The position numbers were made by a program, and so were the translations under genes. From Sipunculus nudus (Eukaryota; Annelida; Sipuncula; Golfingiida; Sipunculidae), in the NCBI GenBank assembly GCA_026874595.1, contig CM049307.1, positions 49,961,178-50,025,177 on the forward strand: 64,000 nucleotides of DNA. Reading direction: 5' to 3'. The first letter of the stretch is position 1, and every line of letters begins with the position of its first letter. The notes beneath the pieces were generated by a model. It was not told the origin of the DNA. It saw only the letters and a list, made by a program, of their open reading frames with translations, and ran no database searches. This document shows, in pieces, positions 1 through 64,000 of this stretch.

Positions 1-2385
1 ATGCAGCCTTATTGGGAAGGCCGTGCGCAACGGCCGTATTTCACTCACACACGAGTGTGCCTTTCGGGGGTTCCTTGGTGGTATGATCCAGCAATGGGAA
101 CGATTACATACCCAGGGCCCGCAGGTGCAGTGGTTAACATTACGATATGTATACAATGAGAGGAAGTGTGTGAATACTGCCCTGTAAGGTAGTCCAAAAC
201 CAGGATAGAATTCTGCAGATATACATATACTTAATAAAGCTAGCATTAAAAATGGAGGCGGTGACCTGCATAAAAATAATTATTAAAAAAGGAAGAATAC
301 AATAATGAATTTTGACGTATAAACCTGGCCTAATTTTCCTGTTTTTAAATTACTCTCAAAGTTGCTGCAGGGCACCCTAGCTGTGACACCCCCTTGGCTG
401 CGGCCCTATACGAAATTTATGATATGATAACAATGCAAAAAAAAAAGACATTTGCTGCATCTGTGCATGTTATACCTCACATCAATTATATACAAACACA
501 CCGTACAGGGTAATCTTCAAGGAATCGATCAATATCATTCAATTATTCATCCCTCATTCAGCAGCTGCTATGTCAATACATTCGGGTGTTTTAAAGCCTT
601 GGTTGAACATATTTATTTCACGAGGATCACAAAATGGTCACATATTTATGCATGCCGATGTCCTCAACGAGAGGATGGGTGGAAAACCGTTAATTGACGC
701 CTGCATTAAATTTGGTTCTCAATTTACATTTTGAAAAAGTTAAAACAATAGGAAATTGATAAAAACAGGAAACTGTGTAATATTTGCATGTGCATGTGCG
801 TGCGTGTGCTTATGTGGAATGTGAATGTAACACGCCAACAACACCTCTAATTTGTCTTTTTATACCCATCAATGAAGTACTTTAGATCCATCCATGCATG
901 GGTGATGACGTATCCATCTTATATATGGTGACAGATATAGGGACAGGTGTGAACTTAATCATCTGTGATGTTGGTTAAGATGACATAATCACCTATCTTT
1001 GTTCTCGGCGTTCGAGACAGACATGTAACAACATAGTTTTGATATAGAGTAATTGACCTTACTAAAGCTTCAAAGAGTGGACGTACAAACATGCAAGTTT
1101 TGATAAGCTACAACCCAGATTGATACTCACACGTAGTTTAACAGCGGTCTTTTCAACATGACAGATTCTGTAACATGCAATTTAATGTCTGTTTTCATTT
1201 ATTTTCTGGTGAACAGGCACTTATAATGCCCTGAGTTTAATGCATTCAGGCAAGTATATATAGTTTATATATTCCTACAAAATCTTTGATTTAGTCATTT
1301 AATACAGTAAAATTTCAAACGCTCTGTGTTGTTCTGCTGTTCTGTGTGCCTAACATCTTACATTTTCACGCAATGTCTTTCATTAAGTTAAGATATAAAA
1401 AACTGATAAACACAATATTATTCACAAAGGATGCAGTGAAAAAAGTCTTAACCACCCACCCACCCCTTCAAACACATGCATGAACCTCAAAAGAATGAGA
1501 TACGCTTTATACTGTCGCCTGGTGCCGTTAAATATACTGTCGATCGCTGTGCTCCGCAAACCCATGACTTCTATATATGGTATTAATTAGGCTATGCCCT
1601 GTTTTAAACTGATTTGGTGCTAACATTACCGCAGCAGTCATGATATAATGGGTATTTATAGTGGTAGAAGTATTGTTGGCAGTTGTATAAAGTAATGGGT
1701 GTATTAGTATTAGTAGTAGTTTTTTTTTAAAAATAGAAATATTGATATATTACTAATTATAGTAGTATCGTGAATAGAATGACTTCTTTGCAAATTCGTT
1801 AATATTCGTTCAAGTGGCACACGGCCAGATGAGGCCACCACAATAAGTACTCGTCTAAACGACGCTCGTCTAAGCGGAAGGGGACCGTTAATCCTTCCTT
1901 ACATGTCGTCCTCCATGCAGCTGTCCCACTTGACGCCAACACGTGGCTGTTCTCTACACCCAGGGGATGAGCCCAGTACCGTACTAATCGACACGCACAC
2001 TTTCCCCCGGGCCCGTGTCAGAGTCTGTATCATGAGGCGCTGCTCCACGGGCATGTTTATATCGCATATATGCAACGTCGGCGACTTTTGCACATATGTT
2101 ATGTATACCGATGACTTGTGGTAAAGTGCATGTGCTCTGTTTCAGAAACAAAATATGTACACAGTTGTAATGCATACCACCACAATAAATGAAATTTGTC
2201 GTTAAAATAAACAAAAGAAAAAAGTGATGATGATAATGATAATAGTGATGATTTATACATCATTAGTCCCTATGCATACGTGAATGGAAGCGTACATGCC
2301 CAAGTTTATATACAATTTTATATATAGTCCATTTATTATGAACAAATATTTTTTTATTTAAATAACACCGTCAGATAACACCCCT

Positions 2386-2407
2386 CCCCCCCCCCCCCCC
2401 CCCCCCC
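2386..2407. repeat. Poly-C run, 22 bp
   Basis: An uninterrupted run of C. It is one of about eleven poly-G/C tracts of 12 bp or more in the window. Confidence 0.95.
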
Positions 2408-2964
2408 GGGAGTTTGCAATGTTTTCCTCATATTTTTACGGCTTAGTACGGCTCGACTTAAATCGATGTATACTTTCTTTCATATAACCATCCCTAGAAT
2501 CGGCATCGCTAAAGCTGTTTATTTTGACTGACATCCAAGCAGGTGTTTCCTGAACTGTACATTTATACCCGTAACATAGATATTTTTACCGTGTCAGCAT
2601 GTGTTATTTTCCATTAACTTCCGAGCTACTTCCCATATCCACAAAACCTGCTAAAAGAATAAACGTGCGTATTCATAGCTAGAAAAAGTGTTTCAGTTTG
2701 AACAGTTTGGTAACGAAGCCTTTTACGTTTCTCATGTCGCCAGGTTCCAAACGTCGCACTAGGGTAAAAACGAATGTACACGGGATACAACGGGAATACA
2801 GTACAAGCTGTTACATATAACGGTTAGTCGTGGGCGTCGTGTGGGGGCCCGCCGGAGATGCTTATCCTCTGTGATATATAAAAGTTGTTTTCAACAGCGA
2901 ACAGAGGAGATACGAACCTGCAAGCAAGTATAGAAGCGAGCAGATGTATACTGGTATATATAAT

Positions 2965-2984
2965 GGGGGGGGGGGGGGGGGGGG
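2965..2984. repeat. Poly-G run, 20 bp
   Basis: An uninterrupted run of G in intergenic DNA. Confidence 0.95.
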
Positions 2985-4034
2985 CGCTTGCCTTTAGGGT
3001 TAAAAAAAATAACACACCAAATAAACAAAACCCATATATCAACACAACTTTTTATACTTTTGAAAATAATGTATAGTGCAAATATAAAGTCAATACTGAA
3101 TAATTATTAACATATATGTAACTTTCAGGGAATAGACACACACGTAAATCACAGGACTTGCATGAATTTGTCTTCAACATAAGATCCTCGACATTTCTTC
3201 TTATATATTTGTGACAGCTCATGAGACATCTGTAATATTTATCCTAGTGTAACTTTAATAATCTCTAGTTGGATGTAAATTAATGTAAGGTGAACATTTT
3301 TGTGATCTAATTTAGGACATACATGATTTTTATGATCTTGATTTAATTCCATGCAGGATTTTTGTAAGATATTGTAAACTTTATGATACAAACGTCAGTG
3401 TTATTAATCATTATTCACAGCACGTGGAAATATATGTTTTAAATAACAGTGCAAAACCAATTAGAAGTAGAATGCGACACTCCCTCCCTGACCGACGTTT
3501 TGCTGATGCAGTTTGTGGCCGCCAGATGGCAGCATTATCTTGCTTCTGATCGTGACGATCCTATTTGAGGGTAACCACAATTTTAGGACATAAAAGTGAT
3601 GTGCCAATTTATCGATTATCCGATAATTGGTTGTTTTCTTTAATATTCGACTAAATTGGTTGCATATTTGTATACGCAATCACAAACGATTATGTATGCA
3701 CATACAAATAAGTCTTATTATGCAGAAAGAACCATTTGTGAAAGACGCAACACAAAATAGTGAACAGAATTCGAACTGAATCTTTTGCAGCGAACAAATG
3801 TCAACGAATTGGCCATTCCCTTGACTTTTCAGTATGATGTAAAAGTCAAGACTGAATTCACTCAGTCAGCATCTTCAGTGCCATTCTATACAGTATATTT
3901 CACTGTTTTACATAAGGTACATAAAATAATCAATTAATAATCCATCATCGGTCGATTTATTTTTGTAATCATCAATTGGGCATTATTTATAATAAATTTA
4001 TTCCTACTACCAGTGGCGTCAATTATCTTCAGGA

Positions 4035-4091
4035 GGGGGGGGGGGGGACTCGCGACATTTTTCTCTCACACACACACACACACACACACCC

Positions 4092-4159
<68 letters not shown>

Positions 4160-4160
4160 T
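4035..4160. repeat. Compound microsatellite: poly-G, (CA)n, (CT)n, (CA)n, (TA)n
   Basis: A 13-bp G run is followed after a short gap by alternating CA, then CT, then CA, then TA dinucleotides. Purine-pyrimidine alternation (CA, TA) and a homopurine/homopyrimidine block (CT) lie directly side by side. Low-complexity frames on both strands come from this tract and are not genes. Confidence 0.95.
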
Positions 4161-4725
4161 CACACATTTTATTGTGTGTGTGACACATTTCAAATAAGTT
4201 ACAATTAAGTATAAGGTTTTGAAAGGTATTATGTTTCCAGTGTATGTTAATTCTAAACCAGTTTTAGATATATAATATTTCATATTAATCTCAGAAATTC
4301 TATAATTCTAAATATCAATATATTTCATTTCCAATTTATAAATATTATTCTTTGAATATCTTGGGGGGGGGTTATTACATTGACCATTCCCCCTTGCTTA
4401 AAGGTCGGGGTTATATATACCCCCTCCCCCGTATTGGCTACTACTATAGAGCATAATAGCAGTATTTTAACACTAAAGTTATAGGAGGCCATAAATTAAT
4501 CACCACGAAAAAGAGCTAAATACATGGCATCCCACTGGAGAATATAAATATAAAAAAAACTCCTTTATCTCGATGGTGGAAACAATATCTTTTAACGGAT
4601 ATCTAAGCATGTAAAATACTGATTGGTTCTTAAAACATAATGTAATCGGGACGTCTTTGCTGTTAAGTAATATCGACAAAGTGGGAATGAGTGTTGGTCA
4701 ATTTATTCAATACACTTATAGTAGT

Positions 4726-4891
4726 ACAGTAGTACTAGTAGTAGTAGTAGTAGTAGTAATAGTAATAGTAGTAGAAGTAATCGTAGTAGTAGTAATAGTA
4801 GTAGTTGTAGTAGTAATAGTCGTATATGTAGGAATAGAAAAAGTTGATGTTCTATTATTAGTATTACTGGTATATTATTATTGTTATTATT

Positions 4892-4929
<38 letters not shown>

Positions 4930-4930
4930 A
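4726..4930. repeat. Trinucleotide microsatellites (GTA)n then (TTA)n
   Basis: Imperfect GTA/GTT triplets run to about 4835 and are followed from about 4855 by TTA/TTG triplets. A 78-codon valine-rich frame lies on it and is an artefact of the repeat. Confidence 0.95.
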
Positions 4931-6251
4931 TACAAAATACGTGTGTGCGTATGTATTATGATACTGTTGAAACCATATGTCATTCTGTAAATGTAGGATG
5001 GAGGGCTACACTTGAATAATATTTATTTAATACACAGATGCGGGGGCAGAGTAGAATAACGATGGAGGAATTAAGGTTATGCACTTATATATATGGAAAT
5101 GGACGGGTTGGAAAAGGGCATGGACAAGGAGTATGACCTTCCACATCCCTTATCCCTGCACTCTGACTTCCTCCAGCAAATATCAACTCATTTAACGCTT
5201 CATAACACGTGCCTGTCTCATTGAATGCCAGACGCGCAATACTTAATATATTGAACAATAAACCCTTCATGCGTCGCGAACTTGGGTGAAGTTCCTCCTT
5301 CAGCGGTCACGGCCGCCATTTTGATAGTCATTTCGTCAGGGAGAACGCAGGTCAAGACTTGGTAAATATAGACATTAGTTCAAAATGTTGATGTTACGAT
5401 TTTATGTCGTATGTATAGCCGTCTGTCGCACCTGCGTAGCCGCTACAAAGGGAGACATATAACAGGGGATGAATGAAGACATTGTGTGCGAGAACGTGGC
5501 CGCATGCTATTAACTCCACCAAGTGGTGATTGTGTCCAGGGCCTAGTGCACGAGGGTGACATAACTTTGTACGCAAGGGTGGAATGACTGACATTCTAAC
5601 CCCTATCAAAGGCGAGTGTATGCCCGGAAAACCCGTGGCCAGGAGGCTTGTAACAAACACGCGGGTGTTAAACAGGCTTACACGGACGTTTATTACTCCG
5701 TTTGTGCATATGACACCACCCTGCGACGAAAAGCAAACTTGGCTATTTATCCGATGACAACTTCAAAGGGATGCTTTTACGATAGCACTCCTCGCTCGCA
5801 TCTTGTTTGTGCTATTAGCTGCTGACAGGCATTACGTCACCGCTCATTACGCGGCTACTGCACGTAATCCTGTCAGGATAGCCTAATGTCAGCTGTGCTC
5901 TGCGGGATGTCGAGGCGACAGAATAATATGTTCCAGGGGAGTGTTCATCATGTTATAATTTATACGTGCGACTGATCGTCATTGATAGGAGTATTATAAC
6001 AACTAGAATAATTGATAGTCGTTTAATTTATTCATCATAGATGTTTAGTACAAGATTTGTGGGAAGGTCTCATCAAGTAGTTCAGAAAAGTCATCCAGGA
6101 GCCCGTTGTCATCTTCTTGACTTACGTCCACCCCTTTATATAAAGAATGGTTAAAATGCATTGCAAGGTACTCAAAAGAGAAATCATAGAAGCTAGCCTG
6201 AAGAAATGATATAATATTTAAAAGAAAATGTGTAAAATTTAAAGATTGTTG

Positions 6252-6308
6252 GAGTGATCTATTTATCCTTATCAGAGTTCAATTCCGATAAGGATAAATG
6301 GATCACTC
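6252..6308. repeat. 22-bp inverted repeat with 13-bp loop
   Basis: The left arm, beginning GAGTGATC and ending CTTATC (6252-6273), is complementary to 6287-6308 with a single mismatch. That gives a 22-bp stem closed by 13 bases. Nothing around it looks coding. It could be a cruciform-forming insertion, a miniature palindromic element or a transcribed hairpin; the sequence does not decide which. Confidence 0.85.
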
Positions 6309-7133
6309 AAAAATGATATATCATTTAGTCATCATTATAAAGTATTCACTATATATATTGTCTGGCTCCTACAATTTATTCTCAAGACAATGCTTGATTC
6401 TTCAGCAAACCGTATAAATGTATTTATTTTCCGGGACCCTAAGATTAACAATGACCTCTTGTTCTCAAAGTATTAATTTTGCTATTCACTTAATTGCTTA
6501 ATTAGATACCTCTATACATACGTTTTATTAAACACAGTTATAGATGAAGGAGAAGTAGATGATATCCCTGCTATATATACATTTCACTTTTTTTAAATAT
6601 GTTGGGTTTCATCCATTTATGGTTGATAATAATGCTGCGTTCACTTCCACTAGGATTTATTCACCAGATGTCAAGAAGTACAAACGAACTGCAACCTCTC
6701 GGTACCCAACAAAAGGCACACTGACCGGATGTCTAGGTTGTCATAGTAACCAAACAGAAACTGATTTACAATGTTTCATGTCCCATTTGTTCACTTTTAT
6801 TTGGCATTTAAAACTAGTATGTACACACTTATAAAATATTGGTTTCATTTTTTTTTGCTCCCAGGATGCCGTAATTGCCGTGGATAAAGGTGAAGGTCGC
6901 CAAGGGAGACAAATGGGGGTTACTTGGGGTAACCCAATTCCCAACTGGTAAATACCACTGGTACCACGTGTCGAATGCCATTACCACTTGTCAACTCGTA
7001 TTTACAATATTACCCAGAGGTACCGCGAATGCAGCATAACCCTATGTCATTTACCAAAATTGGATATAGGAAAAGAATACAGTAGTCGCTGTCTATAGAA
7101 GAGTACTATTGACTGATGTAAAATTGTGAGAAA

Positions 7134-10100
7134 TTATATACCCATACTCATCCCCATATTTTGCTGGCCTCTGCTTAAAATGTAAGCGATGTATTTTTGC
7201 CAGAAGGCGTCATTTCTTTGGAATAGGTTCTGTTTCATGTCGACCGTTGTCTTGGTGACATCGAGGTAGTTCAGCTGCTGACTGTTAGGTGTCGTGAATG
7301 TCGACCACGTGGTTGCGGTGTTGTTGCCGGGAGCGGGAACAGGAGATGGTGTAGGGTTCCTACGTAATAGATGTGTAAGGAAATTAATCTGCTCACAGTA
7401 TTAATTACATGGATTATCTGCGTTTTTGATATAAGGAATACAAGTCCTGAATAAAATGACTGTGTCGGAGACATATAAATGTTTTGTATATTAGTGTATT
7501 CAAAACCTATTCCCACCATGCAGACAGGCGGTTGCATGATTATACAGTAAATGATATTATGATAGCAAGAAAGCACTAACAGACCGCATACATCCGTGAA
7601 CATTCTGAATAAACAGGATACTTATCTAACTTTCATTTTTTGGCATGTGAAAGCGGGAAATATATTAATCCTAAAAGAGAGAAAGGTCTGTCACAGTTCT
7701 CTAATTCGATGATTTCATCCCGGGTCAGCTTTGCTCACCAGAACAAAGAGCGATCGCTATGGGGTTACACCTGCACACTGCAAGCGACAGAAATTGTCAC
7801 CCCGTTTTTAAATTTTCTCTGATAATTTTCTCTTTACTAATGATTTACTACAGGCTACCCCACAGGCAAAACGAAAAAAAAAAAATTGTCGCAATGGCAA
7901 GTAATCCTCAACTGATGCTAGTGGTAAGTAACCTTATTTTCGACCAAAATTTCTCAAAAATTAAATTGTTAGTTCCCTGCGCGTTACCTGAACTCTCTTT
8001 CTCATTACAAGATACCAACAGAAGAATAAATGGCGGCAATAACATTATACCCCCTAGCATACGAAATTTCGTTACATAGAACGATTTTAGTCAAACGTAT
8101 AAGACAATTTAAGTAAAACGACATTTGACAGTATTAGCTACATTAGTCGGTAGTATTGTTCCCTAATATTGTCTAGGACGTTACAAACAGCTTCGGAAAG
8201 AACATCCATATTAACGAACCCTGTTTTTGCGAAGTTTGACAGCAGGTCGAGCCAGTAACCGGCGTATTCTATATCCTCGTCTGTCCAAGGGATGAGGGCG
8301 AGTAAATCTAACTCCATGTCGTCAGCCACCGCATCTTCATTCAGAAGGAAGGGGTGACCAAACAGGTAAGGTACATCAGCGGCGTGAAAGGTACCTGAAC
8401 ATGAACACACGAACATCAGACATATCCAAACAGGTAAGGTACGTCAGCGGCGTGGAAGGTACCTGAACACGAACACACGGATATCAGACATAACCAAACA
8501 GGTAAGGTACGTCAGCGGCGTGAAAGGTACCTGAACATGAACACACGGACATCAGACATAACCAAACAGGTAAGGTACATCAGCGGCGTGGAAGGTACCT
8601 GAACATGAACACACGAACATCAGACATGACCAAACAGGTAAGGTACGTCAGCGACGTGGAAGGTACCTGAACATGAACACACGAACATCAGACATGACCA
8701 AACAGGTAAGGTACATCAGCGGCGTGGAAGGTACCTGAACATAAACACACGAACATCAGACATGACCAAACAGGTAAGGTACATCAGCGGCGTGGAAGGT
8801 ACCTGAACACGAACACACGGACATCAGACATAACCAAACAGGTAAGGTACGTCAGCGGCGTGGAAGGTACCTGAACACGAACACACGGACATCAGACATA
8901 ACCAAACAGGTAAGGTACGTCAGCGGCGTGGAAGGTACCTGAACATGAACACACGGACATCAGACATAACCAAACAGGTAAGGTACATAAGCGGCGTGGA
9001 AGGTACCTGAACATGAACACACGAACATCAGACATGACCAAACAGGTAAGGTACGTCAGCGGTGTGGAAGGTACCTGATCATGAACACATGAACATCAGA
9101 CAAAACCAAACAGATAAGGTACGTCAGCGGCGTGGAAGGTACCTGAACATGAACACACGAACATCAGACATGACCAAACAGGTAAGGTACGTCAGCGACG
9201 TGGAAGGTACCTGAACATGAACACACGGACATCAGACATAACCAAAGAGGTAAGGTACGTCAGCGGCGTGGAAGGTACCTGAACACGAACACACGAACAT
9301 CAGTCATGACCAAATATGTAAGGTACGTCAGCGGCGTGGAAGGTACCTGAACATGAACACACGGACATCAGACATTGCCAAACAGGTAAGGTACGTCAGC
9401 GGCGTGGAAGACACCTGAACATGAACACACGAACATCAGACAAGACCAAACAGGCAAGGTATACGCCAGCCCCGTAGAAGGTACCTGAACATGAACACAC
9501 GAACATCAGACATAACCAAACAATAAGGTACGTCAGCGGCGTGGAAGGTACCTGAACATGAACACACGAACATCAGACATAACCAAACAGGTAAGGTACA
9601 TCAGCGGCGTGAAAGGTACCTGAATATGAACACACGGACATCAGACATGACCAAACAGGTAAGGTACATCAGCGGCGTGAAAGGTACCTGAACATGAACA
9701 CATTAACACCAGACATGACAAAACAGGTAAGGTACGTCAGCGGCGTGGAAGGTACATGAACATGAACACACGAACATCAGACATGACCAAACAGGTAAGG
9801 TACGTCAGCGGCGTGGAAGGTAACTATGCCTAAACACTCTCTCCCACTTTCTGTTGAACGCCAGCTATAGTTTTATATCTTGCACTAATATGTGTTTACT
9901 TAGTTTTTATATCGGCAATATATATCATGTATCAGTGTTACGTTAAGAGCTGCAATTTTACCTGTCCACTCTGGAAGTATGGCATCCAAAATCGGACTTC
10001 TAAAGCCGAAGCGGTACTCGTACGTCGTAGCAAACTGGGACTGAAATTTTAGGCTGCCGTCCATGCTGCTGCCAAAAGCAACGTCATTCGCAGCCTGAAT

Positions 10101-13100
10101 AAAGTAAAATAACAACATATAATAAAACAGCAATTAATATAACACAACACGATTGTGGCTTCGAGTCCCATTCCGTCTAATTTTTCCACGGAGATCTCAG
10201 GCTAGGTCCCGTAATGACCTTTCCTTCCTCGATATCCCTGGCTAAGGTCGTATCCGTTAAGGTGTAACCTCTTCTCCCAGGAATGTATGGATATTGGTCA
10301 CTAGCGGTAGGCAAGAATAGAATGAATAACCTCATTAAGTTTTTTACTGCCCCCCCCCCATGCAGGGAGTTCGTGAATAAATAAGCCTATAAACTATATG
10401 ACTATTAACCTAACCTATACCTTAAAGTATAATACATTAAAATATAACATAACGTAACATAACATAATATGATATAATATAATAAAATAATAATTAAATA
10501 TAATAAAATATAATATATTATATTACATAATACAATAAAACAAAATGTAACGTTAATTATTGTATTGTGATATGATATAATATGACATAACAACCATGAA
10601 AAAAAATAGAATATAATATGAGAATATAATATAAAATAAAACAATAATAGAATATCAAAAGCGGTTCTAGGGGAGGGTTCGAGGGGTTCCCCCCGCCCCC
10701 ATTTAAGGGTTCAGACCAATCATTTTGCGGCCTGGACCCCCCCCCCCCCCCCCCGTCCGGACCTGGGGACCTTATTTAAGTTTTTTTTTTCATTCTTGGT
10801 CATTCTTGGTTGGACCCCTCCTTTTCCTGAATCCCGGATCCGCCCTGAATATGCATATAATTAATTACCTGTATCAGAGCGTCTCTGTTAGCGATGAGAT
10901 CGTCGGCGTTAGGCCAGCGTGTGTAGTGAGAGATGACCGCTCGATTGACCTCCTCAACTTTGTCCTCGCCGTAATTGATCAACGCGGCATAATTCAAGGC
11001 GCGAATAGCGTCTCTAAACAGGGTACGGTTCAGGCCATCTTCAACTTTAAAATGATATCATTATGATTAATCATTTCCTATACTTCACTGAAATATGAAT
11101 GGTTTGCGTTTAGCTTAACTTTTTTATTTCTTAACTAACTGTAATTTTATCATAGATGATTAACTACAGATAGGGGTATTTGTGTCATGTTCATATTTAT
11201 TTATAGGATTACCATAAAAAAAACAGGGGACATGAAAGGTTAATTTTGGAAAAGATAGAACTGAAATAGAATAACCAGTGCGCTCCATTTTACGCTTCAG
11301 CTATAAGGTTAGAGTGAGCTATTTCCGGGCCAGGTCAGTCAAGTTGTGTGGCGTCTTAATTAAACAGGAAGTGTTCAGAAATAAAATAAATAAATAAAAA
11401 TGGCTTTTCGTAAATGTAAGGAAGAAGTTTAAAAGTTGAACGCGTGTTTTTGATAAAACGCTTGATAGGTGGAACCACTTGTGGCTAGTTTAAGGAGCGG
11501 TACTGTAACTGGAAAATGAAATACACAAATTTTTTTTTTCTTTAATAAAAGCTCAAATGTAAGGAGTTGAGCTGGATTTTGATGTATTATTTAAATTAAC
11601 ATCAAACACTTGCCAAACACTATTTCCCAAGGGTCCTCAATACGTGCAGATGGTATAATACTGTTTATTGAGTTCCCTCTGACCTGTAGTACCGAAAAAA
11701 ACAACAGATGGCGCCACCTATCGAGGCAGTGTCTACTGAAAGCAAGACACATTTCGTTTTTAAGGATTTGAATGTGAGCTGCATCGTGTATAGAAAGAAA
11801 CGTGAAATGACAATGAATGAAAACTTTTGAATAAACACTCAGTTGTGACCTCTCCTGCTGTTCAATGTTTGATATTCCCTGTCGCCTCAAATTTAAAGTT
11901 CCATTTATAGGCGACAGGTAACGCCTAATGTGATGATGCTCACCAGGAATGAAGGCCACGCCGGCCTCGTCGTTTGTGTTCCCGGCCAGAACAGGAATGT
12001 CCTTGTTGAACTCTCCACGTTCACGGAGGTTGATGGGGGAGTCTGGCAGGAAGCCGCCCGCCCCATCCACAGTCGGGATAAATCCGAGAGTGAACTGGCC
12101 TGGCTGAAATAAAAATCAAACAACCAAACTGATTACTGGGCCATCAACCAGGTTATATTGACACTAATTCCATGGACAGATGACTACATTTCGAGACAGC
12201 CTTAAAAATATCTGTATAAACAGATGGCTTCATTTGATTGGTCAAATTCTCGATGCTGAGAATTTATAAAATACCCCCCTACCGCACTGAATTATGACGA
12301 AAGTGTCGAAAACCCCTGCGTTTTTGGAATAAAAAATCTCTTCATATGATTACCCTGCTCACGTCACATCGACTTTTTCAAACCTTATTCAAACAACCAC
12401 TGAAAACCAAAACACAAGCTTTTGCCCGGTTATCGCCCCGCGCGACTGATACGTTACTTACATAACGTTCCCAGCCAGTGCGCACAATATCTTCAGCCGT
12501 TTGGTTTCTCATACAATCCACCAGGAGGCGACTGTCGTCAACTGGACAGCCGAGTTGCAGCGCCACCTGGTTGGTGAGGTTACGAGCGATCTCAGGAGTG
12601 TGGTGGCTCCATATGGTCAAGTCGTTACCGCTGTGCATCATGGCCTGCTTAAACAGACCTGCAAATATGATAAAGCTTTAAAAATGAGGCAAATAAATAA
12701 ATTATGTAAATGTAACAGCATTCGGGGCTTTAATATTAATTAAGTTAGTCTCTCCGCCAGATGGCAACACATTATCTCAAGAACCGCTCCAGTGATTGCA
12801 GTGACATTTTACAGAAGATTGGTCCTTATGAAATGAAGTGTGCCTTCGACTGAAAGACCTGTTAGAAATCCAACATGCAGACATTTGGAGAGTAATTTGG
12901 ACATAACATTGGCTTCACTTAGAACCTTTGTGGACCAAATCATATTGCGTTTCATATATTATTGTAGGAAATAAAATTACTAATTTCCTGGTCAGTCTGC
13001 TTAAACCTTACTGATATTTAGATATCCACAGTATACACTCAAGGAACAAGATCATAAATCTATAGTTTTGTAGATAAAAGTGAGTAAGGTTTTTGAGACC

Positions 13101-14268
13101 AAGTCGCCCGTAGGAGGGGGATATAAATCTTTTTTACCTGCAGACATGGGAGAAACCAAGTGTAATCCGACTGAGGCCGCCCCGGCGCTATGGCCAAACA
13201 CTGTCACCCTGTCTGGGTCACCGCCAAAGTTAACAATGTTCTCCTGGACAAATCTCATCGACAGAATCTGGTCCATGACGCCGTAGTTCCCGGGGGCAAC
13301 GTCATCTCCGGTCGACAGGAAACCTATTTTATTCATATATATATAAGTAAAATACTACTATTGCTTCTACTACTGCTACTAATACTACTACTAATGATAT
13401 TACAAATAATAATAATAATAAGAGTAGGAATTAAAATAAAAGAATACGAATGGATGTAAATTAAATATATAATGAATAAATTATTCTTATACGTAAAAAA
13501 AATCATATTTAATTGTTTGGATAATAATTTATAAAAATTTAGAATTTTAAAACATGTATTGATATATTATTATGCTATCATGTGTTTGTACCAAATGTAC
13601 CAAATGTGTTTTGTTGACATTTACTTTAAACGGTTTGACTAAATGTATAGCATAACTGTCAATAAATAAAGAATACCAATATAATATGCGATACGTTTAC
13701 ATTAAACGTTTAAATCTTTTTACTTTCTATATTGTAGAAGGTTGCTAAAGAACGGTTAATGCTAACTAATGAATCTACATTTTAGACACCTGGGTGTTGA
13801 TCTCCTGTAATTAAATTATATCTGACCTGGATCGACAAGAAAAATAAAATTAAATTTAACAAAGAAATGTCTACATCCGCACTTGATGGGTAAATATAAA
13901 TATATGTTAAATATATATCTAAAATCTCACCAAGCTTGTCCAAACGATAGTTGGCTACTACAGACACGACTCCACGTCTGGCGAAGAAGTGTCCAGGGTA
14001 CTGGATGTTGGCGCCACCTCGATATGACCCGCCGTGGAAGAAAATCATCACAGGCAGACGACTTGTCGTGGTCACCGGCTACGGACAAGTACAAATGTAC
14101 GTAGTGACTAATTTTGTTTTATTTGATTAACATCTGGAAACAATGAACAGAATAATAAAGGGTTTAGTTACAATCTACAGGAGGATGGAGCGCAGACGCT
14201 ACCGAGCACCCCCCCCCCCCCCAATGACAAACAGAATAAAAGCGCCCCCCTCCCCCATCCCCATGTTT

Positions 14269-14319
<51 letters not shown>

Positions 14320-16265
14320 TTAGGTTGTATATTTCAGGCTATGAAAATTATAGATACTTGACTTATTAAAGTGAATGACAAGTACATTTGGGAGGGTAGG
14401 GAGAGGGTTGAAATAAAAAAAATGGGAAACGAAATATATACAGTGAATGATGTTACGGGGGGGGGGGGGGAGGGCTCTGGATACGCCACTGAGGCCCATT
14501 GGATTAATTGGCTGATATGAATTCATAAAACTGTTATTCTTTAACACAATGGCAGGAGTAACATCGATTTTTTATATTTTCCACAAAGCCACACAAATTT
14601 ACATATAACGTACTTTAAAGTAATAAGGAATAAGCGTGACGACATATGATACTTATTCGCGGCTTTTGCAAAGATAGTTTAGAGTATGATTGCAACTTTA
14701 AAGAGTTTAAGCAGACACATCTTGTTTTGGTATGATCGGCGCTTTGCTTTAGTAATATAATGGGTGGATGCAATATCTCAGACAAGTGTACCGGTAGTGC
14801 TAACAGGGTAGCTGGACTGGAAGGCCAGTGATCTAGCCGTTATGTCACAGGCCGATCAGGCGCTATGGTGAAAAGGAAGAATACGATTTGCCAGACGTTA
14901 AATCCTCGCTGTTTCTCAGTAGTAAACGTATATTGTCATATATACAAGATATTTAGGTAGAAAAAAGGGGACAACCCCTCTATATATATTTCTAAGTTTA
15001 TATATATATATAAAAGACTGAAAGGACTATGACAGATTTCATATTGCTGTTATCTTCTGCACAGCAAGATCGTATGTTTATGTATAGTTAACCTACATAT
15101 ATATAGTGTGTGATACAGTGTGACCATCTTTATAACTTACATATGGTGTAAAGATGTTGATGTTTAGACAATCTTCACTGAATCGATCCCAGACCGGATG
15201 CGTGGCTGACAAAACTCCCCCACTCTGAGGGCAAACTGGTCCAAGTCTTGCTGCCTGCCTCACTCCCGTCCATGCTTCCGGTTCCTGTGGCGGCTGTAAT
15301 AAACAGATCGGAAATGAGTGGTACTCGCGTGAATCTCGTTAAAAAACTAGGATTCATTAGGAGTGCAATATTTGACATTCAATAACTAGCACTGAATGAT
15401 TGGTGATATCGACGACTGGTCGTTTGTTCCTTGTTGTCTCCTGCAAGAGTGTGTTTATAAAAAATATCCCCGTGTGTGTTTGTGTGTGTGTTACGCAATC
15501 ATGAACGGAATCTCATGAAATTTTCAGAGAATTTCAGGAATTGGCCAATGAAGAAACGATTTTGGTGTGGAACCGGCACATGATCCGGATTCAGGAACGT
15601 CATGAAGGAATATTAACAAATGTGCAGTAACTTATGCACGAATGAACCTAGGAATATATGCCGAATAAGTGAATGGAGGCATTCGGGAGGTTTGCACTCT
15701 TTAGAATGCAGATTTCTAGTTATCGATTAACAGGGTTGTATTTTCATGTCACTGAGCTTAAACGATCATGTACGCACTTACGAATACAACATACACAGTG
15801 AAACCCGTCTTAAAGCTCACATTTCTAATGAGACAACGTGTCAGTCTATCAGGATCACTCTTGAGGGAACCGAAAACATTTAAATTTTGGCCAGTCCTAC
15901 GGGTGGCCTTATCACAGGTTTTACTTTATTTGAGATAAATTTCTCAAGTTCTCAAAACATAAGGAAGGCGAGACACAAAAAAAGAGACAATTCCTGATGA
16001 ATTGAATAGAATAAATTAGTCTTAACATGATTAATGACGAAGATTGCTGTTAATGTAATATAATAATATTTATTAGAAATATTACCTGGAATCTCAGTTC
16101 GCCGATCGGAGCCTTTCCATATGGAACACCAAGAAACGACAATACCTCGGAGCCGTCCGTCAGGTTCACACGGTGGCCTTCGATTTGTCCATATTTGGTA
16201 TTTACGATGGTGTTTCCCCTGACCTCAGCTGCAACAATCAGCGCCAACAAGCAGAAGAAAGCCAT
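7134..16265 (-). CDS. Gene A: secreted carboxylesterase/cholinesterase-family hydrolase, 10 exons
   Basis: Exons (minus strand, 5' to 3'): 16265-16086, 15293-15141, 14078-13931, 13323-13138, 12658-12462, 12103-11944, 11044-10869, 10094-9962, 8394-8220, 7359-7134. All junctions are GT-AG and the parts join into one frame of 577 codons plus TAA, close to the usual 530-600 residues of the COesterase family. Seen: a hydrophobic signal peptide after ATGs in good context (GCCATGG); oxyanion-hole HGG in exon 3; SEDCL block in exon 2; nucleophile serine in GHSAG (exon 4); acidic residue in NTNDEAG (exon 6); histidine in FHAADVPYLFG (exon 9). These predict a secreted serine esterase of unknown substrate. 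Histidine before the serine (GHSAG rather than GESAG) is a family variant. The exon 9 donor (GTTCGT) is weak. Intron 8 carries the 68-bp array. Exon boundaries were found by eye. Confidence 0.9.
8356..9831 (-). repeat. 68-bp minisatellite carrying copies of the exon 9 splice acceptor of gene A
   Basis: About 22 head-to-tail units of 68 bp run from inside exon 9 of gene A back through intron 8. Read on the minus strand, each unit contains TTCAG followed by GTACCTTCCACGCCGCTG and on to CTGTTTGG, that is the 3' splice site and the first roughly 40 coding bases of exon 9. This includes the codons of the catalytic-histidine motif HAADVPYLFG. After this block the intronic units run into GTCTGA. The unit nearest exon 9 is the one continuous with the rest of the exon; the farthest unit (near 9822) has lost its AG. 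Units differ by a few substitutions (GACATAACC or GACATGACC, one 66-67-bp unit). Confidence 0.95.
10396..10655. repeat. AT-rich low-complexity tract (ATAAC/ATATA)
   Basis: Degenerate repeats of ATAAC, ATATAAT and AATAT lie within intron 7 of gene A. The frames that cover it are compositional artefacts. Confidence 0.85.
10737..10754. repeat. Poly-C run, 18 bp
   Basis: A C homopolymer in intron 7 of gene A, about 115 bp past the donor of exon 7. Confidence 0.95.
14209..14470. repeat. Poly-C (14), (TA)n and poly-G (14) cluster
   Basis: Within intron 2 of gene A: C run at 14209-14222, alternating TA at about 14274-14317, G run at 14457-14470. All are non-coding. Confidence 0.95.
15456..15760 (+). 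repeat. Dispersed repeat, family R1, copy 1
   Basis: The block runs from a TGTGTGT stretch through ATGAACGGAATCTCATGAAA and ends near TTTAGAATGCAGATTTCTAG. It is clearly related to 31025-31310 and, over a shorter stretch, to 36115-36235. It is an unidentified interspersed repeat with no coding capacity and lies in intron 1 of gene A. Confidence 0.75.
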
Positions 16266-17235
16266 GGCGAAGCCGACGTCGTCTGCTCCGGTGTACCTCC
16301 CAAATGTTCAACCGACAAAATGAACACTGGCAGTCGGTATTAAGTCCTAGCCATTGGTCAAGAAACATATGCTCACTTTCCCATCTGTCTGAAACAGCCT
16401 CAGGGAGTGTACCCTAATGATAAACTGGTCAAGGTCACTTAAGGGTCGACAAAATCTTTTGAAACACACCAGATGGAGACTGAGATAGGGTGCCTACATC
16501 ATTACAAGGCCAAGATCAACTTGAGGTTAAGGTCACTAAAAACGTGAATTTTCATTAAGGGGCGCTTCCTTTTATACGGTTGGTGATATACTCCCGTTTA
16601 AGTAAATTATACATTGTTGGATGTGATTTATGTCTATATGACAATTAAAGATGCATGAATCTTGGTTGACAGGAAATCACAGGATATCCTTGAAACGTTC
16701 CTTATTGAAATGGCTTTTTTTTGTAAAACTCCTTTATGCATTGTGGTTATCTGTGTCTGTGTGGTATTATGGTATTTGCAAATATTTCGTTCCACAAACG
16801 TTTGCCTACTTCTGTACACTAGTGGAAATAAACTTGCACAGGCACAATAAGTAACGCAAAACATAATGCGCGGGTCACCTGGTGTCACAGATCACAATTT
16901 GCTAAGCTTTGTTTCTTATCTTTTCCTCCCTTCATGTTTCTTCTCCTTATATGGGATGATCGGACCTCTGGTCACACATTCTTGGTAATGGAAACATCTA
17001 TACGTGGACTGTGGACCGTGGACACACAAAACAATAACAACGTATAAAATAGGTAAACTTGAGGTAATATGTCCGTGTGCTGGTATGCTTTTACCGGGTA
17101 ACGTTTAATTCAGCCAAAATGAACTAATAACGTGTGAAAATATACATATTTTTAAGATCTTTGTTTTCTTTTACACTGGGTTCCTAATTACAGTATAGGG
17201 GTTCGGTTTTGGCTATGGATCCCAGCCAGGTGATA
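16266..17235. other. 5' flank of gene A; no gene seen
   Basis: Upstream of the gene A start codon, reading on the minus strand, there is a presumptive 5' UTR and promoter. No canonical TATA box is obvious; the nearest AT-rich motif is TTAATA about 75 bp before the ATG. No second gene was found here. The short open frames at 16634-16888 do not resemble any protein. Confidence 0.5.
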
Positions 17236-17635
17236 TAAACTTGTCCTCACCATTCGTTTGATTCAGGTTCGAGTCCAAGTCAACCCATTCGAGTTCGAGT
17301 TATCTGAACCCCATGTCCGAGTCCAATCAAAATATCCTTTATTTTTAAGTATTTTTATGTTAGTTTGCACATGCTTTATACTTGAATGTTTTATTACACT
17401 AAGCACCCGACGCAGCTTGCGATAGTCTTTTTTTTTTAATATTCTGCTTGTAGTTTGCACGTGTTTATATAATGAGACAGAGCCTTTCTGTTTCTTGGAC
17501 TCGAGATGGGCTCGATCTGAATTCTCGAGTCTTGCATCCGAGTCAGTGTACAGGTCCGAGTCCAGGACCCTCGGCTCCAAGTCCGAGTCGAAGTGGACTC
17601 GAGTCCAAGTCCGGACTAAAGTCTTCCATCATCGA
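17236..17635. repeat. GAGTCC-rich dispersed repeat
   Basis: The segment is studded with GAGTCC, GAGTTCGAG and GGACTCGAG motifs on both strands. Related sequence occurs at 49495-49587 and 50472-50570, the two inner ends of the palindrome arms, and in diverged form at 39350-39385, 63305-63440 and 63765-63800. The family is unidentified. The 148-codon plus-strand frame across it is not a credible gene. Confidence 0.75.
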
Positions 17636-18059
17636 CGAACTGGACTACCTTGGGACGTTTTATCGTATTAGACATTTCTATTGGTCCACATATATATGTG
17701 CTGACAACCTTATATCATTGTTGCCATATGTGCGTTTTATTCTTAACAAGTGTCCCATGGGTCATGACGCTCAGCTGACTGGGAAGAGATTCGCAAAAGG
17801 AAATTTTATCATCAGAATGGTAGTATATACCCATTCAACTGAAGCATCAAACAGATTAACCAACAGGCCAAGATTTAGTCTGTATTTATATATCTCAAAA
17901 ATAGAGAAAAATGTGTAAACTTTTAAAACTAGAATGCGGGTAACCGACAAGTGACTACATGTATCTGCCAAAATCGGATAGTGAGGCATGGATTGAGTGG
18001 CAAGGGGAAATAGAGTGAGGTATGTTGCATATTAGCATGGATGTCTGCAGCCTAAATGT

Positions 18060-21000
18060 GTATGTAGGTTGTGCAACCTACCACAAATCCAGAAAGCTAT
18101 CCAAGTTGTATACACCTGCAAAATTTTAGGCAGAAAAGTCAAACCACTACATGTATATGAGCGATTTTTGCCCATGGCAGACAAACAGACAAACACTGTG
18201 CAAAAATCTTTGCAGGTAACCCCTCCAGTTTTGTGTATGATAAAGACCTATGTGAGATCTAAACACATGCACAATTTTGGCCCAATCGGTCAAATGGTTC
18301 CTGAGATATGAGCTTGGATGTGCCCAGCGTTAACAAGAATGCAGGTGGCGCCACCTGTCATAAAATCAAGAAAGCTGTCCACGATGTATAAACCTGCAAA
18401 ATTTTAGGCAGTTATGTCGAACCACTACAGAGAAATGAGTAATTTTAGGCCACGGCAGACTAACAGACAGACGCTGTGCAAACATTGTTACAGGTGGCGC
18501 CACCATTTTTTGTGTATGTTACAGAGCTATCAAAGGTCAAACCTGATCGGTCAAACGGTTCCCGAGATATAAGCTTGGATGTCATCAGCGTGAACGTGAA
18601 CGTAGGTGGCGCCACCTGTCATAAAATCAAGAACGCTATCCTGGATGTATACACATGACGAATTTCAGGTGAATTAATCAATTCACTGCAGAGATATGAG
18701 TGATTTTAACCCAAGGCAGATGAACAGATGGACACTGTGCAAACATGGTTACAGGTGGCGCCACCATTTTTTGTGTATGTTATAAAGCAATCCAAGGGCT
18801 ACATTTGTATCAATTTTATTTCCTGATCGGTCAAACGGTTCCCGAGATATGAGGGTTTATGAGTGGAAACAGACCCACAAATGGACACTGGATAGAGAGG
18901 AAAGGTCAGAGGTCAATGCAAATTGGTTAGGCACCAGTTCACATGTGACCCGATAATAGGTGTAAGTTTGGGAAAAATCGGTCCATTAGTCTCCGAGGAG
19001 CTCTCTGGAAACGAACGCCGCCGCGGCGGAGGAACTCGGTCAAAAACATAGTATCCGCTAAACTTCGTTTTGGCGGATACAAAAATACAGGTGGCTCCAC
19101 CAGTCTGCAGAAACTAATAAAAACACTTAATGGTCAATATCCATGCAAAAAATCATGGTGATCTCTGCATTAGTTGTTCAGATACTTCAGTTTTTGTATC
19201 AAATTGTCCATTATTCTGAGGGATACTTCGGAGTCCTATAGCTTGAAGGATATGGGTAACAGAGACCTAATTTCAAGTTTCCACAGGCACCTTTCATGGG
19301 CCTCCTTGCATGACAAGAATGAAGATTCTAGGTCCAGTTGTTGCGATTTGTACCCTGTTGACAGATAACCACATCTTTAAAGGTCTCAAAAAAAAAAAAA
19401 AAATTCGTAAAAATTTGAAAAAAAAAATAGAGGTGGCACACCCAGTCTGCAGAAACTGATGGAACAGCTCATGATCAATATGTATGCCGAAAATCATGAC
19501 CATCAGTGTTGTAGTTATTGAAATACTGCAGTTTTTTGTATCAAATTTTCCATTATTCTGGGGGGGGGGGGGGTATTTTGGACCCATACAGCTTAAAGAA
19601 TATGGGTAACAGAGACCTAATTTCAAGTTTCCATGGAGACTTTTCATGGGTCTCCCTGTGTGTCAAGAATGAAGATTCTTGGTCCAGTTTTTATGATTTG
19701 TGCCCTGTTAACAGATGTTCATATCTTTAAAGGTCTCAAAATACAGAAAAATTTCGTAAAAAAAACGAACAAATACAGGTGGTGCCACCAGTCTGCAGAA
19801 ACTTATGAAACACTCCATGATCAATATCCATGCAAACAATTCTGGTTATCTCTGTATTAGTTGTTCAGATACTTTAGCTTTTGTATCAAATTTTCCATTA
19901 TTCTGAGCTGTACTTTGGAGTGCCATAGCTCAAAGGATATGGGTAACAGAGACCAAATTTCAGGTTTCAATGGAGACTTATCATGGGTCTCCCTGTGTGT
20001 CAAGAACGAAGATTCTAGGTCCAGTCGTTACGATTTGTACCCCGTTGACAGATAACTACATCCTTAAAGGTCTCAGAAATGGAGAAAACAATTCGTGAAC
20101 ATTGAAAAATACAGGTGGCGCCACCAGTCTGCACAAACTGATGAAACATCTCATGATCAATATGTATGTCGAAAATCATGACCATCAGTGATGTAGTTAA
20201 TGAGATATTGAAGTTTTTGTATGAAATTTTTGACTATTCTGGGGGGTAATTTTGGGCCCCATAGCTCGAAGGATATGGGTAACAGAGACCTAATTTCTGG
20301 TTTCCATGGAGACTTTTCATAGGTCTCTCAGTGTGTCGAAAGTGAAGATTCAAGGTCCAGTCGTTACGATTTGTGCCACGCTAACAGATGACAGCATCCT
20401 CAAAGGTCTCAAAAATAGAGGAAAAAATCGTAAAAAATCAAACAGTACAGGTGGCGCCACCAGTCTGCAGGAACTGATCGAACATCTCATGATCAATATG
20501 TATGCCAAAAATGAAGACCATCAGTGATGTAGTTATTGAGATATTGAAGTTTTTGTATGAAATTTTTTACTATTCTGGGGGGTACTTTGGGGCCCCATAG
20601 CTCAAAGGATATGGGTAACAGAGACCTAATTTCTGGTTTCCAAGGAGATTTTTCATGGACCTCTCAGTGTGTCAAGAATTAAGATTCTAAGTCCAGTCTT
20701 TATGATTTGTGCCTTGTTAACAGATGTTCACATTTTTAAAGGTCTCAAAAATAGAGAAAAAAATCGTAAAAAAATCGAAAAATACAGGTGGCGCCACCAG
20801 TCTGCAGGAAGTGATGTAACATCTCATGATCAATATGTATACCAAAAATCATGACCATCAGTCAAGTAGTTAATGAGATATTGAAGTTTTTGTATGAAAT
20901 TTTTGACTTTTCTGGGGGGTACTTTGGGGCCACATAGCTCGAAGGATATGGGTAACAGAGACCTAATTTCTGGTTTCCAAGGAGATTTTTTATATACCTC

Positions 21001-21136
21001 TCAGAATCACAAGTTACAAGGTTCTAGGTCCAGCGGTTACGATTTGTGCCTGGTTAACGGACGGACAGACGGACAGACGGACGACGGACAAAGAGTGATC
21101 GCTATAGCTCAGATGACTTTCAGTCAGCTGAGCTAA
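18060..21136 (+). mobile_element. Non-autonomous element built of GTGGCGCCAC-cored tandem repeats, Helentron/pearl-like
   Basis: The left part (18060-18870) holds about three units of roughly 250 bp, each containing GGTGGCGCCACC followed by TGTCATAAAATCAAGAA or a variant. The right part (19080-21040) holds six units of about 335-345 bp, starting near 19087, 19430, 19776, 20112, 20447 and 20786. Each begins with a GTGGCGCCACC-type core followed by AGTCTGCAG. The right end has a tetranucleotide-like tract (ACGG/ACAG, about 21055-21090), then the inverted repeat AGCTCAG...CTGAGCT and a run of A. Tandem cores followed by a tetranucleotide tract and a terminal hairpin are typical of mollusc pearl-type elements (non-autonomous Helentrons); that assignment is inference. 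There is no coding capacity. Confidence 0.6.
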
Positions 21137-21506
21137 AAACCTTTCTTGGATATATTTTCCTAATCTCATGTGGGGCAATAACCCGCGCAACTCTGGTCGT
21201 AAACGCACCAGCCACAGGACCAGGCTTCAGTAACGGTCCAATCAAACCGAAGACTTTCCAAAAGATAACTAAAGTACCTGGTGATTCTGTTACAGCAAGA
21301 AGTTTACAGGGCTTATCAGCGGCATCTCTTTGTGCCTTAAAGCAGGGAGTTTTATGACCCCAGTCAGCAACATCCGACACGGCCAGACTCTCACTTGATA
21401 CTCCAGCCCTGTAAACTCCTTGGTTACAGGTATCTGTTTTATAATGCGCGGTATATTACATAACTTGGCATGTGCTAGGCATTCTGATTCGTGTTAAGCG
21501 CAGCAC

Positions 21507-22277
21507 TTGCTGAACTCAGCCATGGCAGAAAACATCGCCAATACTGCATCTACTGCATCTGTGAACCCTATGAGGGCAGCTTTGACAAGCCTGGACCCTG
21601 ATGCTCTTCTCACTGTGGGGTTATTAGCAGAGTTTTTGCAGCTGCATGCAGAATATTTAAATGATAAACTTGACGCTAAATTAGCTGAACAACAAAAGGT
21701 TATCCATGACCAGAGGAATGAAATAACACAGATCAAGGAACAGCTAAAATTCTGCGAAAATAAACTAGCACAGGTTAATTCAGAACTGCAATCCCTATAT
21801 AACGCTTTAGATGAACAGCAACAATATAGCCGACGAAACTCTGTGAGAGTGTTTGGTATCACCGAGACTCCAGATGAGAACTTGGACTTTAAAGTGCAGG
21901 AAACTTTAACAAGCTCACTGAAACTAAAACTAGAGGACAGTGATATATGCCGTATGCACCGTGTCGGCAAACCAGATAAAGCCAAGCCCCGTCCTGTGCT
22001 ACTTAAACTCACGAACCACAAGGCAAAAGTTAAAATACTGCGGTCGACAAAAGATCAGCGAAACGCAGGTAGTCTTTCGGGAATATCAGTGTCTGAAGAT
22101 TTGACCAAATTAAGAGCGAATCTCGCTTTCCACGGTCGTGAACCGAAACGTCGAACCAAAATAAAGGACACATGGACAGACGACGGCAAGATTTTTATAC
22201 GACTCCACAATGACAACATTAAAACAGTTACAACAAAAGAAGACTTGGCCTCACTCTTCCCGGACTATCAGGTTTAG
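21507..22277 (+). CDS. LINE ORF1, coiled-coil nucleic-acid-binding protein
   Basis: An intact frame of 256 codons; a second ATG (21522) follows five codons later in better context and may be the true start. A heptad-like stretch rich in K, E, Q and L (about residues 48-108) predicts a coiled coil. It is followed by QYSRRNSVRVFGI, an RRM-like start, and a basic C-terminal domain with HRVGKPD and a KPRPVLLKL strand. This layout matches ORF1 proteins of animal LINEs, which multimerise and bind element RNA. It lies 1.25 kb upstream of ORF2. It has no disabling lesion, unlike ORF2. Confidence 0.85.
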   Translation: MLNSAMAENIANTASTASVNPMRAALTSLDPDALLTVGLLAEFLQLHAEYLNDKLDAKLAEQQKVIHDQRNEITQIKEQLKFCENKLAQVNSELQSLYNALDEQQQYSRRNSVRVFGITETPDENLDFKVQETLTSSLKLKLEDSDICRMHRVGKPDKAKPRPVLLKLTNHKAKVKILRSTKDQRNAGSLSGISVSEDLTKLRANLAFHGREPKRRTKIKDTWTDDGKIFIRLHNDNIKTVTTKEDLASLFPDYQV

Positions 22278-23526
22278 ATTAGTGTTTTTGATTAACACTT
22301 TTTCACCATTTGATCTCGGTGCTAGATATGAATAATGTGTTTTCAGATAGTAATTTGTATATTTACAAATCCACCTACATAACTTTTTTTTAACAGGAAA
22401 GCTTCCAACCTTAAAAAAGCACAATTTTTCTTTTGTGTTTTCGCTTTCGCAGTCGGGTAGTTATGCGATTGTTGTTTACAAACTAAATCGATGCACATAG
22501 GTCTTGTGTCTCCAATCGCATAACAAGTTTCCAGTCAAAATAGTGATTGCATAACTGTAACGTCACGAAAGTGCATGCATTCAATCTCACACAACACGGG
22601 TTCCTGGAGTACAACGCTAGGGAGCGTACGGGATTCGAACGGTTACCGCTGCTGGTGTGAGTAAATCGTCTACACTTAAATATTTAAGTACCTCTCACAC
22701 CTGGTTTTCAGCACAGGGTTAATTAGTACACTGGTCGTCACCACACACCCGAAACACTGCTAACATGCTCTTTGGTATCTGGCCTAGGATTATATTTGAC
22801 TCTTGGGGTAGTACTATGGTAACCATTCATTTCGTCCAAGCCTGACCGGTACCAAAACTCGTGCGTCTGTCACATGATACATTCGCTCACTGTGTACTTT
22901 TCCGGTAGTACTGAGATAGTATTATTATTTCTATTTGTCATTTGTTCTTCAATAATGTGTAAGAGGTAAAAATTCTATTATTTTCATGAATTTTTTTCAT
23001 ATAGTTATGTTATATTTAGTGAGATACGAACAAGCTACAGTTCATTCACAAAGTTTCTTTTAAATTATCCAGAGAATATAACCCTGGAAAAATTTCAGGG
23101 TCTTTTGCACTTTTAAACTACATATATTGTAATATCACAATAGAAAACATAACCTGGAAAATATCCTGGGTCACATGCAGATTTAAACATTTGTAATACA
23201 AAGTGAACATCTGGACAGCCCATTACTCGACACCCTTTATAACATGTCATATTCATATTTGTTTGCATTTTTGTGTTACTGTGTAGTCCTTCGCCCGTCT
23301 TTTGTCTCGTCCATGATTGTTTTGTTTTGTTCATTAGGTTTTATGTCGTATTTACAAATGGTGTTATTTCACAACAGATCCGATCTTGGTAGTATCATCA
23401 GACTATGCTCATATATGGATAGTCAGGGTATAATAATGATTTTTTACATATATCCTGTTAAGAAAAGTTTTGACCGTGATGCATGTGAAACAATGACCTG
23501 GTACTTTAAAAGGACCGGTTTCTCAT

Positions 23527-26500
23527 ATGGGTGATTCTATAGTTCAGTATTGCGCTGCTATTGGTCTTTTCTACAACAAAACTTTAACATCACGTTTTGC
23601 AATGTGCAAGCAACTCAATGCAAACATATTAAGTAAAAGACATCTCATCGAACTTTACAAATTACTAATGTCAACTAGCATAGATGTCCTTCCTAACCCG
23701 GGGCCGCAAATAAATGTTTCACGGAATAAACATAATCTAAAGATGTGCCACATTAATGTGAGAAGTATATTGGCGGAGGGAAAACTGTCAGAACTTCAGC
23801 ATTTAACAATCACAGAAAATATGGATATTGTATGTGTTTCAGAAACATGGCTAGATGGTAGTATCCCGGATACCTCCGTTCCCTTACCCGGTTTTCATCT
23901 TGTTTTACGTAGAGATAGGAATAGGCATGGGGGTAGGGTAGCACTTTTTATAAGAGATCACCTCACATACTCTAGAAGTTACGATCTTGAGCAGCCAGAC
24001 ACTGAGTGTTTATGGGCAGAAATACACGTACGAAAACAACGAGTGATTATAGGGGTATATTACAGACCTCCAGGCCAGTCAAGCGAAGTTCGCAAATTAT
24101 TCTTAGATAAATTGACACAAAGTCTAAACAGTGCTCTAGCAAAAAATCCATACGCTGTGATTGTATATGGCGATTTCAATGACAGGTGTGTGAAGTGGAA
24201 TTCTAACCATGATGATAGTGAACTTGGCAATGAACTCTTAAATGTACTACAACAATTAGGACTACAGCAGCTTATTTCCGAACCAACAAGAGTAACAGAG
24301 AATAGTTCTAGCTTGCTTGATTTACTAATCACTGATTCGCCTGGACGTCTTACTAATGTTCACTTAATGTCACCGCTTTCAAATTGCGACCATGCTGTCA
24401 CGGCCTGGTCGGTTTTGCTCAAGGTGTATAAACCGGAATCATATGAACGTGAAATTTTTAAATATAACGAAACAATCTTTATCATGCTTGAAGAATGTCT
24501 TCAAAATGCTCCATGGGATACTTTATATGAAGTTTTTGATTCCGTAGACGACATTGCAGTATCAGTTTGTGATATAATTACGTATGCTATTAAACAATCT
24601 GTTCCATTAAAATCAGTAACCATTCGACCAACTGACAAACCGTGGATGAATGCAAACATAAGACGCATGATAAGACAAAGAAATAGGGCATGGAAAAGGT
24701 TTTAAAATAATAACCAGCCGGACCATAACGCGTCCTTTAAAAAGGCAAGAAATATGGTTGTATCCGAGATCAGAAAGCAAAAGAAAAGTTATTGGAATAA
24801 AATAAGTAATCAGCTAGACGTAGAGTATCATGATTCTAAGCTGTGGTGGAAAATCAGTCATGGCTTGCTGGGCACAAAAACACATTCCCCAATACCACCA
24901 TTGGAAGTGGATGAAGATATCATACATGACCCTACTGAAAAGGCTGAAGCTTTCAATAATTACTTTAGCAGTCAGGCCATCCTTCCCGAAGATGTCGATT
25001 CCACGCCGCTCCCACCTCTGAATAATATACAACATGATCTTTTGTTATCACTTCAACTAAATCCTACGTAAGTAGAACAGGTCATGAACAATCTTAAATT
25101 GGGCAAAGCCATAGATCCTGGTGGAATATGTAATCTCATTTTAAAAAAGATGTCTTACATACTTGCCACTCCGCTTTGCAAATTATTTAACAATTCATTG
25201 TTAACCGGAAAATATCCTTCTATATGGAAAACAGCTAATGTTATTCCCGTATTTAAAAAAGGAGACCGTTCTAGAATCCAAAATTATAGACCCATTTCGC
25301 TGTTAAATAATGTATCTAAAATATTCGAGAGGTTAGTCTATAATAAATGTTATGAATACTTCACTCGGCACAAAGTACTTATACCAATAAATTCTGCATA
25401 CATGAAAATAATAGTCCATTGTACCAGCTGATTGAACTTGTTAATATTATATATAGGGGATTTGATGAAGGTATGGATACAAGATTAATCTGCCTCGATG
25501 TATCCAAGGCCTTTGCAGTGTGGCACAGGGGCCTCCTCTTTAAATTGCAGCAAATGGCCATTTCAGGACAAATTCTGAAATGGTTCGGGTCCTATCTACA
25601 CGATCGATCACAGAGAGTTCTACTCCAGGGCCACAGATCAAACACTGTTCATATACAAGCAGGAGTTCCACAGGGCTCTATTCTCGGGCCGCTATTGTAT
25701 TTAGTTTATGTTTATGATATATCTTATGGTATCACAAACACTAAACGTATGTACGCTGACGATACTTGCTTGTACACTCAGATTAAATCATCTGTGGCCT
25801 CGGCCCAATCTCTAAAAAGTGACCTATTAAAATTAGAGGAATGGTCTTCACAATGGCACATTACATTCAATAGTACTAAGTCAAAAGTCATAACATTTTC
25901 AAGGAAATATCAAGAACAATTTCATCCCGCCCTTATATTAAATCAAACTGTTATATCTGAGGTAGAACAGTTATCTCATCTAGGAATACTGCTTTCTCAA
26001 GACTTGAGCTGGGGTGACCATATACGGCATCTTTGTACTAAAGCATCAAGACGAATAGGAATGCTTCAAAAATTCAAGTTCATTTTATCTAAAAAAGTCC
26101 TAGATAGACTGTATAAATCAATGGTGATTTCTGTCCTCGAATATGGGGCTATACTATTTAACAATTGTTCTGTAGTACAGGCGAACAATCTAGAAAGTGT
26201 TCAGCGCAAAGGCATGCTACTGTGCACTGGCGCAACAAGATGGTGCAGCAGCACACAACTGTTAAACGAGCTTGGTTGGCCCACATTGTCTGTACGTAGG
26301 AAAGTAAAAATTGTCACGACTTTCTATAAAATAATAAAGAACCTGGGTCCTCCTTATCTGATAAAGACATTATCCGGTTATAAATGCAAACAAGGCTCGT
26401 ATAACCTAAGAAATGCCAGCGAGTACAGAGTACCAGTATTCAGACTCCATGCCGGACAACATTCATTTATTCCTACGGCAGTTAAAATTTGGAATTTCTT

Positions 26501-26960
26501 ACCAGAAAAGGTGAAAACAATTACTTCTGCCACTGCATTTAAAAACGCACTGTGCGATATGTTTTATCCTAAAAAGCCCCCAAATTATTTCTTCAGTGGT
26601 ATACGACGTGATAATATCCTACACACGCGGTTACGCACTGACTGCAGCACCCTAAACAGTGCTCTGTTTAAGGTCAACTTAACTGAAAAGCCAACTTGTG
26701 AATGTGATCTCGCCGACGAAACTGTTGTTCATTATTTCTTGGACTGCCCACTTTATATTGAACAGAGACGCACACTTCTTGCTAGTTTGCAGGAATTTTG
26801 CTGTTTTGCATTGCCACATATAAATGAGAATTATTCTAGGAAATTTAAGTTAGAAATAGTTAGAATTTTACTTTGTGGCAGCAGCTCCCTGACTACTACA
26901 GATAATTTTAAACTCTTTAGTCACGTATACAGATACATAAGGAACACAAAACGATTTTGA
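23527..26960 (+). pseudogene. LINE ORF2: 2A-like motif, endonuclease and reverse transcriptase, disrupted
   Basis: The first segment, 23527-24705, carries a leader ending in DVLPNPGP (residues 53-60) and then an APE-type endonuclease. Its motifs are HINVRS, VSETWLDG, YRPPG, VYGDFND, and NCDHAV where SDH is usual. A TAA at 24703 and another at 25069 interrupt the same frame. Near 25403-25412 a one-base loss in an A-rich run shifts the frame. The remainder (to 26960) carries the reverse transcriptase: LDVSKAFAVWH (one residue shorter than the usual KAFDxVWH), GVPQGSILGPLL, and YADD at 25752-25763. It ends in a C-terminal CxC...HxxxxC cluster (CECDLADETVVHYFLDC). Three lesions plus the altered motif A indicate a dead copy. 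The ORF2 start is uncertain. Confidence 0.9.
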
Positions 26961-27289
26961 TTTTGATAGTAATTTCATTTAAACTGTCTGATACTTTAAT
27001 GGATCTGATGTAACTATGTAATAGGCACTTTTGTATATGGAGTATGTGTGTGTGTGTTTTTTGTTTTTGTTTTTTTTAACGTATATGTTTGTTCACACTA
27101 TGTTAGTGTTACTGTGTTAACTTGTCATCACCATGTATTTGTACTGAATCTTTGTTTGTATATATGTTTCCCAGGAAAACATTTGCATTAGCCTAACGGC
27201 TATTTTTGTAATCCTGGTTAAATAAATATGTTTAAACCAAAACAACTCCCGCGGAGTGTAAACAGTACTCGGTGTAGTCTAGACGGTTC

Positions 27290-27700
27290 GGATCTGTTCA
27301 GGCGCTGTGGGCGCTAGTGTATTGTTGCGTGGAGACACAGCGTTCTTTGTGTTCTAGATGGATCGGGTCTGTTCAGGCGCTGTGGGCGCACGTGTATTAT
27401 TGTGTTTGAAATGTTCGTGAAAATGGAAGTTTCTGGGCTTCGGGTGAAAAAGCTATAAATAGGGGCTATTTTTAGAGTCGGAGGAGAGAAAAAATACCAG
27501 CGGACCAGGAAGAGTGTGACTCTCTGGTCAGTGTTTTTAGGACCTTTCCGATACTTAGGGATTATTACCAGAACTTCACTTTTGGATTAAAACAGATTGT
27601 TTTGAGATTAAGTCGGACTATTCTCTGAGAAGATTAAAATGAATTGTTCATCTGGATTATTTGTGTTAAAGGCCTGTGACAGTGTTTTTTGTAAACAAAC
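27290..27700 (+). mobile_element. LTR-like fragment with TATA box
   Basis: This stretch is similar to the central part of the insertion at 58737-59592. Shared blocks include TTCGTGAAA...GAAGT, AGCTATAAAT, AGGAGAGA, GAAGAGTGTGA, CACTACCAGAA-like text and CTCTGAGAAGATT followed by TGTTCATCTGGATTAT. The TATA-like ATAAATAGGGG sits near 27455. It begins about 50 bp after the LINE 3' end and lacks recognisable LTR termini, so it is a truncated copy. Confidence 0.65.
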
Positions 27701-28438
27701 ACACGTGGACTTTGTTTACCAAAACGCAGAGCCATAACAAGGTTTTTTTATTCGCCGTATGCGAGGTACTGAGCCTATGTGCTGGAATTTTTGCTGGTAA
27801 ACGTTAGTATAAAGCAAAACTGAACTGATAGTGTGGAAGAGTAGGCAAAATATTGCTCCTGATTATATTCCTTTAAACAAGAATTAGGAACGACCGCTAT
27901 GTTTGCACTAAAAACGACCTAAAGATCATTGCTTTTAGGTAGAGCCTAAAAGTTAGAAAATGTCGACATGTTGCTTCAAATCCCAATACTAAATTTGAAA
28001 AAAAAACTGACTGGATCCATCTAACGCTATGAGCCCATCTACAAATGCTACACGTGCTCATAGTATTAACCTTAACGTCTCTGTACAACAGAGAGAGATA
28101 CAGTGTAGGAGTGAGTATCGTATGCGTCGACCATTCATACAATGTAGTCGTTCCAGGTCTCCTTTGAGCGAGGGGTCTCATTGTGCATCCAACCAATGAG
28201 AGCGGGTTTGTCGAGGGTTTGAAACTTGGGAGCTGGATGCACAATGCGATACCACGCTCTCATTAGTCTGATTACGATTACGATTTTCCTGTGGTGGGTC
28301 TGGTGGCGAAATCCGGAGAACCTTACTATACAATGCAACCATTTGTATAATGGTAACACTTTATTCGTACATAAATGCAAGATAACCACCCTTCAAACCG
28401 TGATACTGGCTTTAGTTTCCTATGCTGATGCGACATTA
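27701..28438. other. Non-coding stretch with interleaved inverted repeats
   Basis: No gene was seen. Two pairs of complementary words occur in interleaved order: CATTGTGCATCCA (28179-28191) with TGGATGCACAATG (28234-28246), and AATGAGAGCG (28196-28205) with CGCTCTCATT (28255-28264). The remainder is ordinary AT-rich DNA. Confidence 0.6.
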
Positions 28439-28439
28439 A

Positions 28440-29945
28440 AAGAGATGTTACATACGGGTACTTTACATACTTTTACTTATAGGGATGTTGCATACTGGTA
28501 CTTTAAGGGATACTGGTATGTTAAGGGATGTTACATAATGGTACGTTAAGGGATTCTACATACTGGTTCATTAAGAGATGTTACATACTGGTACTTTAAA
28601 GGATGTTAAATACTTGTCCTTAAAAGGATGTTACATACTAGTCCTTAAAGGGATTTTACATACTGGTCTTTAAGGGGTGTAACATACTGGTACTTTAAGG
28701 GATGTTACATACAGGTACTTTAAGGGATGTTACATACTGGTACTTTAAGGGATGTTACATATTAGGACTTTAAGGGGTGTTACATACTGGTACTGTAAGA
28801 GATGTTAAATACTGGTCCTAAAAGGGATGTTACATACTAGTCCTTAAAGGGATTTTACATACTGGTCCTTTAAGGGATATAACATACTGGGACTATAAGA
28901 GATGTTACATACTGGTATTTTATGTATGTTAAATACTGGTCCTTAAAGGGATGTTACATACTAGTCCTTAAAGGGATTTTACATACTGGTCCTTTAAGGG
29001 ATGTAACATACTGGTACTATGAGGGATGTTACATACTGGTATTTTAAGGGATGTTACATATTGGTATTTTAAGGGATGTCACATACTTTTACTATCAGGG
29101 TTGTTAATACTGGTACTTTAAGGGGTGTTACAAACTAGTACTTTATGGGGTGTTACATACTGGTACGTTAAGGGATGTTACATTCTGGTTCATTAAGGGA
29201 TGTTACATACTGATACTTTAAGGGATGTTACATACTGGTTCTTAGAGGGATGTTACATACTGGTATTTTAAGGGATGTTACATATTGGTATTTTAAGGGA
29301 TGTCACATACTTTTACTATCAGGGATGTTACAAACTAGTACTTTAAGGGATGTTACATACTGCAATTTTAAGTGGTATTTCAAAATAGAACTTTAATAGG
29401 CGTTGCATACTTGTACTTATCGGGTTTTCCTTAGTTTTACCGTCAGGGAGGTAAATACTGGTACTTTAAGGGATGTTACATACTGGTTGTTTAAGGGATG
29501 TTAATTCGGGAACTTAAGTAATGTTACGTACTTGTTCTTAAAGGGATGTTACATTCTTGCACTTTAAGGGATGTGTACACTGGTTCTTTTAGGGAAGTTA
29601 CATACTGGTACTTTAAGGGATGTTTCATACTGGTACATAAGGGATGCTGCATACTAATTCCCAACGGATTTTGCATACTTTTACTTTCAGGGATGTACAT
29701 ACTGGTACTTTAAAGGATGTTACATACTGGTTGTTTAAGGGATGTTACATAATGGTACTTTAAGGGATGTTACCTACTGGTTGTTTATGGGATGTTACAT
29801 ACTGGTACTTTAAGGGATGTTACATACTGGTACTTTAAGGGATGTTACCTACTGGTTGTTTATGGGATGTTACATACTTGTACTTTAAGGGATGTTACCT
29901 ACTGGTTGTTTATGGGATATTACATACTGGTACTTTAAGGGATGC
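28440..29945. repeat. 25-bp minisatellite, about 60 imperfect units
   Basis: The unit core GGATGTTACATACTGGTACT is followed by TTAAG. Units vary (GGTCCTTAAAG, GGTTGTTTATG, GGTATTTTAAG), and blocks of variant units recur in order, for example around 28600-28700, 28810-28890 and 28935-29010. That suggests higher-order duplication. There is no conserved reading frame and no spacers, so this is not a CRISPR array. Confidence 0.95.
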
Positions 29946-31363
29946 AACACAGAGCCAGTCTTTGGCCAAAGTTTCGGAAGGCGCAAATTTCATTAAAATG
30001 AAAAGCCGATTAGATGTTTACTATTTGTCACGCCTTCATGGTAAAACGAAAACCAATAAGAGAAAAAACAACATTATACTTGAACAATACACATATATTT
30101 TATACGTATGTCTTTATTTACTTCTTGTAAGTCATGACCTCATCTCTAGATGGTCACTTAACCTACAAAAAATATAAAATTACTTAATTTTCATTTCAAA
30201 AATAAAATTTCATTACTTTATATATGCTCAGGCCACAAACGCACAATTTATTGTTCCACGGACTCCGGGAGCAAAAAACACATGAAGCGAGCGAGCGAAT
30301 GTTTTTTCTTTTTTTTTCATTACAAATTGTGAGACAATACCTTGTCAGCTATCAACGAAAATACAAAAATTTGCTTAAATTTTTTTTAAATGTATGATAA
30401 GCACACAAATATTAGTTCGTACAAAGGTCTCTACCTTAAAGGATTCTTTTAAGGATTTGTGCCAAAGCAGGATGAACAACATTAATAAGGACCAGGTGTT
30501 AATTTGAAAAAAATGATCTACGAAAAACTGGAGCAGCGAATCCTTATAACAATATCTCTTTGTACACCTTATACTTACCAATTCACCTATAAAAGTAAAA
30601 CCCAAATGCAACATTCTTACTAAAAATTACAGCCCGATATTAGCTGAGTCGATATTTAAACGTAGTGGGATGTTTAACCATTTCCGTATTATTTCCCTTT
30701 AAGTAGATACTGCACATAAAGATAGCTGATACTTCTATTCTGGGAATGTTTTGAGGTGTGTAGGGGTGTCAATACAGGGGGATGGGGGTATATATAATTT
30801 AAAAATAAGATTGGATTTAAAAGATATACATTAATAAATAGGACTGTAGACTTAGTTCCAATTCTGAGTTTAAAATGAAATATATTATATCTAAACCTGA
30901 TAAAGAATGAACATAAACTGGAAACATAATACCGTATTTTAAAAAGCTAATTCTTTACTGTATATTTGAAATGTGTAACATGGATAATAACATATGTTTA
31001 TATATATATATATATATATATTTATATCATATCATAAATACAATCATGAAAGGTATCTTCTGAAATTTTCATAGCATTTTGGGAATGGGCCAAAGAACCG
31101 ATTATAGTTGGGTGTAGGTTCAACACATTATTCGAATGCAGGAGCGTCATCAAGGAATATTCTTTAATGTAAAGTCAATTATGCACATATGAACCTTGAG
31201 ATATGGGCCGAGTAATTGAATGCAAACAAAGATCGGGAAGCATCCCGTAATAGGGACCGCAACATGGCGGAGGCTTGCATTCCTTAGAATACAGATTTCT
31301 ATAGTTTTATAAATGTCTCCTCACCGGGATTAACCATGTTATTTGGAGTGTTTTGCATGATAT
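29946..31363. other. Intergenic stretch downstream of gene B
   Basis: No gene was recognised. It contains a poly-T/A-rich segment near 30300, a TA-dinucleotide run near 31000-31020 and a copy of dispersed repeat R1. If the gene B transcript is spliced at the strong donor that overlaps its stop codon (31369-31374, minus strand), a further 3' exon should lie in this stretch; I could not identify one. Confidence 0.5.
31025..31310 (+). repeat. Dispersed repeat, family R1, copy 2
   Basis: Aligns by eye to 15490-15760: ATCATGAA, GAAATTTTCA, GGCCAA-GAA-CGAT, AGGAGCGTCAT-AAGGAATATT, ATGCAC-TATGAACCT, and the ending CTTAGAATACAGATTTCTA. Non-coding. Confidence 0.75.
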
Positions 31364-34300
31364 TTAATACTTACGTGACAGAAGTTCCAGACCAGCCATA
31401 ACATTTTCCAGCATGTCGGTGAAGACCTCAAAGTCGAGATCACCAAAGCTATCAATGCCCATTGGCCAAATCAAATGCTGATAAGCTGTGGGCAAAATAA
31501 ATATTGCTTTTGCATACAAAAGGAATTCATGTACTTTATGTGACAATTTCATCCAACTCCCCTCACTCATCTACCCCCCCCCCCCCCCCGGGCTCTGCAA
31601 AACAGGCTATCGAATAAGGTCTATATAAGTAACTAAGTAACAAATAAATTAATATCAGGTGCAAATATGTATCATAGGACTAATATTGTGTCCAAAATTC
31701 AGCTTTTGAAAAGCAGCCATGTCGGAAAACTAGCGTCAACAGAAAATGCCAGAATAAAGAAAAACTGAAATTGATGGTTTTTGGATTTGATGAAAATAGA
31801 TGGGTCCACCCACAATTTTTTGCTCACACAAATATGAATACAGAAATATACTCCATAACCCTATAAGCCTTCCTATAAACCTACCTGGCTTACGGAGAGA
31901 GGCTTATTTAAGGTTACTACACCATATGCATAGTGAGTGTAAAAGAAGATTTACATTTGCAGTGAAGCTTACATACATGCATATACAAACATTTCAGCGT
32001 TTTCCTACAGGAAAGGTTCAATTGCTGTCAAAACTAACCACCTAATAATAAAAAGCTTTTATAGAAACGCTGATGAATATGCTTATGATTAATATGATGA
32101 TGATGATAATTATGATTTTCTTCGGGGTCAATGATCATATTTACTGGAATAAATTGTGAATTTTTTATTTTATATTTAAAGGGTAATCATGTAATAGTAC
32201 CCGAAATAAGCAATGTAAGGTACACGTATATCTTACAATCTTATCTCCGATATTTTACAATCAGACTCACGGCCTTCTCCTCCTTCTCCGTCCAGGATGA
32301 ACGGGGAGTAATCCTGCCACATGGCGTGTGCCTGCTGGCGCCAGCTGTCCTGCTGTTGGATCTGACCTTTACTGACGTTAAGGAACTGAAGCTCGTTATT
32401 AGTGAACGCGGGCCACGTGGTCGGACCAGTAATACCGGGACCGTCCACCGGGCTCGGTGTAGGATTTCTGAAAATAAATTAAAAATAACGGCGTACTCTG
32501 TGGTGGAACTGTCATTAAACAGCTGAAAGAATGATGGTTGTGTGAGTGTGCTGCACGGAGGAACACTTCCGGTGCGTCATTTCCGATTGTACTGCGCAGG
32601 CTTGTTACTTGGATTGGGTAGCCAATCAAAGCTGGTCTTTCAAGTGAAGGTTCGCGTTTAGTTTTATAAAATTACGCAATGGTCTGACCGCTTTGGCATT
32701 ACTTCCACTTACTATAAATGCTTTTATTTCTTTTCGCAAGAGAGACTGACAATATAAGGTCCGTGGCAGTTTTCTTTCTTTATTTATCAACTGACCCTCG
32801 ATTCAAAATAAAAAAAACAGACATGATGATAACTCTGATGATTAAAAACACGATGTGAACATTAATTTGGTCTCAAAATGAATAAATCTCAAGTCCATCT
32901 TTTGGCCTCATTGGTATTACTTTCAATATCACCAAAGGTCCAACAGAATATTTGTGTCCAGCACAATGCTGCCAGAAAGGTTTAATATTATTCATCTCAA
33001 ATGACGTCAGTACGAGGCAAACTGATCAGGGTGTGTGTATGTCACACGGTTCAGAGCAAGCTCTCTGTTGTATATAAGAAAACCCCTTCCAAGGATTTTA
33101 ATTACTTTTAATCAAGTATAGTTTAATCTCTGACAAGCCGTTATCTACTAATTTAATACAATCAAATAAAAAATGAAAATTCTTGTAGAATTCTTGCAGG
33201 TAATGTATTTCATATACTATGATTTTGTTATTAAAATGTCGATATGGAACGTGATGACACCCTCTTCTTTTTAATTATTATCAAATTCCTGAGGCCTAAA
33301 CTTGAAGACATACCCTGTTTTGGCGAAGTTAGTGAGTAGGTCCATCCAGTAGGCTGAGTATTCCAGGTCGTCCTGGGTCCAGGGGATGACGCTCATGAGG
33401 TCCATCTCAGTATCTTCAGCGACCTCTCTGTTCACACTCAGATGGGGATGACCGAAAATGTAGGGAATATCAGCAGCGTGGAACACACCTGGAATTAATT
33501 AAAGGGGCCCAATCACCTATCTGACCTTAAAAACTAAAGGCAATCCCTTGGACCTTTTATAAAATTAGACTGACTGGAAAACATGGATATCACCGCATAC
33601 AGGCTGCTTGTTTTCTTTATATCAACGTGTTTGTAATATGTGGTGGCCCGCTAAAACAACCAAAACAAATTCAACAAAGTCATCTGGCGGCAAATCGGAA
33701 AAGCCAGGACTTTGCAAACGGCGTCTTGCAAAACGTGATCTTTCTACCTCCGCATATAAGAAATCTACCATCTTAGGTTATATGTTTTCCCATTTGTCAA
33801 CAAAGCTGTGTTTACAATCACGGTTTTGATAAAAAAAAATAATACATCATTCACGGAGGCGTTATAAGAACTTTTCATAACCAGAATTACCATTAGATCA
33901 TTAATATATACACAGAAGAAGCCAGAAATCACATAAATTCTTTTTCAAAAAGTAGGTATATAGGCACCTTTAAGGTTTCAGGAGGGTAAGGGGACCCTCA
34001 GACCTAGGTTTAACATAGGCTACCCAAAGTGGTGAGCCTCTGAAAGAGGCTGCCAGTGCCCGACGCCTGCACCCACGAGGGTTTCACACCTCAATGCAAA
34101 GTTTCATATCAGATTTCCCAAGTAACATCTGACCTTTCCTTAACCGTAGAGAGCTCTCTTCTTGTATTTTTAACCTTCTTGGTCATTTGTACATTAGTTT
34201 TCAAGCATAATCCTCATCAACAATAATCGGTTCTTCATATACAATTTTTAATGTGTGACATTTAAAATATTCAAAACCTTTGGATAAACACATTTTTTTA

Positions 34301-37300
34301 ATTGTTCAAAGTTGTGAACATGTGTTTTAATGATTGAAACAATAAACTTGTAAAGTAAGTGTACCGCATGACATGTAAAACAATACTCATTTTCTCAATT
34401 AAAAGAATTCTAATGAGCCCATGACAATTGTCTGAAAATGTATTGTTGCCCTATCCTACTATAATTTTAGCATTTGGGTGTGGCCCAACAAGAATTGTTT
34501 TGGCATTAAACTTTGAAGATACACGTCCTCTGCTGTACCTCCTCTGCTGTACATCTTCTCCTGTACGTCCTCTGCTGTACGTCCTCTGCTGTGCGTCCTC
34601 TCCTGTACGTCCTCTGCTGCATGTCCTCTGCTGTACGTCCTCTGCTGTTCGTCCTCTCCTGTACGTCCTCTGCTGTACGTCCTCTGCTGTACATCTTCTC
34701 CTATACGTCCTCTGCTGTACGTCCTCTGCTGTGGTTCCTCTGCTGTACGTCCTCTGCTGTACGTCCTCTGCTGTGCGTCCTCTCCTGTACGTCCTCTGCT
34801 GTACGTCCTCTCCTGTACGTCCTCGCCTGTATGTCCTCTGCTGTACCTCCTCTGCTGTACATCTTCTCCTGTACGTCCTCTGCTGTACGTCCTCTGCTGT
34901 GCGTCCTCTCCTGTACGTCCTCTGCTGTACGTCCTCTGCTGTACGTCCTCTCCTGTACCTCTTCTTCTGTACCTCCTCTCCTGTCCGTCCTCTTCTATAT
35001 CTCCTCTCCTGTACGTCCTCTCCTGTACGTCCTCTGCTGTGGGTCCTCTCCTGTACATTGTCCTTTCCTGTACGTCCTTTCCTGTACGTCCTCTCCTGTA
35101 CGTCCTCTCCTGTACCTCCTCTCCTGTACCTCCTCTGCTTTACCTCCTCTCCTGTACCTCCTTTCCTGTACGTCTCCTGTACGTTCTCTCCTGTACGTCG
35201 TCTCCTGTAGGTCCTCCCCTGTGGCTCCTACCCTGTAGGTCCTCTCCTGTACGTCCTTTCCTGTACGTCCTCTCCTGTTCGTCCTCTCCTGTACGTCCTC
35301 TCCTGTACGTCCTCTCCCATATCTCCTCCCCTGTACATCCTTCCCTGTACGTCCTCCCCTGTATGCTGTCCTCCCCTGTACGCTTTCCTCTCCTGTACGT
35401 CGACTCCTGTACGTCCTATGCTGTACGTCCTATGCTGTACGTCCTCTCCTGTACGTCCTCTTCTGTACCTCCTCTCCTGTACGTCCTCTTCTGTACCTCC
35501 TCTCCTGTACGTTCTTTCCTGTACGTCCTCTCCTGTATGTCCTCTCTTGTACCTCCTCTCCTGTACGTCCTCTCCTGTACGTCCTCTCCTGTATGTCCTC
35601 TCCTGTACCTCCTCTCCTGTACGTTGTCCTCTCCTGTACCTCCTCTCCTGTACCTCCTCTCCTGTACGTTGTCCTCGGAGTACCTTCATAACGCATTCCC
35701 TGTGCCAATATCGAACCCTGCCTGGTTTATTTCTCCCCGTTTCTCGAAACCGTTTATTGGGCTGAGAACCACACTAAACCCCGGATGTCACAGGTCGCAT
35801 GTCGAAATTATATACAAACCGCTAGTAAATAAAACACAAACCTGTCCAGCCTGGGAGAACTGCGTCTAGGATATCGCTTCTGTAGCCAAAGTTATACATG
35901 TAGGTTGGAGGGACCTCTGCGGCCTGGAACTTGAGAGACGTGTCGGCTGCAGTTCCGAAGGCCAAGTCATTGAATAACTAAATTTCAAACAAGAACATAA
36001 AAACAACAACAATTATATTTTATTTATAAATTAAAAATATTATATATTTATTTATTATATCTATTTTAATTATTTATATAATATAATTGTATTATTGCCT
36101 CAGCCATTAAGGTATGTGTTCTACCCTTTGTGTAGGTGTGTGTTTGTTAACATCATAACCCACAAACCATGAACGAAATCTCATGAAAATTTCAAGGAAT
36201 GATCAAATGAAGAATTGATTCCTTTGAAATCATGTTTCTAATTATACATTGTATTCATATTTTGTTTAATACCAATATTGTTCAAATTTACAAGAGCACA
36301 AATAACAGTGTACAAAACACCACATATTGCGACAAATAAACCGACCTTTAATGACCACATACAGGAATTATTAATCATGATCGTATTTCTCAGAGTACTG
36401 CACTGAGTGATCACATGGTCAGACAAAAGGAAATGTGGCAAAGCCTAAAATTATAACGAAGATATTTTAATATGCCCCATTTCCACCGCCTTTAATCTCT
36501 TTATTCTCTTTAAATCCATAAAATAACTTTCGGATGCTTACTTCCAGGGCTATCGAAATTTTTAATTTTCACTTGTATATTATCGGTCTAGGTCTAGCAA
36601 AGGGCCCCATCCGACTTTGCATGTAGTAGTAAGGATAAATATTCCAGACACTGTATACAGTAGACAGCCGTTTTTCCGATAGATCCACTGGACTGAACAA
36701 CCTGAATGCAGGCCCTGTTGACTCGTAATTACAAATTTTCATGTGAACTTTTTACTTTTCCATGCTTGAAAAATAGTTCGTTAATACGAATAAATTTTCA
36801 TAAAATTTCGGAAAAACAAATTTTCGGAAAAAAGACGTATTATATATATACCATATGTATTCATGCTTATAAATGGTCCCATTAATTTCATGTTCACACA
36901 GATCTATCAGACGGGGATCGTTGTTTTCATGAGATAAGTAAGAAACTGAAGACAATGAATCATTCATTCCTAACAAATGATTAATAAACTGATTCTTATA
37001 ACTGACACGTTTTCACACATTCGCAATTAACATTAAATATAGTGCTGTGACAACTGTTACTGTTCGTTAGAATATGGTACAAGATTATTGTAATTCTTAG
37101 CTGATTCTCGGCAAAATCTAAAATCTTCCCCCATTTCCACCCCCTTCTCTGTAAACCTTGGCTATCGCCTATTGTTTTCGGGGAGGCAGATACATATATA
37201 GCCAAATTTGAGTAAAGAGATTCTTCCGAATAATTTAGCGATAGAAATAATACTGAAATGAACTCCTACATTATTCAATCCGTTCCTGTTGGAGACCAGG

Positions 37301-40300
37301 TCTTGTTTGTGGGGCCATCCCGTGTATTGGAATATCGTAGCTGCCGTAAGCTGCTCGAGCCTCTCTGGAGGTTCAAGTGCCAGGGTGAGGAGAAGGGCTC
37401 CGTCAATCATGGTACGGAAGGTGGTCAGGTTTACTCCTTCTTCAACTGTACATGACAAAGCATAAGAACGGGGGGCATCAGAAAATGTTAATTATCCCAT
37501 GAAAGCCTCACCACAAAAATACCCATGTTTATGTTATTTGCCTTGAAACAATTCTTTTTCAATAAATTTTAAAGGACTTCATTACTCTCTTCACTCCATT
37601 TATATACCAACGCCGCCTTTACCAAAACTCCCTAAGCAGCAAAGTCATATTCTTGTGATTACGATTTTGCGCAGTATTATACCGCTTCTGCATATAAGCG
37701 ACACCTAGTGACCATTCAAGGGAACACATAACCTGGGAGCGAGAGGTTCGTTGCTCGTTGATTGTTTCCTACGCCAATGACAGGGAATTGATTACAAAAG
37801 TGAGTTGATAAGTACGATTTCCACTGCAGGGGACTGAAATGTAATTCTAGCTACTGTCTAACGTAAATGAGAAATATATAAAACATCTAAATTGTTACAA
37901 GTTTGAATACTAATTGGCGCTGTGAAGCAAATTACCGTAAATAACGATAATATATAATAAGATGCATTACCATGAATAAAATTATCGTATTTAGAAAATA
38001 TCCTACTTACACAGAAAGCTGATTTTGGAACAGAATCGAATTCAAAGTGATAGATATTTCACCTGAAATATTTCGATCAGATGATCAGATCTCCAGACCT
38101 TTCTAATGACACTACTGACACCTGTCTGCACACGCCAGAGGATCGTTAAGCACAGTGCTCTGTACTCCTTACGCAGTGGGTATACACTGCAAATGTTCCA
38201 TATTTATTTTGTTTTAATCGCTGCTAAATTTAGCACGATTTGCAGGGTTTTGCCATCAGACGCTGGACCAGGGCCAAGCATTGTAATTAAGTCCGATGAG
38301 AAAATTAAGGGTTAAAAACTTGGAATTCGATACACAATGCAGTGGGAAAAACGAAAGATATATAGGACACTAGAAAATGGGGACCCGACGGGTCCCATTG
38401 CAGAGGAAGGGAATATTGCCGCGTAGTGAGTCCCTTGACCCGAAAGGTAGCGACGTCTGGTGGTCGATATGAAACCAATTATTTATGTGTTTGTGGTAAT
38501 GGGCTAAGCCGAAGGTCAACAATGGCGAGGTGGTAAGCGCGACTTATCAACAGTTCTGTGATGTAATGCTGTCGTGAATTGAATTGTGTGCAAGTGGATC
38601 GGCCAATTGATGTGCATTCTGTGAGTTACGGCATGTGACTGACGCTGATAGCAAAACCGGCCCACTGTCATGGCCCGTTTTTGCTGACTTCTGAGACAAA
38701 CAAACATACAGGGCAATTTTAGTAGTTTAAAGATTGTATAACCACTGCGTAAGGCAAGTAAAAGGAATGTAAAAGTGTGTATGCCAGTAAGAATGGTCTA
38801 TTAAAAGGAAATGTCGTTTATTTTCAACTTAGTGCGTTCAACACCTCAGAATATTATGACGGGTGTAAATTTCCGTAGTATCAATATGTAATAGCAAATA
38901 AGTTAAATTAAAATATTTAAATTTGTTTCATTTTACACCTACTGTCTAGAAGGACGGGTCCAACCTCGTTGCTGGTCACTCCACTAATTAACGGGACTTT
39001 GTGGAACCTGTTCGCTCTGCGCATGTTGAATGGCTCGTCCGGTAGGAATCCACCGGACCCATCAACAACAGGAACGAAACCGAGGCTGAATCTACCGGGC
39101 TAAAACAAAATGGCAATTGTACTTTACTTGGCACCTAACCTCAACAGATTGTAATATCACTTTTGCTGACAGAAGTTTGTTTTGAATATTAAGAATATTT
39201 ATTATATATGTAGTTCTGAACAATAAATACTCGTTTTCAGAAGAACATTAACGTCCGTAAATGTCTCGAGATAATGTATTTGAGAAGACACATACGGTTA
39301 TGCTCGAATCCTTTGGCAGAGTATATATGTGTGAAAATACTATCTAGTCCAATTCATTCTAGGAGTCCGAGTCTTTTGGGAGCGCGAGTCAAGAAGAACG
39401 ATAAAATGAAACTTTGAGATTATTATGTGTATTGATATAAGTAAATTTAGTTAACCTTTGGTTTTCCTTGAATGTTTAATTAAATTTAGCTCTCGATGCA
39501 AAACTAAAGTTTGGTATATTTAAAGTGTATATATACAAACACACACACATATATAAATATAAAGGTAAATTAGGGGTCAACTGCACGTTAAATTACATCC
39601 TGTGTAGAATACGTAACGAGGTATGTACCTTGGTAGTTTCGTCGACTGAGTTGGTTATCTTTGTAGTTTCGTCGGTCATCTATGTTTATATTGTCCATAT
39701 TGAGGTCTACCTCTGGAGTTGATCACTTAGAGAACCACAATTTTATAGGTTGGACCAGGTTACATATACTCGGCTCACTTTAGCTTAATGAAATCATAAA
39801 TGCCTTGGCAAATGCAAGTGAACTCGGCTCGGCTCGATTTAAGTCTATATCTCGTCTAATGGCGCCGGTCTCTGCATCCATGAACTATTATTAATCACTT
39901 GCCTTATACCAATATCGACGTGCGACCTACGGCATGTGGATTTTAGTGTGTACGCAAATGACAGCACCGGTAACGCTTTTAGGACCACGGCAAAATTTTT
40001 AAATTACAGTAGGATTACAGGTCTTGTCCATATAATTCCTCCAATTAATGTTAAAGGCCTATCTTGAGCCGACAGGGACAAGAAGGCTGGATATTTTAGA
40101 CATATGTTAAGCTGAACAAACTTGTCAATGACAATGTGTCTTGTAATGTCTGGCAAAACCTTCAGCTCTCTGAGTTAACAAATGTTCAAAAGACCCTTTA
40201 TCAAGGAAGAAAGTATATTTTTTGTTACCAACATATAGGTTGATATTTGCTTGCACTGGGGACTTTGCCTTGACTGCACAGGGTTACACAAATTGTCTGT

Positions 40301-43300
40301 ACTGCAAGTTACACATATTGCTAGAAGTTAAAGCAAACATTTACTAAATGTTTTGCGAAAACCATTTTCATTTAGCTGCAGGCGCATACCACACATTCCT
40401 TCATTTGGTTATATAAGTTATATAATGTTGTAATTAGGTTTGAAAAAAAAATGTTTGCTGTTCGTGACCTTTCTAGTTCAGTAATGGCGTTAGGTTAGAA
40501 GAAAAGGATAATGAAATAGTTTGAAAACAAAGATCGTGACAACCTATGCAAAAGATAAAGAGATCACTGATGGATACGCATGACCTACGTAAACTTCCGG
40601 TCTGACTTCTCTCAGTAACATCGCGTCTACCCCTCTCAGACAAGAAATCATATCTGCATTGGGAGATGTGGGACAGTCAAGTTGCAACGCAGCCTGGCGG
40701 GTAAAGTTGGCACTAATTCCGGTTGGTGGGTTGGCGGACCAGATAGCGGTATCTGTGCCGCTGATCATCATTGCCTGCTGGAACAGACCTGCAAATACAA
40801 ATATTATTTTTTTCTGTGTTACCACTTTTTAGTTTATGCAACATAACAACAACATATAATAAGAAAAAGTATCAAACTATATGGGGGTAAACAGAAAACA
40901 AGTATAAACCAGTCCTAACTTGACCAAATAAATTTAACAGCACGGAATACATCTTGGGAAGATTATGGTGTAATATTTGCATTTATGTGAAGAGCTAAAG
41001 AACAGGAGTTCTGAGTCATTCGGTTTTACATTGGCTTTAGATCCTCTCAAATCTTTGCCAAATGAATCGCTTTATTATGAAAAGCGACACCTTGATAAAA
41101 TTTTGAAAGCAAAATAAAGTATGAAAAAATAGTCTTTTATCCGAAGTATTGCCTTTGGTAGCTATGAATACTGCCGGCTGCAGTAATGGCTGCAGGCAGA
41201 TGTTCTTAGCTGTTTTTATACAGTTTAATAGACTCATGTTCTGTTTGAAGTTTGACGTTTTATATATTATGTATACCTTTTAAAACTTGCTTTAATAAAG
41301 TTTTAAGATGCTATAAGATTGACATCGGAGTTCAATTAATTATTTTATATATTTGGGCATGTTTATATGTGTGTGTGTGTGTGTGTGTTTTTAGGTAACT
41401 AAGAATTGCAACAGATAGTTCCACATGCAGTTTAGAGAAACAAGTCTTGGTATCGTTTGGTACCGTCAACGGGCAAAATTTGTTTGGTTATCGGCAGCAT
41501 TTGTTACGATATGGCTTGCTGAATCCTTCCACAAGGGAGTTTCAACAGATGTGGGATAATACTTTTGTCGGGTTTTTGTTCGTGTGGGTTTCAAATTGGC
41601 AAAATTTGCGAAAAGGAAAATAAAACCTTCTTCAATAAGACGCCCTGACAACACAGGTGAATATCCTACTGTAGCCACATTGACATTTTATATACATTAT
41701 CTATGTCGCAAGGCAAACATTATTGCCCTTATTAATAATAATAGATATTTTATATAACCTGTATTAGGCTGTTTATAAAAAGAACCCGAAATTATGAATA
41801 CTATATCTTCCACATGATCAGCCTATAATTAATAAGGATTTCGACTTCTTCATTATTCCTTTGGTCCTTCTCAAACGGTTAAGATTTCTGAGAGCAAATT
41901 GAACAGTTCATACAATAAAAGTTCGATACATTATGTGTAATTTACTGTATGGTGAGATCGCGTTAAGGAACCCTCCTGGCACATTTAACAAAAAGTGGAA
42001 CTCGCGAAATTTTAATCTCGCGATTATTTAAATAACCACAGAAACCAACCTTCGCTCATTGGTGACAAGAGGAGAAGTCCTACAGCGGCCCCTCCTGCGC
42101 TCTGGCCGTAGATTGTCACCCTGTTTGGGTCTCCTCCGAAAGCAGCGATGTTCTCCTGGACGAACCTTAGTGCTGCCACCTGGTCCAACATTCCCCAGTT
42201 GCCAGGGGCAACCGGATCCTCAGTAGATATGAAACCTGTGGCAATAGAAGAAGTCAACTACCGCTTACAGTCTGCATGGGTGATTTGCTGAAAAACGAAA
42301 GTTAAGCATGTTTGTTACCGCCACCAGAACATGATCACCAGCGTGTACATGGTGAAAATTTAAGTTACTTAGCATATGCTCACTTAACTGATTAAATTTT
42401 GGACTTACCACTAGGGAAAAAAGCCGAACAAGAACTTTAATGCAAATATGAACAGAGTTTTATGTAAAAAAAACCTGGAAATGCTTCGTACATATTTTTC
42501 GTTAGTACCATTGACGTCATAGGAACAGATCCTCATTATGTATGCGCCATTCCACATGCATTCATAGCAGAGAAGGCGGAACCGAGCGGTTATATAGAGT
42601 TTACTGAGTTAAGGGGTGAACCCACCAAGGCCATCACGCGCCTCGACACAACGCGAAGCGAACCAACACAGAAATTAAGCGACGCACAAGAACTCTTGGT
42701 TGTGTCGGTTTGCGACGCCTAGCGTGTTGTGTAGTGTGTCGTGCAGCCAAAGTAACAAAGCAAATGACCAAAACACTCGCTCCACACAGTCTTTGGGTTC
42801 ACGACAAGGAGAATGCCGGGTGTTCGCGGGAAGTTGTCTCGGTTTGCGTCGCCTAGCGTGTTGTGTGTAAAGTATGTCGTGCGTCAAATTCCACTGCACG
42901 ATCTTGGTCAAGCTGTGTCGCAACAAGCCGACGCAACTCGACACGACCTTCCATCGCACGACAAATCGAACATGCTCGATCGTATCGTGGGGCCCGCGAT
43001 GCAAAGCTGATACTCCTGTCGTGCCGTGTGCTTCTCCACTCCTGGTCCACTGCGGACGTCGGGAAAAATTCGACGTCATCTGTATCGTGGCGTGTCGAGA
43101 GGCGTGTTAACCCATGTGTCGGCTTTGGTGGGTTCACGCCTTTACACATATAAATAAAACTCTTTCTTGTCTATGCGAGGGAACCAAACAGTGCAAGTCG
43201 CCACCAACAGCCGGGTCAACATAGAATCTTTTATCAGATCATATATTTTATAATATGAGATTAAGTATATCCGACGCGTTACAATGTAGCACAACAAAAT

Positions 43301-45377
43301 CGACGTGGGTATAGTATAAACATGGGAAAGACATTTGTCGGATATATATATATATATATCATCTTTCTGTCACCTACATTGATCTTAGTAGCTGCGCTAG
43401 GTGCGATGATATAGAGCGAAACGAAGGATAGGAAAATTGGGGTTATTTGCTTGAAACATTAGGCCAATGTGAGGTCTCTCCACTAGCCGATGTCATGTCC
43501 AAATTTATATGTTGCGATACCGATAAACGTCGCACATTAAAGATCACAAAAGTGTAGTATATTATCTGAAATACTTTTTAACGAGAGTTTCCTTCAAAAC
43601 TTACTTACCGATAGCTCCTAGTCTGTAGTTGGCTGACACCGCTACGACGTCACGTGACGCCAGGAAATGGCCGGGATACTGGAAGTTGGCGGATGTCTGA
43701 TAAGCTCCGCCGTGGAAGAAAACCATCACAGGGTAAGGGCCGGGGGTGGCCGAATTCTGTGAATGAGATAAAGAGGCTTTCATTAACTCGTCATCAAGCA
43801 GGTATCCCAAATAAAGGGTGGTCGAGGCCGGGGGGGGGGGGTGTAGGCAGACACGACAACTATGAAGTTCAACTATCTGTTGCCATCACTCTTTTTATGA
43901 CTGTTTTATAAAGCAGTTACGCTCCATTTAATATATACTCATTTGTCCAATTATCAAAAAAATATTAGAATTTATATTAAAGAAGAAGGGAAGAGGATAA
44001 ATTTACAGAAAAACTCTTGGAAATACATTTTTGTATGTATTTTAAGTGATGTTTTGTTAAAGGCAACCGTATTGCCAGATGTGAGAAATATCGCGGGTTG
44101 TTTTATTAAACTGTGCTTATATAGCAGATCAGAGAGACGATAGTCTGAGTATTTCAAATATATAAATTACTTTATCGCTTTAACTGATTGGAAAACAAGG
44201 GCCAAGAGGCACAGATAGTCCCTCGCCATATGTTTACCAAGGAATCAGTGATACCTAGATTTTCCGAAATTTGGATAAGAACCCGTTTTAAAATAAACAA
44301 AACTTGCAAAATAGAAACTGGATAAAAAAGAAAGTGCATGATTAACTATTTAGTTATCCTGATAACAATGTTTTAACTTTGCCCAATGGGGGATGTAATT
44401 TGTAAACTGGACAGATTTGAACAAATAGATACCTGTCATGATTGTTGCAAAAAAATATGGCTGTAACATTTTATGCAGAATATCGCGAAACAGAGGTAAA
44501 GAGAGATAAACTGTAAAAGATTTTACACCATATATGGAAACATGTGAAATCAGAAAATTTCGCGATTTGAACTGCGGTGGAAACACTAGTCTGAAAATAA
44601 TCATAATCAATATAGTATTCACTGAATTCCCTTAGCTCCAAGAAATCCTTTGCACCTGATTTGAAGGCAAAAGTGTTCTTATTAACTGACTTATCTGAAG
44701 GAAAGTGAAAAAAAAGATAATTTTGGAGAGCAGAAAGTCGTTAAACAGAGGTGGCGCCACCTGCAGGTTGTAATCACATATTAGTCATGTGCTGAGTAAG
44801 TCTGTAAAATTTGTTGAAGAAAGTAACAACGGTCTTAGAGATATGTGGTAAAAGAATGGGGCGGGGCGGACGGACAGATGCAAACCATTTTAGTAGTCCT
44901 CCCTCCTACGGCGTTAGGGACTAATACATTTTAAAGCTATGTTGAAGCCCGGAAGGTTTGCGATACTGAGATCTAAGAAATACAAATAGCAGACCAATAT
45001 CTCATATTTATAAAAGGTTATAGTTCATGAGAAAATATATGGCATGATATAGCTGTATATAATCTATATAGAATACTAGGTTATGTCAAATAAATTTATA
45101 ATGAAATGACAAGCACATGTCGCGATCTCACAGCCCCTTATCATTATGATAACCTAAAATGCCTGGTATATAAAAATTGTTATTTCCTGAGCGAATATAT
45201 ATTACATACGATATATAACATAAAGTCATACAACAGTATGATTAAAAAAAAGTGAAACCATTCTTTAAACATAAATCATCCAAAATGCTCTCTTCTTCCT
45301 CTCGTTCATTTCCAAACGCAACGCAAACAAAACATGTAAAGCTAACAGAGACATTAATAGCTATTTCGCCCATATTA

Positions 45378-45409
<32 letters not shown>

Positions 45410-47092
45410 TCAGAGACAGAAAGACAGAGACGGGGTTTATATCGTTGACAGATCAGGTGCGGAAACAGAGTGATCTCTCGGGAAAAATCTGAACCTTTCG
45501 TGCAGAACCTTATTAATATTGATCTAATAATATGGTAGTCCTAAGGCAAACACACACACACACACTACCAGGGCGGGCTTGGGAGCGTATCGCTCCCATT
45601 GTTAACGTATTATCTGGAAAATACACCCACATATACGCTTAATTAAAAAAAAAACGGGACTACAGGCCTAATGCGATCCGGTGCAAATATGCATCAGTTA
45701 TATAATGCTTTGAACCATCATAACATGCTTGACAAATTTATGAAAAGTATTTGATTACTTCTCAGGTACAATCGTAAAAATACTGAAATACTGGCATGGA
45801 TGAACAAAACATTAAAATGATTATAAGTGGCACCACCAGTGGTGTATAAAAAGCCATCGAAGATGTATGGACATGCAAAATTTCTTGAAAACCAATCTTG
45901 AGCGATGTGAACAGATGCACGAAACCTAAAAACAATGTAGGTTGCGCCATAAGTTTTACATACAACAACAATATCCGAGATGTATGGACATGCACGATTT
46001 CAACCTAATATGTCAAATCACTCCTGCGCAGTAAGTAGGGACACAAACTGAGCAAAGATTTTTGTAGGTGGTGCCACCAGTCTTGTATACAACGCAATTA
46101 TCCGTGATAAACAAATATGCACAATTTCAGGCTTATATATCAAATCTCTCCTGAGAAATAAGCAGGGACAAACACTGTACAAAATTAAGACCTGTGGCCT
46201 AATCTGATACATTTGACAGTCTGCAAAAACTATAAATAGATTCAGAATGAAACCGATGCTCCCCGTGCAAAAAAAAAGGTCTTCGCAGGTAGCGCCACCA
46301 ATGCCTGAATTTCAAATATGACTCATGTGACCAACATTTGTGTTAAATATGGTGGTGCTTCCTGCTGCCGTTTCTGAGATTGTAATTTGTAATTGTAATT
46401 GTTATCATCACTGTGGATTGTGGGTCTAGGATTTCTATGCCGACAAAGCGTAACCAGCAGAGTCGTTCTCTTGCGAGTCCGATCCTGCGCAGTGTGGGGA
46501 TGCTTGTAATATGGCTAACACGGTGAATGCTTTGTGGCAAATCCCTGTGGCCAGAATTATACGTCGTGCATGGTTTTAAATTACCATGGATTGCAACATT
46601 ACAGCCATTTTTTTAAATATTACTACGGCAAAGAGGGGTTACCCCTAACAAATCCCCCACCCCCCGAAGCCCCTATTCTTAAACCCCAAAACGGCCACTG
46701 ACTATGAAATAAAAAAAATCAAAGTATACAGTTTTAAACCTTGAACTGAATTAATTCTAGGATATGAGGAGCTGGACCGGGGACTAACGTGTGGAGTTTG
46801 GATGTTGACATGCAGACAGTCCTCGGAGTAGTTGTCAAACAAAGGGTGAGTGATGCCGACGTTAGAATGACGCTGGATACACGCCGTCCCCATTCTTGTC
46901 GCTTGAAAAGGCTCAGCCCAGTTGTCTGGCTCCTGGGGTGCCTGGAAAACAAGAACTGATTTGATAAAGACACATACAAATAAACCCCTGCGATGAAATA
47001 AGCAATATTAATCGAAACAAATTACGTCTGCATAATTAATTTAAACAATGAAAACAGCAAACAGCTAACCATTCCTAGGTTATAAGTTGATA

Positions 47093-47129
<37 letters not shown>

Positions 47130-47230
47130 TCATCACTACTGTTGTTATTATTACTGTCCCTGCGAGGGTTTGATGTCTCCAACAACATCTTGTTATTATT
47201 AATATTATTATTATTATTATAATTATTATA

Positions 47231-47278
<48 letters not shown>

Positions 47279-48454
47279 ATTATTACTACTATTATTATTG
47301 TTATTATTATTATTATTATTATTATCAAACACACAGCGTGCACGTTCGGGGACTGAAAGTTCAGATTCAATAGAAATATCCTATAAATCTTTCGGTCTTG
47401 ACTTATAAAATGTCTGTGAATTAATTATTGTGCGAACAAGTAAACAAATGACATTTGAAAGGTTTGTTCCATTTTAAAGGGTTTTTTTTTCTTTTCATTT
47501 TACATAACGAACCATTTTCATACTACTAGGTCCGGGCAGGTGTGCTTTCGAAGACCAGCGAGCCACAATGACGTCTATGTCATAAATAATGAACAAGGCT
47601 AGTGAACCAATCAAATGACCCGCTTCTTTTACACGGCTGGAACCATTTCAAGACCAAAAGTATGGCATTACTGGGAGGGCAATGAGAATTTGACCATTCA
47701 AATAAAGACATATAAACCTGTCACGTTACCGGGACATGTGTTCCTGTGCAGACAGGGTGAACAATGTATTGTTTACATTTTGTTTGTTGGATTTGATTTG
47801 CTGTTTTTATTTAGGCCCGAACAATTGCAGGCGTGTTCATAATTCATGAAATAGACGCTAGAGCGGTTCGCTGAATCAAGGTCTGTAAAAGCGTAACTAG
47901 TTTAAAGATATTTGGGACTGAAAAGAGAGATTATATTTCACAATGACGCTAAATATAAAAGAACACCACGAGACGGGAGCGGCCTGCTCCTCATAGTAAA
48001 CATTACATGTATTTTCTACGACGATGTTGTATAACCTGCTGTAATTTCTTCAATAAACGAAATGACAAAGCGAAGGTCAGCTTTTAGAATCAAATAGTAT
48101 TTATTCTTTAAAATTACCAAAGTTGTGAAATTAAAAGAGAATTAAAAAGATAAAAAAGACGACCAGACTTAAAACTTTTATTAAAACCGTACTTCAATCC
48201 TTTAAAAAAACTCATGTCCGGTATACAAAAGTCAGTTGGTAAGTTATAGTAAGCAGTCTTACCGCAAAACGTAGGTCACCCAAAGGTGCTTTACCGTATG
48301 GGACGGCGTGGAAGGAAGCGATTTGTGTGCCATCAGCCAGTGTGACCAAGTTGCCGTCGACCTGACCATATTTAATGTTGACAGAGACCTGACCGACCTG
48401 ACCGAAGACGGACGCCGCAAGAGACAGCAGCGAAAGAACCGTGGCGAGCTTCAT
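31364..48454 (-). CDS. Gene B: secreted carboxylesterase/cholinesterase-family hydrolase, 11 exons
   Basis: Exons (minus strand): 48454-48263, 46941-46789, 43756-43609, 42235-42050, 40788-40589, 39099-38943, 37445-37270, 35977-35842, 33488-33314, 32467-32271, 31485-31364. All joints are GT-AG and give one frame of 613 codons plus TAA. Exon 1 encodes a signal peptide (about 18 residues, ending VFG before QVG). Triad: serine in YGQSAGG (exon 4), glutamate in TSNEVG (exon 6), histidine in [14 protein letters not shown] (exon 9). The oxyanion hole is FFHGGAY (exon 3); SEDCL is in exon 2; a cysteine pair lies in exon 5 (LDCPTSP...SCLRG). Intron phases equal those of gene A up to exon 10, so the genes are duplicates. 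B has an extra C-terminal exon (acidic, [11 protein letters not shown]). Its stop overlaps a strong GTAAGT donor, so the true 3' end may differ. Substrate unknown. Confidence 0.9.
31574..31589. repeat. Poly-C run, 16 bp
   Basis: A C homopolymer in intron 10 of gene B, about 90 bp upstream (in gene sense) of the exon 11 acceptor. Confidence 0.95.
34520..35675. repeat. 15-bp minisatellite in intron 8 of gene B, open on both strands
   Basis: About 75 units of TGTACGTCCTCTCCT with alternation to TGTACGTCCTCTGCT and occasional 12-, 16- or 17-bp units. Because 15 is a multiple of three and the unit lacks stops, long frames exist on both strands: plus-strand frames of 241-276 codons (leucine/cysteine/serine-rich) and minus-strand frames of 153-199 codons (arginine/glycine/glutamate-rich). 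It sits between gene B exons 8 and 9, so the minus-strand reading is the sense direction of the transcript. No evidence supports translation. Confidence 0.95.
35690..35830 (+). repeat. Dispersed repeat fragment also present at 62640-62760
   Basis: Shared words are TCTCCC-GTTTCTC-AAACC, ACACTAAA-CC-C, ATGTC-CAGGTCGC and TGTCGA. Here it directly abuts the exon 8 donor side of gene B intron 8. Its partner at 62640-62760 lies partly inside an insertion that is absent from the left palindrome arm. Confidence 0.6.
36115..36235 (+). repeat. Dispersed repeat, family R1, short copy
   Basis: Shares GTGTGTTTGTTA-CAT, ATGAACGAAATCTCATGAAA and TTCAAGGAAT with 15490-15560. Located in intron 7 of gene B. 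Confidence 0.65.
42612..43141. mobile_element. 530-bp MITE with 21-bp TIRs and TTA target duplication (PIF/Harbinger-like)
   Basis: The left end AGGGGTGAACCCACCAAGGC and the reverse complement of the right end AGGCGTGAACCCACCAAAGC differ at two positions. The element is flanked on both sides by TTA (42609-42611 and 43142-43144). A 3-bp TTA/TAA duplication with such TIRs is characteristic of PIF/Harbinger-type elements; the family name is inference. The interior is CG- and GTCGTG-rich with internal direct repeats (about 42700-42750 and 42835-42890) and no transposase frame. It lies in intron 3 of gene B. Confidence 0.85.
44745..44940. repeat. GTGGCGCCAC element fragment (left arm)
   Basis: One GAGGTGGCGCCACCTGCAGG core, then a CGGACGGACAGATG tract. 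It matches, in reverse, 57770-57960 in the right arm, so this insertion was present before the inverted duplication. Confidence 0.75.
45780..46330. repeat. Tandem GTGGYGCCAC-type repeats (left arm)
   Basis: Cores at about 45828, 45934, 46065 and 46285 recur at roughly 105-130-bp spacing with shared ATGTATGGACATGCA and CACTCCTG words. It is related to the 18.06-18.87 kb units and matched in reverse by 56290-56770 in the right arm. Located in intron 2 of gene B. Confidence 0.7.
47085..47330. repeat. Long (TTA/ATT)n microsatellite
   Basis: Two blocks of AAT-type trinucleotides interrupted by a short unique segment (about 47125-47190). The same unique segment occurs near 53335-53365 in the right arm with only a short AAT tract beside it, so the repeat has expanded here or shrunk there. 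Poly-asparagine and poly-isoleucine frames on it are artefacts. Confidence 0.95.
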
Positions 48455-48486
48455 CCTGACTTCAGTATAGGGACTGACTGAAAGGA

Positions 48487-48537
48487 CTAATGGTGGCGTG
48501 ATTTTGTCTTCTTTATCAACAAGACGGTCACGCCCAT
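48487..48537 (-). promoter_or_regulatory. Possible upstream ORF in the gene B 5' leader (16 codons)
   Basis: An ATG at 48537-48535 opens a frame encoding MGVTVLLIKKTKSRHH and closing with TAG at 48487-48489, 32 bp before the gene B start codon. It has G at -3 and G at +4, a usable context. In the right arm the same leader is conserved but the ATG is replaced (CTATGG becomes CTTGCGG), so gene C lacks it. Whether it is transcribed depends on the unknown transcription start. Confidence 0.4.
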
Positions 48538-49587
48538 AGCACACCTGTTCTTGTCATATATGGTCTTAGATTTTTCCCATTCTCGATGTTTATAGATAAT
48601 AATTTTTTTTCTTAATTTTATATAGGTGATAGAGCTGTAAAAACCTAGATTTATCGTTCTTCTTATGGGAAGTGAGCATATCAAGACGAGTGGTAAAACT
48701 TTCCGCTTCGGATCCGTGTTCTAACCTCGTGGTTATGAGAATGAATTAAAATGGCCGTTCAAGGCTGGAAGCTATCAACGTTTTCCTCGAACTCTATAAA
48801 CTAACAAACGCCACCACCGGAGCTTCGGAGAGTGTCTCGATTAATTATAATAACTATACGTAAAGCTTAATATCTCTGAGGCGAAGTGGAGTTATATTTA
48901 CGGTTTTTTTATTGGGGTAAACATAAATACTTTTATGTTTTTTAAAGACAATATCTGTAATGTGAGATTATATTGTTTATGTATGTGTTTGTATTCTTTG
49001 ATTTGGAGACTTAAACTGAGGGGTATCCAATAGGATTTAGAAAGAGAGCCGTCATATGATCAATATTAATGTCAAATTTGGTGTTGATATCACTTGCTGA
49101 TCTTAAGATATTCGGTGAAGGACATGGATTGAATATCTAAGGCATTGCTGATACAAAGTATTAATATTCCATGATTCATCTTGGGAAAATATAGGCAAAC
49201 ACAGGTGTCGCTACCTGCAGCACAAAGTTATATATATATGTGGAATGGAAAACTTAAATAATCACGTGTTTTTTTTATAAGTTTACACATACTTTTCACT
49301 TTAAATTAACGTGTGAATACATAAAGTTCCGAATGCAGAAAAAAATAATATAGCCTTGTTTTTATAATATTCTGTCTATAAAACGCATATATAGATATTT
49401 TTGTGAGCTTTCAACCCGAACATCTCATCGAACAAAGTAACTGAAATCGAGATGGACTGAGTTCATTTATTGGTTGCTAACCTTACGTCTAGCTACAAGT
49501 GCGAGTCCAAAGCCCGCGAGTCCAGGTCCGAGTCGCTGATAAAGTGGACCGGAGACCGGACTCAAGTCCAGTCAAACATCACTGATA

Positions 49588-50471
49588 CAAGTTATATCGG
49601 GGAAAGTATCGCAGTGGTCTTGCATTAGGTTGCATTCATATTGTGGTAAAAGGCCCATAATCTCAATATAATGCTAAGAATGATAAATAAAGAGAATAAT
49701 ATACATGTGAGCTCACAACCCAAACTGAAACACCGTCTCCATGGACACGGGTCAGTTCCTGTATCGCCTGCAAGCTGCCTGCGTGCTGTAACACGTGCGA
49801 GCCATGCTTGTGATCATGCGGTCATAAATTCAACAAACATGCCGAGGGGTTTACTAATTCGCTGGGTTAAAACGGAACTTATCTCGCTCATATTTGGTAT
49901 TTTTAGAAAGAACACCAAAAAATGCTAACGATTGGTCTGGTTTATGTTGATTGACCGTGTACCTGTAGACCATGAAGCGTTGTCAGAAATGACAAAATAA
50001 TTGCATGTTCATTAGACCTTATAATGCGTTCCTCAGACTTTGATGTAATGACACTCTAGCGCCAGTCATCTGGTCGTAATGCCAGAGGGTCGATATGACG
50101 TGGGATGGCTGAGTGGGTTTCAGTTAATTTATCTCCCCCAACTTCGGTAAAAAGCCCGTCATACCGTGTTTATCAGCTAGTAGATTATATATTACAGTGG
50201 ATCAAATAAGTCCAATATACGACGTTCATAAATAAATAAAGAAACTCAGAGGTTCATCACTCTGTTGGTTAGTAGAAATATATGTTTACAATCTATGTAT
50301 CTATTTTCAGTACCTTTTACCTTGTATAACATGAGATCTTGGGGATGGTACACGTTCTGTTGAGTGCTCATATTAAATTAAATAAATATACAAAAAAAAA
50401 TTTAGATATGGTAGTGTTTTATATACCTTTATATATACCACCAGATATGAGGAACTATTAAAGTAAATATC
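49588..50471. other. Unpaired spacer of the palindrome
   Basis: About 0.88 kb lying between the inner ends of the arms. I found no reverse-complement partner and no gene in it. The flanking arm ends are GAGTCC-rich repeat sequence. Confidence 0.7.
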
Positions 50472-52166
50472 AGTGATGTTGGACTAGACTTGAGTCCGGT
50501 CTCCAGTCCACTTTTTCAGCGACTCGGACCTGGACTCGCGGGCTTTTGACTCGAACTTGTAGTCAGACGTAAGGTAAGGAACCGATAAATCAGACGCAGT
50601 CCATCTCGTTTCTAATAGTAATTTACTCTGTTCGATGAAAAGTTGGGGTTGAAAAAAAACACAATAAAGACAGATATCCGTTTTATAGACTAAATATTTA
50701 AAAAAAAACACAAGATTATACTTAGTTTTTTCTCTGCATTGGCAGCTATATGTATTAAGACGTTAATTTAAACGTGAAAAGTATGTGTAATAATTATGTG
50801 ATAATCTCAGTTTTCAATTCCACAGTGCTTTTAATTGAGATATTTGGGCAGCAGGGCGCAACCTGTGTTTACCTACAATTTCCCTTTTTCCCAAGATAAA
50901 TCATGGAGTATTAATACTTTGTGTCACCAATGCCTTAGATATTCCATCCATGAGCTTCACAGAATATCTCAAGATCAGCAAGCGATATCAACACTAAATG
51001 AAACATCAATATTGATCATATGACGGCTCTCTATTTAAAAGTTTGCAGGTGTCGCCATTTATGATGACTTACTTCTGCAAGCTAAAAACCTTTTTAACGT
51101 TTTCCTGAGATAAAAAGATAAAATCTTTAGTTTTCCTTTCATGGCTAGAAAGTCTGTAGAGAAGGAGAACTTGAATGAGATTGAATTCATTTCATCGTTT
51201 TAAAAATTTCATTTTCATGGAAATTTCTGATTTTATTTTATGCGCATGCTTAAGTAAGTTAATGACTCCTTCAGAAATGGTTGAAATAATTGGTTATGAT
51301 ATTAGTAAGCAGATATATACTTTAGACGGCGCCATCTGCGTAGGACTCTTGTTTAAATGGTATTTTAATTTAACTGGTTTATTTCATGATCAAATACTGC
51401 CATACAGCCCGTTAAGCCTATGTGTACATGTATATTCAACACTGGATTTAACTTAACATATTTTGAGACATCAGTTATATAAAAGGCAACCTTAATCAGA
51501 ATGCCTGGTCATGTTCGTGTGTTATTACCATATGAAACGATTTTCTCCAAATTTTAACATTAACGGTGATTTTAAAGATAATTATATAGGATTTTTTCGT
51601 ATTTAGGTAAACTGTAAGAATAAATATATATTCCATTATCCAGTGGGGAAACCTCTCAGGTGATGTCTCCGATTCCAAGAATACAAACACATACATACAA
51701 TTATAATCTTACATTACAGGTACTGTCATATTAAAAGTGAAAGTATTTCGTTTACTCGGATAAAAAATACACATCGCCTTAGATAAACTTTATTTATTGT
51801 TAATAATTAGTCGAGGCACTCTCCGTGGCTCCGATGGTGGCGTTTGTTAGTTTCTAGAGGTAGAGGAAACCGGTGAAAGCCACCGGCCTTGAACGGCCAC
51901 TACAACTTACTCTCATAACCACGGGGATAGAACACGGATCGCAAGCGGAGAGAACCGAGCGTTTTGCCACTCGTCTGGATATGCTAACATTACATCTAAC
52001 TATATTAAACTAAAAAAAATATTATTTATAATCATCGAGAATGGGAAGATTCTAGGAGCAAATATGCCAAGAACAGGTGTGCTTGCGGCGTGACCGTCTT
52101 GTTGATAAAGAAGACAAAATCACGCCACCATTAGTCCTCTCAGTCAGTCCCTATACTGAAGTCAGG

Positions 52167-55100
52167 ATGAAGCTCGCCACGGTTCTTTCGCTGCTGTCTC
52201 TTGCGGCGTCCGTCTTCGGTCAGGTCGGTCAGGTGTCTGTCAACATTAAATATGGTCAGGTCGACGGCAACCTGGTCACACTGGCTGATGGTACACAGAT
52301 CGCTTCCTTCCACGCCGTACCATACGGTAGAGCACCAACGGGTGACCTACGTTTTGCGGTAAGACTGCTTACTATAACCTACCAACTGACTTTTATATAC
52401 CCGGCATGAGTTCTTTTCAGAATTTAAATACGGTTTTTATAAAAGTTATAAGTCTGGCCGTCTCATTTACTATTTCATTAATCCTTTTTTAATTTCACAA
52501 CCAAGGTAATTTTAAAAAAAAATGTATACTATTATATTTCTAAAAGCTGACCTTCGCTCTGTCATTTCGTTATTTAAGAAATAACTGCAGGTTCTACAAC
52601 ATCGGTATAGAAAATACATGTGATGTGCACTATGAGGGACAGGCCGCTTATGTCTCGTGCAGTTCTTTTAATTGTGGAATATAATCTCTCTTTTCAGTCG
52701 CATATATCTTTAAACTAGCTACACTTTGACAGACCTTGATTTCGCGAACAGCTCTAACGTCTGTTTCGTGAATTATGAACATGCCTGCAAGTGTTCGGAC
52801 CTAAATAAAAAACTGCAAATCAAATCCAACAAACAAAACGAAACAATACATCGTTCACCCTGTCTGCACCGGAACACATGCCCGAAAACGGGACAGGTTT
52901 ACATGGCCTTATTTGATCGGTCAAAGTCTCATTGTCCATCTAGTTAAGCTGAACATTGGGTCTTGAAAAGGTACCAGCCGCGTAAAACAAGTTTGCGCGG
53001 GTCATTTGATTGGTTCAATAGCCTTGTTCAATATTCATGACATAGACGTCATTGTGGCTCGCTGACACAAGGTCTGCGAAAGCGTAGCTGCCGGACCTGG
53101 TAGTATGAAGATGGTTCATTATGTAAAAAAAAAAATGAATATGAAAATGAAATTGGGTTTTCAAATGCCATTCGTTTGCTTGTTTGCATAATAAATAATT
53201 TACAGACTTGCTAATAATAGTCAAGACCGAATGAATAATAAGAAATTAATTATTTATTCAGAATTTCAGTCCCGCACCATACACGCTGTGTGTTTGATAA
53301 TAATAAAATAATGATAATAATAATAACAATAATAGGATGTTGTTGGAGACATCAAACCCTCGCCAGGATGATACTTTGCAGTGTTGATATCCATGCTTGT
53401 CACGGTTCAACATCCCCAATCCCACGTTATCACAATGTAGTGCAAAGTCACACCTAAAATAAAGCTGTGTGTAAACAAAATAGTCGTAACAATGGGACAG
53501 AATGGTTGGAATTAAAATTTAATGGATTGTTCCTCGCTGTTTCCATAACCTCAGACCATAGGCGGATCCACAGGAAGTATGGGGAGCACGTGCCTACCCC
53601 CTCCCCCTTTTCTGCTTTCCATTTATTTTATGCTGCCTTGCTTACTTCGTGCGTTATTTAGGATATGGGCAACTGAACACAGGGCTTTTATATTTGCTTG
53701 AGAAGTTTGGTGTTCCTATTTATAATGGTGCTGAGTGAAGTGAGGGTTAACGTTTTTTCTTACCCTGGCCTTGTGCCTCCTCCCCGTATAGAAAAATCCT
53801 GGGTCCGTCACTGTCTGAAAAATTTTAAACAAAATCTGTTCGTAAATTTGCTGAGAGACAAAATGAGGATAAAGTATTTTACCTCTCACTACCTCTCACA
53901 AAAATAACAGCAATAATAATAATAATAGGTAGAGTATTACCAGGAAAGAAAATAATAATTATAATAATAATAATGAAAAACATATAGAAACTTATCATCT
54001 ATAGAAGTGGATAGATGGCACATAGCTGTTTCCTGTTTTCATTTTGTATATTAATTATACAGATGTAATATGTTTTGATTAATATTGCACATTTCATCGT
54101 CTAGATCTATTTGAAAGTGTCTTTATCATTACAGTTCTTGTTTTCCAGGCACCCCAGGAGCCAGACAACTGGGCTGAACCTTTTCAGGCGACAAGAATGG
54201 GGACGGCGTGTATCCAGCGTCATTCTAACGTCGGCATCACCCACCCTTTGTTTGACAACTACTCCGAGGACTGTCTGCATGTCAACATCCAAACTCCACA
54301 CGTTAGTCCTCGGCCCAGCTCCTCATATCCTAAAATTAATTCAGTTCAAGCTTTAAAATGGTATACTTTGATTTTTTTATTCATAGTCAGGGACCGTTTG
54401 AGGGTTTTAGAGTAGGGGCCCCGAGGGGGAGGTTAGTAAGGGTTAACCCCTCTATGCCGAAGTATTATTTTTTTTTCAAATTTTTGCTGTAATGTTGCAA
54501 TCCATGGTAGTTTAAAACTTACACAAGACGTATAATTCCGGCCACAGGGATCTCACATAAAGTATTCACCGAGTTAGCCATATTACAAGCATCACCACAC
54601 AGCGCAGAATCGGACTCACAAGAGAACAACCCTGCTGGTTACGCTTTGTCGGCATTGAAATCCTAGCCCCACAATGCACCAGGGCTTCTACATATACCAG
54701 TGGCGTAGATATAACTGTAGTGAGGAGAGTATTGCAGTCCGTTCAGATATGATGGATTGGAATTGTTTCAATGAAAATTACATAAATGGGTGTATTTGTG
54801 GTAAGGACTCCACGGAAAAATTAATATTTTGTCTGGTAGTGCATGTGAAATATAAACGGAAGGTGATTCTTGGTATGTAACAAATTTTTACTTTGAAGTT
54901 TAAGAATTGAGACAAGTAGTCCCGGCCATCCCCACAATTCCCCATTGGAAGAGGTTCGTTTTGTGCCTGAACGATCTCTGAGGGAAGCTTGCCAGGACTG
55001 TGCCCCACCCCACCACCTAGATATATGATCTTAATCAAACTAAGTGCCGTTACTTTTGCTGTCTAGTCACATACATTATTCTATAATCGCTTCTGGTGGA

Positions 55101-57215
55101 TAGGCATTCATAGTAAGTTGGAAGGTTAATAGGTTTGTGTGTGTTGGGGGGGGGGGGATGGGGCATTGATTTTTTTTAGCGAACCTGAGAGCATATGCGA
55201 TGGTTTGGCGTCGTCAGTCGTCTGTACATTTACCCATACTATCTCAGGTCCGGCAGAAACAAGCATCACCACGTTTTATGCAAATGTTGGTCACTTGAAT
55301 CATATTTGAAATATGTGTGGCCCCCACCTGCATCGACCTGATGTTTATGGACAAAACCATGTACTTTTAGCCACTTTCAGCCACTATATCAAACATGTTT
55401 TATGATGAAACTGTTAAGCCAATTTTTTTAATATTTCCCAAGAAATATCCTATAGGGTAGGGTTCTCTCAATTGTGTACAAATAGATTGGGTTCATTGAT
55501 TTTTGATAGAGTCATAGAAAGCTGAAGTTGGTCTTGTGGCTAGGTAAGCCTATATCAAACTGACGGCTACAATATACTTCTTCTGCAAAACTGTTATTTC
55601 AAATTCTGTAACACTTCAAACAAATTATTCTTAGGTGGCCTGTGTTCAAGTTTATTTAAATTATTTTTGGCTTAATGATTGGACCTACAACAATAAAAGG
55701 AGTTGAGATATTTAGTAGATCTAGTAGATTAATTGTAGTTATATACTGAGCTCTGTAGGTATATAAGCAGAGCTGTACAGGCAATATAAATAATTAATGT
55801 CCATACTCAGCTTATGTGTGAGATAAAGTCAAGAATAGAATATATCTGTATTCAGATGTTGCTTTCAATGGGCATCTATTATTATTATAAACACTTTGAT
55901 AAAAGAATTTTATAAATATGTCAGTTGGAATAAGCATTGTAGCTTTCAGTCTGTATGAACCAATTTGGAACAGGCCACGATTTTGTCTGTATCTATAAAT
56001 AGCTCGGCAGACTGCCAACTATTTCAGATTTGGCAACAGGTCAAGTTTCAGTCTGTATCTATTTATGGCTTTGGCACACTGTCAGCTGTAACATATTAGG
56101 CCACAGGTCGAGAGTTCAGTTAGTGCAGCCTGGTACATGTCAAGAGTTCTCTCAGTGCAGTAGCTGCAACTGGCGAATCAGCATGCTTGACCTTGGGGCA
56201 AGTACCTGCCTCAGTTGAGCTGAGTCAGCCGAGTGCACCTAACTCAAGAACGGTTCCAGTATTTGCCTGATATATTGGCCTGCCCATGCATCATTGATAG
56301 CCTTCTCGTACACAAGACTGGTGTCGCCACCTACAATAATGTTTGTGTAGTGTTTGTCCCTGCTTATTTATCAGGAGGGATTTGATATATCAGCCTGAAA
56401 TTGAGCATATCTGTTCATCACGGATGGCTTTGTCGTATACAAGACTGGTGGCACCACCTACAATAAATTTTGCACAGTGTATGTCCCTACTTATTGCTCA
56501 GGATTGATTTGACATATTAGGTTGAAATTATGCATGTCCATACATCTCGGACAGTTGTGTGTAAGAGTTTTGACGCAACCTATATTGTTTTTTGGTTTCG
56601 TGTATCTGTGCATATAGCTCAAAACTGGTTTGAAGTATCTGCCAGAAATGTTGCATGTCCAGACATCTTCAATGGCTTTTTCATACACAAGACTAGTGGT
56701 GTCACTTTTAATCATTTTAATGTTGTGTACATCCATGCCAGTATTTCAGGAGTGACGTTTGTATGATTGGTACTGGTACTCGGGTTCAAAATGTTTATTA
56801 CATGTTCTTGCTTTGTACATGTACATTTCACGATAGATCTGTACATGAAAAAAAAAATCAAATACTTTTCATATAATGGTCAGCATGTTCTGATGGTTCC
56901 AAGCATGATACTTGATGTATATTTGCACAGGTTCACATTAGGCCTGTAGACCTTGTGTGTGTTTTTTTTCAATTTAGCGTATATGTGGGTGTATTTTCCA
57001 GATTATACAGTCACAAATGGGAGCGCTACGCTCCCAAGCCCGCCCTGGTAGTGTCTATGTGTTTGCCCTAGGACTACCCATATTTTTAGATAATTATTAA
57101 CAAGGGCCTGCACGAAAGATTCAGATTTTTTCCCGAGGGATCACTCTGTTTCCGCTCCTGATCTGTCAAAGATTTAAACCCCGTCTCTGTCTTTCTGTTT
57201 CTGACTGTCTGTCTA

Positions 57216-57307
<92 letters not shown>

Positions 57308-60300
57308 TTTCGGCGATAAAGCTATATATCGCTCTGTAAGCTTTACATGTTTTGTTTTAGTTGCGTTTGGAAATGAACGAGAGGAAGTAGAAAGCATTTT
57401 GGATGATTTATGTATAAAGAATGGTTTCAAAGGTTTAAAATCATACTATTGTATGATTATATGTAATATATTGTATATAATATATGTATGCTCAGGAAAT
57501 AACAATTTTTTAGATACCAGGCATTTTAGGTCATCATTATGATAAGGGGCTGTGAGATGGCGACATGTGTTTGTCATTCCATTTATATTAATGTATTTGA
57601 CATAACCTAGTATTCTATTTTTATTATATACAGCTATATCATGCCATATATTTTCTCATGAACTATAACCTCTCATAAATATGAGATATTGGTCTGCTAT
57701 TTGTATTTCTTAGATCTCAGTATCGCAAACCTTCCTGGCTTCAACATAGCTTTAAAATGTATTAGTCCCCAACGCCGTAGGAGGGAGGACTATTAAATGG
57801 TTCGCATCTGTCCGTCCGCCTCTCCCCATTCTTTTACCACATATCTCTAAGACCCCTGTTGCTTTCATCGCCAAATTTTTCAGACTAACTCAGCACATGA
57901 TTCACCTGTGATTACATTCTGCAGGTGGCGCCACCTCTGTTTAACGACTTTCTGCTCTCCAAAATGATCTTTTTCACTTTCCTTCAGATAAGTCAGTAAT
58001 AAAAACACTTTAGCCTTCAAATCATCTCACATCTGGCAATACGTTTGCCTTTACCATTAACATCACTTAATATACATAAAAATATGTTTTTCCAAATATT
58101 TTACTTTACATTTATCCTCTTCCCTTCTTCTTACATATAAATTTTAATATATTTTTGGATAATTTGACAAATGAGTATATATTAAATTGAGTGTAACTGC
58201 ATGATATAAAAAAACATAACAAAGAGTGATAGCAACCGATAGTTGAACGTCACAGGACATTGTCCTGTCTGTCCCCCCAACTTCCCTTAATTTGATACCT
58301 GCTTGATGACAATTTACTGAATACCTCTTTATCTCTTTCACAGAATTCTGATATCCCCGGTCCGTACCCCGTGATGGTGTTCTTCCACGGCGGGGCTTAC
58401 CAGTTGTCCGCAAACTTCCAGTTTCCCGGCCACTTCCTGGCGTCACGTAACGTCGTAGCGGTGTCAGCCAACTACAGATTGGGAGCTATCGGTAATTCAG
58501 TTTTGAATGAAAAGGTTTTAAAGGCATCATTCTGTCTAAGACAGATAATATACTAAACTTTTGTGATCTTTGATGTGCGACGTTTATCGGCATCGGAACA
58601 TGTACATTTGGACATGACATCGGCTAGTGGAGAGATCTCATATTGGCCCCATATATCAAGCAAATAACCCCGATTTTCCTTATTATTCGGTTCGCTCTAT
58701 TTCATCGCAACCACTAAGACTACTGTAAATGACAACTGTTACAGATGTCTCTTTTATTGTGCACAGGAGTCTTGCATGTGTCTGTGTAGCGCAAACATAG
58801 GTCGTTGCCATGGGAGACGTGCGAGTTGGCCCGGCCCACGTGAGGGGTCTGACGTGTAGAAACACAGCGCTCATGCTAATCTGGAATTTTCTGGGCTGGT
58901 CGCGCTCTATGAGCGCGTGTCTTGTATTGTTCTATGGACGCGTGTGTATTATGTATTGTTTGGTGCTTTGGATTGTTCGTGAAATAGAAGTATCTAGGCT
59001 TTGGGGTGAGAAGCTATAAATTAGGGGTTGTGTTTAGAGCATAGGGAGGAGAGAGAAATATTCCAGCGTACACGGAAGAGTGTGAGTAAGTTTGTGGACC
59101 TCTCCGATAATTGCAGCAGTTATAGATCTTCTTCGAAATTTGTAACGGATTTTATATAGTCTAAAGTTTGCCTTTGGGATCACTACCAGAATTTCCCTTT
59201 TTGGATAACAACAGATTGATTTTGTGATTGAATTGGACTATTATTCTCTGAGAAGATTTATGTGAACTGTTCATCTGGATTATACGTTGTAAAGAACTTG
59301 TTGTCGGTGTGACAGTGGTGGTGTCCAGGTACTGTGCACTTTATTTATTATACTGTGTAATTATGTTGATTTGCTGTTGTACTGTTGTTATAGTGTGTAA
59401 TTGTATTGATTTAGTGTATTGTAATGTAAGGGTTGTTTTAAGAATAAATTATAATTATTTGTTAACAAAAAAACATTGACTTCTTTATTTATTCCCCTAG
59501 ACATTTCACGCTACCTAGTGATTTTTTTATCTCCATAACAAAATTTATGCTCCTAACGACTACGTGATCTGTTGTTATTAGGTTCCGTAACACAGCAACT
59601 ACTGTAAGCGACAGCAAGATGACATATATATCCGACAAATGTCTTTCCCATCTTTATACTATGCCCACGTCGATTTTGTTGTGCTATATTTAACACGTCG
59701 GATATACTAAATCTCATATTATAAAACATATGATCTGATATAGGATTTTATGTTAACCCGGTTGTTAGTAACGATCAGCACTGTTCGGTTCCCTCGCATA
59801 GACAAGAAAGAGTTATTTTTATTTGTAAAGGCGTGAACCAACCAAGCCGGCACGCGTCTCGACACGCCAGATGACGTCGAATGTGTCGCGTCGTCCTCTT
59901 TTGTCGTGGCAGTGGACCGGGACACACGACACGTCGTAGAGAAGTACATGACACGAGGGGAGTGTCAGCTTTGCAACACGGGCCCCGCGACGCGATGGAG
60001 CATCTTTGATTTGTCGTGCTATGGGAGGCCGTGTCGAGTTGCGTCGGCTTGTTCCCGACACAGCTCGACGCGGATCCTAAAGTGGAGTTTGACGCACGAC
60101 ACAATTTACACGCTACAAGACACGCTAGGCCACGCAAACCGAGACAACTTCTCGCGAACACCCAGCAGTCTCCGTGTCGTATACCCCATGTGTGTCGCGA
60201 GTGTGTTGGTCAATTGGTTTGCTACTTTGGCTTCACGGCACACTTCCCTACAAGCTAGGCGACGCAACCGACACAACCAAGTGTCCTTGTGCGTCGCTTG

Positions 60301-61937
60301 ATTTCTGTATCGGTCCGCCTCGCGCTGTGTCGAGATGCGTGTTGGCTTTATACAACCGCTTGGTTCCGCCTTCTCTGATATGCATGCGTAATGAATGGCG
60401 CATATATAATTAGGATCTGTTCCTGTGACGTTAATGGTATCAACGAAAAAAATGTTCGAAGCATGTCCAGGTTTATTTACATAAAACTCTGTTCATATTT
60501 GTATGAAAGTTCTTGTTTGAATTTTTTTCCTAACAGTAGGTCCAAGATTTATCCAATAAAATGGGCCTCGGCTAAGTTTCTTTAATCCATGCCATGTACA
60601 CGCTGGTGATCATGTTCTGGTGGCGGTAACAAACATTCGTTTTTCAGCAAAATCATACAGACTGTAATCGGTAGTTGACTTCTTCTATTGCCACAGGTTT
60701 CATATCTACTGAGGATCCGGTTGCCCCTGGCAACTGGGGAATGTTGGACCTGGTGGCAGCACTAAAGTTCGTCCAGGAGAACATCGCTGCATTCGGAGGA
60801 GACCCGAACAGGGTGACAATCTACGGCCAGAGCGCAGGAGGGGCCGCTGTAGGACTTCTTCTGTTGTCACCAATGGGCGAAGGTTCGTTATTGGTTTATC
60901 TTCATATTCGCGATATTGAAATTCGCGAGTTCCACTTTTTGTTTATGGTTGTAAGTGTTTCACGAGGGTTCGATTTTTCGCGATCTCACCATTCAGTTTA
61001 TTACACAAAATGTATCGATTCTTTATTGGATGAACTGTTTAATTTGCTCTAAAAAATCTTAACCGTTTTAGAAGGACTGAAGGAATATGGAAGAAAACCT
61101 ATCTGTTAAGAAATTAATGCAATTTCTCGTTCCCTTTAAATACATATATATAAAAACATGCCAAAATATAATTAATCAATAATTAATTGAACTCCGGTGT
61201 TCATCTTGATAAAGCAAGTTTTAAAAGGTATACTTACTTCATAAAGTAAGTGAATGGAATATATAGTCTTAAGTGTGATTAAAACACTGTACATGTGTTC
61301 GACCCCTATCCTTTTCTAACCTCCCGATCCAAATTTTAATGGGGGGGGGGGGGGGGGGGGGCAATATTCATATCTACCAAAGGCACTACTTTTCGGATGA
61401 AAGAATTTTTTCCATACTTTATTATGTTTTCAAATTCTTATCAAGGTGTCGGAGCTTCATAATAAAGCGATTCATTTAGCAAAGATTTAAGGGGATCTAA
61501 AGCCAATGTAAAACCAAATGACTGTTGAAATAAAAATAGCTCTTCCCATAAATGCAAATATTACACCATAATCTTCCCAGATATATTCCGTGCTGTTAAA
61601 TTTATTTGGTCAAGTTAGGACTGGTTTATACTTGTTTTCTGTTTACCCTCAAATAGTTTGATACTTTTTCTTATTATGTTTTTGTTTTTCATAAAATAAA
61701 AAGTTGTAACACTGAGAAATGATATTTGTTTTTGCAGGTCTGTTCCAACAGGCAATGATGATCAGCGGCACAGATACCGCTATCTGGTCCGCGAACCCAC
61801 CAACCGGCATTAGTGCCAACTTTACCCGCCAGGCTGCGTTGCAAGTTGACTGTCCCACATCTCCCAATGCAGATATGATTGCTTGTCTGAGAGGGGTAGA
61901 CGCAATGTTACTGAGAGACGTCAGACCGGAAGTTTAC
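52167..61937 (+). CDS. Gene C: secreted carboxylesterase-family hydrolase, exons 1-5 (3' part beyond window)
   Basis: Exons: 52167-52358, 54149-54301, 58344-58491, 60697-60882, 61738-61937, with the same lengths and phases as exons 1-5 of gene B (192, 153, 148, 186, 200 bp). They join into 293 codons without a stop. The signal peptide, SEDCL, FFHGGAY, YGQSAGG and the exon 5 cysteine pair are all kept. By my count 13 of 293 residues differ from gene B (2, 0, 5, 3, 3 per exon). The glutamate and histidine of the triad would be in exons 6 and 9, outside the window. From the arm alignment, exon 6 should begin roughly 60 bp after base 64000. No damage is visible, so it is probably a functional paralogue. 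Confidence 0.88.
55146..55157. repeat. Poly-G run, 12 bp
   Basis: A G homopolymer inside right-arm-specific DNA in intron 2 of gene C. Confidence 0.9.
56290..56770. repeat. Tandem GTGGYGCCAC-type repeats (right arm)
   Basis: The reverse-complement counterpart of 45780-46330, with cores such as GGTGTCGCCACC and GGTGGCACCACC near 56320, 56449 and 56697. In intron 2 of gene C. Confidence 0.7.
57197..57303. repeat. (CTGT)n(CT)n microsatellite
   Basis: Long CTGT tetranucleotides followed by CT dinucleotides. The matching left-arm site (about 45379-45410) has only a short GA/GACA tract. The arginine/glutamate-rich minus-strand frame on it is an artefact. Confidence 0.95.
57770..57960. repeat. GTGGCGCCAC element fragment (right arm)
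   Basis: Contains GCAGGTGGCGCCACCTCTG and a CATCTGTCCGTCCG tract; counterpart of 44745-44940. In intron 2 of gene C. Confidence 0.75.
58737..59592 (+). mobile_element. Solo-LTR-like insertion, about 856 bp, right arm only
   Basis: It begins TGTTAC and ends GTAACA, perfect short inverted termini of the TG...CA type. It contains a TATA-like CTATAAATTAGGGG near 59014 and an AATAAA signal near 59443. The left palindrome arm lacks it: there, sequence matching 58671-58735 joins directly to sequence matching 59598 onward. A related truncated copy is at 27290-27700. No internal coding region is present, as expected of a solo LTR. Flanking sequences look duplicated (CTACTGTAA on both sides) but are not a clean short target repeat, so the exact edges are approximate. 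Confidence 0.7.
59829..60350. mobile_element. MITE copy in the right arm, one terminus deleted
   Basis: The reverse-complement counterpart of 42612-43141. One end (AGGCGTGAACCAACCAAGCC from 59829, preceded by TAA) is kept. The other TIR and adjoining bases are missing between about 60340 and 60350, where the left arm has a 30-bp longer sequence. Several mutually overlapping CG-rich frames on it are not genes. Confidence 0.75.
61341..61361. repeat. Poly-G run, 21 bp
   Basis: A G homopolymer in intron 4 of gene C; no equivalent was seen at the matching left-arm position, where sequence continues without it. Confidence 0.9.
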
Positions 61938-63570
61938 GTAGGTCATGCGTATTCATCAGTGATCTCTTTTTTTTTGCATAGGTCGTCAAGATCTTTGTTT
62001 TCAAACTATTTCATTATATTTTTCTTCTAACCTTACGCCCCTACTTAACTAGAAAGATCACGAACAGCAAACATTGTTCCAAACCTAATTACAACATTAT
62101 ATTACCTAATAAAACCAAATGAAGGAATGTGTGGTATGCGCCTGCAACTAATTCCCATTAAAATGCATATGTATCTCGCAAAACCTTTAGTGAATGTGTA
62201 ACCTGCAGTACAGGCAATTTGTGCAACCCTGTGCAGTCAAAGCAAAGTCCTCAGTGTCAGCAAATACTAGATCTCAACTTAAATATTGGTAACAAAAAAA
62301 TATGCTATCATCCAGGATAAAGGCTCTTTTGAACATTTGTTAACTCAGAGAGCTGAAGGTTTTGCCAGACATTACAAGACAAATTGTCTTTGACAAGTTT
62401 GTTCAGCTTAACATTTGTCTAAAAATATCCAGCCTTCTTTATCCGTGTCGGCTCAAGACAGGCCTTTCACATTAATGAGAGCAATTTTATGGACAGGACC
62501 TGTAATCCTACTGTAATTTGAAAATTTAGCCGTGGTCCTAAAAAGCGTTATTCTGCTCTTAACGTTGCCGATTCACGTCCCCTACCACCAAACATTCTAG
62601 AAAGATTCTCGTCTGGACGCTGTCCTCTGGGTGCTTTCGTCCCCGCGACCTCACTGAACTCTGCAGATTTACTTCTCCCAGTTTCTCAAAACCGATCACC
62701 GAAGCTGTCATTTTGCGTACACACTAAAACCCACATGTCGCAGGTCGCGTGTCGATATGGGATAGTGCAAGTTAGCCGAGCCGCGAGTGCATTTGACAAC
62801 GTATTTATAGTTTTATTAAACTTAAGTGATTATGTGAAAACGGTTCTAACCTGAGTGAAAATGTGGTTCTCTAAATGATTAATTCCAGAGGTAGACCTCA
62901 ATATGGACAATATAAACATAGCTGACCGACGAAACTACAAAGTTAGCCAACTCAGTCGATGAAACCACGAAGATAGATACCTCGGTACGTACTCGAAGCA
63001 GGATATATTTTAACGTGAAGTTGACCCCTATTTTAGCTGTTGTAAATGCACAGTTGTCATTCTAGATTTGGGCAGTTCTCAAATTTATTTTTTCTTTTGT
63101 TCTCGTCACAGACTTACAAAACTGTTGTTCACCCATGAACAAATGCTTCATATTCATCGATCACTCTGATCAAGACTATACACCATATACAAATATACAC
63201 AATTTGGAGTCAGCTAAATATTTGCCATGTCAATTTGAGCCATGAAAGTTGACTCACTAAAGCCAACGAAGTTTTCTCCAGAAAGCAGCAGCTGAACAAA
63301 CGGCTCTTGGCTCTAATGGACTTGCAGGAAAGTGTCTTAGTACTCGAGTGCGGACTTGGACCCTTCTTACGGACTCTGACTTGAAGCAGAGGTTCCTGGC
63401 CTCAAACTCGTAATCGCATCCGCAGATAAGGACTCGAGGCACCTGGCCGGGTAAATCTCTAGTTCAGAAAGAAAAAAAAAATCTGTGATGCATTATAAAG
63501 ACTAGTATGCATGTGCGAATATTAACAGAATACTAACAGAATATTAAAACACAATATGATTTATTTATAT

Positions 63571-63632
<62 letters not shown>

Positions 63633-64000
63633 CATCGGGAGTTAAATTTATTTAAACATTCAAGGAAAACCATAGGTAATTTAATATAAATACACATGAT
63701 AATCTAATAGGTTCATTTTAAAGTTTTTTTAATGAGGAAATTTGTATTGGAATTTATCTCGGGCTCCTAAAAGACTGGGACGCCAAGAAGGACTTGGACT
63801 AAGTAGTATTTTCACACATATATACTCTTCCAAAGGATTCGAGCATTAACCGTATGTGTCTTCTCAAATACGTTATCTAGGGACATTTACTTATTTAGGG
63901 ACACAAATGTTCTTCTGACTTATAGTATTTTGTTCAGAACTACACATATTATAAATATTCCAATTATCTCAAACACACTTTAGTCAGCAAAAGTGATGTT
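61938..64000 (+). other. Intron 5 of gene C up to the window end
   Basis: No exon was seen. It holds a right-arm-only insertion (about 62545-62700, partly repeat shared with 35690-35830), diverged GAGTCC-repeat sequence (63305-63440, 63765-63800) and a long TA-dinucleotide run (about 63563-63630). The last 170 bp match 39156-39330 in reverse. Confidence 0.7.

Follow-up and report, generated by a model that had tools for sequence, protein, structure and literature searches.

A minisatellite across the intron 8–exon 9 junction of a carboxylesterase-family gene of Sipunculus nudus, and similar arrays at splice junctions of its paralogs

Results

Gene A and its exon 9

A stretch of 64,000 nucleotides of Sipunculus nudus DNA (assembly GCA_026874595.1, contig CM049307.1, positions 49,961,178 to 50,025,177; hereafter the window) was analyzed. 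Gene A, a COesterase-family gene on its minus strand (7134..16265), was delineated by exon joins and an open frame, with exons 1–5 at 16265–16086, 15293–15141, 14078–13931, 13323–13138 and 12658–12462, and exons 6–10 at 12103–11944, 11044–10869, 10094–9962, 8394–8220 and 7359–7134. An earlier model of nine exons, from 16265 to 8138, gave when joined an open frame of 529 residues; this model, which reads through the exon 9 donor, was used for both the Pfam and the structure searches. It matched the Pfam family COesterase (PF00135) with an E value of 1.7e-124, and its best matches among solved structures were cholinesterases and neuroligins, the alignment to the solved cholinesterase 5hq3 taking in the motifs GHSAG and HAADVPYLFG, which we take to hold the catalytic serine and histidine, respectively. 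The COesterase domain and the presence of both motifs place gene A in the carboxylesterase family.

Exon 9 (175 nt, 8220..8394, minus strand), the end exon of the nine-exon model, proved to be internal. It is bounded by an acceptor AG at 8396–8395 and a donor GG/GTTCGT (slashes mark exon edges). Beyond it lies a conserved exon 10 (NPTPSPVPAPGNNT..., 7134..7359, minus strand), drawn as far as the first in-frame stop, with a provisional C-terminus. Exon 10 is present in 18 of the 20 esterase exon-9 loci described below, gene A among them, and was not seen in the DNA examined for L014 and L020. In gene A, the join between exons 9 and 10 keeps the frame open through residue 577. The exon 9 donor is weak in gene A; paralog A2 of the window has GTATGT.

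Two further genes of the family, with similar exon borders, lie at 32293–48394 (minus strand) and from 52167 to the window end (plus strand); the latter runs beyond the window and has its exon 9 at L013. Intron 8 of the second esterase gene contains a minisatellite of 81 copies of 14 bp (window 34523–35669), on which long open frames look like repeat artefacts. Additional arrays lie away from exons at 19081–21058 (336 bp, 5.8 copies) and 28463–29944 (25 bp, 60 copies), and frames at 21498–26960 (plus strand) resemble, by eye, the endonuclease-like and reverse-transcriptase-like parts of a non-LTR retrotransposon.

A 68-bp array carrying the exon 9 acceptor

Intron 8 of gene A (1567 nt, 8395..9961, minus strand) contains a minisatellite of 22 units of 68 bp (8355..9822, minus strand), each comprising about 27 nt of the intron end and about 41 nt of the exon 9 start. 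TRF reported it at 8355–9822 with period 68, 21.6 copies, 92% matches and a score of 2456, that is, head-to-tail units within the range of roughly 10–100 bp that defines a minisatellite. Unit by unit, 22 exon-start copies were found, spaced over 21 steps by 68 bp (19 steps), 67 bp (one) and 70 bp (one). The 22nd copy is the native splice site and the other 21 are extra copies within intron 8. From first to last exon-start copy the distance is 1429 nt, and with a single unit the intron would measure 138 nt. The unit spans the intron–exon boundary and its source is identifiable, as expected of a tandem duplication across that boundary. A TCTGAT motif about 25 nt ahead of the AG is presumably branch-point-like. 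Searched against its own assembly, the unit gave 22 matches among the best candidates scored, all within this array.

Unit alignment showed the junction AG in place in 21 of the 22 units, and AG/GT in 20. Upstream units 3–21 (8463..9687, minus strand) have AG/GT at each junction, with exon-start bases at 9687, 9619, 9551, 9484, 9414 and 9346 and thereafter every 68 bp to 8462. At the upstream edge of the array (9688..9850, minus strand), unit 1 has AG/TT and a diverged intron part, and unit 2 has lost the AG (CATG). Only the last copy, at 8394, continues into the complete exon 9. The initial annotation had described about 22 units of 68 bp with the exon 9 acceptor and about 40 coding bases, forming some 20 near-identical acceptors of which the last alone enters the full exon, and both points were borne out. 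It had also placed the HAADVPYLFG codons in each unit, which holds for 14 of the 22; the motif is altered in units 2, 5, 6, 8, 10, 12, 13 and 18. On the plus (antisense) strand of window 8355–9822, the unit carries a strong donor-like motif, CAG/GTAAGG (U1 duplex -11.5).

Consequences of using upstream copies

Over positions -27 to +41, the native site is identical to the 21 upstream units at 47–65 of 68 positions, and at 60 or more in 18 of them. Pyrimidine content is 0.60 for the native acceptor and on average 0.58 for the upstream units. The native acceptor of exon 9 is without any local distinguishing feature. RNA structure masking the upstream copies was considered as a discriminator and rejected: the predicted folding of four stretches was no stronger than that of shuffled sequences (z 0.58, -0.85, 0.64 and 0.02), and the acceptor was predicted to be mostly paired in native and upstream units alike, so that modeled folding does not single out the native site.

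The joined transcript was translated for each of the 21 upstream units. All 20 units having the AG lead to an early stop, and 18 of these yield a 459-residue product that ends two residues past YLFG, its stop codon lying in the unit that follows; HAADVPYLFG is unaltered in 13 of those 18. The other predicted products have 461 (unit 2, which has no AG), 482 (unit 5) and 473 residues (unit 6). By position, the early stop lies well over 50 nt ahead of the exon 9–10 junction, 195 nt in the nearest case. Nonsense-mediated decay is expected of transcripts with a stop that far ahead of an exon junction and, since exon 10 follows exon 9, mRNAs of gene A that use an upstream copy should be substrates of this pathway. 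The idea that the upstream copies serve to make a shortened, active enzyme was dropped after exon 10 of gene A had come to light. The gene A units gave no sign for or against selection: on average, 0.81 units deviate in an intron column and 1.12 in an exon column.

Recurrence at exon 9 of paralogs

Querying the genome with the peptide of exon 9 yielded 39 matches, made up of 20 esterase exon-9 loci (L009–L028, gene A included), 15 gene A units and four weak matches (E at least 4.6). For each of the 20 loci, its own acceptor together with the first part of its exon then served as the query. Upstream acceptor copies were found at seven: gene A (22 units of 68 bp), L011 and L012 (17 and 11 units of about 114 bp), and L016, L020, L019 and L017 (32, 4, 3 and 2 units of about 95–100 bp), the arrays of L019 and L017 being degenerate. 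No upstream copy was found at the other 13 loci, in some of which intron 8 was partly covered; L015, counted among them, gave only a 22-base match (E 0.019). Relatives without the duplication thus exist and include L010 and L013. In exon 9 of L019, the codon at the histidine position is CAG, as compared with CAC in neighbouring paralogs, and the enzyme may be inactive. In yet another paralog (L044, contig C2, 84.36 Mb), an 8.9-kb array of 149 copies of 60 bp lies upstream of exon 9, and its unit gave no match to the exon edge.

With so many equal competitors upstream of a native exon whose donor is weak, the array might be damaging gene A, the upstream units capturing splicing and the gene heading to a pseudogene. 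This seems improbable given that all exons of gene A are in open frame with a good family match, and that matching exons are retained in the paralogs with long arrays.

Loci L011 and L012

L011 and L012 are gene copies 3.65 Mb apart in inverted orientation on one contig (C2, near 0.06 and 3.71 Mb). They are identical over the 145 bp ahead of the array and over 587 bp from the exon 9 start, and match at 565 of 700 positions farther upstream; despite identical near flanks, L011 has 17 units and L012 has 11. On their other side (L050/L051), one 5.3-kb stretch is 99.4% identical and the adjoining 4.5 kb, with a further array in it, is 95.2% identical. Exons 5–8 of L012 were located 10–20 kb upstream (L049) and none were found for L011 in the corresponding stretch examined (L048), so that L011 may be a partial gene. 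The two loci may be misplaced alleles or haplotypes from the assembly, or true, recent inverted duplicates; both are possible. An AG stands exactly at the junction in only 1 of 16 upstream copies of L011 and 1 of 10 of L012, indicating that decoys can decay in these genes, and both native sites include a stretch missing from the upstream copies.

That copies were multiplied in assembly would be a concern for the arrays in general, since repeat lengths come from the assembly and not from reads, and since L011 and L012, in inverted, partly near-identical stretches of one contig, could be a haplotype artefact. Such an origin is highly improbable for an array whose single units carry as many as 8 changes relative to the consensus, in an assembly of 153 contigs for 1.43 Gb, with other junctions carrying arrays of other units.

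Arrays at other splice junctions

Arrays were also found at other exons and at donors. L011 has an 85-bp array of the exon 10 end and its donor, with 13 donor copies including the native one and GTACG in 11 of the 13, and L012 has an exon 10 donor array of the same kind. The L012 gene further carries a 97-bp array of the exon 6 start and its acceptor, with 15 units including the native one, all with the AG. In the L023 gene (L041), a 27-bp array of the exon 2 end and donor comprises nine donor-like copies, the native one included, six of them carrying CACGTAAGT and one CAAGTAAGT. Throughout the arrays examined, it is the outermost copy that is native; it is continuous with the full exon and lies beside the partner splice site of that exon. 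Upstream acceptors have not been purged, given that the AG is kept in 20/21 upstream units of gene A, 30/31 of L016 and 14/14 of the exon-6 array. For the latter, the AG is kept in 15/15 units, but 25 of 92 columns are invariant, and the chance that two given columns are both invariant is about 0.07, so that this array gave no sign for or against selection.

The AG/GT motif, present in 20/22 gene A units, could make each unit act as an acceptor and then as a donor, an upstream join being re-spliced downstream until the last unit is reached. The pairing of CAG/GTACCT with U1 (-7.1 kcal/mol) falls within the range of the eight donors of introns 1–8 (-5.1 to -8.3 kcal/mol), and tandem dual-specific sites are used in human UBC (PMC10809524). 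GTACCT nevertheless departs from the usual donor, which has A at position 4 and G at position 5, and AG/GT is absent from the units of L016 (0/32) and of the exon-6 array (0/15); re-splicing hence cannot be the general reason for tolerance, and we give it little credence for gene A.

The number of units might instead set the amount of enzyme, each extra unit diverting splicing to early-stop transcripts. The upstream sites equal the native one by local sequence, 18 of the 21 upstream units share the 459-residue end point, and L011 and L012 differ in unit number (17 vs 11) between identical near flanks, as would suit such control. It appears unlikely, however, as the units bear no sign of selection, and the arrays at other exons and at donors point to a general repeat process.

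Chance and common origin

Arrays with a period of 20 or more and three or more copies were collected from the 20 loci and eight gene-body stretches and grouped by hand into origins. In 6 of 13 origins the unit crosses an exon edge, where a density of one junction per 641 bp of DNA outside arrays predicts 1.02 (P about 1.2e-4); if gene A is left out, the count is 5/12 against 0.94 expected (P about 9e-4). Both counts are exploratory, the loci being centred on exon 9 and the neighbours of two of the eight gene bodies having been picked after arrays were seen. Random placement of whole arrays gave no junction excess, with 5/15 touching a junction against a mean of 8.8 by chance, in a run where the L011/L012 arrays were not scored as touching. 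The seed-based count is preferred, as selection would remove placements that destroy exons. Three 5-kb P450 stretches, a small control and the only outside one, contained no array. With an exploratory count, a random placement without excess and a small control, what is claimed here is recurrence of junction arrays and not a proven hotspot.

As to a shared origin, similarity among the intron portions of units from gene A, L011 and the cluster was not above that of shuffled sequences (p 0.13 to 1.0); between L016 and L020 it was (0/1000 shuffles). In a tree of 19 rows, from which L014 (exon 9 only) was left out, L010/L013, which lack arrays, stand next to L011/L012, which have them (97/93), and gene A falls outside these four (89/82). 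That the arrays arose separately is a simpler reading than one shared origin; the alternative would be loss of the array in L010/L013.

Discussion

Four points come directly from the sequence: how the gene A array is built, what each upstream copy would encode, that junction arrays recur, and that unit number differs between gene copies. The explanation we favor, with reasonable rather than strong confidence, is that a minisatellite was seeded on a splice junction and expanded into the intron, with the copy next to the partner site being used, the others spliced away, and the whole mostly tolerated. Consistent with this, the unit spans the junction, the last copy alone enters exon 9 and the frame of gene A is open throughout. 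A segment running from the last part of intron 8 into the first part of exon 9 would have been duplicated in tandem and then expanded to 22 copies. Under exon definition, the copy nearest an exon's partner site remains the one used; the copy joined to the rest of exon 9 would likewise stay in use as the acceptor nearest the exon's own donor, and the 21 upstream copies would be taken out as intron. For gene A this use of exon definition is less sure, the exon 9 donor being weak. A transcript using an upstream copy would meet an in-frame stop ahead of the exon 9–10 junction and probably undergo nonsense-mediated decay, and the array would then be a mostly tolerated, presumably near-neutral intron expansion, at some cost in mis-spliced RNA. 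The same process would have struck further junctions of the esterase paralogs in this genome, at acceptors as well as donors.

The arrays provide natural genes in which splicing has a choice among 2 to 32 closely similar acceptors or from 9 to 13 copies of a donor, and paralogs lacking arrays can serve as controls. How splicing settles on the correct site when its competitors are equivalent becomes a directly testable question. The presence of arrays at several junctions within a single gene family further suggests a possible route of intron growth, by minisatellites seeded on the edges of exons. A broader proposal, that the seeding process recurs in the genome at acceptors and donors alike, lengthens introns by building ladders of up to about 30 equivalent sites, and lets unit number set the share of productive esterase mRNA through decay of decoy-spliced transcripts, is put forward tentatively and is rather unlikely to hold as a whole.

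NAGNAG acceptors lie 3 nt apart and have one 3' splice site in common; gene A resembles them in offering several acceptors to one exon, and differs in a spacing of 67–70 nt and in repeating the entire 3' splice site. The initial annotation had regarded an array of this size as unrecognised. Large splice-site arrays are in print (IFI6; boundary repeats of human duplicated genes, PMC2812944; and UBC, PMC10809524); a literature search covering few subscription papers returned no long acceptor array, nor a gene family with several junctions affected. Intronic repeats go with splicing changes in ABCA7 (PMC5954066) and, for CeRep25B, in C. elegans (PMC4039745). In IFI6, a minisatellite supplies multiple donors (Turri 1995, as described in citing papers); IFI6 and gene A are alike in that the units contain splice sites, which are donors in the former and acceptors in the latter. 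In a potato RdRp gene, a new spliced intron arose from one tandem duplication across an intron–exon boundary (PMC4974935), and the duplicated segment, like the gene A unit with its putative branch site, comprises branch site, pyrimidine tract, acceptor and exon start, with a single duplication there and long arrays in the esterase genes. In human UBC, tandem AG/GT units with dual-specific sites are spliced out in unit multiples (PMC10809524); gene A likewise has AG/GT per tandem unit, but UBC units are in frame and coding, whereas those of gene A, at 68 bp, are out of frame and stop-bearing. Closest in setting are the tandem repeats at exon–intron boundaries of human segmental duplications, which changed splicing (PMC2812944). 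Both cases involve minisatellites over exon edges in duplicated gene families; the human ones have units of about 30 bp, 4 repeats on average, new introns or exons and RNA support, whereas the esterase arrays have units of 27–114 bp and up to 32 copies, and are described from genomic DNA only.
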